A DNA stretch of 56,408 nt from Methylococcaceae bacterium. GTDB lineage: Bacteria > Pseudomonadota > Gammaproteobacteria > Methylococcales > Methylococcaceae. Where the stretch lies: positions 1 through 56,408 of the forward strand of contig SCQD01000029.1 in NCBI GenBank assembly GCA_004299145.1, read 5' to 3'. The stretch's first letter is position 1, and every line of letters begins with the position of its first letter. Shown piece by piece: positions 1-56,408 of this stretch. A model generated the notes under the pieces. It was not told the DNA's origin, did not search any database, and saw only the letters and a list, made by a program, of their open reading frames with translations. The translations under genes and the position numbers were made by a program.

Positions 1-193
1 GTACGGGAGACAAAAAAGGAGGAAAATAGCGCCAAATGAGCGCTGAGCGCCTCTGGGAGGCCGTGTAGGGCGGATATGAGGCTGAGTGTAGGATTTTCAC
101 GACGACATCGTGATAATTCACATATAAATCAAAGACTTATTATACAACGCCGCTATGTTTTTGGGTAGTGGCGAAATCTGACAAAGTAGAACT

Positions 194-321
194 AAGCTCC
201 GCTTGGGAACCCACTCCCGCGAAGCTCCGGCTTCGCGTCCGTTCAGCGGTGAACAGCGGCGCCGTGCCGATACGGGAAGCCGGAGCTTCCGGGCGGTGTT
301 CCCAAGCTGGAGCTTGGGAAC
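194..321. repeat. Palindromic repeat cluster (REP-like), copy A
   Basis: Three hairpins lie in a row. Arms CGCGAAGC/GCTTCGCG are at 218-237, GGAAGC/GCTTCC at 275-290 and GTTCCCAAGC/GCTTGGGAAC at 298-321. The same GGAAGC-type and TTCCCAA-type palindromes recur at 6455-6580, 36851-36898 and 36984-37121. The phrase AATCTGACAAAGTAGAA just before it (177-193) recurs inverted near 41796-41812, so it may belong to the repeat unit. The elements look like non-autonomous extragenic repeats. No transposase is nearby. Confidence 0.8.
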
Positions 322-489
322 GAGCGCAACGAACTGGCGCGTCCGGCGCTGTTTCTGAATTTGCCATTGCCGGCGGCGGTTACGGCGCTGTGGGATGCCG
401 CGCTCACCCAGGCCATGCTGCAACAGCGGTTGGCCATCGACGAAGAAGCCGTGGCCGGGCCTTTGCTGGCGGATATGGCGGCGGCATAA
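253..489 (+). pseudogene. C-terminal remnant of an unidentified gene
   Basis: An open frame with no ATG before the very end runs to a TAA at 487-489. Its last ~50 residues (beginning ELARPALFLNLPL, ending LLADMAAA) have a protein-like composition and follow directly on a palindromic repeat at 218-321. The upstream part of the same frame is pure repeat sequence. It reads as the surviving 3' end of a gene whose 5' part was replaced by the repeat. I do not recognise the family. A chance open frame in GC-rich DNA is the alternative. Confidence 0.4.
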
Positions 490-498
490 TGCCATGCC

Positions 499-789
499 TC
501 ACCGCGTCGTTGCTCCATAAAGGTAATAACCAATAACCGCTAGAATCACAGCAGGAAAGTTAATGCAGCTGACTAATATAATCGGCCATTCTTCGATAAC
601 CAGTCCATAGTTTAACCAAATAGCCTCACTAAGCATTAACGCCGATATCAGCGATAAAGAAAAATCCTTGGCACTCTTGGTTTTAAAAATCTTCCAGACC
701 TGATGGTAAAGGCCATAAGTGACTAACGGACTGGAAAGAGCAATCAGCAATCGACTTACCTCCAAATAGCTCAATGAAAAATTAAACAT
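499..789 (-). CDS. SemiSWEET-like small sugar transporter (MtN3/PQ-loop family)
   Basis: The 96-residue protein has three predicted membrane helices (about residues 8-28, 42-60 and 68-90), the size and topology of bacterial SemiSWEETs, which act as dimers to let mono- or disaccharides cross the inner membrane. The segment with SAKDFSLSLI followed by a WLNYGL motif matches the family's second helix. Its start codon overlaps the stop of the upstream acyltransferase gene by 8 bp, so translation is probably coupled. Both genes look AT-rich next to their neighbours, which suggests acquisition. The substrate cannot be told from sequence. Family assignment is fairly secure. Confidence 0.75.
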   Translation of the reverse strand: MFNFSLSYLEVSRLLIALSSPLVTYGLYHQVWKIFKTKSAKDFSLSLISALMLSEAIWLNYGLVIEEWPIILVSCINFPAVILAVIGYYLYGATTR

Positions 790-1381
790 TTGAATTTCTT
801 GAGTATTGCATAAAGCTTTTATAAAGCGGCGAGCCCCTTGCTTTCAAGATCTTTTCGTTCTCCAATTCCAGGACCATCACAACTGCATTATTGCTATCTG
901 GGCGTGCTATCGCGGGTTCATGAACAGAACATCCCAGCCGATAGAAAAAACTTACCATGCCTGGATCGCAATCGATAAAATTGTATTTGATCCCATCGGA
1001 TAAGCCTTTCAGATACATTGCCAGGAGCATCCTGAAAGCTACGGAACCTTGGCGATAGTGCTTATCGACGATTAGCTTTGTTGAGATGGAAACCGCCTCA
1101 TTGTAACCGTGTGTAATTTTATTGACGTTGTACAGCTTCAAGTAATATTCAAGATCGCTTTCATGCGCATAATTAGCCAAACAGGTTCCTATGGAACGGT
1201 TGTTCAGAAATGCGCCGAAAAGCAATCCCGTTTCATCCAGAGGGTCACACAGCACTTTTTTATCATGGCAGACAAAAGCATGCTTATCGATTACCCAGCC
1301 AAACTCGCCGATACAAACCTCATACCTTAATTGAAAAATCCGCTCCCTTTCCTGTTTGTTAAGATCATGCTTAATTTTCAT
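782..1381 (-). CDS. FeeM-like / GNAT-fold acyltransferase
   Basis: A 199-residue protein if the ATG at 1381 is used; a GTG 33 bp upstream (1414) is also in frame. The N-terminal ERERIFQLRYEV and GEFGW segments, followed by a large insertion and a later GTCLANY strand, resemble the N-acyl amino acid synthase (FeeM) and exosortase-associated acyltransferase branch of the GNAT superfamily. Such enzymes move an acyl group, often from acyl-ACP, to an amine. The substrate here is unknown. It overlaps the SemiSWEET gene by 8 bp and lies downstream of, and in line with, a LuxR-type regulator gene. An AT-rich composition fits horizontal transfer. An ordinary N-acetyltransferase is the alternative. Confidence 0.6.
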   Translation of the reverse strand: MKIKHDLNKQERERIFQLRYEVCIGEFGWVIDKHAFVCHDKKVLCDPLDETGLLFGAFLNNRSIGTCLANYAHESDLEYYLKLYNVNKITHGYNEAVSISTKLIVDKHYRQGSVAFRMLLAMYLKGLSDGIKYNFIDCDPGMVSFFYRLGCSVHEPAIARPDSNNAVVMVLELENEKILKARGSPLYKSFMQYSRNSNV

Positions 1382-1565
1382 GAAAGCCACCCAGCGCTTG
1401 ACAAACGGGCGCACTCGCCGTCAATGTGTTGGCGGTCTGTAAAGCGTGATGCCGTTTTTCTGCGGCAGCCCCGCAGCAATCCGCAATTTTGTTTCTTCAA
1501 AGGTTTCTTCATGGCACTCCTCTTTGACGAGGGCGCCACAATATACAGGCGAAATGTAGGGGCAT

Positions 1566-1583
1566 AGTCTCTATTCAGAGACT
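1566..1583. promoter_or_regulatory. Perfect inverted repeat upstream of the acyltransferase gene
   Basis: Arms AGTCTCT and AGAGACT are separated by ATTC. The site lies between the end of the LuxR-type gene (1630) and the acyltransferase start (1381). No T-run follows the palindrome on either strand, so a terminator is less likely than a protein-binding site. Which regulator would bind is not known. Confidence 0.35.
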
Positions 1584-1629
1584 GCCGATTCGCTGTATTG
1601 CCGGAGGACGGGTGGGAATCGCGCCGGGT

Positions 1630-2400
1630 CTAATGCTGTAGCCAGAGAGCCATCAGTCCGGTGCGTCCCTTAACGTTGAACTTGCGGTAAATGCGGGTGG
1701 CATAAGTATGCACGCTGGATACAGTCAGTCCTAGATTGTCTGCGATACCTTTTTCAGCTTCGCTACCGAGCAAGGCGTTGAGTATCCGGCGCTCGGCGGC
1801 GGTCAGCGGCTTTTCGGCGAGCAATATGCCGTGATGCAGCGCGATTTGGCGATGAAACCATTTCAGGGGACGTGCAGCCTCGTCCAGCAGATCTCTTTCG
1901 GCCTGACCAAACAGTTGTCGGTGTTGACCAATACGTTCAAAGCCCAGCCAGGATTCGATGTCCTCGCCGAGCGGGGTGACAAGGCAGATGGCGTCCCGAA
2001 TTTCGAGGGGCTCGAAATGCAGGTGGTAGAACGCGGATTCAAACCATTCAGGAGGAACCAGTTCGTGGTGGATGTTGATGCGGTAATTACCAGCGCCGCG
2101 CACATTGGCTACGATGCTCGGATCGACCACTCCGGCTTCGATAAGCCGGCGGTGTGCCTCGTAATTCACATCCAGCGCCGGTCGCGGATATAGATAGCGG
2201 ATAGCGGCCGGTCGCCATCCGTGCAATGGATCACGACCGCGGCACATACGCACCGAACCCAGCCAATAGGCCTGCTGGGCATTGATCAGGCTGCATATCC
2301 GCGTCAGTATGCCCGTGAGCCCTGCCTCGACGCGGGCCGCCGAACCCAATTCGGCAAGCTCGTCCCACAGCGCATGGATGTCCGATTTTTTTGAATTCAT
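1630..2400 (-). CDS. LuxR-family transcriptional regulator
   Basis: A 256-residue protein. The C-terminal ~60 residues form a GerE/LuxR helix-turn-helix (LTAAERRILNALL, then GIADNLGLTVSSVHTY, then RKFNVKGRTGLMAL). The first ~180 residues look like a GAF-type sensory domain rather than a receiver: there is no phospho-acceptor Asp context and no classic autoinducer-binding signature. The gene is divergent from narG with a 286-bp shared region, so it may regulate the nar operon, the acyltransferase/SemiSWEET pair downstream, or itself. A 6-bp inverted repeat lies 42-59 bp upstream of its start. The DNA-binding family is certain; the ligand and targets are inferred. Confidence 0.8.
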   Translation of the reverse strand: MNSKKSDIHALWDELAELGSAARVEAGLTGILTRICSLINAQQAYWLGSVRMCRGRDPLHGWRPAAIRYLYPRPALDVNYEAHRRLIEAGVVDPSIVANVRGAGNYRINIHHELVPPEWFESAFYHLHFEPLEIRDAICLVTPLGEDIESWLGFERIGQHRQLFGQAERDLLDEAARPLKWFHRQIALHHGILLAEKPLTAAERRILNALLGSEAEKGIADNLGLTVSSVHTYATRIYRKFNVKGRTGLMALWLQH

Positions 2401-2441
2401 GTTCGCTGTGATTTTGGCGGGCAGAAATTTGTGGGCTAACG

Positions 2442-2459
2442 TACCCTACGTCAAGGGTA
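2442..2459. promoter_or_regulatory. Inverted repeat in the regulator-narG intergenic region
   Basis: TACCCT and AGGGTA are separated by six bases. The position suits an operator for the divergent LuxR-type gene. The half-sites only loosely resemble NarL heptamers and the 4-6 bp spacing is wrong for the 7-2-7 pattern, so I do not call it a NarL site. Confidence 0.25.
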
Positions 2460-2623
2460 AGCGTCCAGCCACACCCCTCATTCGGCGAGCATTTGCTGGT
2501 GGATATGGCGTGCTGAACGACAGCCTGCCCGGCGTCTGCGCTATTGTTTCGAGCGATGTCTGAAAACTGGAGAATATGATGCGAACAACCGTAAATATCG
2601 ATGACGATCGTGTACGATAGCAA

Positions 2624-2657
2624 GCGTTAGGTATGTAACGCCCAGTATTGAGCGTTA
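2624..2657. promoter_or_regulatory. GCGTTA repeat cluster upstream of narG
   Basis: GCGTTA at 2624-2629 is followed by its inverse TAACGC at 2636-2641 and a direct copy at 2652-2657, 30 bp before the narG ATG. Repeated half-sites this close to a start suggest a regulator site. No clear FNR box (TTGAT-N4-ATCAA) was seen in the intergenic region. Confidence 0.3.
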
Positions 2658-2686
2658 GTCGGCAAACCCAAACTCCCGAGGACGAC

Positions 2687-5600
2687 ATGAGCCATTTTCT
2701 CGACCGTTTGACCTTTTTCAAAAAGAAGGTGGATACGTTTTCCGGCGATCACGGCATCGTCACCACCGAAGACAGAAGCTGGGAAGACAGCTACCGGCAA
2801 CGCTGGCAGCACGACAAAATCGTGCGTTCCACCCACGGGGTCAACTGTACCGGCTCATGCAGCTGGAAAATTTACGTCAAAAACGGCCTAGTCACCTGGG
2901 AAACCCAGCAGACCGATTACCCGCGCACCCGGCCCGACCTGCCGGACCACGAGCCGCGCGGCTGTTCCCGCGGCGCCAGCTATTCCTGGTATCTGTACAG
3001 CGCCAACCGCTTGAAATATCCCATGATCCGTGGGCGGCTGGTCACGCTGTGGCGCGAAGCGCGGCAAACGCTGGCGCCGGTGGAGGCCTGGGCTGCCCTC
3101 GTGGAAAACCCGGATCAGGCCAATGCCTATAAATCCCAACGCGGCCTGGGCGGTTTCGTGCGCGCCGGCTGGGAAGAAGTCAACGAAATCATCGCCGCCG
3201 CCAATATTTACACGGCGAAAAAATACGGCCCGGACCGCATCATCGGCTTCTCGCCCATCCCCGCCATGTCCATGGTGTCCTACGCCGCCGGCAGCCGTTA
3301 TCTGTCGCTGATCGGCGGCGTGTGCATGAGCTTTTACGACTGGTATTGCGACCTGCCGCCCGCTTCGCCGCAAACCTGGGGCGAGCAGACCGATGTGCCC
3401 GAGTCCGCCGACTGGTACAACGCCGGCTTCATCATGATGTGGGGCTCCAACGTGCCGCAAACGCGCACGCCGGACGCCCACTTCATGACCGAGGCGCGCT
3501 ACCAGGGCACGAAAATCGTCACCGTGTGTCCGGATTATTCCGAAGCCAGCAAATTCGCCGATCTGTGGCTGCACCCCAAACAAGGCACCGACGCCGCGCT
3601 GGCCATGGCGCTGGGCCACGTGATATTGAAAGAATTCCACGTCGAGCGGCAGAGCGAATATTTCAGCTCATACGTGCGCGAAAACACCGACCTGCCGTTC
3701 CTGGTGTTGCTGAAACAACAGGATGGCCGCTGGGTGCAGGACCGTTTCGCCCGCGCCGCCGATTTCGACGGCAATTTGCTCCAGGACAACAACCCTGCCT
3801 GGAAAACCGTCGCCTTCGACGACGCCACCGATCACATCATCGCGCCCAACGGTTCCATCGGTTTCCGCTGGGGCGAATCGGGCCGCTGGAACATCGCGGC
3901 GCAGGCGGACGACGGCACGCCCCGTGCGCTACGTTTGAGCCTGCTGGGCAACCACGACGCCGTGGCGGCGGTGGCTTTCCCCTATTTCGGCGGCAATCCA
4001 CACTTCCATTTCCAACACGCCAGCCACGATGCCATCCAGGTGCGCAACGTGCCGGCGCGCAAGATCACCCTGGCCGACGGCTCCGAGGCGCTGGTGGCCA
4101 CCGTGTTCGACCTGCTCACCGCCAATTACGGCATCGACCGTGGGCTAGGTGGAAGCAACCTTGCCGCGTCCTACGACGACCTGACCCCTTACACCCCGGC
4201 CTGGCAGGAAGCCATCACCGGCGTGCCGCGCGGCCAAGTCATCGCCGTGGCGCGCCAGTTTGCCGAAAACGCCGAAAAAACCCGGGGCCGTTCCATGATC
4301 ATCCTCGGTGCCGGCCTCAATCACTGGTATCACATGGACATGAACTACCGGGGCATCATCAACATGCTGATGCTGTGCGGCTGCGTCGGCCAGTCCGGCG
4401 GCGGCTGGGCGCACTACGTCGGCCAGGAAAAACTGCGTCCGCAGACCGGCTGGTTGCCGTTGGCGTTCGCGCTGGACTGGAAGCGCCCGCCCCGGCAGAT
4501 GAACAGCACGTCGTTTTTCTACAACCACACCAGCCAATGGCGCTACGAAAAGCTCGGCGTGCAGGAAATCCTCTCGCCGCTGGCCGATCCCGCCGATTGG
4601 CAAGGCAACCTGATCGACTACAACGTGCGCGCCGAACGCATGGGCTGGCTGCCCTCGGCCCCGCAACTGAACGCCAATCCGCTGGCCGTGACCAAAGCCG
4701 CGGAAGCCGCCGGCCAAACGCCCGCCGACTATGTGGTGGAGGCGTTGAAAAGCGGTCAACTGAAGTTCGCCTGCGAAGACCCGGACCATCCGCAAAACTT
4801 CCCGCGCAACCTGTTCGTCTGGCGTTCCAATCTGCTGGGCTCGTCCGGCAAGGGCCACGAGTATTTTCTCAAATACCTGCTCGGCACCCAGCACGGCGTG
4901 CAAGGCAAAGACCTGGGCGAGCAAGGCCACGCCAAGCCGCAGGAAGTCGCCTGGCACGAGCAGGCGCCGGAAGGCAAGCTGGACTTGCTGGTAACGCTGG
5001 ACTTCCGCATGTCCACTACTTGCCTGTACTCCGACATCGTACTGCCCACCGCCACCTGGTACGAGAAAAACGACCTCAACACCTCGGACATGCACCCGTT
5101 CATCCACCCCCTGTCCAAAGCGGTGGACCCGGCTTGGGAATCGCGCTCCGACTGGGAGATTTACAAAGGCATCGCCAAAAAATTCTCGGAACTGGTGGTG
5201 GGGCAGCTGGGCGTGGAAAAAGACCTGGTCACCGTGCCCATCCTGCACGACACGCCGGGCGAGCTGGCCCAGCCCATGGAGGTGCAGGACTGGAAGCGCG
5301 GCCAGTGTGAACCGGTGCCCGGCAAAACCCTGCCCAACCTGGTGGTGGTGGAGCGCGATTATCCCAACACTTACAAAATGTTCACCGCGCTCGGCCCTTT
5401 GATGAGCAAAATCGGCAACGGCGGCAAGGGCATTGCCTGGAATACCGACAGCGAAGTGCGGCAACTGGCGGCGCTCAATCGCACCGTCACCGAGGAAGGC
5501 ATCAGTCTGGGGCTGCCGCGCATCGAATCGGACATCGACGCCACCGAAGTGATCCTCATGCTGGCCCCGGAAACCAATGGCCAAGTGGCGGTCAAAGCCT

Positions 5601-6427
5601 GGCAAGCCTTGAGCAAAGCCACCGGCCGCGACCACGCCCACCTGGCCCTGCCGCGCGCAGACGAAAAACTGCGTTTCCGCGACTTGCAGGCCCAACCGCG
5701 CAAAATCATCTCCTCGCCCACCTGGAGCGGCCTGGAATCGGAGCACGTGTGTTACAACGCCGGCTACACCAACGTGCACGAGCACATCCCCTGGCGCACC
5801 CTCACCGGCCGCCAGCAGTTCTACCAGGACCATCCGTGGATGCGCGCCTTCGGCGAAACCCTGTGCGTCTACAAGCCGCCGGTGGACACCCGCAGCATTG
5901 CGCCGGTGCTGGGGCAAAAACCCAACGGCAACCCGGAACTGGTGCTGAACTTCATCACGCCGCACCAGAAGTGGGGCATACACAGCACCTATTCCGACAA
6001 CCTGTTGCTGCTTACCCTGTCGCGCGGCGGCCCCATCGTCTGGCTGAGTGAAACCGATGCCACCGAGGCGGGACTGAAAGACAACGACTGGGTGGAGGCG
6101 TACAACGTCAACGGCGCCTTGGTGGCGCGCGCCGTGGTCAGCCAGCGCGTGCCGCAGGGTATGGTCATGATGTACCACGCCCAGGAAAAAATCGTCAACA
6201 TGCCCGGTTCGCAAATCACCGGAACGCGCGGCGGCATCCACAATTCGGTGACCCGCGCCACGCTGAAACCCACCCACATGATCGGCGGCTATGCCCAGCA
6301 GAGCTACGGTTTCAACTACTATGGTACGGTGGGCTGCAACCGCGATGAATTCGTCATCGTGCGCAAATTGGCGAAAGTGGACTGGCTGGACGATGAGCCT
6401 GAGCAGGCGGTGGAAGCAGCGGGGTAA
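2687..6427 (+). CDS. narG: Respiratory nitrate reductase alpha subunit
   Basis: A 1246-residue molybdenum bis-MGD subunit of membrane-bound nitrate reductase, which reduces nitrate to nitrite on the cytoplasmic side. The ATG at 2687 is preceded by GAGGA and gives the canonical MSHFLDRL start; an upstream TTG only adds 13 unrelated residues. The FS0 cluster ligands His50, Cys54, Cys58 and Cys93 are present. The Mo-ligand region (YCDLPPASPQTWGEQTDVPE, Asp222) is intact and the length is that of E. coli NarG. It is followed by narH after a 208-bp gap filled with palindromic repeats, unlike the tight spacing usual in nar operons. The twin-Arg-like remnant usual for NarG is weak. Confidence 0.98.
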   Translation: MSHFLDRLTFFKKKVDTFSGDHGIVTTEDRSWEDSYRQRWQHDKIVRSTHGVNCTGSCSWKIYVKNGLVTWETQQTDYPRTRPDLPDHEPRGCSRGASYSWYLYSANRLKYPMIRGRLVTLWREARQTLAPVEAWAALVENPDQANAYKSQRGLGGFVRAGWEEVNEIIAAANIYTAKKYGPDRIIGFSPIPAMSMVSYAAGSRYLSLIGGVCMSFYDWYCDLPPASPQTWGEQTDVPESADWYNAGFIMMWGSNVPQTRTPDAHFMTEARYQGTKIVTVCPDYSEASKFADLWLHPKQGTDAALAMALGHVILKEFHVERQSEYFSSYVRENTDLPFLVLLKQQDGRWVQDRFARAADFDGNLLQDNNPAWKTVAFDDATDHIIAPNGSIGFRWGESGRWNIAAQADDGTPRALRLSLLGNHDAVAAVAFPYFGGNPHFHFQHASHDAIQVRNVPARKITLADGSEALVATVFDLLTANYGIDRGLGGSNLAASYDDLTPYTPAWQEAITGVPRGQVIAVARQFAENAEKTRGRSMIILGAGLNHWYHMDMNYRGIINMLMLCGCVGQSGGGWAHYVGQEKLRPQTGWLPLAFALDWKRPPRQMNSTSFFYNHTSQWRYEKLGVQEILSPLADPADWQGNLIDYNVRAERMGWLPSAPQLNANPLAVTKAAEAAGQTPADYVVEALKSGQLKFACEDPDHPQNFPRNLFVWRSNLLGSSGKGHEYFLKYLLGTQHGVQGKDLGEQGHAKPQEVAWHEQAPEGKLDLLVTLDFRMSTTCLYSDIVLPTATWYEKNDLNTSDMHPFIHPLSKAVDPAWESRSDWEIYKGIAKKFSELVVGQLGVEKDLVTVPILHDTPGELAQPMEVQDWKRGQCEPVPGKTLPNLVVVERDYPNTYKMFTALGPLMSKIGNGGKGIAWNTDSEVRQLAALNRTVTEEGISLGLPRIESDIDATEVILMLAPETNGQVAVKAWQALSKATGRDHAHLALPRADEKLRFRDLQAQPRKIISSPTWSGLESEHVCYNAGYTNVHEHIPWRTLTGRQQFYQDHPWMRAFGETLCVYKPPVDTRSIAPVLGQKPNGNPELVLNFITPHQKWGIHSTYSDNLLLLTLSRGGPIVWLSETDATEAGLKDNDWVEAYNVNGALVARAVVSQRVPQGMVMMYHAQEKIVNMPGSQITGTRGGIHNSVTRATLKPTHMIGGYAQQSYGFNYYGTVGCNRDEFVIVRKLAKVDWLDDEPEQAVEAAG

Positions 6428-6454
6428 TCCATGGCGCTCGTGTGCTCGGTGCTC

Positions 6455-6580
6455 GTTCCCAACCTCCTGGTTGGGAACGCGGCCCGGGAAGCTCCAGCTT
6501 CGCGTCTATGACGCTTTAGCCAGAACAAACGGGAAGCCGGAGCTTCCCAAACCGGGTTCCCAAGCAAGAGCTTGGGAACC
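6455..6580. repeat. Palindromic repeat cluster, copy B (narG-narH gap)
   Basis: Three hairpins fill most of the narG-narH intergenic space: GTTCCCAA/TTGGGAAC (6455-6478), GGGAAGC/GCTTCCC (6531-6548) and GGTTCCCAAG/CTTGGGAACC (6555-6580). No T-run follows, so they are not classic terminators. They could affect mRNA processing and the NarG:NarH ratio. Confidence 0.85.
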
Positions 6581-6635
6581 AGCGGAATCGAAGGATCGCG
6601 CGAATAACCAGCTTAAAACAAAACAGAGGTCCGCT

Positions 6636-8177
6636 ATGAAAATCCGCGCCCAAATCGGCATGGTGCTGAACCTGGATAAATGCATCGGTTGCCATACCTG
6701 TAGCGTCACCTGCAAAAACGTCTGGACCTCCCGCGACGGGGTGGAATACGCTTGGTTCAACAACGTGGAAACCAAGCCCGGCATCGGTTTTCCCAAAGAA
6801 TGGGAAAACCGGCAAAAATGGCAGGGCGGCTGGAAACTGAAACCCAACGGCAAAATCGTGCCCCTGCAAGGCGGCAAGCTGCAAACCCTGCGCAATATTT
6901 TTGCCAATCCCCATCTGCCGGACATCGACGATTATTACGAGCCTTTCGATTTCGATTACGGCCACTTGCACAATGCACCGGCCGGCAAGGCCGCTCCCAC
7001 CGCCAGGCCGCGCTCGCTGATCACCGGCGAACGCATGGAAAAAATCAGCGGAGGGCCGAACTGGGAGGAAATCCTTGGCACCGAATTCGAATCGCGCAGC
7101 CGCGACGTCAATTTCGATCAGGTGCAAAAGGACATCTACGGCCAGTTCGAAAACACTTTCATGATGTACCTGCCCCGGCTGTGCGAGCACTGCCTCAACC
7201 CGGCCTGCGTGGCCGCCTGCCCCAGCGGTGCCATTTACAAGCGTGAAGAAGACGGCATCGTGCTGGTCGACCAGGATAAGTGCCGCGGCTGGCGCATGTG
7301 CGTGTCCGGCTGTCCGTACAAAAAAATCTATTACAACTGGCAGACCGGCAAGTCGGAAAAATGCGTGTTCTGCTATCCGCGCATCGAAGCGGGCGAGCCG
7401 ACCGTGTGCTCGGAAACCTGCGTCGGCCGCATCCGTTATCTGGGGGTATTGCTGTACGACGCCGACCGCATCGCAGCCGCCGCCAGCAGCGGCTCGGAGC
7501 AGGATCTCTATCAGGCCCAGCTGGATATTTTTCTCGACCCCAACGATCCCGCCGTATTGGCCGCAGCGCGCACGGCGGGCATCCCCGAGTCCTGGCTGGA
7601 AGCCGCGCAAGCCTCGCCGGTGTACAAGCTGGCGCTGGACTGGAAAATCGCCTTTCCCTTGCACCCGGAATACCGTACCCTGCCCATGGTCTGGTACGTG
7701 CCGCCGCTGTCGCCCATTCAAGCTGCTGCGGAAACGGGACAAATTGGTTTTGGCGACAGCATTCCCGACGTGCACTCGCTACGCATCCCGGTGCGCTATC
7801 TCGCCAATCTGCTGACCGCCGGCCAGGAAGCGCCGGTGGTCTTGGCCCTGCAACGCTTGTTGTCCATGCGTGCCTATATGCGCACCAAAACGCTGGACGG
7901 CGTGATTAACTCCGCCGTACTGGACAGCGTCGGCTTGAGCCAGGTCCAGGTGGAAGACATGTACCGCTATCTGGCGCTGGCCAACTACGAAGACCGCTTC
8001 GTGATTCCCACCAGCCACCGCGAATACACCACCGCTACCTTCGATGCCTACAGTGAACGCGGCGGCTGTGGCTTCAGCTTCGGTAGCGGCTGTCATGACG
8101 GCGGCCCCGCCAATCTGTTCGGCGGCGCCAAGCAGAGCCATAAGCGCACGATTCCGATCAAGGCGGTTGCCCGGTGA
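6636..8177 (+). CDS. narH: Respiratory nitrate reductase beta subunit (Fe-S)
   Basis: A 513-residue iron-sulfur subunit carrying electrons from NarI to NarG. The ATG at 6636 follows an AGAGG site and begins MKIRAQIGMVLNLDKC. The first cluster motif has Cys16, Cys19, Cys22 and Cys26. Later Cys groups include CEHCLNPACVAACP and the CRGWRMCVSGCP motif, where Trp replaces one Cys, the hallmark of the [3Fe-4S] centre in NarH. The frame is open well upstream, but that part is repeat-derived. The stop overlaps the narJ start by 4 bp (GTGA). Confidence 0.98.
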   Translation: MKIRAQIGMVLNLDKCIGCHTCSVTCKNVWTSRDGVEYAWFNNVETKPGIGFPKEWENRQKWQGGWKLKPNGKIVPLQGGKLQTLRNIFANPHLPDIDDYYEPFDFDYGHLHNAPAGKAAPTARPRSLITGERMEKISGGPNWEEILGTEFESRSRDVNFDQVQKDIYGQFENTFMMYLPRLCEHCLNPACVAACPSGAIYKREEDGIVLVDQDKCRGWRMCVSGCPYKKIYYNWQTGKSEKCVFCYPRIEAGEPTVCSETCVGRIRYLGVLLYDADRIAAAASSGSEQDLYQAQLDIFLDPNDPAVLAAARTAGIPESWLEAAQASPVYKLALDWKIAFPLHPEYRTLPMVWYVPPLSPIQAAAETGQIGFGDSIPDVHSLRIPVRYLANLLTAGQEAPVVLALQRLLSMRAYMRTKTLDGVINSAVLDSVGLSQVQVEDMYRYLALANYEDRFVIPTSHREYTTATFDAYSERGGCGFSFGSGCHDGGPANLFGGAKQSHKRTIPIKAVAR

Positions 8178-8827
8178 GCGATCGCTGGTTGATCCTCAAA
8201 GTATTATCGGTACTGCTCAGTTACCCGGAGCAGGCAGCCATAACTGCGCTGGATGAAATGGCGGAAGTCGTGCGCCTGGAACGGCGCTTGGCGCCTGAAC
8301 AGCAAACCGCCCTGCTGGCTTTTATCGACGCGTGGCGTGGCGGCGATTTGCTGGACTTGCAGGCCGATTACGTCGCCTTGTTCGACCGGGGGCGGTTTTT
8401 ATCCCTCCACCTGTTCGAACACGTACACGGCGAATCGCGCGACCGGGGACAGGCCATGGTGGATTTGCTGCAAATGTACGAGTCGCACGGTTTTGCCCTC
8501 GCCGCGCGGGAATTGCCGGACTATATTCCTTTGTTTCTGGAATACCTGTCGCTGCAAACGCCGGCTGTTGCCGTCACCCTGTTGCAAGACGCCATGCCGA
8601 TATTGGGGTTGCTGGGAGCGCGCTTGAACAAGCGCGGCAGTGCTTATCGGGTAATTTTTGATGCTTTGGCCGGCATCGCCGGCGCGCCGGCCGAACTGGA
8701 ACGCCTGCATCGGCAGGCTGCTGAAGAAGGCCCGGACGCCACCGTGCAACACATGGACGAGATCTGGGAAGAAGAAGCCGTCAGTTTCATGGCAAACCCT
8801 GCCGTTTGCCGCTGCGGTGTGGATTGA
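8174..8827 (+). CDS. narJ: Nitrate reductase assembly chaperone (delta subunit)
   Basis: A 217-residue protein of the NarJ/TorD chaperone family, which binds apo-NarG and helps insert the molybdenum cofactor; it is not part of the final enzyme. It starts at a GTG overlapping the narH stop. The typical VLSVLLSYPEQ start and the LADYVALFDRGRFLSLHLFEHVHGESRDRG-type core are recognisable. It should be followed by narI, but here a channel gene intervenes, starting 45 bp downstream. Confidence 0.95.
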   Translation: MSDRWLILKVLSVLLSYPEQAAITALDEMAEVVRLERRLAPEQQTALLAFIDAWRGGDLLDLQADYVALFDRGRFLSLHLFEHVHGESRDRGQAMVDLLQMYESHGFALAARELPDYIPLFLEYLSLQTPAVAVTLLQDAMPILGLLGARLNKRGSAYRVIFDALAGIAGAPAELERLHRQAAEEGPDATVQHMDEIWEEEAVSFMANPAVCRCGVD

Positions 8828-8872
8828 TGCCATGAAGACAAAAACGCGGCAAGAATAACTTTTGGGGTAATT

Positions 8873-10423
8873 ATGGATTTCGTGACTTTTATGGCCGATG
8901 TAAACCGCCATGCCTGGCATGACGAGCTGCCATTGGTATGGTCGATGGTCATAGCGATCTTCGTGGTTGCCGTGCTGCGCCTAAAGCCCGACGTCAAAAA
9001 ATCGGTATTCATCACCGTTGCTTTCTTTCTGCTCAGCCTGCTCGGTTTATTGATCAGCGGGCTGATTTTCTCCCTGGGATTTGAAAGCTGGGGACGCGCC
9101 CTTCACGAAACGTTTATCATCATGGAAGGGATATTCGTAATCCGCCTGGGCGGAATTGTTGTCTTTCGTTTACTGTTGCCTGGGTTGCGCATCAGGCAGC
9201 CGGGCATCCTCGAAGATATTACGGACATTATCGGTTATTGCGCATGGCTGATGGTGCGCTTGCATTACGCCGGCCTGCAATTATCCGACATTATCGCCAC
9301 TTCGGCCGTTATTACCGCCATCTTGGTTTTTTCCATGCAAGACACCCTGGGAAATATTTTGGGTGGATTGGCTTTGCAACTGGATAACTCCATCGACATC
9401 GGCGATTGGATCAGGGTAAGCGATACCGTAGGGCGAGTGGTCGAGATGCGTTGGCGCCACACCGCCATCGAAACCTCCAATTGGGAAACCGAGGTGATTC
9501 CCAACAGTTTGCTGGTAAAAAGCAAATTCACCGTGCTGGGGCGGCGTAAAAATCATCCCCTGCAATGGCGGCGCTGGATACGCTTCAATGTGGGTTATGC
9601 CACGCCGCCGGGCAAAGTCATCAACGCCGTACAGAACGCCGTCAGGGAGGCCCGCATTGCGAATGTGGCGGCCTACCCACAGCCCAGTTGCGTTACCCTG
9701 GACTTTGAAGCCAGTTTCATCCGCTATGGCTTACGTTATTGGCTGACCGAACTGGATGCCACCGATTCCACCGACACTGCGGTACGCTCCCGCATATATG
9801 CCGGACTGCAACGTGAGGACATTTGTTTTTCTTGCCCCGAGTATAACGTGCACGTAACGGAGGCAGGGGGCAGCTATGAACGCGCCAAGCTCAGTAAAAT
9901 CCGCCATGAATGCATACAGGCGCTGCGCAAAATGGAACTCTTCCATTCGCTCACGGAAGACGAGCTATTATTCGTGGCCGGCAGATTGAAATATTCGCCT
10001 TTTGCGAAAGGCGAACTGATTACCCGCCAAGGGGATGCTCCCCACGACTGGTTGTACATTTTGCTGGAAGGACAAGCGGACGTATTTCTGGAATTGCCTG
10101 ATGGCGTGAAGCGCCACGTGGGCTGCATGACAACGGGAAACCTCATCGGAGAAATGGGGCTGATGACCGGCGCGGCGCGTAGCGCCACCGTAATCGCAAA
10201 AACGGACACGATGTGTTACCGTCTGGATAAGGAAACTTTTAAAACAGTATTAACCAATCGGCCGGAATTGGCGGAAGAACTCAGCCGGATTCTTGTCAAT
10301 CGCCGCTTTGCCCTGGATAACCTGCAGCAGGAAGTTGACGCGGAACTGAGCGCCAAACAGCTGACTCAGCAACAAAATAGCATATTGGAAAGAATAAGGA
10401 CGTTTTTTGGTCTGGATGCCTGA
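8873..10423 (+). CDS. MscS-family channel with C-terminal cyclic-nucleotide-binding domain
   Basis: A 516-residue inner-membrane protein. Predicted membrane helices lie around residues 20-37, 44-68, 82-102 and 112-175. The last contains the MscS pore-helix and beta-domain start (MQDTLGNILGGLAL, then DIGDWI). Residues about 355-475 form a cNMP-binding fold with a phosphate-binding cassette carrying Glu427 and Arg436 (IGEMGLMTGAARSATV). This is the architecture of bacterial cyclic-nucleotide-gated (bCNG) MscS proteins, which usually respond weakly to tension. It lies inside the nar operon in the same orientation, 45 bp after narJ and 27 bp before narI, so it is probably co-expressed with nitrate reductase. 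A role in nitrate, nitrite or osmotic ion flow is inference only. Confidence 0.9.
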   Translation: MDFVTFMADVNRHAWHDELPLVWSMVIAIFVVAVLRLKPDVKKSVFITVAFFLLSLLGLLISGLIFSLGFESWGRALHETFIIMEGIFVIRLGGIVVFRLLLPGLRIRQPGILEDITDIIGYCAWLMVRLHYAGLQLSDIIATSAVITAILVFSMQDTLGNILGGLALQLDNSIDIGDWIRVSDTVGRVVEMRWRHTAIETSNWETEVIPNSLLVKSKFTVLGRRKNHPLQWRRWIRFNVGYATPPGKVINAVQNAVREARIANVAAYPQPSCVTLDFEASFIRYGLRYWLTELDATDSTDTAVRSRIYAGLQREDICFSCPEYNVHVTEAGGSYERAKLSKIRHECIQALRKMELFHSLTEDELLFVAGRLKYSPFAKGELITRQGDAPHDWLYILLEGQADVFLELPDGVKRHVGCMTTGNLIGEMGLMTGAARSATVIAKTDTMCYRLDKETFKTVLTNRPELAEELSRILVNRRFALDNLQQEVDAELSAKQLTQQQNSILERIRTFFGLDA

Positions 10424-10450
10424 CTGTACCCGCCATGAAGAGATTGCTCC

Positions 10451-11128
10451 ATGAATAACTTTAATACTTTCTTGTTCGGCTATTATCCCTATATCGCCGC
10501 CACCGTGTTCCTGCTCGGCAGTCTGGCCCGTTTTGAGCGGGATCAATTCTCCTGGCGCAGCGGCTCCAGCCAAATGCTCAGCAGCAAAGAACTGCGGCGC
10601 GGCAGCAATCTGTTCCACGTCGGCATCCTGCTGCTGTTCTTCGGCCACGCTTTCGGTCTGCTGACCCCACCCGCCGTGTACCACGCTTTCGGTTTGACCA
10701 CTTCAGCCAAACAGATACTGGCCGTCATCGCCGGCGGCATTTTCGGCGGCATCTGCTCTGCCGGGCTGTATATTCTGCTGCGCCGCCGCCTGACCGATCC
10801 ACGCATTCGCGCCACCAGCAGCCGCATGGATATATTCATTCTGGGTTTGATCGCCTTGCAATTGATGTTGGGCTTGCTGACGCTGCCGGTTTCGCTGTTT
10901 CACCTGGACGGCAATAATATGCTGCTGTTGGCCGAGTGGGCGCAGCGCATCGTCACTTTCCAGAGCGGCGCGGCCGACGTCATCCTCAGCGTCAACTGGC
11001 TGTTCAAACTGCACTTGTTCTTCGGCATCACCCTTTTTCTGGTGTTTCCGTTCAGCCGTCTGGTGCACATCTGGAGCGTGCCGCTGGCTTATCCGCTACG
11101 GCCTTATCAGGTGGTGCGCAGGCGGTAA
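10451..11128 (+). CDS. narI: Respiratory nitrate reductase gamma subunit (cytochrome b)
   Basis: A 225-residue membrane cytochrome b with five helices that oxidises quinol and passes electrons to NarH. The four haem-ligand histidines are present: His in FHVGI and GHAFG in helix 2, and His in KLHLFFG and LVHIWS in helix 5. The length matches E. coli NarI. It is displaced from narJ by the MscS-type gene, which is unusual for narGHJI. No narK transporter is in the window. The next gene is convergent and its stop lies only 5 bp away. Confidence 0.97.
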   Translation: MNNFNTFLFGYYPYIAATVFLLGSLARFERDQFSWRSGSSQMLSSKELRRGSNLFHVGILLLFFGHAFGLLTPPAVYHAFGLTTSAKQILAVIAGGIFGGICSAGLYILLRRRLTDPRIRATSSRMDIFILGLIALQLMLGLLTLPVSLFHLDGNNMLLLAEWAQRIVTFQSGAADVILSVNWLFKLHLFFGITLFLVFPFSRLVHIWSVPLAYPLRPYQVVRRR

Positions 11129-11132
11129 CCCA

Positions 11133-11912
11133 TCATCCCAAAAACTCCCGCGCAGCCTGCAGAAATGCTTCCGGCTGATCAACGTGCAGCCAGTGCCCAG
11201 CGCCATGCAGGGTGCGAATATGGGCGTGGCAAAAATGCCGGCCGATGGCGGCATAGTGCTCTGGACGCACATAATCGGATCGTTCCCCAGCCAGAAACAG
11301 GGTTGCCCCCTGGTAGGGTGGGAAGTGGTCGATGGCGGGGGCGGCCAGCAGTGCCGGCAGGTTGGCACGAATCGATGGCAAGTTGACGCGCCAACGATAA
11401 CCCGCCGACGTGGTAATGAGGTTTTGCAGTAAAAACCGGCGTAGCGTGGCCTGCGGAATAGCGGCAGTCAGGCGGGCGTCGGCCTCCTGCCGGCTGTTGA
11501 GACCGGCCAGAGGCAGTGCTTCCAGGGCATCCAGCAAAGGCTGGTGGTGGTCGGGATAGTCAGCGGGTGCAATGTCGGCCACCAGCACGCGCGATACCCG
11601 TTCGGGATGCGCCATGCTGAGATGGATGGCCAGCTTGCCGCCCATGCTGTGGCCGATAACGTGCGCGGTAGGCCATTGCAGCGCGTCCAGCAGCGCCAGC
11701 ACATCAGCGGCCATGCTGGGGTAATCCATGACATCGCGATGAGGGGAAGCGCCGTGATTGCGCAAATCGGGTACGGCAACCCGAAACCGGTCACTCAGGC
11801 ACTGGGCAACAGCGTGCCAATTTCGCCCACTACCCAATAATCCGTGCAAAATCAGTACAGTCGGCCCCGTATCTCCAAAACAGGCATGGACCAGCGGCAC
11901 CGGCGACTTCAC
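11133..11912 (-). CDS. YbfF-like alpha/beta hydrolase (esterase)
   Basis: A 259-residue protein when started at the GTG at 11912, which overlaps the upstream stop (GTGA) and gives the usual family length. A longer frame upstream is only read-through of the neighbouring gene. The oxyanion segment LHGLLGSGRNW, nucleophile elbow GHSMGG, catalytic Asp in LAGERSDYV and His in LHGAGHWLHVDQP are all present. It resembles E. coli YbfF, an acyl-CoA/ester hydrolase whose physiological substrate is uncertain. It is last in a three-gene unit after the ParA-like and membrane-protein genes. Confidence 0.88.
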   Translation of the reverse strand: MKSPVPLVHACFGDTGPTVLILHGLLGSGRNWHAVAQCLSDRFRVAVPDLRNHGASPHRDVMDYPSMAADVLALLDALQWPTAHVIGHSMGGKLAIHLSMAHPERVSRVLVADIAPADYPDHHQPLLDALEALPLAGLNSRQEADARLTAAIPQATLRRFLLQNLITTSAGYRWRVNLPSIRANLPALLAAPAIDHFPPYQGATLFLAGERSDYVRPEHYAAIGRHFCHAHIRTLHGAGHWLHVDQPEAFLQAAREFLG

Positions 11913-12352
11913 AACAGCAAGGCAATCAGCATTATCACCACGACTACGCCGACAGCCGCCAGAATGGCTACGTCGGCTTCGCTCCAGGCATTTTTCCAGG
12001 CTATCATCGCGTCGACGGTATTGCGCCACCACTGCAGGACGGCAAGGTAAGCAAGCACGATGCGGCGCACGATGATGCGGATCACCCAGTACAACAGCGA
12101 CAACCCCATGATGGCGCCGCTCCACACGGTCACGATTTCCGCCTCACGGCGCGGCAAATGCAACACGTGCTCGTAAAACTCCTCGATCAGCATTTCCAGG
12201 GACTCGAGCAGCAGGTGCGTGCCTTGCTCCAGCAAATGCGGCAACATTTCTCCGCCGAAATAAAGCATCCCCGCCAGCGACGCCAGCAGTATCAGGCTCC
12301 GATGCCAGGGCCAGCGCTTGCGTCTTTGGGAAATAAGGGTGGCTGCCGGCAC
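11909..12352 (-). CDS. Small membrane protein of unknown function
   Basis: A 147-residue protein starting at GTG. Predicted membrane segments lie at about residues 18-36 (LILLASLAGMLYFGGEM), 75-100 (IVTVWSGAIMGLSLLYWVIRIIV) and 127-147, with an Arg/Lys-rich N-terminus. I do not recognise the family. It overlaps the downstream hydrolase by 4 bp and begins 27 bp after the ParA-like gene, so the three are probably one transcript. Nothing in the sequence suggests enzymatic residues. Confidence 0.7.
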   Translation of the reverse strand: MPAATLISQRRKRWPWHRSLILLASLAGMLYFGGEMLPHLLEQGTHLLLESLEMLIEEFYEHVLHLPRREAEIVTVWSGAIMGLSLLYWVIRIIVRRIVLAYLAVLQWWRNTVDAMIAWKNAWSEADVAILAAVGVVVVIMLIALLL

Positions 12353-12379
12353 TGGTCGGGTTCCATGGATGAGGAGAGG

Positions 12380-13021
12380 TCAGCGATTCGGCGCCGTGTG
12401 TGGTGGCTCGGCATGGCGGGGCAAACCCATTTTTTGCAAAACCCGCCATGCCAGGCTACGGCTCATATTGTTCAGCGCATTGGGCAGAGCGGAAGGCATT
12501 TGGATTTGCAACAATTGCTTGCTGGCGCTCACGGTATATACCGGGTCCAGAATGCGCGTCCGGTATGTCAGCATCATATCGTCCACCGAGCGTTCCGCCG
12601 CCAATTGTTGCCAGGGATTGGTCGGCCACTGCGACGGCAGGGCGTATGCGTTTGGAAAAGCATCCAGGTCGTCCATCACGGTACGCATGTCTTCGGGAGA
12701 ATCGCGAAACGGCAGCAACGCCATGCCGGACATCTCGTAAAACTGCCGATCCAAGGCGGGCCGATTGCCGCCGCCGTCGATGACAGCCAGCCAGTCAGGG
12801 GTCGTCTCCAGTTTGGCGACGATTTTGTCCAACACCTCCGGCTCGCGTCCATCGACGGGAACATAACGACGGCCTTGTTTGGACAAAGGTTGGCGCTGAC
12901 TGTCGGTAAGAATGGCGATGGCGCGCCAGCCCAATAACCCCAAACCATGGCAGAGCACATGGGTGATGGTGGTTTTACCCGTGCCGCCTTTATTGCCGAT
13001 GACGCAAATTAATCGTTGCAT
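12380..13021 (-). CDS. ParA/MinD-like P-loop ATPase
   Basis: A 213-residue protein with a deviant Walker A motif (NKGGTGKTT, residues 9-17) typical of the ParA/MinD/SIMIBI group. After the P-loop it departs from plasmid ParA: there is no ParB gene nearby, and the switch II region reads VIDGGGNRPALD. Short family members of this kind are often annotated as nucleotide-binding or chromosome-partition ATPases without a known partner. It is first in a unit with a membrane protein and a hydrolase. Fold assignment is firm; function is unknown. Confidence 0.75.
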   Translation of the reverse strand: MQRLICVIGNKGGTGKTTITHVLCHGLGLLGWRAIAILTDSQRQPLSKQGRRYVPVDGREPEVLDKIVAKLETTPDWLAVIDGGGNRPALDRQFYEMSGMALLPFRDSPEDMRTVMDDLDAFPNAYALPSQWPTNPWQQLAAERSVDDMMLTYRTRILDPVYTVSASKQLLQIQMPSALPNALNNMSRSLAWRVLQKMGLPRHAEPPHTAPNR

Positions 13022-13076
13022 AGTGGGGCCATTTTAGTGGCGTGCCGTCAACACGCAAGCTCCACTTGCGCTGAAT

Positions 13077-13107
13077 CGTTACCGTGGAAAGTCGCGGCAA
13101 CCTTTAC
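13077..13107. repeat. Short dispersed repeat, copy 1
   Basis: A ~30-bp sequence containing CGTTACCGTG and GCAACCTTTAC that recurs almost unchanged at 48888-48917. Here it covers the last few bases of the giant sensor gene and the gap before the ParA-like gene. Confidence 0.6.
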
Positions 13108-16100
13108 CCCATGTTTTGCAACATTTGCGTGACTTCTTCGGCTGCCGCGGGTCTACTGAAAATATACCCCTGTATTTCATCGCAACCGTTATCGCGCAAA
13201 TATGACAGTTGATCCTGGGTTTCGACGCCTTCGGCTATGACGCTGAGTTTTAAGCTTTTGGCAATGGCGATAATGGTCAGCACGATTGCGGCGTCGTCAG
13301 GATTGGTATTGACGTCGTGGATAAAGGACTGATCGATTTTCAGCTTGTCGAACGGCAGATTTTTCAGCTGACTGAGGCTGGAATAGCCCGTGCCGAAATC
13401 GTCGATGGATATGGAAATGCCGGTTTTTTTCAAATATTCCAGGGTTTCACGGGTTCTGAGCGGCTCTTTCATCACCACGCTTTCCGTCAACTCCAGCTCC
13501 AGATACTCCGGCCCCAAACCACAATCGCCGAGAATTTTCATGATTCTGTCGGCAATGTCTTCTTCTTCAAATTGGCGGGCCGAAAGATTAACCGCGATAC
13601 GCAGCTTGGGCAGCCCCATTTGCTGCCAGACTTTATTTTGCCGGCAAGCTTGACGCAGTACCCAATCGCCGATAGTACTGATCAAGCCGGTTTCTTCCGC
13701 CGCTGGAATAAACTGGATGGGCGGTACCAGCCCCAGCTCGGGATGGCGCCAGCGTATCAACGCTTCCATGCCGACGATACGCCCGGTTTGCTGGTTGTAT
13801 TGCGGCTGATAGTTCAAGAAAAACTCGCCGCGTTCCAATGCCCGCCGCAAATCGCTTTCCAGCTTGAGTTTCTGGGAAACCGCCAGTTCCATGCTTTCTT
13901 CGTAAAACCGGTAAGTATTGCCGCGCTCTTTGGCGCGAAACATGGCGGTATCGGCGTGTTTGATCAAAAGCCCTGCATCCACCCCATCGGCGGGGGAAAT
14001 GGAAATACCGATGCTGGCGCTGATATAAAACTCTTGTCCCTGAATTTTGAAAGGTCTGTTGATGGCCGTGCATATCTTGCCGGCAACCGCCGCCGCCACC
14101 TTGGGATCACTGATATTTTCCAGCAACAAGGTAAACTCGTCGCCGCCAAAGCGCGAAACCAAATCACCCACGCGCACACAGCCCTGAATGCGCATGGCGG
14201 CCGATTTCAACAGTAAATCACCGGCTTCGTGCCCCAGGGTGTCGTTGGTCAGCTTGAAACGGTCGAGATCCAGCACCAGCACGGCGTGCATTTGCACTTC
14301 CTGCTGGGCATTGTTGAGCGCTGCATCCAGCTTTTCCATAAATAAAGCCCGGTTCGGCAAGCCGGTCAGGACATCCTGATAGGCAAGGCGGCTGGCATGC
14401 TCTTCGGTGCGGCTGGCATCCAATAAACGGGCAACCCGCTGACGCAGCACCGAAAAATGTACCGGCTTTGGTATATAGTCGGTAGCACCGGCCGCAAACG
14501 CCAGTTCGATGGAGCGATCATCCTCCAGCGCAGTAACGATCAAAATAGGCGTGCTCAGGCCGTCCGGCAGCGCCCGCAGCCGTGAACAAACCGTGAAGCC
14601 GTCCATTTCCGGCATCCTGGCATCCAGCAGCACCAAGTCGGGCATGGAGTGTTCACAGACCGACAGCGCTTGGGTTCCGCTGCTGGCTTGCTCGACCCGA
14701 TATCCGTCTTTTTTCAGGATGTCGCACAACGCAAAGCGTATGGTTCGGTCATCATCGGCAACCAATATATAGGGCTTGGACCGCTCCTCGTCGTCCAGGC
14801 GTTCCTGGTTGTTGTGGATTTCTTTCAGCAAGGCCGCCTTGAGCAAATCGAACTCGATAACGGCGCTGTTATAGAGCTCTTCGATACCTTGAATCTGCGC
14901 ATTGCGGCCGCGTTCTTCCAGCTGCCGAACCACTTCGATCAAGCGATTGGCGCCCAGGCTCTTGCCGGCGCCTTTGATACAGTGGGCGAGTTCGGCGACG
15001 CCGGCGGCGTCATGGTTGGCGATGGCGTGCTCTATCTGTCGCAACTGAGCCGGTGTATCTTCCAGGAAAAACTCGACCATTTTGGCAAATGCGTCGCCAA
15101 TGTCGTTTTTGAGTTCTTGCAGCACTTTGACGTCCAGCAATTGTTCGACAGATTCGGCTGCCTGCGGGGCTTCTTCGGCAACGGGTATTGCTGGTTGAGC
15201 GGTTTTGGCCTGATGCAGCCAATGTTCGAGCTTGCCGCGTAAAGCGCTGAGTTTCAAAGGCTTGGCCAGATAATCATCCATGCCGGCGGCCAGGCAGCGC
15301 TCGCTATCGCCTTTTTGCACATTGGCGGTCATGGCGATAATCGGCACATGGCCGGTGGTATTTGCCTCCGCTGCCCGAATGCGCCGTGTCGCCTCGTACC
15401 CATCCATTTCCGGCATGTGGCAATCCATCAGGATGACGTCGAAAGTGCGGCGCGCCATCAAATCCAAGGCTTCACGGCCGGTGGAGGCCAGTTCGATGCG
15501 GCAGCCGATTCTTTCCAGCATGGCCAGCGCCACCTGCTGATTGGGGCGATTGTCCTCCACGACCAGTACGCGGCAACCCAGATAAATCGCATGATCACGC
15601 TGGGGAAACAGCGGCAGAAATGGCTTGACGCCGGATTCCGCCGATACGATGGTGTCGTATAACAGTGAGGCTTGCACCGGCTTACTGACGGAACCGGCGA
15701 TATTGGCCAATTTCGGTAGTGGTTTACCGGCATGTGCCTGACTGTTCAGCAAAATGACCTTGACCGGAGCGGCGGTAGGGTCGTCCAGCATGTCCTTGGC
15801 CAGCTGGAGGGCATGATCGTTGAGTGCGGACTGATCGATGATGGCGTAGTGGTAAGACTCGCCGCGCAGTACAGCAGCGCGCAGGGTTTCCAGCGCGGTT
15901 TCCGTGCTTGCCATGCCGGGGTTGGGGATATCCCAGCTTTGCAGCATGTTGCAGAGAAAGCGGCGAATTCTTTCGTGGTCGGCGACGACCAGAAAGCGCA
16001 ATTTGACGATGTGAGACTGGTTGGTGCGAATGCTGCCGGGGGTTTCCCTGGGCTGATCGAACGGCAGGGTGAAACTAAAGCGGGCCCCCACCCCCGGCTC

Positions 16101-17567
16101 ACTTTCGACGCTCAGGCTTCCGCCCATGAACTCCACCAACTGGCGGCATATCGCCAAGCCTAGACCAGCACCGCCGTATGCTCGGGTAGTCGAGCCATCC
16201 ACTTGGAAAAAAGCATCGAAAATGTGCTTTTGAGCGGCACGCGGGATTCCTATGCCGGTATCCAACACTTCAAAGCGCAGGAAAAAGTGATCCAGGGTGG
16301 CACGCAAGAATTCGACATGTATTTCCACGCCGCCTTGCTTGGTAAACTTAACGCCGTTGCTCGCCAGATTAATCAATACTTGGCGCAGACGCGTCGCTTC
16401 ACCCCGCAATGTCATGGGAACTTCCCTATCGATGTCGTAGTGCAGGTACAAGTCTTTGCTTTGTGCCTGGGCGGACAGCAGGCAGACGATTTCTTCCAGC
16501 ATTTCGTGCAGCACGAAATCGACCGACTGCACTTTGTTCATGCCGGCGCCGATGCGGGAAAAATCCAGAATGTCTTCGATCAGCTTCAGCAGCTGATCGC
16601 CGGCAGTGTGGGCTACCGTCACAAACTCCAGTTGCTGGGCATTAAGCCCCATGTCGCGCAGCAATTCCAGCATGCCCAGCACAGCGTTCAGCGGCGTACG
16701 CAGTTCGTGGCTGACATTGGCGGCGAACTCGCTTTTCATGCGGGCGGTTTCCACCGCCGTATCGCGCGCACTGACCAACTCGGACTCGCGGGATTCCAGG
16801 GCTTCCATCATCTGATTGAACGCCAGCTCCATCTTGATGATGTCTTTCGGACCTTTGATGCTGGCGCGCACCTTGCCTTCACCCGTTGCAGCGCACGCCA
16901 TGGCCTGGGCCAAATGCTTCAACGGCGTGGTCAGGCGCTTGCTGACGGCCACCACGACCAGCATGAAAAAAAAGGCAAAAGCGGTGGCGGCGGTCAGATT
17001 GGTGGACAAGATGCTCTCATCCATGGCTTTCAAGGTTTCCTTGCTCATCACCAAACGCACGTACCCCATCAGCTCGGGTTTGCCTTGGGTGGTCAGAAAA
17101 GGTGAAGCATGTCCCTCGACGTGCACTTCGGAAAACGAGTATACCGGCGACACAAAATACCAAGAGGATGCCGTCTCCTGGTCTACCCGCAAGTTCTCCG
17201 GCCATTGCAGGCGGTCGGGAAACGCCGTGGTGGCGTCCCCCTGCTCGAACAAGGGCTGGCGGTTGGCGTCATAAATCGCGACGCCCTTCACGCTGGGAAA
17301 GCCGAGTATGGTCTGCGCCGGTTCTTTGGCGTTTTCAGCGCTGGCATACAACAAAGCCAGGGTCGATTGCTCTGCAAAAGTCTGAGTGGCCTGCTGGCCC
17401 TGTTCGACCAGCTTGGCACGGACAATATCGCTGGTCAGCGTGGCGATGGCCAGTGACGATACCAGTGCCAGACAGAAAATTCCGGCGGAAAAAGTGAGCA
17501 GCAATTGCTGCAAAAAATTGGGGCGCAACTCGGATAACCAGACGCGGATGACCAAGGGGATGTTCAT
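13104..17567 (-). CDS. Hybrid sensor kinase / phosphorelay / GGDEF-EAL protein
   Basis: A 1487-residue inner-membrane signalling protein. In order: membrane helix (~20-45), periplasmic sensor (~46-185), second helix (~188-210), HAMP, HisKA with His287 (VSHELRTP), HATPase (DTGIGIP, GGAGLGL), a degenerate receiver (~522-640), a full receiver with Asp715, an HPt domain with His862 ([10 protein letters not shown]), a third receiver with Asp982, GGDEF (RFGGDEF at 1139-1145, with an RVGD I-site at 1132-1135) and EAL (MEALIRW at ~1267, DDFGTG at 1389-1394). All catalytic motifs for phosphotransfer, c-di-GMP synthesis and hydrolysis look intact, so which activity dominates is open. It begins 17 bp after a periplasmic binding protein gene, which probably supplies its ligand signal. 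Confidence 0.95.
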
Positions 17568-17584
17568 GGTGATGTGCCTCCCTT

Positions 17585-18541
17585 CTATCTGGATGCCGGG
17601 AAAACCAGATCAAACTTCTGCCGCTCTTGGCTTTCGAAGCGTAACCCCAGGTGTTCAGCCGTGCGAATATTGACCGCGAGCAATAAATCGCGCAGAGGTT
17701 CGATGCTGCCGGTCTTGGCGGTCCCGTTTTGCAAGCGGTTGCGTGCCATCACACCCAGGCTGCGCCCCATTGCCGTGTTGTCGGGATACATGGAAAACAA
17801 AGCGCCTTTACGCACATGGTCGGGGTTGCTTGAAAACACCACCAGATTGCTGTCCCAGGCATCTTTGAGAATAACCGGCAACAACGTGCGTTCGTCGGTG
17901 ACGGCGTTATCCTGCAACAGCCAGATAGCGCTGCCGGCGTCTTTGGACTCGTCCAGCAAATTGCGGTAATGCGCCGCTGCGCTACGCACGTCTTCTGCGG
18001 GCAGGGCGTTGAGTTGCACCCCGAGTTCCTTGGCCACCTTGCGGGCTTTGTCGATCTCCCATTCGTTGCGCTTGGGGTCATACACCACTGAAACACGCCG
18101 GATATCGGGTACCAGCGCTTTGAGCTTTCCAAGCATGGCTTCCGGGTCAGGCGACAGGGTAATGCCCGACATCCCCGGTTTTTCCACGTCGGGCGAAATG
18201 AAGGCGGCGCCCACCACCACGGGCATGGCATCGCTCAACATTCTGGCGGATACCAAGCCGGCTCGCCCCAATGTGATGGCGATCGGCACGTGATCCTGTT
18301 CCAGCTGCGCCTTAACCGCATCGCCCTCAGCGTCCTCGGCCAGAACGTACGGCTTTACCGGTGCTTTAAAACCCTGCTCGATACCATTGATAATCTCCTG
18401 AAATACGGTACGGAATGGATCGCGCAGATCCGGATACACCACGGCCACTGCAACGCCTTCGGCCCGCACGGCGGCGGACGCGCAAAAAGCGGCCAGCGCT
18501 AGAGCGATCAGCGTGGCGCGGCATAAATAACGGTAGATCAA
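17585..18541 (-). CDS. Periplasmic binding protein (ABC_sub_bind family)
   Basis: A 318-residue protein starting at TTG with AAGGACG upstream. A signal peptide ends around AAVRA-EG (residue ~28). The body resembles the ABC transporter substrate-binding protein family PF04392 (TrpX-like): [50 protein letters not shown]. No ABC permease or ATPase gene is present in the window. Its stop is 17 bp from the start of the giant hybrid kinase gene, an arrangement expected if the protein senses a small molecule and presents it to the kinase's periplasmic domain. The ligand is unknown. Confidence 0.85.
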
Positions 18542-18637
18542 TCGACTACGTCCTTGAATTTCTGGTTTTCAGAATTAGGGGCAGAAACAGATAATATTGC
18601 GTCAATAACTATCAGCGATTTATAACTATATGATTGT

Positions 18638-19666
18638 CTATGGCTTCCTTCCACTGACAATGCTCCAATAGCCAGATGTCGGCGAAACAACTATATCGAC
18701 AAAACCTGCGCCCTTGAGAACAGCCGTCAACTCCTGCCCTGAATATTGCCTACCTTCCGTCCATAACAACATGGAAACACTCGCGGCAGCCGCCATAAAC
18801 GGGCCAGTCTTATCATCGAAATAAAGTACTTCATGAATGATGATTAATCCGCCTGCTGGAAGGCTGTCATAGCTTTTTTGCGCTAAAAAACGGCATTTCT
18901 CTTCCGACCAGTCGTGAAAAATTTGGGAGTAAAAATGCACATCAGCGAATGGGTAAGGCAATTCCCAAAGATTGCCGCGAGATGTTTTCATTCTACCGCC
19001 AAGTCCATATTGCGCGATAAAGTCTTCCGCGACTTCGCAGACCGGCTCAATATCCAGAACAATCGCTTCGAGCTGCGGCCACCTTCGCAACGCTCCGATG
19101 GCGTGGGCTCCAGAACCACCGCCGATATCAAGCAGACAGCGATGATGCGAAAGCTCGATATGGGATGGCCAGACCAGCGCAGGAGCCATGCTGATGCTGT
19201 GCATGACTTTAGTAAAAGCTTTTGCGCGTTCTATTTGTTGTTCGTGCGACTGGAAGACATCATCTCCCCCATAAGTTTGCGGTTTATTGGTAAGCACCGC
19301 CTGCTTCAAACTATTAACCGAAGTAATAAAATCATTTTCTACAATTTGGTCCAGCACCCCGCCAAAGTAAGTAGGACTGTCTTTCAAAAGATAGTCCTCG
19401 GCAAGGGCGGTTAAGGCATAAGCATCGGCTTCAGTTTTCCTCAGCATGCCGAGAGCAAGATTGGTCAACACTACGGCTTCGGCTGGGCGTTCGGCGATAT
19501 TTAATGCTTGTGCTATTTGCCGGAGTGATAGAGGATTGTTGTGTAGCAAAGGGAATAAATTAAGCTCATGGGCAACTACCAAAGCCGGATACCCCATCAG
19601 ACCGGACATGATATCCCACAAGAAACGAACATCGCTACGGGGCATTAGTGAGTCATCGGCAACCAT
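18638..19666 (-). CDS. SAM-dependent O-methyltransferase (family 2)
   Basis: A 342-residue protein from the ATG at 19666; a TTG nine codons upstream is also in frame. An N-terminal dimerisation/winged-helix region (NLFPLLHNNPLSLRQIAQAL) precedes a Rossmann methyltransferase with SAM motif LLDIGGGSGAHA and a later LPAGGLIIIHEVL. The fold matches the hydroxyneurosporene/acetylserotonin O-methyltransferase group, which methylates small hydroxylated molecules. The substrate is unknown. By eye it looks more AT-rich than its neighbours. It follows the TonB receptor gene by 33 bp, so co-transcription is likely. Confidence 0.85.
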   Translation of the reverse strand: MVADDSLMPRSDVRFLWDIMSGLMGYPALVVAHELNLFPLLHNNPLSLRQIAQALNIAERPAEAVVLTNLALGMLRKTEADAYALTALAEDYLLKDSPTYFGGVLDQIVENDFITSVNSLKQAVLTNKPQTYGGDDVFQSHEQQIERAKAFTKVMHSISMAPALVWPSHIELSHHRCLLDIGGGSGAHAIGALRRWPQLEAIVLDIEPVCEVAEDFIAQYGLGGRMKTSRGNLWELPYPFADVHFYSQIFHDWSEEKCRFLAQKSYDSLPAGGLIIIHEVLYFDDKTGPFMAAAASVSMLLWTEGRQYSGQELTAVLKGAGFVDIVVSPTSGYWSIVSGRKP

Positions 19667-19699
19667 GTTTTTTATTCCCAAGTTTAGAAGCAAAAAGCG

Positions 19700-21856
19700 C
19701 TAGAAATTAAAGCGAACTTCCCCATAAATAGTGCGGCCGGCCAGCGGCAAATCATTAAGTATTGGAGCAACTGGAACTCCTGCTAAACTGGGTTCCCGTG
19801 CGTCGACATCGAACAAATTGCGTATTGAAAACGCCACTTCCCAGTGCTGCGCCAAATGCTGGCGGCGCAACGTCAAGTCGGTCAAGGCATAGTCCGCAAC
19901 GGTAGGGCGGGTGTCGCCGAATACCCGATCACGCCCGACGATCCATTTGACTTGCGGGCTGAAATGCCACTGCGGCATAAACTCCCAGTTGGCGCGCAAA
20001 TAGACCTGGTGACGGGGCGAATTGCCCGCGCTATAGTCCAGCGTATCGTCAGTGGACTGTTGCCAGGAATAATTACCGACTATTTTCAATTCATCGCTGG
20101 CTTTCCACTCTGCTTCCACTTCGCTGCCGTAACCGCTTTGCGTGCCGGTATTCTGGGCTACATTGTTGCTGCCGTCGGGTACATAGCGAATGATATCTTT
20201 CCACCAGTAATGAAACAGGTTCCAACCCAGGCGCAAATCGCCGCGGAGGTGGTAATCAAAAGCCAGTTCCATCGTGTCCATGGTTTCTGGTTTAAGATTT
20301 GGGTTGCCGACAGCCGGCGGATTATTTTTGTTATACATTTCTGCAAATGATGGCGCGCGGTAGGCGCTGCCATAAAGCAGTTTTGTGGTGAGATTATATC
20401 CGGTCTCCCAAACCAGTCCCCCGCGTGGATTGACAGTACCTCCAAAATCAGAGAAGCTGTCGTAGCGCGCGCCCAGAATCAATTGCCAATCTCTGGCAAA
20501 CCTCCATTCGTCCTGTAGAAAAACATATTGATTGTGACGGCTTTGCGGTTGCATGAAAATTACCGACGAACCGGTTGCACTGGTTACAGGTTGGCCTGGA
20601 AGATAAGGGATGGGTTGAAAAGTGAGCGGGTCAAGGCCGAAATTCTCCGACGCCTTTACCTGATATATCGTGCTGTAGTTATACCCTGTCCCTACGCGAA
20701 ATCGGTGCGAATCTATCCCACTGTATGTCCCCGACACATTAAAGCGCGCGTGGCGCTCATAAATTTCAGGGTTGCCGATATACCCGGCAGGAAACGTCAC
20801 CATGCCCATGGGATCGCTGAAGTTCAATTGCCCATCGGCGCCGATCGGCAGCAGCGTGCCGGGCGGCAGCAAACGGTTAAGGCGATTTTCGCCTTCGTAG
20901 GTGGTATCCAGATAACTCAGCTGTCCTTGCACGGCCCAGTCATCGGTAAACTTGGCGTTGTTGTATGTCAGGTCGGTATTCCAGCGGTCGCTGGAAAAGC
21001 GCGCGTCCGGCGTCAAAGCCTGGGCCATGCCGACGCCCAAGCCAAAGTTTTGCCGGCGCTGTACGCCAGCGCGCAGCCGCCAGTGTTCGCGCGACAGGTC
21101 GATGCGCGCATCGAGATTATCCCGAGTCAAAGTGAGCGGTCCCGGCGCCAGCGAGGCATTGGAACCCAGCGCGGAGTCCAGTACGGTCTGCTGGTCGGCG
21201 TCGATGATGCGCTGCTGGCCGTCGGTGTTGTGGTATTCCACCATGGCCGCCACGTCAAACCCGGCCCAAGTCTCGCCGTGCAAGGCCCAGCCGTCGTAGG
21301 TATTGAAGCTGCCGACGCGCCCGCCCACTTCGGTGCCGCGAATCTCTTGCTTGGTTTTGGTGATGATGTTGATCACGCCGGCGGAAGCATCGGCGCCGTA
21401 TACCGCCGAGCCGGGACCGCGGACGATTTCGATGCGGGAAATGGCCTGCACCGGCATGCCGCCCCAGATGAGGTTGCGGTCCCCCTGGTAAGAGTTGGTG
21501 ATGGGGATGCCGTTGATCAGCATCAACACTTGCTGATTAAGCATAGAGTTGACGCCGCGAAAAGTATAAATTGGGTTGTAACCTATAACAGCATTGCGCG
21601 ATACGTGCAACCCCGGCACGGTTTCCAGCGCATCGTCGATGTCAGTGGCGCCGATGGCCTTGATGTCCTCGGCGGTGATGACGGTGGTGACCGCCGGCGC
21701 GGTACGAATGGGCTGTACGCGCCCGGTGGCGATGCTGATCAATTCTTCGTTGCCGTAGATGGTCAGCAATTCCTTTTCGTCGACACTGAGCGCTTCAGCG
21801 TGCAGCGCACCGCTGCCAAACAGCAGACAAAAAGCGAAGCGGGTCAATTTGATCAT
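19700..21856 (-). CDS. TonB-dependent outer-membrane receptor
   Basis: A 718-residue protein with a signal peptide (cleavage near LHA-EALS), a plug domain (PAVTTVITAEDIKAIGATDI, then PGLHVSR, FRGVNS, IEIVRGPGSAVYGADASAG) and a 22-strand barrel ending in an aromatic residue (GEVRFNF), as needed for BAM assembly. It resembles siderophore/vitamin B12-type receptors and lacks the extra N-terminal signalling domain of FecA-like transducers. The gene lies between the citrate-synthase-like pair and the methyltransferase, so it may import a molecule related to those enzymes. The ligand cannot be read from sequence, and no TonB/ExbBD genes are in the window. Confidence 0.93.
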   Translation of the reverse strand: MIKLTRFAFCLLFGSGALHAEALSVDEKELLTIYGNEELISIATGRVQPIRTAPAVTTVITAEDIKAIGATDIDDALETVPGLHVSRNAVIGYNPIYTFRGVNSMLNQQVLMLINGIPITNSYQGDRNLIWGGMPVQAISRIEIVRGPGSAVYGADASAGVINIITKTKQEIRGTEVGGRVGSFNTYDGWALHGETWAGFDVAAMVEYHNTDGQQRIIDADQQTVLDSALGSNASLAPGPLTLTRDNLDARIDLSREHWRLRAGVQRRQNFGLGVGMAQALTPDARFSSDRWNTDLTYNNAKFTDDWAVQGQLSYLDTTYEGENRLNRLLPPGTLLPIGADGQLNFSDPMGMVTFPAGYIGNPEIYERHARFNVSGTYSGIDSHRFRVGTGYNYSTIYQVKASENFGLDPLTFQPIPYLPGQPVTSATGSSVIFMQPQSRHNQYVFLQDEWRFARDWQLILGARYDSFSDFGGTVNPRGGLVWETGYNLTTKLLYGSAYRAPSFAEMYNKNNPPAVGNPNLKPETMDTMELAFDYHLRGDLRLGWNLFHYWWKDIIRYVPDGSNNVAQNTGTQSGYGSEVEAEWKASDELKIVGNYSWQQSTDDTLDYSAGNSPRHQVYLRANWEFMPQWHFSPQVKWIVGRDRVFGDTRPTVADYALTDLTLRRQHLAQHWEVAFSIRNLFDVDAREPSLAGVPVAPILNDLPLAGRTIYGEVRFNF

Positions 21857-21973
21857 GCCTTTCCCCCCTGATGTTTACGTTGGCGCTCAACCGTCAAGCT
21901 TGGCTTAATCATAACACCTGAATTTTGCCGGCGTAAAACTGCTGTGCGCATCAGCTTACGGTATCACCGCGCT

Positions 21974-22789
21974 TTAAGGCGTATGCCAGCGCCGCCGCGC
22001 GGCTCCGTTATAAACGATGCGCGTGCAGCGCAGCGGAAACAGCGTGCCTTCAGTCTGATCGATGGCATCGATGTGGCACGGAAACATGCCGCCGGCAAAG
22101 CAGGGGATCATGAAACGATAGTATTCACGGCAGGACAGCCCTTGGTCGGCGGCCAGCGCCGCCAGCAGTGCGGCGATGTTGATGTGCAGACGCCAGCGCC
22201 AACGCTTGCTCAACAGCACGTCTTCGATGGCAAAAGCCAGGCGTATGTGGGCGCCGCCGGCATACCCCAGTTCCTGGGCCAAAGCCAGCATCGGCGCGAT
22301 GCGCTCGTCCTTTTGCTTGATGGGCCTGCCGTAACCGAAGATGCCTTGGTGGATTTCCAGTTCTTGCTGCACGAGTGTGGTTAAATCCATCCCCTGCTCA
22401 AGCTGCTGCTGAAAGCGGTACAACATGTCGATGCAGCGTATAACGGCCCGAAATCCGTATATCGTGGATTCGGAAATCGCCGTGGCGGCGCTGATGCCCA
22501 GCGTCGCCGTGCTGCGCGCCGTGCCGGCCAGCGCCGCCACTCGATTGTTCCAGATGCGCGGATCGGGATAATTGGCGCACAGCTTCCACATACCCTCGAA
22601 CAGGCGCATTTGATTTTCGTCGAACACGCGCCCGGTAATGGCGTAAAGCAGCAATCCCATCCAGGATAACTCCTGGAAATCCTCGAATACCGCTTTGCCG
22701 CGCAAGATGGCCCCCCGCTGAGGAAACCACGCTCCCATGCTGGTCACCCAATGGTCTTCGCTGGCAAAAAGTGCTTCCGGGCCGCGCAT
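21974..22789 (-). CDS. Short citrate-synthase-fold protein, subunit B candidate
   Basis: A 271-residue protein, much shorter than citrate synthase (~430) and close to citryl-CoA lyase size. The SWMGLLLYAITGR, DPRIWNNRVAALAGTARS, GYGRPIKQKDERI and PLRCTRIVYNG segments line up with successive motifs of the citrate synthase family. At the position of the catalytic Asp (the PNVDF motif) the protein reads LHINIAA, so that Asp appears replaced. It starts 28 bp after the other short citrate-synthase-like gene, with GAGGACC as ribosome site. The two probably form a heteromer in which this chain may lack part of the active site. The reaction is unknown; citryl-CoA-type cleavage or condensation is a guess. 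Confidence 0.65.
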   Translation of the reverse strand: MRGPEALFASEDHWVTSMGAWFPQRGAILRGKAVFEDFQELSWMGLLLYAITGRVFDENQMRLFEGMWKLCANYPDPRIWNNRVAALAGTARSTATLGISAATAISESTIYGFRAVIRCIDMLYRFQQQLEQGMDLTTLVQQELEIHQGIFGYGRPIKQKDERIAPMLALAQELGYAGGAHIRLAFAIEDVLLSKRWRWRLHINIAALLAALAADQGLSCREYYRFMIPCFAGGMFPCHIDAIDQTEGTLFPLRCTRIVYNGAARRRWHTP

Positions 22790-22817
22790 CTGATGGTCCT
22801 CTTCAATAGGCTGCGAG

Positions 22818-23624
22818 TTATGAAGGAGTGCCTGGATCGTCGACTAATTCCAGGCCATCCGCAAAAAATGGAAAACGCCGCCAGCCATAGCCTTTTTGTT
22901 CCAGGGCATGCACAGCGGCGCCGGGCAAGCGCAGCCAGAGATATAACATTTCGGCTTGATCACTGTCCAGCGCTAAATCGATCATGGCGGCGGCGGCCAC
23001 GCCGCTCATGGCCAGTGGACAGCCTGCCGTGGCTTCCAATGCCGCTCTGTGTTCATGCAGCCAGCCCAGCGCGCCGACGACACCGCAGTCCGCCAGCGCC
23101 GCCAACGTCCGGCGCACGGGAGCGGCGCAACTTGCACCGTGGGGATCAAAGCCGGGCGGGTGCTCCATGGGCAACCAGATATCGGCGCGCTCTTCCACGG
23201 GCGGATGTTGCAGATATTCCCGCCAAGCCGGCAGATCCTGCCCACAAGCCTGCCAAATGCACAGGGCGCGCGCCACTTCGTGGGCGCCGCCCAGTTGGCC
23301 GGCGCCCACCGCCAGCGCAGCCATCAAACAGGCGGCGTGGGTGGCCCCGCCCACGCCTCCGCACATCGCCGCGTGCACGCTGGCTTCCCTGGGGCCTGGA
23401 TTGGTCAGGGCGATGGCTAAAATTTCCAGCAGCCTGGCCTGGCCTGGGCTGGGTCTTTCTCCTTTGAACAACAAATACAGATATTCGATCCAACTTGCCT
23501 GCCCCAACACATCGCCGTACACATCGTAGCCCGAGCAGTAGCATGCAGCAGCGGCAAAAGGATTGTCCGCCTCGGGAACTTCTTCCCAAATCCGGCTATG
23601 AATGACTTCCTGTGGCTTACTCAT
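22818..23624 (-). CDS. Short citrate-synthase/citryl-CoA lyase-fold protein, subunit A candidate
   Basis: A 268-residue protein with family-like features: SGYDVYGDVLGQASWIEYLYLLFKGE near the N-terminus, GPREASVHAAMCGGVGGATHAA, and HPPGFDPHGASCAAPVRR at the place of the GHRVY...DPRA motif. It also ends in an RLPGAAVHALEQ segment that recalls citryl-CoA lyase. Its ATG overlaps the stop of the ThDP enzyme gene by 4 bp (ATGA), and a second, divergent copy of the fold follows 28 bp later. Tight coupling suggests one pathway or complex. It could be a citryl-CoA lyase-like carbon-carbon bond enzyme. Fold assignment is moderate; the substrate is not known. Confidence 0.65.
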   Translation of the reverse strand: MSKPQEVIHSRIWEEVPEADNPFAAAACYCSGYDVYGDVLGQASWIEYLYLLFKGERPSPGQARLLEILAIALTNPGPREASVHAAMCGGVGGATHAACLMAALAVGAGQLGGAHEVARALCIWQACGQDLPAWREYLQHPPVEERADIWLPMEHPPGFDPHGASCAAPVRRTLAALADCGVVGALGWLHEHRAALEATAGCPLAMSGVAAAAMIDLALDSDQAEMLYLWLRLPGAAVHALEQKGYGWRRFPFFADGLELVDDPGTPS

Positions 23625-25435
23625 GAATCTCCCCCCAACACTTTAATGCGCGTGGATATCGGCGGCACTTTTTCTGGGTCGATGCGCACATCCAACAAAG
23701 TCGGACCCGCCCGTTGACAGATACCATTGATATCCAGGTTGTTCAAATCTTGCGGAGACCGAATGATATGTCCTTCAGCTCCCATGGTTTTGGCATAGGC
23801 GCAATAGTCAATTTCCGGTAATGCAAAAGCGATGGGCTCCGCACCGCCCAGACGCTGACCATGCTTCACCATGCCCAGCGCAGCATCGTTGAGTACCACA
23901 AAAATTACCGGCAGTTTTTCTTGTATCGCCACGGTCAATTCCTGACCGCTCATCAGCAGACTGCCGTCTCCGGTGATGCAAACCACGGGAAAACTTAGGT
24001 TCCCTAAAGCGGTGCCGATGGCCGCACCGATGGCCCAACCCATGGAATTAAATTCCAGGCAAGTTCGAAACACACCGGAATTCAGGTGCTGCTGACCGGT
24101 CAGGCCTTGGCTGCAAGAATGTAAATAGTGAATAGCCCATGCTTGACCGCTACCTGCATCAACCGCAAACCGGGTATGAATAGGAAATAATCGGGCCAAC
24201 AGCCTCATTAGATGCTGCGGACTGATCGGGGTGGCGTCGGAATCGTAACTTTCCTGGTCATCCAATTTGAACGGCAACCCTGTTGGGGATTGATGAGGGC
24301 GAGGAGAAGTAAACGGCGGTGCATCGGCAAATGAGCCGGACCTGGTTTGATCCAGCGCCAACGAGTGCTGCACCCGTTCAAGCAGAAGTTGGATGACCGT
24401 TGCAACGTGACCCCGTACGTGCAGTTTGGCCATGGGGGAATGTGTCAGGTGCTCTTCGTTGACGTCGATATGAATCAAGCGACTGTTGAGCACTGCGTCA
24501 TAATCCCAGCCGTTACTTGCCCACTCGCCGAGATTGGTGCCGATGGCGAGTATGGCATCCACCTGCGGATCGATCAGCGCATCCCTAGCGCTGCTGTGCC
24601 CGCCGAAACCGATGATGCCGCGAAACAGCGGATGGTAGGCATCGATCAGGCCTTTACCGTGCGGGGCAGCCACCACCAGCGCATTTATTGTGGCCGCCAA
24701 TCCCAGAATGTCGCCAATGGCTTCGTTACACCCCGCGCCTATCATCATCACCACTTTTTTGGCCTGGGAGACGTGCTCGAACAAAGCGTCGATTTCGCCG
24801 CTGTCAACCAGCGCCGAGCGGGTCAGCAGGTTGTTCAAGTCAAAGCTGGGGCCCGTCTGAGCAATCCGGCTCTCCAAAATGTCTTTGGGTATGCTCAAGT
24901 GCACCGGCCCCGCCGGTAATCGAAGAGCGGTTAGTATGGCGTTGAAAAGCTTGTGTTCAAACTGGTCGGCGTGGGATACCAGGGTATTGTAGCGAGTACA
25001 GTGTTGAAACATCCCTACTGTATTGATACCGGTGCAAGACGATTCTTGCAAGGCATTTCTGCCGAAATGCGATAAAGCCGTTTGCGCCGTAATCACCAGC
25101 ATGGGTATCTGGTTGGCATAAGCTGACGCCACGCCGGTGAGCAGATTGGTCGCGCCCGGGCCGGTGGTCGAACAGCACACGCCCAGCCTGCCGGTTTCCC
25201 GGTAATAGCCATCCGCCATGAAAGCCGCGCCGGTTTCGTGCCGGGCCACGATGGCCCTGGGGCCGCCCTGGCGCTCGCTGCGCGCCAAGGCATTGTATAA
25301 GCCCTCTATCGCACCGCCCGGCACGCCGAACACGAAATCCACCGACAATTGCCGCAAATAATCGAGCAATAGATCAGCGATGGTTTTACCGGGCTGCAGC
25401 GCCGGATTTTTTTCAGCGCACTGCGCTTGGGACAT
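23621..25435 (-). CDS. Thiamine-diphosphate-dependent decarboxylase/carboligase (acetolactate synthase-like)
   Basis: A 604-residue protein started at the ATG at 25435, which has GAGGAACC upstream; the frame stays open 56 codons further without family similarity. The N-terminal Pyr domain has FGVPGGAIEGLY and the activating Glu in RHETGAAFMADGY. The C-terminal PP domain has GDGSLLMSGQEL, then LNDAALGMV, the Mg-ThDP motif. It is a member of the acetolactate synthase / sulfoacetaldehyde acetyltransferase / oxalyl-CoA decarboxylase superfamily. No acetolactate synthase small subunit or ilv gene is adjacent, so valine synthesis is unlikely. The ATGA overlap with a citrate-synthase-like gene suggests a dedicated pathway. 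The specific reaction is unknown. Confidence 0.85.
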   Translation of the reverse strand: MSQAQCAEKNPALQPGKTIADLLLDYLRQLSVDFVFGVPGGAIEGLYNALARSERQGGPRAIVARHETGAAFMADGYYRETGRLGVCCSTTGPGATNLLTGVASAYANQIPMLVITAQTALSHFGRNALQESSCTGINTVGMFQHCTRYNTLVSHADQFEHKLFNAILTALRLPAGPVHLSIPKDILESRIAQTGPSFDLNNLLTRSALVDSGEIDALFEHVSQAKKVVMMIGAGCNEAIGDILGLAATINALVVAAPHGKGLIDAYHPLFRGIIGFGGHSSARDALIDPQVDAILAIGTNLGEWASNGWDYDAVLNSRLIHIDVNEEHLTHSPMAKLHVRGHVATVIQLLLERVQHSLALDQTRSGSFADAPPFTSPRPHQSPTGLPFKLDDQESYDSDATPISPQHLMRLLARLFPIHTRFAVDAGSGQAWAIHYLHSCSQGLTGQQHLNSGVFRTCLEFNSMGWAIGAAIGTALGNLSFPVVCITGDGSLLMSGQELTVAIQEKLPVIFVVLNDAALGMVKHGQRLGGAEPIAFALPEIDYCAYAKTMGAEGHIIRSPQDLNNLDINGICQRAGPTLLDVRIDPEKVPPISTRIKVLGGDS

Positions 25436-25913
25436 GGATGGTTCCTCGAAGCTATCATCACTGGTTTCCCCTCCCCGGACCATTTCGGAGGACGAAACCA
25501 ACACAGTAAGTTTCCCACTGACCGGGAAACGGTGGAACGATTGCCGCTCACTGAGCACTGTACACCGCGTCACTCCACGGGAAACAGGCAAAAGCGGCGG
25601 CAAATAAACGGCTCAATGGGTGGATTTGGAACGGCCCAAGCGGGTGCCGGCGGCTCCCTTTGACCCGGCGAACATTGTAATCCATGGCTGACGCGCGCAT
25701 CATCCTAAAACGACAGCGGCGTAGTCCCAGGCTGACAAAGTGGACCAAGCGGCGATGGAATGCAATGATTTTTCCATGGCGGCACAGCCACTTAGCCTGC
25801 CTTGCGTGAAGCCGGCCGATGGCTGCGTCGATGTACTTCAGACTTCAGAAGGTTTGCAGTGCGCGATCCCCAGCCTACAATGCAATGTTTCACCTGCAGC
25901 ACGGGATAAAGCC
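25436..25913. other. 478-bp region without a convincing gene
   Basis: It separates the divergent ThDP-enzyme and dhaK genes. Open frames extend from both genes into it but show no family similarity and no better ribosome sites. No strong hairpin, riboswitch signature or repeat is evident. The promoters of both genes should lie here; I could not place them with confidence. Confidence 0.5.
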
Positions 25914-26903
25914 ATGAAAAAGTTCATCAATAGCGTCGATCACCTGCTGGATGAAAGCCTGGGCGGATTTGCGCTGGCCCATGCCGACATCATTCAGCTC
26001 AATATCGAACCCCGCTTTGTGCGCCGCGCGCTCCCAACCCGTCCGGGCAAAGTGGCATTGATTTCCGGTGGCGGCTCGGGGCACGAGCCTTTGCACTGCG
26101 GTTTCGTCGGCTTCGGCATGCTGGATGCCGCCTGCCCGGGCCAGGTTTTCACCTCGCCCACCCCCGATCAAATGCTGGCCGCCGCCCAGGCGGTGGCCGG
26201 CGATGCCGGCGTCTTGTTCATCGTCAAAAATTATGCCGGCGACGTGATGAACTTTGAAATCGCCGCGGAAATGCTGGACATCCCCCATGCATCGCTGCTG
26301 ATACACGACGATGTCTCCATCCCCGAACACCAGGGTATGGGCCGGCGCGGCATTGCGGGCACCAGTATCGTGGAAAAAATCGTCGGCGCAGCGGCTGAAG
26401 CCGGTGCCGACCTGGCAGCATGCAAAGCGCTGGGGGAAAAAGTCGTGCACGCCAGCGCCTCCATGGGCGTGGCGCTGGGCAGTTGCACGGTGCCGGCGCT
26501 GGGCAAGCCGACCTTTGACATCGGCCCGGACGAAATGGAAATGGGCGTCGGCATCCACGGCGAACGCGGACGCGAACGCATGCGTTTGGCCAGCGCCAAT
26601 GAAATTGTCGATTATCTGGCGAACATCATCGACGCGGAACTCAAACCAGTGCGTGATCAGCCTGTCCTGTTGCACGTCAACGGTTTCGGCGCCACGCCGT
26701 TACTGGAGCTATACCTGATTTACCAAGTGGCTCACCAGTTTTGGAGTCGGCGCGGTGTCAACATCACCCGCTCTCTGGTCGGCAATTACACCACTTCACT
26801 GGATATGGCGGGCTGCTCCATCACCTTATGCCTGCTGGATGAAGACATGACGCACCATTGGGACGCCCCGGCGCATACGGCGGCCTTGCGTCAGGGCTGT
26901 TGA
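25914..26903 (+). CDS. DhaK-type dihydroxyacetone kinase subunit
   Basis: A 329-residue protein starting at MKKFINSVDHLLDESL; the frame is open another 58 codons upstream without similarity. It matches the substrate-binding K domain of dihydroxyacetone kinases: SGGGSGHEPLHCGFVG near residue 50, and the histidine that binds dihydroxyacetone covalently in GVGIHGERG. ATP-dependent kinases also need a DhaL nucleotide domain, and PTS types need DhaL plus DhaM. Neither is in the window, and the protein ends without an L domain. It may pair with a distant DhaL, or handle a related sugar. In methylotrophs dihydroxyacetone metabolism is relevant to formaldehyde assimilation, but that link is inference. 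Confidence 0.85.
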   Translation: MKKFINSVDHLLDESLGGFALAHADIIQLNIEPRFVRRALPTRPGKVALISGGGSGHEPLHCGFVGFGMLDAACPGQVFTSPTPDQMLAAAQAVAGDAGVLFIVKNYAGDVMNFEIAAEMLDIPHASLLIHDDVSIPEHQGMGRRGIAGTSIVEKIVGAAAEAGADLAACKALGEKVVHASASMGVALGSCTVPALGKPTFDIGPDEMEMGVGIHGERGRERMRLASANEIVDYLANIIDAELKPVRDQPVLLHVNGFGATPLLELYLIYQVAHQFWSRRGVNITRSLVGNYTTSLDMAGCSITLCLLDEDMTHHWDAPAHTAALRQGC

Positions 26904-26990
26904 GATGTCCCGTCATCACGACAAGTGCGTGACCTTGCCTGCTCACACCTATAATATGGGTCCCATAACAATTCCAAGCGTACTCCAAAC

Positions 26991-28016
26991 ATGGATATGA
27001 AAACCGCCCTGCAAAGGGTGCTGGACGGCCAGGATCTGGCCCCCGGCGAAATGAAAGAAGTCATGCGCCTGATGATGAGCGGCGTCGCCACCCCGGTGCA
27101 GATCGGCGGTTTTTTGGTCGGGCTGCGCGCCAAGGTCGAGAGCGTGGACGAACTGGTGGCGGCGGCTCAGGTCATGCGCGAGCTGGCCACCAAAGTGCCG
27201 GTAGATGGCCCGCATCTGATCGATACTTGCGGCACCGGTGGTGACGCCAGCCATACTTTCAATATTTCCACCACCTGTGCTTTCGTGGTGGCAGCGGCGG
27301 GCGGCAAGGTCGCCAAGCACGGCAACCGCTCCGTTTCCAGCTGCTGCGGCAGCGCCGACGTGCTGGAAGCCGCCGGGGTTTATCTGGATTTGGCGCCGGA
27401 TCAGGTAAGGCAGTGCATTGAGCAGGTCGGCGTGGGCTTTTTATTCGCCCCGCGCCATCACGGCGCCATGAAGCACGCCGTCGGTCCGCGCCGGGAACTG
27501 GGCGTGCGCACCATTTTCAATTTGCTGGGACCGCTGACCAATCCCGCCGGCGCGCGCCATCAGCTGGTGGGCGTTTACAACGAAACCTTGGTGGACAAGT
27601 TCGCCCGCGTGTTGCTCAAACTGGGCAGCGAGCACGTGCTGGTGGTCAACGCTGAAGACGGTCTGGATGAAATCAGCCTGGCGGCACCCACCCGCGTGGC
27701 CGAATTGCGCGAAGGCCGCATCAACCATTACACCATCTACCCGGAACAATTCGGCATGGAGCGGGTCTCGCTGCGCAGCCTGTGGGTGGACAGCGCGGCG
27801 GCCAGCTTGAAACTGATGCTGGGCGTGCTGGACGGCCAGCACGGTCCTGCCCGCGACATCGTGCTGCTTAACGCAGGTGCCGCCATTTACGCCGCCGATC
27901 TGGTCGACACGCTGGCGCGCGGTATCGCCAAGGCGGCCGAGGCCATCGACAGCGGCGCGGCGCGGCAAAAATTGCAGGCATTGATCGATTTCACGCGTTC
28001 ATTCCAAGAAGCATGA
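26991..28016 (+). CDS. trpD: Anthranilate phosphoribosyltransferase
   Basis: A 341-residue enzyme that joins anthranilate to PRPP in tryptophan synthesis. The hallmark [14 protein letters not shown] loop, [19 protein letters not shown] and GPLTNPA motifs are all present, and the length is standard. Two close ATGs (26991 and 26997) could serve as start. Its stop overlaps the trpC start by 4 bp (ATGA), the usual trpDC coupling. No trpE or trpG is in the window upstream; the preceding gene is the dhaK-like gene, 87 bp away. Confidence 0.97.
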
Positions 28017-28813
28017 ATAACCCTCCCGACATCCTGAAAAAAATCCTGGCGCGCAAGCGCGAAGAAATCGCCGAACGTTCGGCGCAAACGCCGCTGGCCG
28101 AATTGCGCCGCCTAGCCGATAACGCCGATGCACCACGCGGTTTCGTCAAGGCGTTACAACACAAAATCGCCTTGGGCCAGGCCGGCGTCATCGCCGAAAT
28201 CAAAAAGGCCTCGCCCAGCAAAGGCGTGATCCGCGCCGATTTTCATCCGGCAGCCATTGCCAGAAGCTATGCCAGCCACGGCGCAGCCTGCCTTTCCGTG
28301 CTCACCGACCGTGATTTTTTTCAAGGCGCGGAAGACTATCTGCGTGCCGCCCGTGCCGCCTGTGCGCTGCCGGTATTGCGCAAAGATTTCACCATCGCCG
28401 AATACCAGGTGCTGGAAGCGCGCGCCATCGCCGCCGATTGCATTCTGCTGATCGCCGCCGCGCTGGATGATGCGCAAATGCACGATCTGGCCCAGTGTGC
28501 GGCGGATTTGGGGATGGACGTATTGGTGGAAGTGCATGATGGGGCCGAGCTGGAACGCGCGCTGACGCTGGATTTGCCGCTGATCGGCATCAACAACCGC
28601 AACCTGCGCACTTTCGAAGTCAGCCTGCAAACCACGCTGGATTTGCTGGGCGCCATTCCCCCGGGCCGCATCGTGGTTACCGAAAGCGGCATTTTCACCC
28701 CGCAAGACGTTGCCCTGATGCGCAGCAACGGCGTGCATACGTTTTTGGTGGGCGAGTCGTTTATGCGTGCCGACGAACCGGGGGGGAAATTGGCTGAGCT
28801 GTTTGGCGCGTAA
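28013..28813 (+). CDS. trpC: Indole-3-glycerol phosphate synthase
   Basis: A 266-residue TIM-barrel enzyme converting CdRP to indole-3-glycerol phosphate. Conserved motifs are visible: [12 protein letters not shown] at the N-terminus, [17 protein letters not shown] with the catalytic Lys, [28 protein letters not shown], and TESGIFT near the end. It is monofunctional (no fused TrpF). It is translationally coupled to trpD by a 4-bp overlap. The following gene is convergent, 49 bp away. Confidence 0.97.
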
Positions 28814-28862
28814 ACTCAGCGCACGGCACGCAGGCGGGGCTATTGGAAACGCGGCGGGGGCG

Positions 28863-29030
28863 CTAAAAAAGCTTCACCAGCGTAGCCACTACGCCAATGC
28901 CGACAGCCATCAGCATGCCCAATTTGATGATGAGCCGCTGTTCCAGTTGCACGAGTTTGGCATCGTAACGCTCTTCCATGCGCTGCAAATCTTCCTTGGT
29001 GGCGAGGACTTTCAAGTTGACTTCCAGCAC
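28863..29030 (-). CDS. Small coiled-coil/membrane-anchor protein
   Basis: A 55-residue protein from the GTG at 29030, six bases after the copD stop. Residues ~8-32 (KVLATKEDLQRMEERYDAKL) form a charged coiled coil. Residues ~35-53 (IIKLGMLMAVGIGVVATLVK) form one membrane helix. This layout is common among small DUF1640-like bacterial proteins of unknown role. The position suggests co-transcription with copC-copD. The longer upstream frame is only an overlap with copD. Confidence 0.6.
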   Translation of the reverse strand: MLEVNLKVLATKEDLQRMEERYDAKLVQLEQRLIIKLGMLMAVGIGVVATLVKLF

Positions 29031-29035
29031 CTCAG

Positions 29036-30724
29036 CTAAAATAACGGCTCTTTGTAAAACATCAGGCAAAAGCCGATCGCCACCATCGCCACCATGGAAA
29101 ACACGCCGGCCACGGTAGCGGCGGTCGACTTCAGCCGCAGCTCCATCCAGCGCCCGGCCGCCATCAGCACCGCCAGCATGCCCATATTGGTATGGGTGAC
29201 CTGAATGAGGAATTCGGTTTTCAACTCGAACTCCGAATGGGCGTGCGTCAACAGCAAAATACCACCCAGGGCGCACAGCGCGGCAAACACATAGGGCAAG
29301 CGCGGATGCAGTTCCTCGTGCACCCTGGCTTTGATTTCCATCACGCCCAATCCCAGCGCCAAAAACGTCGCCATGCGGTGCTGCAACACTTCGCCGTTGC
29401 CGAACGTGCTTTCCCAGAAACCGATGGGGCCCAGCGGCCAGGTTTCCGCGTCGCTGCGGAAAAACAAAAACACGCCCAGACCGATGAAACCCGCCGGCCA
29501 GTATCTGGCCCAGCGAAACCAGCGGTGGTACGACAGCAAAGCCAGCACGCCCATGCAGGTTAAAAATATGCCGGCAATGTTGTGGTTGAAATCCGACCAC
29601 TGCGCGCCCGCTACCGACGGCACTTTGTCGACGATGGCCACGCGCCCCACTTCGCCGGCCAGCAATTCGGCGTGGCTGGGCGAGTGCAGCTGGGGAATGC
29701 GCGGCGCGAACATGTGCAGCACTTCGCCGACCTTGGCGGTCAGCTCGGGTATGTCGACCGCCGGCGGCTGTGAAGACAAAGTGGCGGCGATGAACAGGAT
29801 GCTCACCAGCACAAACGCTTCCGCTTCGATCACATAAGGCGTAATGCCGGTAATCGTGGCGACGTCGCTACGGTTTTGCCAGCCTTGGCCGGCATAGCGG
29901 TTGTACCAGGCCATCGCCAATACAACCACCAACAGGCAAAGCTTGGTGGCCACCAGACTGCCGTAGCCGCTGCCCAACAAGCCGGCCCAACTGCCCACGT
30001 AGGCGAAAGTCAGCACCGAGCCGGTAGCAAGCAGCAACGCCACCGCCGCCACGCCCAGCACGCCAAAACGCACCACAGCCGTGGGCCAAAGCCGGGCGGC
30101 ATGTTCATCGTTTCCTTGCAAGTGCCACAGCGCGACCAGCTGAATAACCCCGCCCACCCAGACTGCGGCGGCCAACTGATGGGCAATGGTCAGCAACATC
30201 AAGGGTTCGCGGTATTCGAAACGGCCCACGGCGTGCACCAGCCAGGCGCCGCCCAAAATCAGCGGCAGCGTCAGCAAATAAACCACGCGCCAGTGGCCTA
30301 CTTCGAAAGGCTCGTGGCGTAGCCGCCCCACATACCAGCCCAATACAGCGGACAACAGGATGCGCACCACCCCAGCGATGAATTGCACCGTACCCGCGTA
30401 AGCGAGAAAGTCGAATTCACCCAGCGTGGTGGCGATGACGATGCCCTTCATGATGATTTCCGTCGCCTGGGTGACAGCCAGGGCGTAAGCGCCCAGTTGA
30501 ATCAGGCGCACCATCCTGGCGGCAGCGGTATGCGGAACGGCGTCTTCCGCCCCTCCGGCGGCAGGCAGGCCGAGAGCAAACTTGCGCTGGGGCGATATAT
30601 CGCTCGACACCCGGTAAACGACGAGCGCCCACAGTACGCCGCCCACGGCCATGGCGTAAGCGATCAGTTGCAGACCGCCCATGAAATCATCAAGGAAGTT
30701 GGCTAAGCCCTGTATGTCTTGCAT
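29036..30724 (-). CDS. copD: CopD-family copper transport membrane protein
   Basis: A 562-residue polytopic inner-membrane protein with about 14 predicted helices. The first ~320 residues resemble CopD (PF05425: RILLSAVLGWYVGRLR, IAHQLAAAVWVGGVIQL, FAYVGSWAGLLGSGYG, KLCLLVVVLAMAWYNRY). The C-terminal ~200 residues are an extra membrane domain found in long versions of the family. It follows copC by 25 bp. CopC binds periplasmic copper and CopD is thought to move it into the cytoplasm, which fits the high copper demand of methanotrophs. Copper specificity is inferred from family and neighbour. Confidence 0.85.
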   Translation of the reverse strand: MQDIQGLANFLDDFMGGLQLIAYAMAVGGVLWALVVYRVSSDISPQRKFALGLPAAGGAEDAVPHTAAARMVRLIQLGAYALAVTQATEIIMKGIVIATTLGEFDFLAYAGTVQFIAGVVRILLSAVLGWYVGRLRHEPFEVGHWRVVYLLTLPLILGGAWLVHAVGRFEYREPLMLLTIAHQLAAAVWVGGVIQLVALWHLQGNDEHAARLWPTAVVRFGVLGVAAVALLLATGSVLTFAYVGSWAGLLGSGYGSLVATKLCLLVVVLAMAWYNRYAGQGWQNRSDVATITGITPYVIEAEAFVLVSILFIAATLSSQPPAVDIPELTAKVGEVLHMFAPRIPQLHSPSHAELLAGEVGRVAIVDKVPSVAGAQWSDFNHNIAGIFLTCMGVLALLSYHRWFRWARYWPAGFIGLGVFLFFRSDAETWPLGPIGFWESTFGNGEVLQHRMATFLALGLGVMEIKARVHEELHPRLPYVFAALCALGGILLLTHAHSEFELKTEFLIQVTHTNMGMLAVLMAAGRWMELRLKSTAATVAGVFSMVAMVAIGFCLMFYKEPLF

Positions 30725-30749
30725 GTGCTGAGTACTCTCTTTTTTTGTC

Positions 30750-31127
30750 TTATGGCGCTACGCGGAAGCGTAGCAGGTCATCGGTAAGGTGACCGTCGGC
30801 GGCGAATACTTTGTACTTGATGACGTAATCGCCCGCATCCAGCCCCGGCAGGTTGACCAATAACTCGCCGCGCTGCTTGCCCGGCTTGATGGTCAGCGGA
30901 TGGTGCACGTCGCCTTTGCTGACCAACTGCACCTTGGACAAGCGGAACTCGATGGTACTGTTGAAAAACAGCGCCAGGTGGGTGGGGCTGTTGGGCTTGA
31001 TCGGTTGCTCCTGCAGCGAGGTGGCGGTGATGACGGCGTGAGCTTGAACCACGGTGGGCATAGCGAGCAACAACCAGGACAGAGCCAAGGCGCGGACGGA
31101 GTGTGTAAAAAAGGATTGCGGCATCAT
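30750..31127 (-). CDS. copC: CopC-like periplasmic copper-binding protein
   Basis: A 125-residue precursor from the ATG at 31127. A signal peptide is cleaved after VVQA, so the mature chain begins with His (HAVITATS). That N-terminal His, together with Asp and His in the later AADGHL motif, forms the Cu(II) site known from CopC. The methionine-rich Cu(I) site of Pseudomonas CopC is absent, as in the single-site members common in methanotrophs. The mature domain is ~100 residues with the usual beta-barrel composition. It is followed directly by copD and preceded by the HpnO-like gene 43 bp away. Confidence 0.9.
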   Translation of the reverse strand: MMPQSFFTHSVRALALSWLLLAMPTVVQAHAVITATSLQEQPIKPNSPTHLALFFNSTIEFRLSKVQLVSKGDVHHPLTIKPGKQRGELLVNLPGLDAGDYVIKYKVFAADGHLTDDLLRFRVAP

Positions 31128-31170
31128 AGCGATCTGTATGGGCAAGTTGTCGGGAAATGGTTCGCTGGCA

Positions 31171-32559
31171 TCAATCGCCGGCCTTGCTTTTCATGGCATG
31201 GCTGACCAGGTTTTTCGCCAGATCCAGGATGGCGGCGGGCTTGTGACAATCGGCGATCACCGCGTCCATGGCTTTGACGATCCAGTCTTTGTCCTGGTCG
31301 GTGATGATCAACGGCGGCAGGAATTTCACCACGTTCATGCCGTGACCTGCGACTTGACTCAAAATGCGGTGGTTTTTGAACAGCGGGATGGTGATGGTCT
31401 GGCTGAACAAACCTTTGTTGGCCGACTCCAGCAAACTCCACGAGGCTTTCAGCGTCAGGCTTTTCGGTGCCCCGAACTCCACTGCGATCATCATGCCCTT
31501 GCCCCGCACCTCCTGCAGCAATTCATAGCGGGGCTGCATGGCGCGCAGTTCGGCTATCAGCGTTTCGCCGACGCGAGCGGCGTTTTCCACCACTTGTTCT
31601 TCGATCAGCACGCTCATGGTCGCAAGGCCAGCCGCCATCGCCATATTATTCTTGGAAAATGTGGAACCGTGCACCACGGCGCGATCCATGCGGTTGAACA
31701 CCGCGTCCATGATGGGTTGCTTCATGGCGACCGCACCCACCGGTATGAAGCCGCCCGACAGCGCTTTGGCCATGAGTATCATGTCCGGCCTGACGCTCCA
31801 GTGGTCCACCGCCCACATTTTGCCGGTGCGCCCCAAGCCGGTCTGCACTTCGTCGGCCACGAACAGCGTTCCGTATTTGGCGCACAGCCTGGCCGCTTCC
31901 GGTAGGTAGTCGTCGTCGGGCAGGTTGACGCCCTTGCCCTGAATGGGCTCGACGATGAACGCCGCCACGTCCCTGGCCGCCAGTGCCTGTTCCAAAGCGG
32001 CCAAGTCGTTGTACGGCACGGCGTTGCACTGGGGCAGCAAGGGGCCGAAGCCTTCGCGAAACACTTCCTCGCCGTTGAGCGACAAAGCACCCAGCGTCAG
32101 GCCATGGAAAGCGTGTTCGCAATAAACGATTTTTTCCCGCCGCGTGGTATAGCGGCTGAACTTGATGGCCGCTTCGGTCGCTTCCGCGCCGGAGTTACAG
32201 AAAAACATGCGGTTCAAGCCGGCGGGACAGGTCGAAAGAATTTTTTCCGCCAGCAAGCCTGACAGCAGGGACACGTCCATCTGTACCAAATCTGGCATTT
32301 CCGCCGTCAATACTTCCTGCAGGGCGTTGACTACGGTGGGATGGTTGCGGCCCAGGGCAAATACGCCGAAGCCGCTGAGCAAATCCAGGTATTCGTTGCC
32401 GTGGTTGTCGTAAAGATACGGTCCTTTGGCCTTGGTATAAACCCTATCGTAACCGATGGTTTTCAATACCCGGACCATTTGGGCGTTGAGGTGTTTATCG
32501 TGCAGTTCGAAGTTTTCGCCTGCGCGTTGTTGCAGCAGTGTTGCAATGGTTTTTGCCAT
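31171..32559 (-). CDS. hpnO: Class III PLP aminotransferase, likely HpnO (aminobacteriohopanetriol synthesis)
   Basis: A 462-residue aminotransferase of the acetylornithine/ornithine group. It has the PLP-binding segment FCNSGAEATEAAIK, the Asp in VADEVQTGLGRTG and the Schiff-base Lys in MAKALSGGFIPVGAV. The N-terminal ~30 residues extend beyond ordinary acetylornithine aminotransferases. In hopanoid producers an aminotransferase of this type, HpnO, makes aminobacteriohopanetriol. Location in the same orientation downstream of hpnN supports that. A general omega-amino acid aminotransferase is the alternative. It could be transcribed on into copC. Confidence 0.72.
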   Translation of the reverse strand: MAKTIATLLQQRAGENFELHDKHLNAQMVRVLKTIGYDRVYTKAKGPYLYDNHGNEYLDLLSGFGVFALGRNHPTVVNALQEVLTAEMPDLVQMDVSLLSGLLAEKILSTCPAGLNRMFFCNSGAEATEAAIKFSRYTTRREKIVYCEHAFHGLTLGALSLNGEEVFREGFGPLLPQCNAVPYNDLAALEQALAARDVAAFIVEPIQGKGVNLPDDDYLPEAARLCAKYGTLFVADEVQTGLGRTGKMWAVDHWSVRPDMILMAKALSGGFIPVGAVAMKQPIMDAVFNRMDRAVVHGSTFSKNNMAMAAGLATMSVLIEEQVVENAARVGETLIAELRAMQPRYELLQEVRGKGMMIAVEFGAPKSLTLKASWSLLESANKGLFSQTITIPLFKNHRILSQVAGHGMNVVKFLPPLIITDQDKDWIVKAMDAVIADCHKPAAILDLAKNLVSHAMKSKAGD

Positions 32560-32593
32560 TATTGATTTAACCTGGTGTTGTCAATAGTTTTAT

Positions 32594-32753
32594 CGTTCCC
32601 ACGCTTTCCAGAAGCCTTAGTAACACCGCTTCGCGTGGGAATGCCGCTCGGGACGCTTTGCGTCCCGTGTCTTCAGCCCAATCGCACGCTATCCGTGGCG
32701 CCAACGCGACGCAGAGCGTCGCTGGATGCATTCCCACGCGGAGCGTGGGAACG
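32594..32753. repeat. Palindromic repeat cluster, copy E (GCGTGGGAA type)
   Basis: Several hairpins: arms CGGGACGC/GCGTCCCG (32649-32667), GCGACGC/GCGTCGC (32706-32722) and TTCCCACGC/GCGTGGGAA (32731-32751), with outer CGTTCCCACGC and GCGTGGGAA parts at 32594-32604 and 32633-32641. It is a different branch from the CTTGGGAAC family. It encodes the tail of the antitoxin-like reading frame. Confidence 0.8.
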
Positions 32754-32981
32754 ATAATTTAAAGGGACAGCTTTCCCTTCGGCAATTTCCCGTTTGGCGC
32801 GCCGGGCTGCGGCAATTAATTGCGGTTGAGTGGTTTTGAACAGGTGATCCCAGCGTGCTTCATCCTGTAAGTCTTGAATGTAGTGCCGCAAATGTTCTGC
32901 CACTTGTAGTTGCGCCGTGTCCGGCAATGATTCGACCATGGCGACCATGGCGACGATGGTGGTTATGGTGTTGGATGGCAT
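32673..32981 (-). CDS. Antitoxin-like small protein with repeat-encoded tail
   Basis: A 102-residue frame. The first ~75 residues (IVAMVAMVESLPDTAQLQVAEHLRHYIQDLQDE, then FKTTQPQLIAAARRAKREIAEGKAVPLNY) have the look of small antitoxin-like proteins common in cyanobacteria and methanotrophs. The last ~27 residues are encoded by the palindromic repeat at 32594-32753, so the original C-terminus may have been replaced. No toxin gene is adjacent. It follows the collapsed Rpn-type gene by 30 bp. Family recognition is moderate and the function is not shown. Confidence 0.45.
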   Translation of the reverse strand: MPSNTITTIVAMVAMVESLPDTAQLQVAEHLRHYIQDLQDEARWDHLFKTTQPQLIAAARRAKREIAEGKAVPLNYRSHAPRGNASSDALRRVGATDSVRLG

Positions 32982-33011
32982 TGTTTTAACCTTGGAATCA
33001 CGTTTGTCGAC

Positions 33012-33392
33012 TCAAGCCGTTTTATCACCCTCTTTGCCCGCGAACTTTGCTTTAAGGTGTTCGATTTCAGCCAAGGCGGCCTCTTTTTCCAGTATGGCGG
33101 CCTTTTTTTCCAGTATGGCAGCCTCTTTTTCCAGTATGGCGGCCTCTTTTTCCAGTATGGCAGCCTCTTTTTCCCGCATAGCCTGGTTTTCTCGTTGCAA
33201 AGCGATCTCTTTTTCCTGCAATGCAGCTTGCTCATGCAATAACGCTTGCCGCTTGGCTTCACGTTCCTCTTCCATCTCGCGCTGGATGGATCGCTGCTGG
33301 CGTAAATAATTCTGACGCGCTTGATAGGCGTGGTAGTTGCGTTCTTTTTCAGAGAATACACAGTCGATCTTGGGGTCTATGTGGTGTTTCAT
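33012..33392 (-). pseudogene. Rpn-type nuclease gene collapsed by internal deletion
   Basis: A 126-residue frame. The first 13 residues (MKHHIDPKIDCVF) match the start of Rpn/PD-(D/E)XK recombination-promoting nucleases. The chain then jumps straight to the C-terminal coiled coil typical of the same proteins (SEKERNYHAYQARQNY onward). The whole nuclease core of ~200 residues is missing while the frame is kept. Residues ~71-105 are a run of AAILEKE heptads encoded by 21-bp tandem repeats. The start overlaps the hpnN stop (ATGA), so it may still be translated as a coiled-coil peptide. Nuclease activity is not possible. Confidence 0.65.
33076..33180. repeat. 21-bp tandem repeat, five units
   Basis: Five consecutive 21-bp units begin at 33076, 33097, 33118, 33139 and 33160, each like GGCGGCCTCTTTTTCC followed by AGTAT with one or two changes. 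They encode the heptad AAILEKE on the minus strand. The count is likely to vary between strains. Confidence 0.9.
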
Positions 33393-36085
33393 GGCGTCGT
33401 GCTATCCGCCGCCTTCCTGCCCAACACGCTGAACGCCGGCAGCACCACCAAAGCGCAGATCAGTGTAAACAGCAGGCCGATGGCCAACAGCTCGCCCATG
33501 CTGGCGGTACCGGCGTGCGGCGTGAACGCCAGTGAGCTGAAGCTGAACACGGTGGTCAGCGTACCGTAAAACACGCCTTTGGCTTCGCTGGTGCTGAACA
33601 GGCTTTTTTCATTTTGAGCGTGCAAATAGTGCAGGCGGTGCGCCATGTGCACGCCGCTGTCCACGCCCAAACCGAACAGCAGCGGCAGGGCGATGATGTT
33701 GGCGAAATTGAACGGCACTTGCAGCAACACCGTGGTGGCGGCGGTGAACAATCCCGCCAGCAACAGCGGCAGCAATACCAGCAGGGTGTCGCGTACATTG
33801 CGCAGTACCAGCAGCAGTATCACCGTGATGGTGATCAAGGCGATGCTGAACGCCTGGACGAATGCGCGCACCACTTCGTTCATCGACTCCAGGTAAGTCA
33901 CCGGCAAGTCGGTGACGTTGGCGTCCACGGTCTGTGCCTCGGCGATGAACTCGCGCAACGCATCCAAATCGTTGCCGTCTTTTTTGGGGAAAATCTGCAT
34001 GCGATACCAGCCGTCGCTGCTGAGCCAGCGTTCGCGCACGTCGGGCGGCAGGTTGTTCAGGGTGATGGCGTCAGCATTGAGGTTGTTGCGCAAACGGGCG
34101 ATGGTTTGCGGCAAAGCGCCCATCAGATTGTCTTGCACCCGTTGCAACAATGCCAGTTGCGCGGCCTCATCCAACCCCGCCAGCTTCTCGTCCAGCTGTT
34201 TGATGCGGTCGCGGAAAGTTTCCAGGGTGTTGCGATCAGCGTCTTTGCGGTCCTTGCGCAGCCCCTCTTCCGCGGCAGCCAGCAAGGCTTTGACGCCGGC
34301 CGGCGTGGGCTTGCCGTCGATGCGCGCCGGGAAACGCTCCAGCTGCCCGCCCAGTATCAAGCCCATGTCTTCGATCAGCGCCAGTTTCTGCTCCTGGTCC
34401 TCAGGCACGAAATCCAGCAGGGTGGTGACTTTTTTGACCGTACCCAGTTGTTCAAAGCGTTTTTGCCTGGTGCGTGCTTCTTCCGGGGTGCGCGCCAGCG
34501 AGGCCAGCGTCATCGGGGATGTGTCTTCCGATTGCAGCAGGTATTTGAAGGTTTTGACCGATTCGCTGTTCGGGTCGCGCAGGTTGATCGGGCTGAAATC
34601 CACCTGCAAGCCTTGCAAAAGTATCGCGGCGCCCACCGCGCTGCCATAGGTGATCCAACGCACTTGTTTGGCATAGGTCAGCGGCCAGTTGCCCATGAGC
34701 TTGGCCAAATACCTGGATTCGCCGTGTCGCGGCTTTTTCGGCTGGCGCAACGGCATGACTTTGAGCAGCGCGGGCAGCACGGTAAACGTAGTGCCCAGCG
34801 CGATGAACATGCTGACCCCGGCGATGATGCCCAGTTCCGACACGCCCACGTAATTGGTCGGCAAAAACGCGAACAAGCCCATGGAAGCGGTAAAGGTGCA
34901 CAGGATCAACGCCGAGCCGGTGGAGCTTAGCGTTTCCAGCAGCGATTCGCGTTGCGTCATGCCCCTATCCAGCAATTCGCGGTAGCGCAGGCAAAAATGC
35001 GAGGAATAGGCATCGCCCATGCCGATGAACAACACGGCAAAACCGATGGAAATCAGGTTGAGATGGCCGATGGCGACCGTGGCGAAATACAGCGAAAACA
35101 CCAGACCGATGCTCAAGGTGACGACAGTGGCGATCACCAGCTTGGGCGAACGGTAGCCGATCAGCAGGGTGACGAACACCAGTATCATGGAAGCCACGCT
35201 GGCCGCCGCCGTGCCCTGGGTGATGCTGTCCAGTTCTTCGTGCTCCAGCACCACTTCGCCGGTGGTGCGCAGTTCGATGGCGCCAAAGCGGCCATCCGCC
35301 GCCATGGCGCCGATGCGCTGTACGGCGGCCATGGGTTTTTCAGCGGGCAGCAGTGCGGTAAAGTCCAGTCTGGGGGTGATGATCACGAAGCGTTCGGTGA
35401 TGCCGAAGCCGCTTTTTTGATGCATCATCAATTGCTGCCAGGACAACAAGCCGTTCTGTCCGGCCAGATTCCGGTCCAGACTGGCGCCGATCTTATTCAA
35501 CAGCGGCGCCAAATCGAGCGGCAGGTCGTTAGCCGAAAGCCGCTGCGAAGCAGAATTATCAAGGCTTCCTGACATTTTCAGCGCATCGCCCAGGATGCCG
35601 AAAAAACCGTCCAGGCTGGGTTTGTTGCTGATACGTCCGATAAACGGCTGGGCGTTGGCCAGTTGCGAACTGATGTTTTCCAGTTCCGGTAAATCCAGAT
35701 ATAGCAAGCCGTGCCGGTCGAAGAAATCGCCGCTGCCTGGCAAATAGACGGATTTGACGACCTGCTTTTCTTTATGCAGTTGTGCGCCGATGAATTCCAC
35801 CGCCTGCGTGGTTTGCTCCGGCGTGGCGCCTTTCACCACCAGCAGGATGGTGCTGACGTCCTGGGGAAACGCCTTTTCCAGACGCAAGCGGTTTTGCTGG
35901 AACGGCAGCTCAATGGAAATCATGTCCGCCGTGTCGGTGTCCACCGTCAGGTGTTCCATGGTGTACAGGGTACAGTACACGGTGGCGACCAGGGTCAATG
36001 CCAACATCCACCAGGGGCGGTTGACGATTTCGGCTTCCCACCAAGCCATGCAGCGGAGAAATAGAGTGCCGTGGGGTGTGGTCAT
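33389..36085 (-). CDS. hpnN: Hopanoid RND-family transporter HpnN
   Basis: An 898-residue inner-membrane protein of the RND/MMPL superfamily with the expected two sets of helices. One helix lies near the N-terminus (MLALTLVATVYCTLYTM), with groups at ~300-460 and ~740-890 and two large periplasmic domains between them. HpnN moves hopanoids from the inner to the outer membrane. The GIGDAYSSHFCLRYRE-like segment and the final FGLGVDSGVHMAHRLHYL helix are family-typical. It lies 40 bp downstream of hpnG in the hopanoid cluster. The stop overlaps the start of the Rpn remnant. Confidence 0.93.
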   Translation of the reverse strand: MTTPHGTLFLRCMAWWEAEIVNRPWWMLALTLVATVYCTLYTMEHLTVDTDTADMISIELPFQQNRLRLEKAFPQDVSTILLVVKGATPEQTTQAVEFIGAQLHKEKQVVKSVYLPGSGDFFDRHGLLYLDLPELENISSQLANAQPFIGRISNKPSLDGFFGILGDALKMSGSLDNSASQRLSANDLPLDLAPLLNKIGASLDRNLAGQNGLLSWQQLMMHQKSGFGITERFVIITPRLDFTALLPAEKPMAAVQRIGAMAADGRFGAIELRTTGEVVLEHEELDSITQGTAAASVASMILVFVTLLIGYRSPKLVIATVVTLSIGLVFSLYFATVAIGHLNLISIGFAVLFIGMGDAYSSHFCLRYRELLDRGMTQRESLLETLSSTGSALILCTFTASMGLFAFLPTNYVGVSELGIIAGVSMFIALGTTFTVLPALLKVMPLRQPKKPRHGESRYLAKLMGNWPLTYAKQVRWITYGSAVGAAILLQGLQVDFSPINLRDPNSESVKTFKYLLQSEDTSPMTLASLARTPEEARTRQKRFEQLGTVKKVTTLLDFVPEDQEQKLALIEDMGLILGGQLERFPARIDGKPTPAGVKALLAAAEEGLRKDRKDADRNTLETFRDRIKQLDEKLAGLDEAAQLALLQRVQDNLMGALPQTIARLRNNLNADAITLNNLPPDVRERWLSSDGWYRMQIFPKKDGNDLDALREFIAEAQTVDANVTDLPVTYLESMNEVVRAFVQAFSIALITITVILLLVLRNVRDTLLVLLPLLLAGLFTAATTVLLQVPFNFANIIALPLLFGLGVDSGVHMAHRLHYLHAQNEKSLFSTSEAKGVFYGTLTTVFSFSSLAFTPHAGTASMGELLAIGLLFTLICALVVLPAFSVLGRKAADSTTP

Positions 36086-36125
36086 GGTTGTCGTGTCGGC
36101 GTGTATGGGTGATATAGGGTGATAT

Positions 36126-36941
36126 TCAAGTTTTTCGGCACGCCAACTCTCCAGTTCCTGCGGCTTGCTTCAATGCATCCATGGCCGCGCCGAAATGCCG
36201 GCCCAATGCCAGCAGCGCAGGCAGTTGGCCGGGATGGCACGCCAGCGATAACAGTAAACCGGGCAGGGAGGTATTGCCGTCCGCATCGGTATTATCCAGG
36301 ACGCTGGACGGCAGAGTGAAATCCAGCGGGTCCGCCACCGCCCGCAACACCAGGCAAGGCAGGTTATGCGCATCAGCCGCTTGCGCCACGGCGCCGCTTT
36401 CCATGTCCACCGCCAGGGCACCCGTGCGCTGCGCCAATGCCCGTTTAGCGGCGGCATCGGCAACGATGCTTGCCGATTGGACCAACAAGCCACCGCGCGG
36501 CGTCTGCCGCAAGTTCAAACCCTCCCGCCAGTGTTGCCGCACAGCCGGATCGATGGCATAACTGACGCCATCCGCCCACACCGCTTCCGGTAGCAGCAAA
36601 TCGCCGGGGCGCAGTTCCGGCTGCAAGGCGGCGCAGCAGCCCCAGCTGACCAGGGCGTTCGCGCCTTGTTCGATCAGGGTTTCGGCAGCACGGCGGGCAT
36701 TATCGGGTCCCGCCCCGGACAGCATGACGCGCACGCCGGAGGGCAGCCGTACGCCGTCACCCTTGTGGCGTAAACGCACGCCCAGGCTGCGGCACTCGAC
36801 CGGCAGGGCAACGATGATGCCGGTGTTTGCTCGTTTTTCTCGCTCTTCGCGTTCCCAAGCTCCGCTTGGGAACGCGGTCCGGGAAGCTCCGGCTTCCCGC
36901 CACTCACTGCGCGATCCCCCCAAAACCTTGCCTATACCCAT
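36126..36941 (-). CDS. hpnG: Adenosylhopane nucleosidase HpnG, with a repeat-derived N-terminus
   Basis: A 271-residue protein from the ATG at 36941 (a GTG at 36947 is also possible). HpnG removes adenine from adenosylhopane to give ribosylhopane. The nucleoside phosphorylase fold is clear: TGIIVALPVECRSL, LSGAGPDNARRAAE, VSWGCCAALQPELRPGDL and the VDMESGAVAQAA motif. The first ~39 residues are unusual. Residues ~15-30 are encoded by palindromic repeat copy C, and no start codon lies between the repeat and the conserved TGIIV. Either the extension is translated or the start has been disrupted. It lies between the cyclase gene and hpnN in the hopanoid cluster. Confidence 0.88.
   Translation of the reverse strand: MGIGKVLGGSRSEWREAGASRTAFPSGAWEREEREKRANTGIIVALPVECRSLGVRLRHKGDGVRLPSGVRVMLSGAGPDNARRAAETLIEQGANALVSWGCCAALQPELRPGDLLLPEAVWADGVSYAIDPAVRQHWREGLNLRQTPRGGLLVQSASIVADAAAKRALAQRTGALAVDMESGAVAQAADAHNLPCLVLRAVADPLDFTLPSSVLDNTDADGNTSLPGLLLSLACHPGQLPALLALGRHFGAAMDALKQAAGTGELACRKT
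36851..36898. repeat. Palindromic repeat, copy C (inside hpnG 5' end)
   Basis: Arms GTTCCCAAGC/GCTTGGGAAC at 36851-36873 and GGGAAGC/GCTTCCC at 36881-36898. It is the same family as copies A, B and D and falls within the 5' coding part of hpnG. Confidence 0.85.
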
Positions 36942-36983
36942 GCTCACGCCGTCTTTAGAATTCTGGTATCCAGCATTCCCGGC

Positions 36984-37148
36984 CTGGAAGCCGGAGCTTC
37001 CAGGGCCGGGTTCCCAACCTGGAGGTTGGGAACCAGCAGAAGGCTTAATTTTAAAGCTCCTGTTTCAGCCCTGGAAGCCGGAGCTTCCAAGACCGGGTTC
37101 CCAACCCGGAGGTTGGGAACCAGCGGAGGTACGCACAGCGTACCCTAC
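36984..37148. repeat. Palindromic repeat, two tandem units of 87 bp (copy D)
   Basis: Unit 1: CTGGAAGC/GCTTCCAG (36984-37003) and GGTTCCCAACC/GGTTGGGAACC (37009-37034). Unit 2: the same pair at 37071-37089 and 37096-37121. The offset between units is exactly 87 bp. A GGTACGCACAGCGTACCCTAC-type tail (37128-37148) recurs inverted at 41872-41928. The cluster lies between the cyclase stop (37173) and hpnG. Confidence 0.85.
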
Positions 37149-37172
37149 AAGGCTAGCGGAAAAACGGCGCCG

Positions 37173-39161
37173 CTACGCAGCGCGGTGCGCCGAGACAGCC
37201 TTGCGATACTTTGCCAATGCCCACAACGGGAAAAACTTGTCGTAACCGTGGTATTTCAAATAAAACACCTTGGGAAAACCCGGTGCGGTAAAGCACGGAT
37301 CGTTCCATACCCCATCGGCCTGCTGGGTGCGCAATAAATACTCCACCCCGGCGCGCACTTCGGCGCAGTCCGCTTCACCGGCGGCGATCAGCGCAATCAG
37401 CGCGAACGCGGTCTGGAACGCCGTGCTGTATTCGAACTGACCACGCGTCGCGGCGTCGTGATAAGTCCAGTTGCTTTCGCCCCAACCCCCGTCGTGACGT
37501 TGTACGCTTTTCAGCCAGGCTACGGCTTTGGTAATACGCGGATCATCTTTGGGCAAGCCGGCATATTCATAAGCCAGCATCACCGACCACGTGCCATAGA
37601 TGTAATTGGTACCCCAGCGGCCAAACCAGGCGCCGTCGTCTTCCTGTTCGTCGTGCAAATAGTCCAGCGCGCGATCCAGCGCGGGTTGCAAATGCGGCTG
37701 CTTATCTACCAGCATGGCCAAAAACATGGCGCAACGGCCGGAAACGTCCGCCGTGGGCGGGTCCAGCAGGGCGCCGTGGTCGGCAAACGGAATGTGGTTT
37801 AAGTAGTAATGCGTGTTGTCCACGTCGAAAGCGCCGAAACCGCCGTTGGACGATTGCATGGCGGCAATCCAGCTGCCGGCGCGCTCCAGGGTGTCGGCAA
37901 ATTGCGGATCACCGGCTTGCTGCAGCGCAACCGCCACCACGGCGGAGTCGTCCACGTCCGGGTAATAGCTGTTGCCGAACTGGAACGCCCAGCCGCCGCA
38001 CACTTCGCCTTCCTTGCACTGGACGCGCCAGTCGCCCGGCGCATCCGCCGCGATTTGCTGGTCGGCCAGCCATTGCAGGGAATGGGTAATGGCGGTTTTG
38101 GTGGTGGCATGATCGTCGCAGGCGATGACTTCCTGCATTGCCAGAGCGGTCAGCGCGGTATCCCAAATGGGCGACACGCAAGGCTGGCAATAGACCGTGT
38201 TTTCGTCCTGTATCACCAACAGTTTTTCGATGGCGCGCTTGGCGGTGACGCGGCGCGGATCGTCCGCCGGAATACCGATGGCATCCATGGCTTCATAGGC
38301 GTTGACCATGGCCGGAAAGATGGCGCCCAGGCCGTCTTCGCCGTTGAGGCGCGGCTCAAACCAAGCAAACGCTTTTTGGATGGCGGACTCACGCATTTTT
38401 TTGGTAAACAGCGGCTCGAACAAGCGGGCGGTGCGTTCTACCGCCAAAATGGCTTTGCCCAGCGGCGTTTTGACGTAGTCGAAATAACCGCGTTCCTGCT
38501 CCGGCGGCGTCACGAACAATTCACGGATATGTATCTGCTGCGGGTTGCGCGCCTTGACCTTGAGGCTGCACAAAATGAACAGCGGCACCATCACCGTGCG
38601 CGACCAATAGGAGACTTTATCCAGGTGAAACGGAAACCACCGGGGCAGGTGCATGATTTCCACCGGGATGAACGGCGTGCCGCGCCAGGGAATCTGCTCG
38701 AACATCGCCAGCGCAATGCGGGTGAACACGTTGGCCTTGGCGGCACCGCCCACCGACAAGACCCAGGCACGAGCCAGCGCCATGTGCGGCGCGTCGACGT
38801 CGTCGCCAGCCATTTTCAAGGCGTAATAGGCTTTCACCGTGCAACTGATGTCGCCGGGCGCGCCGGTGAATAGCGGCCAGCTGCCGTCGGCGTTTTGGCG
38901 GCCGCGCACGAAATTGGCGATTTTGCGCTGCAGTTCGGCGTCGATCTCGTCCATGAAGTGCATCATCATGATGTACTCGGATGGAATGGTGCAGTCCGCT
39001 TCCAGCTCGAATACCCAGTAACCTTCGGCGTGCTGGCGCGACAATAAATAGTTGCGGGCATGATCGATGGCCAAATCCAGATCGGAAGCCTGCGCGCCCA
39101 GCGTGGCGGCCTGCAGGTTGAGATGGTCCATGCGGATGGAGGCGGCATTGGCATTCAGCAT
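37173..39161 (-). CDS. shc: Squalene-hopene cyclase
   Basis: A 662-residue membrane-associated terpene cyclase that converts squalene to hopene and hopanol. The ATG at 39161 has GAGGG upstream and sits 13 bp after the squalene synthase stop; a longer frame adds 15 unrelated residues. The protonating DXDD motif is DVDDSA at residues 402-407. Several QW repeats (QNADGSW, QSSNGGFGAFD, QEDDGAWFGRWG, QRHDGGWGE, QQADGVW) are intact. It is also called HpnF and is the key enzyme of the cluster. Its product should feed HpnH and HpnG. Confidence 0.97.
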   Translation of the reverse strand: MLNANAASIRMDHLNLQAATLGAQASDLDLAIDHARNYLLSRQHAEGYWVFELEADCTIPSEYIMMMHFMDEIDAELQRKIANFVRGRQNADGSWPLFTGAPGDISCTVKAYYALKMAGDDVDAPHMALARAWVLSVGGAAKANVFTRIALAMFEQIPWRGTPFIPVEIMHLPRWFPFHLDKVSYWSRTVMVPLFILCSLKVKARNPQQIHIRELFVTPPEQERGYFDYVKTPLGKAILAVERTARLFEPLFTKKMRESAIQKAFAWFEPRLNGEDGLGAIFPAMVNAYEAMDAIGIPADDPRRVTAKRAIEKLLVIQDENTVYCQPCVSPIWDTALTALAMQEVIACDDHATTKTAITHSLQWLADQQIAADAPGDWRVQCKEGEVCGGWAFQFGNSYYPDVDDSAVVAVALQQAGDPQFADTLERAGSWIAAMQSSNGGFGAFDVDNTHYYLNHIPFADHGALLDPPTADVSGRCAMFLAMLVDKQPHLQPALDRALDYLHDEQEDDGAWFGRWGTNYIYGTWSVMLAYEYAGLPKDDPRITKAVAWLKSVQRHDGGWGESNWTYHDAATRGQFEYSTAFQTAFALIALIAAGEADCAEVRAGVEYLLRTQQADGVWNDPCFTAPGFPKVFYLKYHGYDKFFPLWALAKYRKAVSAHRAA

Positions 39162-39174
39162 AATGGTTACCCTC

Positions 39175-40269
39175 TTAAGCCTTGGTGTTCGATGGTTGAG
39201 TGACAAAATCCGCCGTCACGGATAACGGGGCGGCGGGTGCAGGCAGGCCCAGACCTGCCAGCTTGAATAGCAGTTTCAGCAAAAAATTGCAGCGCAGCGC
39301 CAGCCGTGTCGCCAGGATAGTGGCCTTGACGCTGCGGCGGCTGATTTTGGCCTGGTTGGAGGCGGTGAAAGCCAGGTTGCCGTTGATTTTGCGCAAGGTC
39401 AGCACGGCCATGCCCAGCGCCCACAAGCAGAATTCGCGGATGCCTGTTTCATGGCTGGGAATCAGCAGGGTGTATTCCAGCGCATTGCGCAAATGACCGT
39501 GGGCCACCGCGACTACCTCCCGGTAGGCGGCGCGAAACTCGGCGTTGTTGTGTTCGGGCGCCAGTTGCGCCAGATCGTAGCCGTGAGCGGCAAAAACATC
39601 GCGCGGCAACCAGGACACGCCGCGTTGCTGATCGTCCCACACGTCTTTCAAGATGTTGGTCATCTGCAAGCCCTGGCCGAACGATACGGCCAGCGCCATC
39701 ATGGCATCACGGTGCCGGGCGATTTCCGGCGAATAATGGCAGAACAAACGGGTCAGCATCTCGCCCACCACGCCGGCGACGTAGTAGCAGTAGCGCCCCA
39801 TTTCACCCAAATCCGCCAAGCCCGCAGTCAAGTCTTGATCCTGAAAATCCGCCATGCCATGGGACATCACTTTTACGCACTCGGCCAGAGCGTCGATTTG
39901 CGGCTGGTCCAGGCCGTGGGTGATGCGGATGACGCGCGGCACGCAGTGGATCAGCTCGTGCTCCGCCGGCAGCGTGTTGGCCGACAACAATGGCGCCAAG
40001 CGTTGGCAGAAAGACTCGGCATCGGCCTGTCCTTGCACCACGGCGGCGAATTCGGCGCAAAACCCCCGTTTTTGTTCGCTGCTCAACGCCACTTCGTCTT
40101 CGATAGTGTCGACGATGCGGCACAGCAAATAGGCGTTGGCCACGGCTTTATACAAGCCTGGCGGGAGCTGCGGAATGGTCAGCGCAAAAGTGCGCGACAC
40201 GCCGGCCAACAACCGGGCTTGCAGTTGATCCTCATCCAGCGCAGAGGTGGCGGCAAGGGATGCATTCAT
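39175..40269 (-). CDS. Squalene synthase (farnesyl-diphosphate farnesyltransferase)
   Basis: A 364-residue member of the squalene/phytoene synthase family, which joins two farnesyl diphosphates head to head. Both Mg-binding Asp motifs are present: DTIEDE at residues 54-59 and DVWDD at 209-213. LCRIVDTIEDE and GLQMTNILKDV fit the one-enzyme NADPH-dependent squalene synthase type rather than the HpnCDE three-enzyme route, and no hpnC, hpnD or hpnE is nearby. Residues ~320-345 are hydrophobic and may touch the membrane. It directly precedes the cyclase gene (13 bp gap), so substrate supply and cyclisation are co-expressed. Confidence 0.9.
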   Translation of the reverse strand: MNASLAATSALDEDQLQARLLAGVSRTFALTIPQLPPGLYKAVANAYLLCRIVDTIEDEVALSSEQKRGFCAEFAAVVQGQADAESFCQRLAPLLSANTLPAEHELIHCVPRVIRITHGLDQPQIDALAECVKVMSHGMADFQDQDLTAGLADLGEMGRYCYYVAGVVGEMLTRLFCHYSPEIARHRDAMMALAVSFGQGLQMTNILKDVWDDQQRGVSWLPRDVFAAHGYDLAQLAPEHNNAEFRAAYREVVAVAHGHLRNALEYTLLIPSHETGIREFCLWALGMAVLTLRKINGNLAFTASNQAKISRRSVKATILATRLALRCNFLLKLLFKLAGLGLPAPAAPLSVTADFVTQPSNTKA

Positions 40270-40545
40270 AGGGCAGCGTCTGCTCCGACGGGACGAGGGA
40301 TGAGCTGCAAAGCCGTGATGCGGCGTCGGGTGTGTTGTAAAATAGTCACAAAATAGCTGTTCTTACCGGTTTCCGGCAATTCTAACAATTCCATGGGTCC
40401 CGTCAATGGCTTATTTTTCCTGGGCTGCGCCTCGAATTGCCGTAGAGAAGGGGGGTGTTGCTTTTTTGCAAAAATGTTTGGCGCAAGCCACATTCCTGAT
40501 TAGAATGGTCAACAACTTTTTCGTCGAACATACAAGGGTAATTCA

Positions 40546-41640
40546 ATGAGCGTCCCACTACGCCAGCAATTCAGCATCGCCAGCTATTTAATCCAACAGA
40601 AGCTCAAAGGGCGCAGCCGCTATCCTCTGGTGCTGATGCTGGAACCTTTATTCCGTTGCAACCTGGCCTGCGCCGGTTGCGGCAAGATCGACTATCCCGA
40701 CCACATACTCAACCAGCGCCTGAGCGTGGAGGAATGCCTGGCGGCGGTGGACGAATGTGGCGCACCCGTGGTATCCATCGCCGGCGGCGAGCCTTTGCTG
40801 CACAAAGAGCTGCCCCAGGTGGTGGCGGGCATCGTCGCCCGTAAAAAGTTTGTTTACCTGTGTACCAACGCCTTGTTGTTGCGCAAAAAGATGGAGGAAT
40901 ACACCCCGTCCCCCTATTTGAATTTTTCCGTGCATCTGGACGGCGAAAAAGAACGCCACGACACTTCAGTCTGTCAGGAAGGCGTGTTCGAGCGGGCGGT
41001 GGAGGCCATCACGCTGGCCATGCAGCGCGGCTTTCGCGTCACCGTCAATTGCACGCTGTTCCAGGGTGAAACCGCGCCCGAGGTCGCCAAGTTTCTGGAT
41101 TTCGTGCGCGACCTGGGCGTGGAGGGCGTCACCATGTCGCCCGGCTTCAGTTATGAACGGGCGCCGCAACAAGGCATATTCATCAAGTCGGTGGAAACCA
41201 AGCAACTGTTCCGCGACATCTTCCGTCTGGGCAAAGGCCGTGGCTGGCAACTCAACCATTCCAGCCTGTTCCTGGACTTTCTGGCCGGCAACCAGGCCTA
41301 CAATTGCACCCCTTGGGGCAACCCGACGCGCAACGTGTTCGGCTGGCAGAAGCCTTGTTACCTGTTGTCCGACGAAGGCTATGCTCCCGACTTTAAAAGT
41401 CTGATGGCAACCACGCCGTGGCAGAAATACGGCACGGTGAGCAATCCCAAGTGCGCCCATTGCATGGCGCATTGCGGTTACGAGCCCACGGCGGTGACCG
41501 ATGCGATGCGCAATCCGCTGAAAGCGCTGGCCGCCTCCTGGCTGGGGCCGCGCACGGAAGGGCCGATGGTGCCGGAACCCATGCCGCAATACGAGGATGA
41601 AACCGTGCTGGATACTGCCGGCGCGGAAGTGGCCAAGTAA
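40546..41640 (+). CDS. hpnH: Hopanoid radical SAM enzyme HpnH (adenosylhopane synthase)
   Basis: A 364-residue radical SAM protein that adds the 5'-deoxyadenosyl group to diploptene, the first step in extended hopanoid side chains. The CxxxCxxC cluster motif is at Cys38, Cys42 and Cys45 (RCNLACAGC), followed by SIAGGEPLLH. A C-terminal Cys-rich region (CAHCMAHCGYEPTAV) is typical of HpnH. AAGGG precedes the ATG. It is divergent from the squalene synthase gene across 276 bp, where promoters for both arms of the cluster should lie. Confidence 0.95.
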   Translation: MSVPLRQQFSIASYLIQQKLKGRSRYPLVLMLEPLFRCNLACAGCGKIDYPDHILNQRLSVEECLAAVDECGAPVVSIAGGEPLLHKELPQVVAGIVARKKFVYLCTNALLLRKKMEEYTPSPYLNFSVHLDGEKERHDTSVCQEGVFERAVEAITLAMQRGFRVTVNCTLFQGETAPEVAKFLDFVRDLGVEGVTMSPGFSYERAPQQGIFIKSVETKQLFRDIFRLGKGRGWQLNHSSLFLDFLAGNQAYNCTPWGNPTRNVFGWQKPCYLLSDEGYAPDFKSLMATTPWQKYGTVSNPKCAHCMAHCGYEPTAVTDAMRNPLKALAASWLGPRTEGPMVPEPMPQYEDETVLDTAGAEVAK

Positions 41641-41871
41641 TCCGTCGACAAAGCCGCCGTGCTCGTTCATCTGGCCGAAGATTTGGCCAAAGCCCGCGAA
41701 ATAAAGCCCCACCTGGCCCGCAGCCGATATGGCAATCCGAAATCAGGCAGAATACTTCGCTGGCTCCATTGAACTTATGGACAGCGTTCGTAATTCTACT
41801 TTGTCAGATTTTCGAGCCGCGTTTGGCATTCCGTCATTCCGCCAGGGATGGGCGGAAAGCCGCCTATCGAT

Positions 41872-41928
41872 GTAGGGTACGCTGTGCGTACCTTCGAGGG
41901 GATCGAACGGTACGCACAGCGTATCTAC
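41872..41928. repeat. Inverted repeat with ~20-bp arms
   Basis: The left arm GTAGGGTACGCTGTGCGTAC (41872-41891) and the right arm GGTACGCACAGCGTATCTAC (41909-41928) pair with a small mismatch. The same core (GTACGCACAGCGTACCCTAC) occurs at 37129-37148. Confidence 0.75.
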
Positions 41929-42076
41929 GAGGTTGGCTCGATCCTGGAAATATGGCTTCGATTCAGGAAAGCCGCCGGCGGTAGTCGGAATAATTAAGGC
42001 TGCTTGAATCACTTAGATAACCCGACGGCACACTGGGCAGCGGGCATTCGACGTGTTGCCGAATTGACAGATGGTG

Positions 42077-42100
42077 CCCATGGTCGCACCATGGGTTTTT
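42077..42100 (+). terminator. Rho-independent terminator-like hairpin
   Basis: Perfect 8-bp arms CCCATGGT/ACCATGGG with a CGC loop are followed by TTTTT. The hairpin lies 437 bp after the hpnH stop and only 17 bp before the proposed ATG of the next gene, so it could end the hpnH transcript or act as an attenuator for the ATPase gene. It also argues against the longer upstream start of that gene. Confidence 0.6.
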
Positions 42101-42117
42101 GCCGCGATTTCCCGCCC

Positions 42118-43710
42118 ATGCGCTATTTCAACACCGCCGGGCCTTCCGTACCCGGCCAACACTACATGATCGATCCACTCCAGCGCCTGGACCTGCCGGA
42201 CGTGGAAGCCTTGATTGATCAGCAGCGCTATTTTGTGCTGCACGCCCCCCGGCAGACCGGCAAGACCTCCTGCCTGTTGGCGTTGATGCAACACCTCAAC
42301 GCCCAGGGGCGTTATATCGCCCTGTACGCCAACATCGAAGCGGCCCAGGCGGTGCGCGGCGACGTGGGGCAAGGCGTCGAAACCATTCTGGAATACATTT
42401 CCCAAGCGGCGCAGGTTTATCTGGAGGATGAACGTCTGCATGCCTGGCAACGGGAAGTGCTGGCCACTTCGCCCGCCTCAGGCGCCCTGAGCACCTATTT
42501 GCAACGCTGGGCCAGGTTTGCCGGCAAACCCATCGTGTTGATGCTGGACGAAGTGGACGCCCTGGTGGGCGATACGCTGATTTCCCTGCTGCGCCAGTTG
42601 CGCGCCGGTTATGCCCAGCGCCCGGCGGCGTTTCCCCAGTCGGTGATTCTGTGCGGTGTACGGGACGTGCGCGACTACCGGATTCATACCGGGAACCAGG
42701 AAATCATCACCGGCGGTTCGGCGTTCAACATCAAGGCGGAATCCTTGCGCCTGGGCAATTTCAGCCGGGCGGAAGCCGTTGAATTATTTCGCCAGCACAC
42801 GGCGGATACCGGCCAGACTTTTGCCCCGGAAATTTTCGATGAACTGTGGCAAGACACTCAGGGCCAACCCTGGCTGGTCAATGCCATGGGCTATGAACTG
42901 ACTTGGAAAGACAAGTCAGCGCGGGATCGTGGCGTGCCCATCACCCTGGAACACTACAACGCCGCGCGCGAACGGCTGATTTATTCGCGCGCCACGCATT
43001 TGGATCAGCTTACCGACAAGCTCAAGGAGGATCGGGTACATCGGGTGATGGCGCCCCTGCTGCGCGGCGAAGAAGACAGTCGCGAGTTCCGCGACGACGA
43101 TTTGCAGTATGTGGAAGACTTGGGGCTGATCCGCCGAAAACCGGAAGTGGTCATCGCCAACCGCATTTACCGGGAAACCATTCCGCGCGAACTCACTTCG
43201 CCGATCCAGGACGGTTTGCACCAGCCCACCGCCTGGTATGTGACGTTGGAACACCGTTTGGACGTGGTCAAGCTGTTGACGGCCTTTCAGCAGTTTTTCC
43301 GCGAACACGTCGACGCTTGGTTGGAGCGCTTCGATTACAAGGAAGCCGGCCCGCAATTGTTGCTGCAAGCTTTTCTTCAGCGCGTCGTCAACGGTGGCGG
43401 GCGCGTCAACCGCGAATACGGCTTGGGCCGGCGCCGCACCGATTTATTCCTGGAATGGCCGCTGGACGAAACCCAGGGCTACCACGGCCCGGTGCAGCGG
43501 GTGGTGATCGAGCTGAAACTGCTGCACAAATCCCTGGAGCAAACCCTGGCCCAGGGCCTGGAACAAACCGCAGACTATGCCGACCGCTGCGGCGCGGACG
43601 AAGCGCATTTGCTCATCTTCGACCGTAGGCCGGAAGTGTCCTGGGAGGAAAAAATCTGGCGACGCGAGGCAAGCCACGGCGGGCGGAACATTGTGGCGTG
43701 GGGGGCTTAA
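42118..43710 (+). CDS. AAA ATPase with PD-(D/E)XK nuclease-like C-terminus
   Basis: A 530-residue protein from the ATG at 42118 (MRYFNTAGPSVPGQHY); the frame is open to 42004, but that part spans a terminator-like hairpin. Walker A is APRQTGKTS (residue ~50) and Walker B is VLMLDEVDAL (~140), a STAND/AAA_14-like ATPase. The C-terminal ~100 residues carry GLGRRRTDLFLEWP and VIELKL, the D...ExK pattern of PD-(D/E)XK-type domains fused to such ATPases. These proteins are often widespread, selfish or defence-associated; the role is not established. It sits between hpnH and hpnB, apparently as an insertion into the hopanoid cluster. Confidence 0.75.
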   Translation: MRYFNTAGPSVPGQHYMIDPLQRLDLPDVEALIDQQRYFVLHAPRQTGKTSCLLALMQHLNAQGRYIALYANIEAAQAVRGDVGQGVETILEYISQAAQVYLEDERLHAWQREVLATSPASGALSTYLQRWARFAGKPIVLMLDEVDALVGDTLISLLRQLRAGYAQRPAAFPQSVILCGVRDVRDYRIHTGNQEIITGGSAFNIKAESLRLGNFSRAEAVELFRQHTADTGQTFAPEIFDELWQDTQGQPWLVNAMGYELTWKDKSARDRGVPITLEHYNAARERLIYSRATHLDQLTDKLKEDRVHRVMAPLLRGEEDSREFRDDDLQYVEDLGLIRRKPEVVIANRIYRETIPRELTSPIQDGLHQPTAWYVTLEHRLDVVKLLTAFQQFFREHVDAWLERFDYKEAGPQLLLQAFLQRVVNGGGRVNREYGLGRRRTDLFLEWPLDETQGYHGPVQRVVIELKLLHKSLEQTLAQGLEQTADYADRCGADEAHLLIFDRRPEVSWEEKIWRREASHGGRNIVAWGA

Positions 43711-43873
43711 CGGGTGCTCGGACACGGCTGTATCCTGGATACAACGGCGGTACGAAATAGGCCATGAGTGATTCGGAAACCCCATCCACCGCAAAGCCCT
43801 GGCGGCTGGGTGGTCGGCGCGTGGGGGACATGGTGCTCGTGTAAAATCGCAGATTCATCCGATAAGGGGAAAT

Positions 43874-44989
43874 ATGCTGGAATCAACCTGGATACTGACG
43901 CTGGCCGTCGCCGCCATCTGGCTGATCATGTTGCTGCTGCCTTGGCAGCCGTGGCGCAGCCGGGAAGTCTTGGAGGCCTCGGCCGACGCGGCTGACGGCG
44001 ACCTGAGCGACGTCACCGTGCTCATCCCGGCGCGCAACGAAGCGGCGGTCATTGCTACCACGCTGCAAGTTCTGGCGGCACAAGGCCGCCACCTGAAAGT
44101 GATCGTGGTGGATGACGCCTCCAGCGACGGCACCGGCGAGATTGCCCGGCAAACACCAGGGCTGGATTTGCGCGTCATCGCCAGCCAGCCGCTGCCGGAA
44201 GGCTGGAGCGGCAAGCTGTGGGCGCTGGAGCAAGCCGCCAAGCAAGTGGACACCCCATTGACTCTGCTGCTGGACGCGGACATCCGCCTGGAGCCCGGAT
44301 TGGTCGCGGCACTGCGCGACAAGATGCGCCGCGACGGCGTGCATTTCGCCTCGCTGATGGCCAGCCTGCGCATGGACAGCTTTTGGGAAAAGCTGCTGAT
44401 GCCCGCCTTCGTCTATTTTTTCAAGCTGCTCTATCCTTTTGCCCTCTCCAATTCCCGTTGCCCTGCGGTAGCGGCGGCGGCCGGCGGCTGCATCATGCTG
44501 GAAACCCGTTTGATCCGGGAAATCGGCGGGTTTGCCGCCATACACGGCGCGCTGATCGACGACTGCACGCTGGCGCGCACCGTCAAAACCGCCGGCAATC
44601 GCACCTGGATCGGCTTGTCGCGCTCGGTGGTCAGCCTGCGCAGCTATGACGAACTGGCGGAAATCTGGGACATGGTCGCCCGCACGGCCTATACGCAATT
44701 GCGCTATTCCGTGCCGTTGCTGCTGCTGTGCACGCTGTTGATGGGTGCCTTGTTCTGGCTGCCGCCGCTGGGACTGCTGGCCGGCGGCAACATCGCCCTC
44801 GTTGCCGCCGCCGCTTATGGACTGATGGTGGTGCAGTACCTGCCGACGCTGGTTTTTTATGATCGCAGCCCCTACTGGGCCTTGACCATGCCGCTCATCG
44901 CCGCGCTATACCTGACCATGACCTGGAGTTCCGCCATCCGTTACTGGCGCGGCGAGCGTAGCCGCTGGAAGGGACGGGTTTATTCCTGA
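43874..44989 (+). CDS. hpnB: Hopanoid-associated glycosyltransferase HpnB
   Basis: A 371-residue membrane-bound family 2 glycosyltransferase. An N-terminal helix (LTLAVAAIWLIMLLLP) is followed by a GT-A domain with VTVLIPARNEAAVI, VVDDASSDGT and the metal-binding DAD in LLLDADIRLEPG. At least three C-terminal helices complete the chain. The length and layout match the hopene-associated glycosyltransferase HpnB, whose exact product is not settled. AGGGG precedes the ATG. It is separated from hpnH by the AAA ATPase gene. Confidence 0.9.
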   Translation: MLESTWILTLAVAAIWLIMLLLPWQPWRSREVLEASADAADGDLSDVTVLIPARNEAAVIATTLQVLAAQGRHLKVIVVDDASSDGTGEIARQTPGLDLRVIASQPLPEGWSGKLWALEQAAKQVDTPLTLLLDADIRLEPGLVAALRDKMRRDGVHFASLMASLRMDSFWEKLLMPAFVYFFKLLYPFALSNSRCPAVAAAAGGCIMLETRLIREIGGFAAIHGALIDDCTLARTVKTAGNRTWIGLSRSVVSLRSYDELAEIWDMVARTAYTQLRYSVPLLLLCTLLMGALFWLPPLGLLAGGNIALVAAAAYGLMVVQYLPTLVFYDRSPYWALTMPLIAALYLTMTWSSAIRYWRGERSRWKGRVYS

Positions 44990-45220
44990 CAAAATTCTGC
45001 AAGCGTGGTTTGTGCGGCAGGACAGCCAATCGCCGCCATGCAGCCGCAGGCGAAAATTCCCATAAATTCCGGCGAGAAAAACCGGTGAGCCGTGCTGGTG
45101 GCTGGCGTTGTAGTACAGCGGCCCGGTAAAAAACGTGCGTCCGTCGCTGATGTCCCAGAGCGCGTCGAATTTGACGCTATCCGCCGCGGCACGTTCATAC
45201 AAGCGAGGGTTGTCTGTCAT
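44990..45220 (-). pseudogene. Truncated AraC-type regulator remnant (N-terminal cupin part)
   Basis: The frame begins MTDNPRLYERAAADSVKFDAL and continues through PVFLAGIYGNFRLRLHGGDWLSCRT, a pattern like the cupin sensor domain of AraC-family regulators. After that it loses similarity where it meets the 3' end of hpnB, and no helix-turn-helix follows. The remaining ~70 residues cannot be a working regulator. It is divergent from a damaged membrane-protein gene, the usual place for such a regulator. Family assignment is tentative. Confidence 0.4.
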
Positions 45221-45267
45221 TGTTTAAACTCCCATGCGTTGTTTTGATCCCCCACCTTCGATACACG

Positions 45268-45622
45268 ATGAGGTTAACCATGACCACCCCCCCAAATTCA
45301 CACGCACCGATAACGATGACCAACTTATTCCTTTTGGCGTTTGCCGGGCTGTGTCTGACCCTGGCGCTGATCATTGCCTGGGTGCTCGGCATCACGCTGT
45401 TTTTTCCCGACGGCGTGTTGGCTGGATTCCTCGTCGAACGGGCCGACGTGATCAGGGCTCACGTCGATTATCTGATGATGGCGCAATTCCTGTTCATCTT
45501 TTTCCTGCTGTTCAGACAGTATTCCATTGCAGGCAGGCGTGAGTTTCACGCTGACGACGCTGGGGTTTCTCACTGCCGTTGCGCTGGTCGCCAGGGCGGT
45601 TTGGCAAAGGACAAAACCGTGA
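45268..45622 (+). pseudogene. Frameshifted small membrane-protein gene
   Basis: From the ATG at 45268 (or 45280) the frame encodes membrane helices (LFLLAFAGLCLTLALIIAWVLG and a VDYLMMAQFLFIFFLLF segment), then turns into a Cys/His-rich unlikely sequence after RQYSIAGRR near 45535. In the next frame, starting at 45539, the DNA encodes a good membrane-protein end (VSFTLTTLGFLTAVALVARAVW, stop 45620-45622). A one-base indel near AGGCAGGC explains this. Joined, the product would be ~117 residues. A sequencing error is possible. Confidence 0.55.
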
Positions 45623-45676
45623 TCGGCGCCTATTTGCTGTGGTTGTCTCGCCGGCTTCCAAACGCCGATCTTCGCC

Positions 45677-46591
45677 GTGCCTGATGGTTGCTTGAATTGG
45701 CGCGTATCCTTGGTCTACATCGGCGTGATTCTGCTGTGGGCCACCACGCCTTTGGCCATCAAATGGAGCGGCGAAGGGCCGGGGTTTTTGTTCGGCGTGA
45801 CCGGGCGCATGACCATCGGCGCCGTTTGCCTGTGGTCGGCGTTGGCTATGCTGCGCCGGCGCCTGCCCTGGCATCGCCAGGCACGGCTGACTTATCTGGC
45901 GGTAGCGCTGCAAATCTTTGGTTCCATGCTGGTGATCTATTGGGCCGCCCAGTTCATTCCTTCCGGCTGGACTGCCGTGGTATTCGGACTGACGCCGCTG
46001 ATAACGGCCTTGATGGCGGCGGTTTGGCTGGGTGAGCGCAGCCTGGGGTGGGGCAAGCTGTTGTCCTACGGCATGGGCCTGGCCGGGCTGGCGCTGATGT
46101 TCGGCACGGCGTTGGCCTTCAGCCACGAGGCGGCGCGGGGTATCGGCGGGGTGTTGTTGTCCGCTTTTTTGCACTCGGCCAGTTCGGTGTGGGTCAAGCG
46201 CATCGGCGCCCGCTTGTCGGCCTGGTACCAAGTGGCAGGCGGCTTGCTGCTGGCTTTGCCGGCTTATCTGGCCGTGTGGTGGTGGTTCGACGGCGAATGG
46301 CCCGATGCCCTGCCGTTGACCAGCTTGGCCGCCATTGTCTACCTGGGCGTCATCGCCACCACCCTGGGCTTCGCCGGCTATTACTATGTGCTCGCCAAAT
46401 TGCCGGCTACCCGCGTGGCGCTGATTACCCTGGTGACGCCGGTGTTGTCCTTGATGCTGGGCCACGCCGCCAACCAGGAGCCGTTGACGCTGCGGGTGGT
46501 GCTGGGCACTGCGCTGATTCTTGGCGCCCTGTTGGTGCATGAATTCGCCGACCGGTTTCAACGCATCCCCCGTAAGGCCCACAAAATGTAG
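45677..46591 (+). CDS. EamA/DMT-superfamily transporter
   Basis: A 304-residue inner-membrane protein starting at GTG, with ten predicted helices in two EamA repeats. Typical segments are GVILLWATTPLAIKW at the start, PLITALMAAVWLGERSLGW at the end of repeat one, and VALITLVTPVLSLMLGHAANQEPL in repeat two. EamA carriers export or exchange metabolites such as amino acids or nucleotides; the substrate is not predictable. An alternative start at the TTG of LNWRVSLVYIG, six codons in, is possible. The gene follows the frameshifted membrane-protein gene. Confidence 0.88.
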   Translation: MPDGCLNWRVSLVYIGVILLWATTPLAIKWSGEGPGFLFGVTGRMTIGAVCLWSALAMLRRRLPWHRQARLTYLAVALQIFGSMLVIYWAAQFIPSGWTAVVFGLTPLITALMAAVWLGERSLGWGKLLSYGMGLAGLALMFGTALAFSHEAARGIGGVLLSAFLHSASSVWVKRIGARLSAWYQVAGGLLLALPAYLAVWWWFDGEWPDALPLTSLAAIVYLGVIATTLGFAGYYYVLAKLPATRVALITLVTPVLSLMLGHAANQEPLTLRVVLGTALILGALLVHEFADRFQRIPRKAHKM

Positions 46592-46716
46592 GTTTACCGA
46601 CAAAAGCCGGCCATCATGACACTCAAGCGCCATGATTTGCCCGCTCCGCGCACCCTCCGTTGCGTTGGCAACGATTTTGCTTGGCGGCAACATCGATGAA
46701 CAAACGTGGCAATCCG

Positions 46717-48042
46717 ATGAAAACTTTTCTTGACTGGTCGGCCTACCAAGACGCGGGCATGGGCGATGCCTATGCCGACATACCCAAAACCGGCGGCGAT
46801 TTCGCCAAGGCGGTGGCGGTCTGCATCAACAGCGGCGCTTGCGAAAAGCACAACGACAAGGGCGTGATGTGCCCGAGTTTTCGCATCGGCGGCGACAGCC
46901 GGCTTTCCACCGGCGCACGGGTGCGCCTGCTCAAGGCGGCACTCAATCACGAACTGGGTGAGCAACTTTTTGTCGACCCCGATTTGCGGCTAGCCATGGA
47001 TCTGTGCGTGAGCTGCAAGGGTTGTAAGCGCGAATGCGAAAACGCCGTGGACATGGCGCTGATCAAAATCGAATACCTGGCCCAACTCAACGAACAGGAA
47101 GGCTTGTCGTTGCGCGCCCGCCTGTTTGCCCACATCCCGTTCTGGCTGCATCGCTGGCCGTGGCTGGGGCAATTCATCGTATGGCGCAATGCCTGGCCGG
47201 TTTTGGCAAAACTGGGGGAAAAGCTGCTGGGAATTGCCGCGCACCGCCAGCTGCCGGTGCCGGTCGCCACAGCGTTTCAAGCGCCGGCAGCCCCACCGGA
47301 CGCGGGCCGACGGGAGGTGGTGCTGTTGGTGGATACTTTCAGCCGGCATTTTGACCCGGACGTGGCCGATGCAGCCCTGGCCGTATTGCAAGCCGCCGGC
47401 TACCGGGTCATCGTGGCGGAACCTGCGCAAGCCGGACGGCCTTTGTGCTGCGGGCGGACCTATCTCGCCCAGGGCATGGTGGCGCAGGCCCAGGCCGAGG
47501 CGCGGCACATGCTGGCAGCGCTGCTGCCCCACGTCGAGGCCGGCCGGCCCATCATCGGCCTGGAGCCTTCCTGCCTGTTGACGTTGCGCGACGAGTACTC
47601 GGCCCTGGACTTGGGCACGGTTGCGGCCAGGGTCGCGGGGCATACACTGCTGTTCGAAGAATTCATCGCTCGCGAGCATACCGCCAATGCACTGCACCTT
47701 AAGCTCAAGCCGCTGGATAAAGCGGTGCTGGTGCACGGCCACTGTCACCAGAAAGCGGTGGGGGCGATGAAATCCATGCGCAAGGTGTTGAAGCTGATTC
47801 CAGGCTTGCAATTTGAGATGGTCGAATCGTCCTGCTGCGGCATGGCCGGGAGTTTCGGCCTGGAGGCGGAGCACGCTGCCGTGTCCTGGGAAATGGCGCG
47901 GCAATCCTTGTTGCCCAAGCTCAGTCAGGCGCCGGACAGCCTGGTGTTGAGCAATGGCTTTTCCTGCCGTCGGCAGATCGCCGAGGGCGATGGCCGCGCT
48001 GGTCTGCATCTGGCCCAATTACTGCGCGACGCGCTGGCTTGA
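46717..48042 (+). CDS. GlpC-like (Fe-S)-binding oxidoreductase subunit with CCG domains
   Basis: A 441-residue protein from the ATG at 46717 (another ATG at 46696 is in frame). The N-terminal ferredoxin-like part has CINSGAC, then VMCPSFR, and CVSCKGCKREC, fitting two [4Fe-4S] clusters. The C-terminal half has paired Cys-Cys-Gly-type motifs (PLCCGRTYL and SSCCGMAGSFG), as in GlpC and the iron-sulfur part of D-lactate/glycolate dehydrogenases. In large FAD-type dehydrogenases this unit is fused to a flavin domain; here it is separate and no flavoprotein gene is adjacent. It would pass electrons from an unknown 2-hydroxyacid-type dehydrogenase. Confidence 0.85.
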   Translation: MKTFLDWSAYQDAGMGDAYADIPKTGGDFAKAVAVCINSGACEKHNDKGVMCPSFRIGGDSRLSTGARVRLLKAALNHELGEQLFVDPDLRLAMDLCVSCKGCKRECENAVDMALIKIEYLAQLNEQEGLSLRARLFAHIPFWLHRWPWLGQFIVWRNAWPVLAKLGEKLLGIAAHRQLPVPVATAFQAPAAPPDAGRREVVLLVDTFSRHFDPDVADAALAVLQAAGYRVIVAEPAQAGRPLCCGRTYLAQGMVAQAQAEARHMLAALLPHVEAGRPIIGLEPSCLLTLRDEYSALDLGTVAARVAGHTLLFEEFIAREHTANALHLKLKPLDKAVLVHGHCHQKAVGAMKSMRKVLKLIPGLQFEMVESSCCGMAGSFGLEAEHAAVSWEMARQSLLPKLSQAPDSLVLSNGFSCRRQIAEGDGRAGLHLAQLLRDALA

Positions 48043-48124
48043 GTGCTGACCATAGCAACGGTTGTCAGTTCGTAGGCAATCGGCGCTGATACAACTACAC
48101 GCCGTTGTCGTCCCTCAAACCGCT

Positions 48125-48162
48125 TTAAAAAACGGCTGCCGGCTGGTAAAAGCCGGCAGCCG
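48125..48162 (-). terminator. Rho-independent terminator for the 48182-48646 gene
   Basis: Perfect 12-bp arms CGGCTGCCGGCT/AGCCGGCAGCCG (48133-48144 and 48151-48162) are followed, reading the minus strand, by a run of six Ts (48132-48127). It lies between two convergent genes and may also slow transcription from the plus strand. Confidence 0.85.
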
Positions 48163-48181
48163 CGTCGGGTGCAAAACGATA

Positions 48182-48646
48182 TCAGGGCTTGATGTTGGTT
48201 TTTGAAGTCCAGCCGCTTTTGCCTTGGCAACTGCCGCTGGTGATTTCAACTTTCACGAAAGGCAAGGGTTGGCCACCCATGGTGGGCACCATGGTTTCTT
48301 CCACCACCTTGGCTGATGTGCCCGGATCGCTGTAGCAGATAAAGCTCTTGTTGCGTTCACCCTTTTCGTCTTCCGCATTGACGCTGAAGCTGCCCGGTGC
48401 TTCGTCGATCAAGGATTTGCCGCCATTCGGGTTGAGCAGGGTGACGGACTGACCGGGAGATACGTTGACCGCCACTTTCAGGTTGCCGTCACCCCGACCG
48501 CTCATGAAAAACCACAATAGCACCACCAGTACGGCGATGCCGCCAAAGAACACTTTGGGGTTGTTTTCTTTCAAGTCGGTCAGCTTGCCGACGATATTTG
48601 CCGCGTTGGCTGCAGGATTGCTTTGGGTGTTGTTTTCTTCGGACAT
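48182..48646 (-). CDS. Membrane-anchored small protein of unknown function
   Basis: A 154-residue protein with a short cytoplasmic N-terminus, one membrane helix at ~34-50 (VFFGGIAVLVVLLWFFM) and an extracytoplasmic domain of ~100 residues. That domain has VSPGQSVTLLNPNGGKSLI, a Cys in SFICYSDPG and a second Cys in ITSGSCQGKSGW, which could pair as a disulfide. The C-terminal QGKSGWTSKTNIK segment recalls bacterial SH3-like domains. I do not recognise a named family. It has its own terminator downstream and AGGAGG-like bases (GAGGTAAT) before the ATG. Confidence 0.75.
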   Translation of the reverse strand: MSEENNTQSNPAANAANIVGKLTDLKENNPKVFFGGIAVLVVLLWFFMSGRGDGNLKVAVNVSPGQSVTLLNPNGGKSLIDEAPGSFSVNAEDEKGERNKSFICYSDPGTSAKVVEETMVPTMGGQPLPFVKVEITSGSCQGKSGWTSKTNIKP

Positions 48647-49196
48647 TCTCTATTACCTCCTCTCGTTAAGTCTGGCCTGGGTCAAGGCTACGGCTCGCTT
48701 TTGCAACTTGCCATGCCGGCAAGACATTATCAAAAGTGTCTTAAGTGTTTTTGTTATGGTTACCGGCGTTCTTGCAGCCACCCGATGCGCAGCTTGTGGT
48801 TGCATAGTTCAATGGCGTCGGCGACGGTTTTGTCAAAGGCGTCAAACGCGCCTTTCCCGCATTATAACGCGAACACGAACTTGTGTACGTTACCGTGTAA
48901 GTCGCAGCAACCTTTACTTCCTCTCCCTCTGGGTAGGGTCGGGGTGAGGGAAACCGATCATGGCGCGAGTGCTTTCAAGAAGCCTTAGCTTTTCCGCGAG
49001 GACGCGGCGGCTTTCATGGTCAGGGGCGGCTCTCGCGTCATGATCGGTTGGGACGGCGATCACCCCTGTTTGGTGGCGCGGTCTCTATGGAATAACCGTG
49101 TAAAATGACGGCGATGGGTGGCTGTCCGCCTGTGCACAACGGCGGCACCCGGCCATTCGACGTCGACGGGACCAATCCGACCACCGGAGAGCAGTG
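48647..49196. other. 550-bp intergenic region with dispersed repeats
   Basis: No coding frame is convincing. It holds the second copy of the 30-bp repeat (48888-48917), an AAGAAGCCTTAG phrase also seen near 32609, and a CCTCTCCCTCTGGGTAGGG...GGGGTGAGGG imperfect hairpin (48922-48951). GGAG at 49185 is the ribosome site for the GST-like gene. Confidence 0.55.
48888..48917. repeat. Short dispersed repeat, copy 2
   Basis: It contains CGTTACCGTG and GCAACCTTTAC and matches 13077-13107 with about two substitutions and one single-base gap. A longer GC-rich pyrimidine stretch follows it here but not at the other copy. Confidence 0.6.
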
Positions 49197-49898
49197 ATGA
49201 TTACGCTTTATACTTTTGGGCCGGCTTTCGGCTTGCCCGATCCCAGCCCTTTCGTTACCAAGGCCGAATTGTTGTTCAAAATGGCGCAGCTGGACTATCG
49301 CACCACGACCGGCAATCTGCGCAAAGCGCCCAAGGGTAAACTGCCTTATATCGAGGATGATGGCTTGCCGGTGGCGGACTCCACCTTTATCCGCCTGCAC
49401 ATCGAACAAAAATACGGCGTCGATTTCGACCACGGCTTGTCGGCGCAGCAGCGCGGCATCGCCTGGGCGGTGGAAAAGATGCTGGAAGATCATCTCTACT
49501 GGGCGCTGGTCAACGAGCGCTGGCTGGATGATGGCAATTTTGCGCGCGGCCCGGCTGTGTTTTTCCGCTCGCTGCCTTGGCCTTTGCGGCCGCTGGTGCA
49601 AACGATGGTTCGGCGTCAGGTGCGTAAGAGTTTATGGGCTCAAGGCATGGGCCGCCACTCGCAGCAGGAAATCAACACCCTGGCCGTCAGGGCGCTGGAA
49701 TCCGTCGCGGCGATTCTGGGCGAAGGACCTTATCTGATGGGCGATGTCCCTTGCGGCGCCGATGCTACGCTGTGCGCTTTTGCCATGGGGTTGCTGTGCC
49801 CGCATTTCGACACGCCGCTACGCAACGCGGCGGAAAAACTGCCCAATCTGGTGAGCTATGTAGATCGGATGCGGAGCAAATACTTCCCTGACTCCTGA
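49197..49898 (+). CDS. Glutathione S-transferase-like protein (Faxc/metaxin-type)
   Basis: A 233-residue protein; the ATG at 49197 has GGAG upstream and a GTG precedes it directly. A thioredoxin-like N-terminal domain (ITLYTFGPAFGLPDPSPFVTKAELLFKMAQ, then KGKLPYIEDDG, VADSTFIRLHIE) is followed by an all-alpha GST C-domain (GEGPYLMGDVPCGADATLCAF). The pattern suits the failed-axon-connection/metaxin branch rather than classic detoxifying GSTs. It lies 15 bp before the PBP1b gene in the same direction. Substrate unknown. Confidence 0.8.
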   Translation: MITLYTFGPAFGLPDPSPFVTKAELLFKMAQLDYRTTTGNLRKAPKGKLPYIEDDGLPVADSTFIRLHIEQKYGVDFDHGLSAQQRGIAWAVEKMLEDHLYWALVNERWLDDGNFARGPAVFFRSLPWPLRPLVQTMVRRQVRKSLWAQGMGRHSQQEINTLAVRALESVAAILGEGPYLMGDVPCGADATLCAFAMGLLCPHFDTPLRNAAEKLPNLVSYVDRMRSKYFPDS

Positions 49899-49913
49899 AT
49901 GATTAAGGAATAA

Positions 49914-52205
49914 ATGCCCCGCAAGAAGAAGCTTCCACCACCAGCACCAACTCGTGCATCTTTCTGGTGGGCGCTGTGGCCGCTTTATGCCCTGGCTTTG
50001 CTGGGATTGCTGACTTATCTGGGCTATCTGGATTACACCGTGCAACACCAGTTCCAGGGACAGCGCTGGGAACTGCCTTCCTACGTTTATGCCCGCCCGG
50101 TCGAGTTGTACGTCGGTGCGCCGCTGACGGCGGAGCGCCTGCAATCCACGCTGGATGAACTGAGCTATCGCAACGATCCCCTGCTGTCGACGCCGGCCAG
50201 CTATGCGCGCAAGGGCGGCGAGTTTTGGCTGAGCACCCGGCCATTCCGCTTCGGCGACCGGGAGCAGCCCAATCGGCGCGTCAAGGTCAGCTTTGCCGGC
50301 GGCGCGCCGACGGCTTTGCAGGAAGTGCCGGGCGGCAAGAACATCGCGCTGTTGCGCCTGGACCCGGTGCAGATCGGCAGTTTTTATCCCAGCCGCAAAG
50401 AAGACCGCATCCTGGTGAAGCTGGCGGAGGTGCCGCCGATGCTGGTGCAGGGCTTGCTGGCGATGGAAGACCGCGATTTTTATTACCACCACGGCGTTTC
50501 GCCGCGCGCCATCGCGCGCGCCATGTGGTCCAACCTGAAAGCGCTGGGCTTTGTGCAGGGCGGCAGCACCATCACCCAGCAGCTGGTGAAAAATTTTTAC
50601 CTCAGCAGCGAACGCAGCCTGTGGCGCAAGCTCAACGAAGCGGCCATGGCGCTGATCATGGACGCCCGCTATGCCAAGGACGACATCCTCGAAGCCTATC
50701 TCAACGAAATTTACCTGGGCCAGGACGGCGCCCGCGCCATTCACGGCTTTGGTCTGGCCAGCGAGTTTTATTTCAGCCGACCCTTGCGCGACCTCAAGCT
50801 GCAGCACATCGCCATGCTGGTGGCGCTGGTGCGCGGGCCGGGCTATTACGACCCGCGCCGCGACGCGGAGCGCGCCATGCAACACCGCAATCTGGTGCTG
50901 GACACGATGGCAGGCACCGGTGTCATCACGCCGCAGATGGCCGCAGCGGCCAAACAACAAGCGCTGGACGTGGTGAAAGCCAGCCACCGCGCGGTGGCGC
51001 GCCACCCGGCGTTTCTCGATCTGGTGCGCCGCCAACTGCACGACGAATACCGCGACGAAGACCTGGCGTCCACCGGGCTACGCATCATCACCACGCTGGA
51101 TACCGAGGTGCAGCGCCAGTTGGAAGCGGCGGTCTCCGAAACCGTGCCGCGCCTGGAAAAAGCCCATCGCCTGGAACAGCTGCAGGCCGCCGCCATCGTC
51201 ACGCATAAAAGCAACGGCGAAGTGGTCGGGCTGGTGGGTGGGCGCGACCCGGAAGACGCCGGGTTTAACCGGGCGGTGGATGCCGTGCGTCCCATCGGCT
51301 CGTTGTACAAGCCGGTGGTATATCTCACCGCCTTGCTGCAACCGCAGCGCTATACCGTTTCCAGTTTGCTCAAGGACGAAGCGATACGCTTGAAGAACGA
51401 AGTGGGCGACGTGTGGACGCCGCGTAATTACGACGGCAAGGAGCACGGCTTGGTGCCGCTGCATCAGGCGCTGGCCGAATCGCTCAACTTGGCGACCGTG
51501 CGTCTGGGCTTGGCGGTGGGCGTGGCCAATACGGTAACGGTGCTGCGCCAACTCGGCGTCAATCGCCGCGTCGATCCGTTTCCTTCATTGCTGCTGGGTA
51601 GCGGCGAAATGTCTTTGCTGGATGTGGCCCAGCTCTATCAGTCGCTGGCCGACGATGGCTTCGTCTCGCCGTTGCGCTCGATTCTGGCGGTGTTGGACAA
51701 CCAGGGGCGTCCGCTCAAGCGCTATGGCCTGGAGATGCGCGCCGGCGTCGATGCGGCGGCCGTGTATGTGCTGAATACGGTGTTGCAGGAAGTGGCGCGC
51801 ACCGGTACGGCGCGTTCGGTGTATGGCGTATTGCCGGAAGATTTTAACGTGGCCGGCAAAACCGGTACCACCAATGATTTGCGCGACAGTTGGTTCGCCG
51901 GTTTTACCGGTGATTACGTCGGCGTGGTATGGGTGGGCCGCGACGACAATCAGCCGGCCAAGCTCACCGGCGCGCGCGGCGCGCTGCCCATCTGGAGCGA
52001 TGCTTTCCGTCGCTTCAGCCATGAGCCTTTGCAATTGCCGGTTTTGGAAAGAGTGGAGCGGGTGTGGGTCGATGCGGAGGGCCGGCGCAGCAGCGAGGAG
52101 TGTTCAAGCGCACGGCTGTTGGCTTATGTGGCGGGTTCCGCTCCGGCGGAGACGGCGGGCTGTGCCGATGTCGAGGTGCAGCCGGAAAACATCGTCCCGC
52201 CGTGA
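49914..52205 (+). CDS. mrcB: Bifunctional penicillin-binding protein 1B
   Basis: A 763-residue class A PBP that polymerises and cross-links peptidoglycan. A short cytoplasmic tail and one membrane helix (~18-38) precede a UvrB-domain-2-like region, as in PBP1b. The glycosyltransferase domain has Glu185 in AMEDRDFYYHHG and GGSTITQQLVKN. The transpeptidase domain has catalytic Ser463 and Lys466 (RPIGSLYKP), the SxN motif at 523-525 (SLN) and KTG at 649-651. All active-site motifs are intact. It follows the GST-like gene by 15 bp. LpoB-type activator genes are not seen here. Confidence 0.96.
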   Translation: MPRKKKLPPPAPTRASFWWALWPLYALALLGLLTYLGYLDYTVQHQFQGQRWELPSYVYARPVELYVGAPLTAERLQSTLDELSYRNDPLLSTPASYARKGGEFWLSTRPFRFGDREQPNRRVKVSFAGGAPTALQEVPGGKNIALLRLDPVQIGSFYPSRKEDRILVKLAEVPPMLVQGLLAMEDRDFYYHHGVSPRAIARAMWSNLKALGFVQGGSTITQQLVKNFYLSSERSLWRKLNEAAMALIMDARYAKDDILEAYLNEIYLGQDGARAIHGFGLASEFYFSRPLRDLKLQHIAMLVALVRGPGYYDPRRDAERAMQHRNLVLDTMAGTGVITPQMAAAAKQQALDVVKASHRAVARHPAFLDLVRRQLHDEYRDEDLASTGLRIITTLDTEVQRQLEAAVSETVPRLEKAHRLEQLQAAAIVTHKSNGEVVGLVGGRDPEDAGFNRAVDAVRPIGSLYKPVVYLTALLQPQRYTVSSLLKDEAIRLKNEVGDVWTPRNYDGKEHGLVPLHQALAESLNLATVRLGLAVGVANTVTVLRQLGVNRRVDPFPSLLLGSGEMSLLDVAQLYQSLADDGFVSPLRSILAVLDNQGRPLKRYGLEMRAGVDAAAVYVLNTVLQEVARTGTARSVYGVLPEDFNVAGKTGTTNDLRDSWFAGFTGDYVGVVWVGRDDNQPAKLTGARGALPIWSDAFRRFSHEPLQLPVLERVERVWVDAEGRRSSEECSSARLLAYVAGSAPAETAGCADVEVQPENIVPP

Positions 52206-52289
52206 TTTCTCAGCGGCGGGACGATGGCCTCACGGCGTTATTGGGGGCGTTCTGTCGATCAGGATTTGGCCGACAATAACCTCCAGGAC

Positions 52290-52565
52290 TCAATCGCCTT
52301 GCTTATCCTTGCCTTTCGGTTTGCCCGGGCGAAACGAAATGCGGGTTTTTGCCGCACCCGGCTTGGCCTTGTCCGCGGCAACCGGTTTGATGACGAATGT
52401 TCCAAACCCCTTTACCGCCACATTTTCTTCTTGTGCATCCTTGATTTGGTTTTTCAGTTCGGCCAGCACGGCGCGCACGATGGCCGTGGCGCGCTTGCTG
52501 GGTACTTTGCCGAACGCTTTTTCGTTTTGCAGTTTGGCTGATTGAACCAGTTCTTGTAGTGTCAT
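52290..52565 (-). CDS. HU/IHF-family DNA-binding protein
   Basis: A 91-residue protein from the ATG at 52565; the frame is open far upstream, but only this part has similarity. It has the HU-like dimerisation helices (ATAIVRAVLAELKNQIKDA), the VAVKGFGTFVI turn and the DNA-binding arm (KTRISFRPGK). The N-terminus differs from typical HU, and the C-terminus is Lys-rich. It is likely a nucleoid-associated or regulatory HU homologue rather than the main HupB. The gene is convergent with mrcB and lies downstream of a small unknown gene. Confidence 0.85.
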   Translation of the reverse strand: MTLQELVQSAKLQNEKAFGKVPSKRATAIVRAVLAELKNQIKDAQEENVAVKGFGTFVIKPVAADKAKPGAAKTRISFRPGKPKGKDKQGD

Positions 52566-52651
52566 GGTAACTCTCCCGACATGGATAAAAGAGGAAAAAT
52601 GGATTCGCTGATGATGACCGCCCCGTGCTCGATGGTTCGAGGCCGGGCCTG

Positions 52652-53020
52652 CTATCCCAGCAAATGATTGCTCTTGAGCGTTTTGCGTAATGCTTGCAGC
52701 GCCGGCAGTAGATTGGCGGCAGCTTCGTTGGCCTCGGCGGATTCGCCCTGGCGGACAAACCAGCGATTGGCGTGGTCCAGCGCTTCGGACAGCGTCAGCG
52801 CCGCGAGTTCCTCGCGGAGCAGCGTCGTTCGATGCTGGCGTTTGATCCATGACTCCACTTCGGCGATCTCTGCGCTGGTCAGTACACTGCTCAGTTCTTT
52901 GGTGAGCGCGGGATCGGTCAGGGGTATCCGCCCAACCACTTCGGTTTTGGGCTTTTTGGTCTCCTGGTTGTATAGCGTGCGCACCAGTTGTACGACGTTC
53001 TTGCGGTAACGAAAATGCAT
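52652..53020 (-). CDS. Conserved small protein of unknown function
   Basis: A 122-residue soluble protein. The N-terminal ~35 residues (RYRKNVVQLVRTLYNQETKKPKTEVVGRI) look like a beta-strand-rich, positively charged module. The rest is helical (LTSAEIAEVESWIKRQH, LALTLSEALDHANRWF). I do not know its function. AAAGG precedes the ATG. It has a well-formed promoter with a 16-bp palindrome across the -10 box, and may be co-transcribed with the HU-like gene 86 bp downstream. Confidence 0.75.
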   Translation of the reverse strand: MHFRYRKNVVQLVRTLYNQETKKPKTEVVGRIPLTDPALTKELSSVLTSAEIAEVESWIKRQHRTTLLREELAALTLSEALDHANRWFVRQGESAEANEAAANLLPALQALRKTLKSNHLLG

Positions 53021-53048
53021 GTATGCGCGCCTTTTGAGAAGCCACGTT

Positions 53049-53085
53049 GGGCAGTATACTGCCCGAATAATAAAAAAGCAAAGCC
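53049..53085 (-). promoter_or_regulatory. Promoter with palindromic operator over the -10 box
   Basis: Reading the minus strand: a -35 TTGCTT, 17 bp, then a -10 TATACT that lies inside the perfect palindrome GGGCAGTATACTGCCC (53049-53064). Transcription should start near 53044, giving a short leader to the ATG at 53020. The -35 box falls in the T-tract side of the galE terminator. Confidence 0.65.
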
Positions 53086-53111
53086 CCCGAATCCATTGCG
53101 GACCGGGGGCT
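53073..53111 (-). terminator. Rho-independent terminator of galE
   Basis: Arms AGCCCCCG (53082-53089) and CGGGGGCT (53104-53111) are followed on the minus strand by a T-run (53078-53073). It starts 14 bp after the galE stop. The T-run overlaps the promoter of the downstream small gene. Confidence 0.85.
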
Positions 53112-53124
53112 GGTTATTGCGGAA

Positions 53125-54111
53125 TCAGTGCGGCCTGCGTTGTTCCCACTGCCAGGCGTGGCGCACGATGGTTTTCAGGTCCGCATAGCGGGGGGACCAT
53201 CCCAACGTTGCTTTGGCCAGCGCTGCATCGGCAACCAGACGGGCAGGATCGCCCTCGCGCTTGGGCGCATTTTGTACCGGAACCGGAGCGCCGGTTACGT
53301 CCATGACGGCGTCCAGCACTTGTTGCACGCTGAATCCCGCGCCGTTGCCCAGGTTGAAAGCAATGGTGGCTCCGCCGTTCCACAAATACTCCAGCGCCAG
53401 CAAGTGGGCATCACATAAATCATCCACGTGAATGTAATCCCGTATGCAGGTGCCGTCGGGGGTGGGGTAATCGCGTCCGAACACGCTGAGCGCCGGGCGG
53501 CGTCCCAGTACCGCCTGCAATGCCAGGGGTATCAGGTGCGTTTCCGGCTGGTGCCGTTCGCCGATGCGCGCGTCAGGATCGGCCCCGGCCGCGTTGAAAT
53601 AGCGCAACGCCACGGAGCGCAGCCCATAGGCGCGATCAAAATCCCGCAGCATTATTTCCACCATGTGCTTGGTCATGCCATAGGGGTTGATCGGCAAACG
53701 CGGGTGTTTTTCGTCGATGGGCACTTGCTCGGGTTCGCCAAAGACAGCGGCAGTAGAAGAAAAGATGAGATTACCGATACCGTGCTGTTTCATGGTATCG
53801 ATCAACGTCAGCGTTTTGGCGACGTTGCACGAATAGTAGCGGGCTGGGTCGATGACCGATTCGCCCACCTGTATCAGCGATGCAAAATGCAGCACCCCAT
53901 CGAAGGGTTGCCGGCTGAACAAGTCATCCAGCACGGCGCGGTTGCCGAAGTCGCCGGCGATAAATTCCCCGCCCAACAGACTGTCGCGAAACCCGGTCGA
54001 CAAGTCATCGAGTACGACGACTTTATGGCCGGCATCCAGCAAGCACTTCACCATGTGCGAGCCGATATAACCGCACCCGCCGATTACCAGAATATTTTTT
54101 GAGATTTTCAT
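53125..54111 (-). CDS. galE: UDP-glucose 4-epimerase
   Basis: A 328-residue short-chain dehydrogenase interconverting UDP-glucose and UDP-galactose. The NAD-binding GGCGYIGSHMV motif is near residue 11. The catalytic Ser/Thr is in SSTAAVFGEP, and Tyr and Lys are in NPYGMTKHMVE. The RYFNAAGADPD and GDGTCIRDYIHV-like segments are typical. It is the last gene of a three-gene unit with a DUF707 protein (11 bp upstream) and glf, so UDP-Gal made here can pass to UDP-galactofuranose. Confidence 0.96.
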   Translation of the reverse strand: MKISKNILVIGGCGYIGSHMVKCLLDAGHKVVVLDDLSTGFRDSLLGGEFIAGDFGNRAVLDDLFSRQPFDGVLHFASLIQVGESVIDPARYYSCNVAKTLTLIDTMKQHGIGNLIFSSTAAVFGEPEQVPIDEKHPRLPINPYGMTKHMVEIMLRDFDRAYGLRSVALRYFNAAGADPDARIGERHQPETHLIPLALQAVLGRRPALSVFGRDYPTPDGTCIRDYIHVDDLCDAHLLALEYLWNGGATIAFNLGNGAGFSVQQVLDAVMDVTGAPVPVQNAPKREGDPARLVADAALAKATLGWSPRYADLKTIVRHAWQWEQRRPH

Positions 54112-54122
54112 GTGAGATTGGG

Positions 54123-55004
54123 CTACTGGCTCAACGACATGAACATCTGTCGCCAGCCAAAAAAAACAAATTCAGGAAACGACCAGGGCCGCGCGGTAAT
54201 ACGGTCACGCACCAGCCAATAAGCCCAGGTCATCATACAAGCCATCTGGAAGCGCGACTCGACCGTGCGCCGGTCCCGCAGCACGCCGGCCTTGGCTATC
54301 GCGAATACGCGCTTCAATTCCAAGGCTTCCACCAGGCGTTTCATCTCCATATCCGGGCATACGCCGTCCTCGCGCATTTTGCCGCGCAGGTGTTGACGCA
54401 GCGGGCGCCGATGTCCGACCGGTACGGCGTCGATAATCGCGATGCCTCTTTCGGGGCGCGCCACCAGATCGTGCCAATGCCAGTCTATGCCCAAGCCGCT
54501 GCGGGTATTGGCAAAGTGCGGAATCACGTTTTCCAGTACGTGCCTGGACAGCACCGGCGCCATGATTTCGACAAAGTTGGTATATCGGTGCAGAAATCCG
54601 GGGCAGTGCAGCGTCAGGCGATAGGAGTAATAGCTGTCCAGCGTCAGGGCGGGTTGGGCCAATTCAAAGTCGTGTATGCGCACGTAGTCGAACAGCTTAT
54701 CTACCTGCGCCGGCGTCACTTCGATGTCATCGTCCACCAGCCAGAAATAGTCGTAGCGGGCAAGCAGCTCAGGGTTTTCGGCAAAAAAAGCGTGGATGCC
54801 GTCCCATTTTCCGCCGCGATAGCAGTGGAGAAAATCGATGCAGGCATCGTCGGCGAAAGGCACCTCTTCGTACAGGCTGACGGCGAGATCCCAGTCGCGC
54901 TTTTGGCGTGGGACATTCAGCAGTCCCGCTATGCGATGGTCCGCGCCGACGCGAACCAGGACGAGACCGCGCCCATTACCGGCCTGACCAGTCATGGTTT
55001 TCAC
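54123..55004 (-). CDS. DUF707-family protein, probable glycosyltransferase
   Basis: A 293-residue protein from a GTG with GGAG at good spacing (an ATG three codons in is also possible). It begins with the DUF707 hallmark RGLVLVRVGAD. A DWDLAVSLYEEVPF segment and YFWLVDDDIEV follow, where the DDD resembles the metal site of GT-A glycosyltransferases. A conserved GIDWHWHDL and RPLRQH follow. No membrane helix is obvious. Sandwiched between galE and glf, it may transfer galactofuranose or act on a galactose-containing polysaccharide. Family assignment is fairly firm; activity is inferred. Confidence 0.75.
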   Translation of the reverse strand: MKTMTGQAGNGRGLVLVRVGADHRIAGLLNVPRQKRDWDLAVSLYEEVPFADDACIDFLHCYRGGKWDGIHAFFAENPELLARYDYFWLVDDDIEVTPAQVDKLFDYVRIHDFELAQPALTLDSYYSYRLTLHCPGFLHRYTNFVEIMAPVLSRHVLENVIPHFANTRSGLGIDWHWHDLVARPERGIAIIDAVPVGHRRPLRQHLRGKMREDGVCPDMEMKRLVEALELKRVFAIAKAGVLRDRRTVESRFQMACMMTWAYWLVRDRITARPWSFPEFVFFGWRQMFMSLSQ

Positions 55005-55055
55005 GGCAAAACTCCAATGCCCACGTTAATGAACTCGTGTAAATGCAAAAAACGC

Positions 55056-56222
<1,167 letters not shown>

Positions 56223-56310
56223 TCAATCGATAATCCGGCACTCGCAAGGAGCCTCATGACCATGTAACGAGTGGCCCTGAGTGCTGGAATAATTTACGTG
56301 TTTTAAATAG

Positions 56311-56342
56311 ATAAAAAAAATAAAACCGGCATTAATTTGCCG
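56311..56342 (-). terminator. Terminator of the gene at the window end
   Basis: Arms CGGCA (56327-56331) and TGCCG (56338-56342) flank a 6-base loop that contains the stop codon. They are followed on the minus strand by a T-rich tract ending in eight Ts. Confidence 0.6.
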
Positions 56343-56408
56343 TTAAATAGCTTTCCAGTCGTTCCGAATCTCCGGATAAGTCAGACAAATAGATCTCGCC
56401 CTGTGAGC
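56332..56408 (-). CDS. C-terminal end of a gene running off the window
   Basis: The minus-strand frame encodes the last 24 residues of a protein (SQGEIYLSDLSGDSERLE, then SYLTAN) with a TAA at 56332-56334. A terminator overlaps the stop, which supports a genuine gene end. The family cannot be told from so short a piece; the neighbourhood suggests surface-polysaccharide synthesis. Confidence 0.5.
   Translation of the reverse strand, partial: SQGEIYLSDLSGDSERLESYLTAN

Follow-up and report, generated by a model that had tools for sequence, protein, structure and literature searches.

A minus-strand gene cassette links a ThDP-dependent enzyme and two citryl-CoA-lyase-like chains without the catalytic triad to a TonB receptor and a GGDEF-EAL sensor kinase, and may make and sense a small molecule

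In this work we have analysed a stretch of 56,408 nucleotides from a Methylococcaceae bacterium (contig SCQD01000029.1; hereafter the window), which carries the following genes:

23621..25435, minus strand: ThDP-dependent enzyme (TPP), acetolactate-synthase-like (ORF list, Pfam/NCBIfam; nearest solved relatives BbmA and CsmA)
22818..23624, minus strand: CS1, citryl-CoA-lyase-like chain without the catalytic triad, 268 aa
21974..22789, minus strand: CS2, second citryl-CoA-lyase-like chain without the catalytic triad, 271 aa
19700..21856, minus strand: TonB-dependent receptor (TBDR), Plug and barrel (ORF list, Pfam); conserved neighbour
18638..19693, minus strand: O-methyltransferase (Methyltransf_2), optional part, also in L028, L083 and L211
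17585..18541, minus strand: periplasmic binding protein (SBP), ABC_sub_bind, PF04392; conserved neighbour
13104..17567, minus strand: hybrid sensor kinase of 1487 aa, with sCache_4 region, HisKA, HATPase, receivers, Hpt, GGDEF and EAL

The ORF list confirms that the ThDP, CS1 and CS2 genes are packed as the initial annotation had described them, with a 4-bp overlap between the first two and a 28-bp gap between CS1 and CS2; the ATG at 25435 is the start given there for the ThDP gene, and a TTG-started frame extends to 25603. The family calls made at that time are borne out by Pfam and NCBIfam, which agree for all three chains, and the TonB receptor and the O-methyltransferase do come next in the same orientation. 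The two genes beyond them on this strand, absent from that annotation, encode the PF04392 binding protein and the GGDEF/EAL hybrid kinase. Neither the ORF list nor the domain search revealed a permease gene in the run 13104-25435.

The ThDP enzyme is predicted to be active, its ThDP-site residues being intact: the TPP_enzyme N, M and C domains all score above the Pfam cut-off, the catalytic Glu and the Asn are present in 91 of 91 distinct relatives, and the window protein carries the motif GDGS...N. It falls short of the thresholds set for the acetolactate synthase and ScyA families, reaching 292 bits on TIGR00118 (acetolactate synthase, cut-off 538), whereas another gene of the genome, the true ilvB, reaches 853 bits. 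Since the genome has separate true copies of both ilvB and gltA, a housekeeping role of either kind is ruled out for the triplet. The best solved matches by sequence are BbmA and CsmA (8x3x, 8x3z; 393 and 345 bits), and a Gly occupies the position of the IlvB Trp, which is also the case in BbmA. BbmA, CsmA, ScyA-related enzymes and acetolactate synthase have the same domain set and ThDP residues, but the window enzyme comes together with CS1, CS2 and a sensor. The products of BbmA and CsmA were not found in the accessible portions of the open-access literature, and the available part of PMC12247030 mentions none of CsmA, BbmA and ScyA.

CS1 and CS2 find their nearest matches in citryl-CoA lyase (PRK06224) and Citrate_synt, with every score under the curated Pfam and NCBIfam cut-offs: on PF00285 they score 24.8 and 18.2 (cut-off 27), and on NF004866 46.4 and 45.5 (cut-off 245). 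Citrate synthase and citryl-CoA lyase use a His, His, Asp catalytic triad. With identical proteins removed and near-identical ones kept, as in the TPP set, the Asp is retained in 0/90 distinct CS1 and 0/92 distinct CS2 sequences, the first His in 5/90 and 0/92, and the second His in 1/90 and 0/92. The Asp had been reported missing from the second chain only; it is indeed missing from CS2, but CS1 lacks it too. Neither chain keeps the triad, and the argument for divided roles, with one active and one dead chain, is therefore unsupported. The two chains align over 224 columns and fall into separate clades, in a tree that carries the program's long-branch warning (the further trees were quick ones), and by sequence they are old paralogues of citryl-CoA-lyase-like type. 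The view that they are two different chains is upheld; a split or frameshifted citrate synthase is ruled out by two full-length, open and colinear paralogues, by the two clades and by the separate gltA of the genome. The predicted CS2 model superposes on the citryl-CoA lyase structure 6hxp with TM 0.66/0.69 and rmsd 7.5, and the low-confidence CS1 model (pLDDT 59.7) matches the fold weakly, with TM about 0.5. Compared with citryl-CoA lyase (PRK06224; Hydrogenobacter 6hxp), CS1 and CS2 are alike in length and sequence profile and may be alike in fold, to judge mainly from the CS2 model, but they lack the triad, occur as two paralogous chains together and lie far under the family cut-offs.

Our survey shows that the synthesis genes are linked to receptor and sensor genes in the same-order, named and divergent loci. 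In a sample of 369 genomes of the window's class, CS1 was found at E <= 1e-20 in 41; CS1 and TPP coincide in 39, with CS1 only in 2 and TPP only in 9. Carriers include a methanotroph, Marinobacter, Hahella, Cycloclasticus and Collimonas. Same-order genomes keep TPP-CS1-CS2-TBDR-SBP-kinase wherever the contig is long enough, with the exception of G003. As named loci we took the 80 best among at least 252 confirmed relatives, and 48 of these 80 have enough flank; here TPP and CS2 each stand beside CS1 in 48/48, which supports the earlier proposal that the triplet is a functional set. Among the same 48 loci a TBDR is found in 47, an SBP or YfiR-like protein in 45, a kinase in 45, GGDEF in 40 and EAL in 41. 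Control stretches contained a TBDR in 0/20, a kinase in 3/20 and GGDEF in 2/20. Receptor, periplasmic protein and kinase occur together in 44/47 named loci of at least 19.5 kb and in 0/20 controls, a small control set drawn at round coordinates from nine same-order genomes, whereas the named loci span wider taxa; chance neighbourhood is made unlikely by this comparison. The same-order and named sets share some contigs (L033, L058), so the 64 loci compared with the control are not all independent. ORF picking masked genes lying under longer opposite frames, and CS1 and TPP went unlisted in L181, as did CS1 in L223.

The methyltransferase is an optional part of the cassette, seen in the window, L028, L083 and L211, and within 6 kb in 1/80 of the named loci (the best 80 of at least 252 relatives). 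A molecule that is made, modified and re-imported had been suggested; that it is made and taken up again fits the conserved TonB receptor, but the modification step is optional. Because the other conserved neighbours encode a periplasmic binding protein and a sensor kinase, sensing is a better match than simple re-import.

Divergent relatives retain much of this association. One deep lineage has the same parts in another gene order. In 13 divergent CS1 genomes, a set that excludes L227 to L229, L224 to L226 and L210, CS2, a TBDR and a kinase/GGDEF/EAL match were each found in 12; TPP lies within the locus in 7 and elsewhere in the genome in 5 more, so that it is outside the locus in 6/13, and G818 has no such TPP in its genome. 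A TBDR was not in view at L122, L224 and L215, and no kinase or GGDEF was found near L092, L103, L122 and L222. In a second such lineage, the L178 type, TPP-CS1-CS2 stands beside a Ser/Thr-kinase/AAA/GAF/histidine-kinase protein and a LuxR-type regulator, with no TonB receptor in the stretch inspected. Some loci have YfiR-like proteins and CHASE8 sensors (L129, L217), the YfiR-like protein preceding a CHASE8-GGDEF-EAL protein in L217. The weak matches L227 to L229 are citryl-CoA-lyase-like genes without the cassette, and two weak plasmid matches are annotated as citryl-CoA lyase, the neighbourhood having been inspected for one. Of 33 genomes that encode a close relative of the SBP, 20 have the TBDR-SBP-kinase module but no CS2. 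These modules fit listeners, but the ligand there may be something else, since CS2 is absent from those genomes.

We favour, with modest confidence, the interpretation that the cassette synthesises a small molecule and then senses it, acting on c-di-GMP, the triplet being its synthesis half. What is directly established is that the genes exist and are conserved as neighbours, that both chains have lost the triad, and that receptor modules occur where the synthesis genes do not; the nature of the product, how it is exported and what binds it are the conjectural parts. Judging by the family it belongs to and by its intact ThDP-site residues, the ThDP enzyme would couple two small carbonyl compounds to give an acyloin-type or alpha-hydroxy-beta-keto-acid-type intermediate. 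CS1 and CS2, probably together, would act on this intermediate or hold it without the standard His/His/Asp chemistry, and in some lineages a reductase or methyltransferase may complete the product. The linkage suggests that the product leaves the cell and comes back through the TonB receptor, after which the PF04392 protein, or the YfiR-like one elsewhere, may deliver it to the kinase's periplasmic portion. The domains of the kinase suggest that a phosphorelay would set the GGDEF-EAL output and hence c-di-GMP.

Known signalling systems offer partial parallels. In CqsA/CqsS and LqsA/LqsS, which are alpha-hydroxyketone signalling systems, the gene for a PLP-dependent synthase lies near that for a hybrid sensor kinase; the arrangement is similar here and an alpha-hydroxyketone-like product is conceivable, but the cassette has a ThDP enzyme and a CS pair, with a TonB receptor and a periplasmic protein en route. 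The Rpf/DSF system likewise combines a synthase (the crotonase-type RpfF), an Hpt-containing hybrid kinase and an output through c-di-GMP; it differs in synthase family, and the cassette adds a receptor route via TonB receptor and binding protein and carries GGDEF-EAL inside the kinase itself. The three core proteins match only TPP_enzyme domains and Citrate_synt, and not a PLP-dependent or crotonase-type synthase. In YfiBNR-type control of c-di-GMP a periplasmic protein stands beside a membrane sensor, as do the YfiR-like proteins and CHASE8 sensors of L129 and L217; here, in contrast, synthesis genes and a TonB receptor accompany them, and the window has a PF04392 protein, not YfiR. A further candidate considered was the tundrenone cluster of methanotrophs. 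No description of the cassette was found in the open-access literature, as represented mostly by the beginnings of abstracts.

One objection to the make-and-sense interpretation is that a TonB receptor seems unnecessary for a product as small as an acyloin. The triplet might instead make a metallophore- or cofactor-like hydroxycarboxylate that binds a metal or scarce nutrient, the receptor importing the complex and the kinase reporting supply. TonB receptors commonly take up metal chelates or other ligands that are large and scarce, and the receptor is present in 47/48 loci, but the run has no permease gene, the sensor kinase comes directly after the binding protein, and the L178 type lacks the receptor in the stretch inspected; we regard this explanation as unlikely. 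It is also improbable that receptor, binding protein and kinase detect an outside compound to which the three enzymes are the metabolic answer: the receptor module does exist without the enzymes in genomes lacking CS2, but the enzymes rarely occur without a sensor (present in 45/48 of the named loci, from the best 80 of at least 252, and in 12/13 divergent loci), they keep one even when it is of another type (L178), and as a catabolic pathway three enzymes would be unconvincing when the run holds neither a permease gene nor other degradative genes. We consider it very improbable that a heteromer with divided roles carries out ordinary citryl-CoA-lyase or citrate-synthase chemistry: citryl-CoA lyase is nearest by sequence, and by predicted fold for CS2 and weakly CS1, but the Asp is retained in neither chain, the two His are nearly or wholly lost, and the scores of 45 to 46 bits face a cut-off of 245.

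More tentatively, and as a proposal we hold to be about evenly balanced with a slight lean against it, the cassette may be an undescribed, widespread chemical-communication system, in which the ThDP enzyme and the triad-less CS pair, with chemistry new to its fold, would make a signal read through TonB receptor, SBP and a kinase acting on c-di-GMP, and to which receiver-only relatives may listen. If the make-and-sense interpretation is right, about 1 in 9 genomes in the sample of the window's class would carry an unstudied signalling cassette, and the citrate synthase fold would gain a job without its catalytic triad. The system would lend itself to experiment, with its short synthesis operon, defined receptor, c-di-GMP readout and natural relatives that have the receptor module alone.

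Our analysis shows that the presumed synthesis genes are three packed open reading frames, and the ORF check bore out the coordinates, overlap and gap that the initial annotation had given for them:

25435-23621, minus strand, ThDP-dependent, acetolactate-synthase-like enzyme (TPP)
23624-22818, minus strand, short citryl-CoA-lyase-like chain CS1, 4-bp overlap with the TPP gene
22789-21974, minus strand, second such chain CS2, 28-bp gap after CS1

On the same strand beyond CS2 lie a TonB-dependent receptor (TBDR), an O-methyltransferase, a PF04392 periplasmic binding protein (SBP) and a 1487-aa hybrid kinase bearing an sCache_4 region, HisKA, HATPase, receiver, Hpt, GGDEF and EAL domains, with a CHASE8 match below the cut-off. 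The best reading, which we hold to be somewhat probable, is a make-and-sense cassette whose output is the control of c-di-GMP, with a presumed product, a presumed exit from the cell and presumed binding steps throughout. The window corresponds to contig C339 in a draft genome of 4.6 Mb that has two above-cut-off genes of the AMO/PmoA family (0 of 14 control genomes have any), and the host is probably a gammaproteobacterial methanotroph. At 33012-33392, also on the minus strand, lies a short frame whose protein repeats the unit KEAAILE and looks coiled-coil-like by eye.

Searching 301 genomes of the window's order gave CS2 in 24, and the fetched stretches keep the order TPP-CS1-CS2-TBDR-SBP-kinase wherever the contig is long enough, genome G003 excepted; some have an extra reductase or methyltransferase gene. 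The best 80 of at least 252 confirmed relatives in named organisms include Marinobacter, Hahella, Collimonas, Porticoccus, Cycloclasticus and a Planctomycetota MAG, among others. In the 48 of these 80 loci with flanks of at least 6 kb and 8 kb, CS2 adjoins CS1 (48/48), TPP lies within 3.5 kb (48/48), and a TBDR (47/48), an SBP or YfiR-like protein (45/48), a kinase (45/48), GGDEF (40/48) and EAL (41/48) accompany them; the TBDR is absent in L122, and kinase or GGDEF in L092, L103 and L122. For the control, twenty 20-kb stretches were taken at round coordinates from nine same-order genomes; a TBDR match occurred in none, a kinase in 3, GGDEF in 2, EAL in 2 and TBDR plus kinase in none. By the same scan, TBDR, periplasmic protein and kinase occur together in 44 of the 47 loci of at least 19.5 kb from the best 80, and in 61 of 64 once same-order loci are added, the two sets sharing some contigs. 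The product of such loci could instead be metallophore-like, which we consider unlikely.

Close SBP relatives (at least 200 bits) were found in 33 of the 301 order genomes, 20 of them without a CS2 match. Stretches fetched from ten of these 20 hold TBDR, SBP and kinase, whole or partial, with no TPP or CS genes in view; six are flanked on both sides (L164, with its kinase split over two frames, L168 and L171 to L174) and four are short contigs (L165, L166, L167 and L169). A quickly built tree of 37 SBPs places the 12 rows without linked synthesis genes, including L163 and L170, second modules in CS2-carrying genomes, among synthesis-linked ones, with 5 label changes. This pattern fits producers and listeners, and just as well a receptor module whose ligand is a different one. 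It is also conceivable, at a slightly lower probability than a metallophore, that an outside compound is sensed and the enzymes provide a metabolic answer. L163, on the host's own contig C22 (8860-14328), has a second SBP, 49-50% identical, followed by two TBDRs that share 63% and 78% identity with that of the window, with no TPP, CS1, CS2 or cassette-type kinase adjoining.

The window's ThDP enzyme matches all three TPP_enzyme domains in Pfam, and a profile of 18 relatives found BbmA (393 bits) and CsmA (345 bits) as best solved structures. All 91 distinct relatives keep the catalytic Glu and the Asn of the ThDP site, and in all 91, as in BbmA, Gly stands where the IlvB motif MVRQWQ has its Trp. 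This Trp governs acceptor choice, and the acceptor pocket here may be wider. The enzyme is not IlvB itself: it scores 292 bits where the family cut-off is 538, a mark that a different gene of the genome passes with 853.

For both CS1 and CS2 the nearest family in profile comparison is citryl-CoA lyase, and the two are paralogous (hhalign over 224 columns, E 8e-6). Their tree resolves into two supported clades, each with 23 rows; subject to the program's long-branch warning, the split is older than the differing gene orders. The CS2 model (pLDDT 72.5) superposes on citryl-CoA lyase 6hxp with TM 0.66/0.69, and CS1 gave a weak model (pLDDT 59.7, TM about 0.5, rmsd 10). The two His and one Asp that are the catalytic residues of the fold were scored by aligning the chains with an annotated citryl-CoA lyase (L052) and an unannotated relative (L185). 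Among 90 distinct CS1 sequences, 5 retain the first His, 1 the second and none the Asp; among 92 distinct CS2 sequences, none retains any of the three. The initial annotation was right that CS2 lacks the Asp, but the loss is not peculiar to CS2. In CS2, Tyr takes the first-His position in 86 of 92, and Arg155-Pro156 and Arg163 are conserved in at least 97% of rows, as are Trp150, Gly158-Phe159, His239 and Glu242 of CS1, the last two being shared with citryl-CoA lyase. Judged by these residues, the pair would have either altered chemistry or no catalytic role; ordinary citryl-CoA-lyase chemistry with divided roles, as in the heteromer originally proposed, is very improbable.

A prediction from the proposed make-and-sense arrangement was also tested: out of 369 sampled genomes of the window's class, the 13 whose CS1 is divergent (E between 6e-23 and 1.4e-36) were fetched. 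CS2, a TBDR and a kinase, GGDEF or EAL match each occur in 12 of the 13 loci; L222 has no sensor in view in its fetched stretch. TPP lies in 7 of the 13 loci (in pieces in L220), and five of the six genomes without it there encode a full-length TPP relative elsewhere (644 to 871 bits), the sixth, G818, having no TPP relative. The exception L215 shows a lone CS1-like gene (9429-10346) with no CS2, TPP or TBDR in view; its genome, G882, carries CS1, CS2 and TPP on three separate contigs. A further locus of the sample, L224, whose CS1 is less divergent, is flanked on either side by kinases, with no TBDR in view. At thresholds of E at most 1e-20 for CS1 and 1e-100 for TPP, 39 genomes have both, 2 CS1 only, 9 TPP only and 319 neither, as raw counts uncontrolled for shared ancestry. 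G003 (L210, L029) has a broken cassette: TPP, a reductase gene and CS1 are consecutive, but CS2 is split into two parts that lie some 0.5 Mb from each other.

The architecture varies among lineages. Marinobacter lipolyticus (L129) has a YfiR-like protein, a CHASE8 histidine kinase and a receiver-GGDEF-EAL protein upstream of TPP, with a convergent TBDR; a deep lineage (L176, L179, L180, L182) has the order TBDR-CS1-CS2-TPP-SBP-kinase; and in another deep lineage (L178) TPP-CS1-CS2 stands beside a LuxR-type regulator and a 1727-aa protein that combines Ser/Thr-kinase, AAA, GAF and histidine-kinase regions, frames of like appearance being present in L175 and L181. Optional genes encode a short-chain dehydrogenase (L043 to L047, L123), a methyltransferase, an AMP-binding enzyme (L175) and an asparagine-synthase-like protein (L216). 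In L106 (Geobacter sp. MAG, 2514-11610), CS1 (59%) and CS2 (47%) are close relatives, but the divergent operon carries another kind of TPP (34%), closer to the L176 type, as well as a distant TBDR (29%), a PF04392 protein and kinases.

We found no description of this gene set in an open-access collection of papers, subscription papers being mostly outside the search. Synthase-plus-sensor signalling systems include CqsA/CqsS, LqsA/LqsS and Rpf. The putative make-and-sense cassette would resemble these in kind, pairing a synthase with a sensor, but differ from them in its synthesis proteins and its receptor route.
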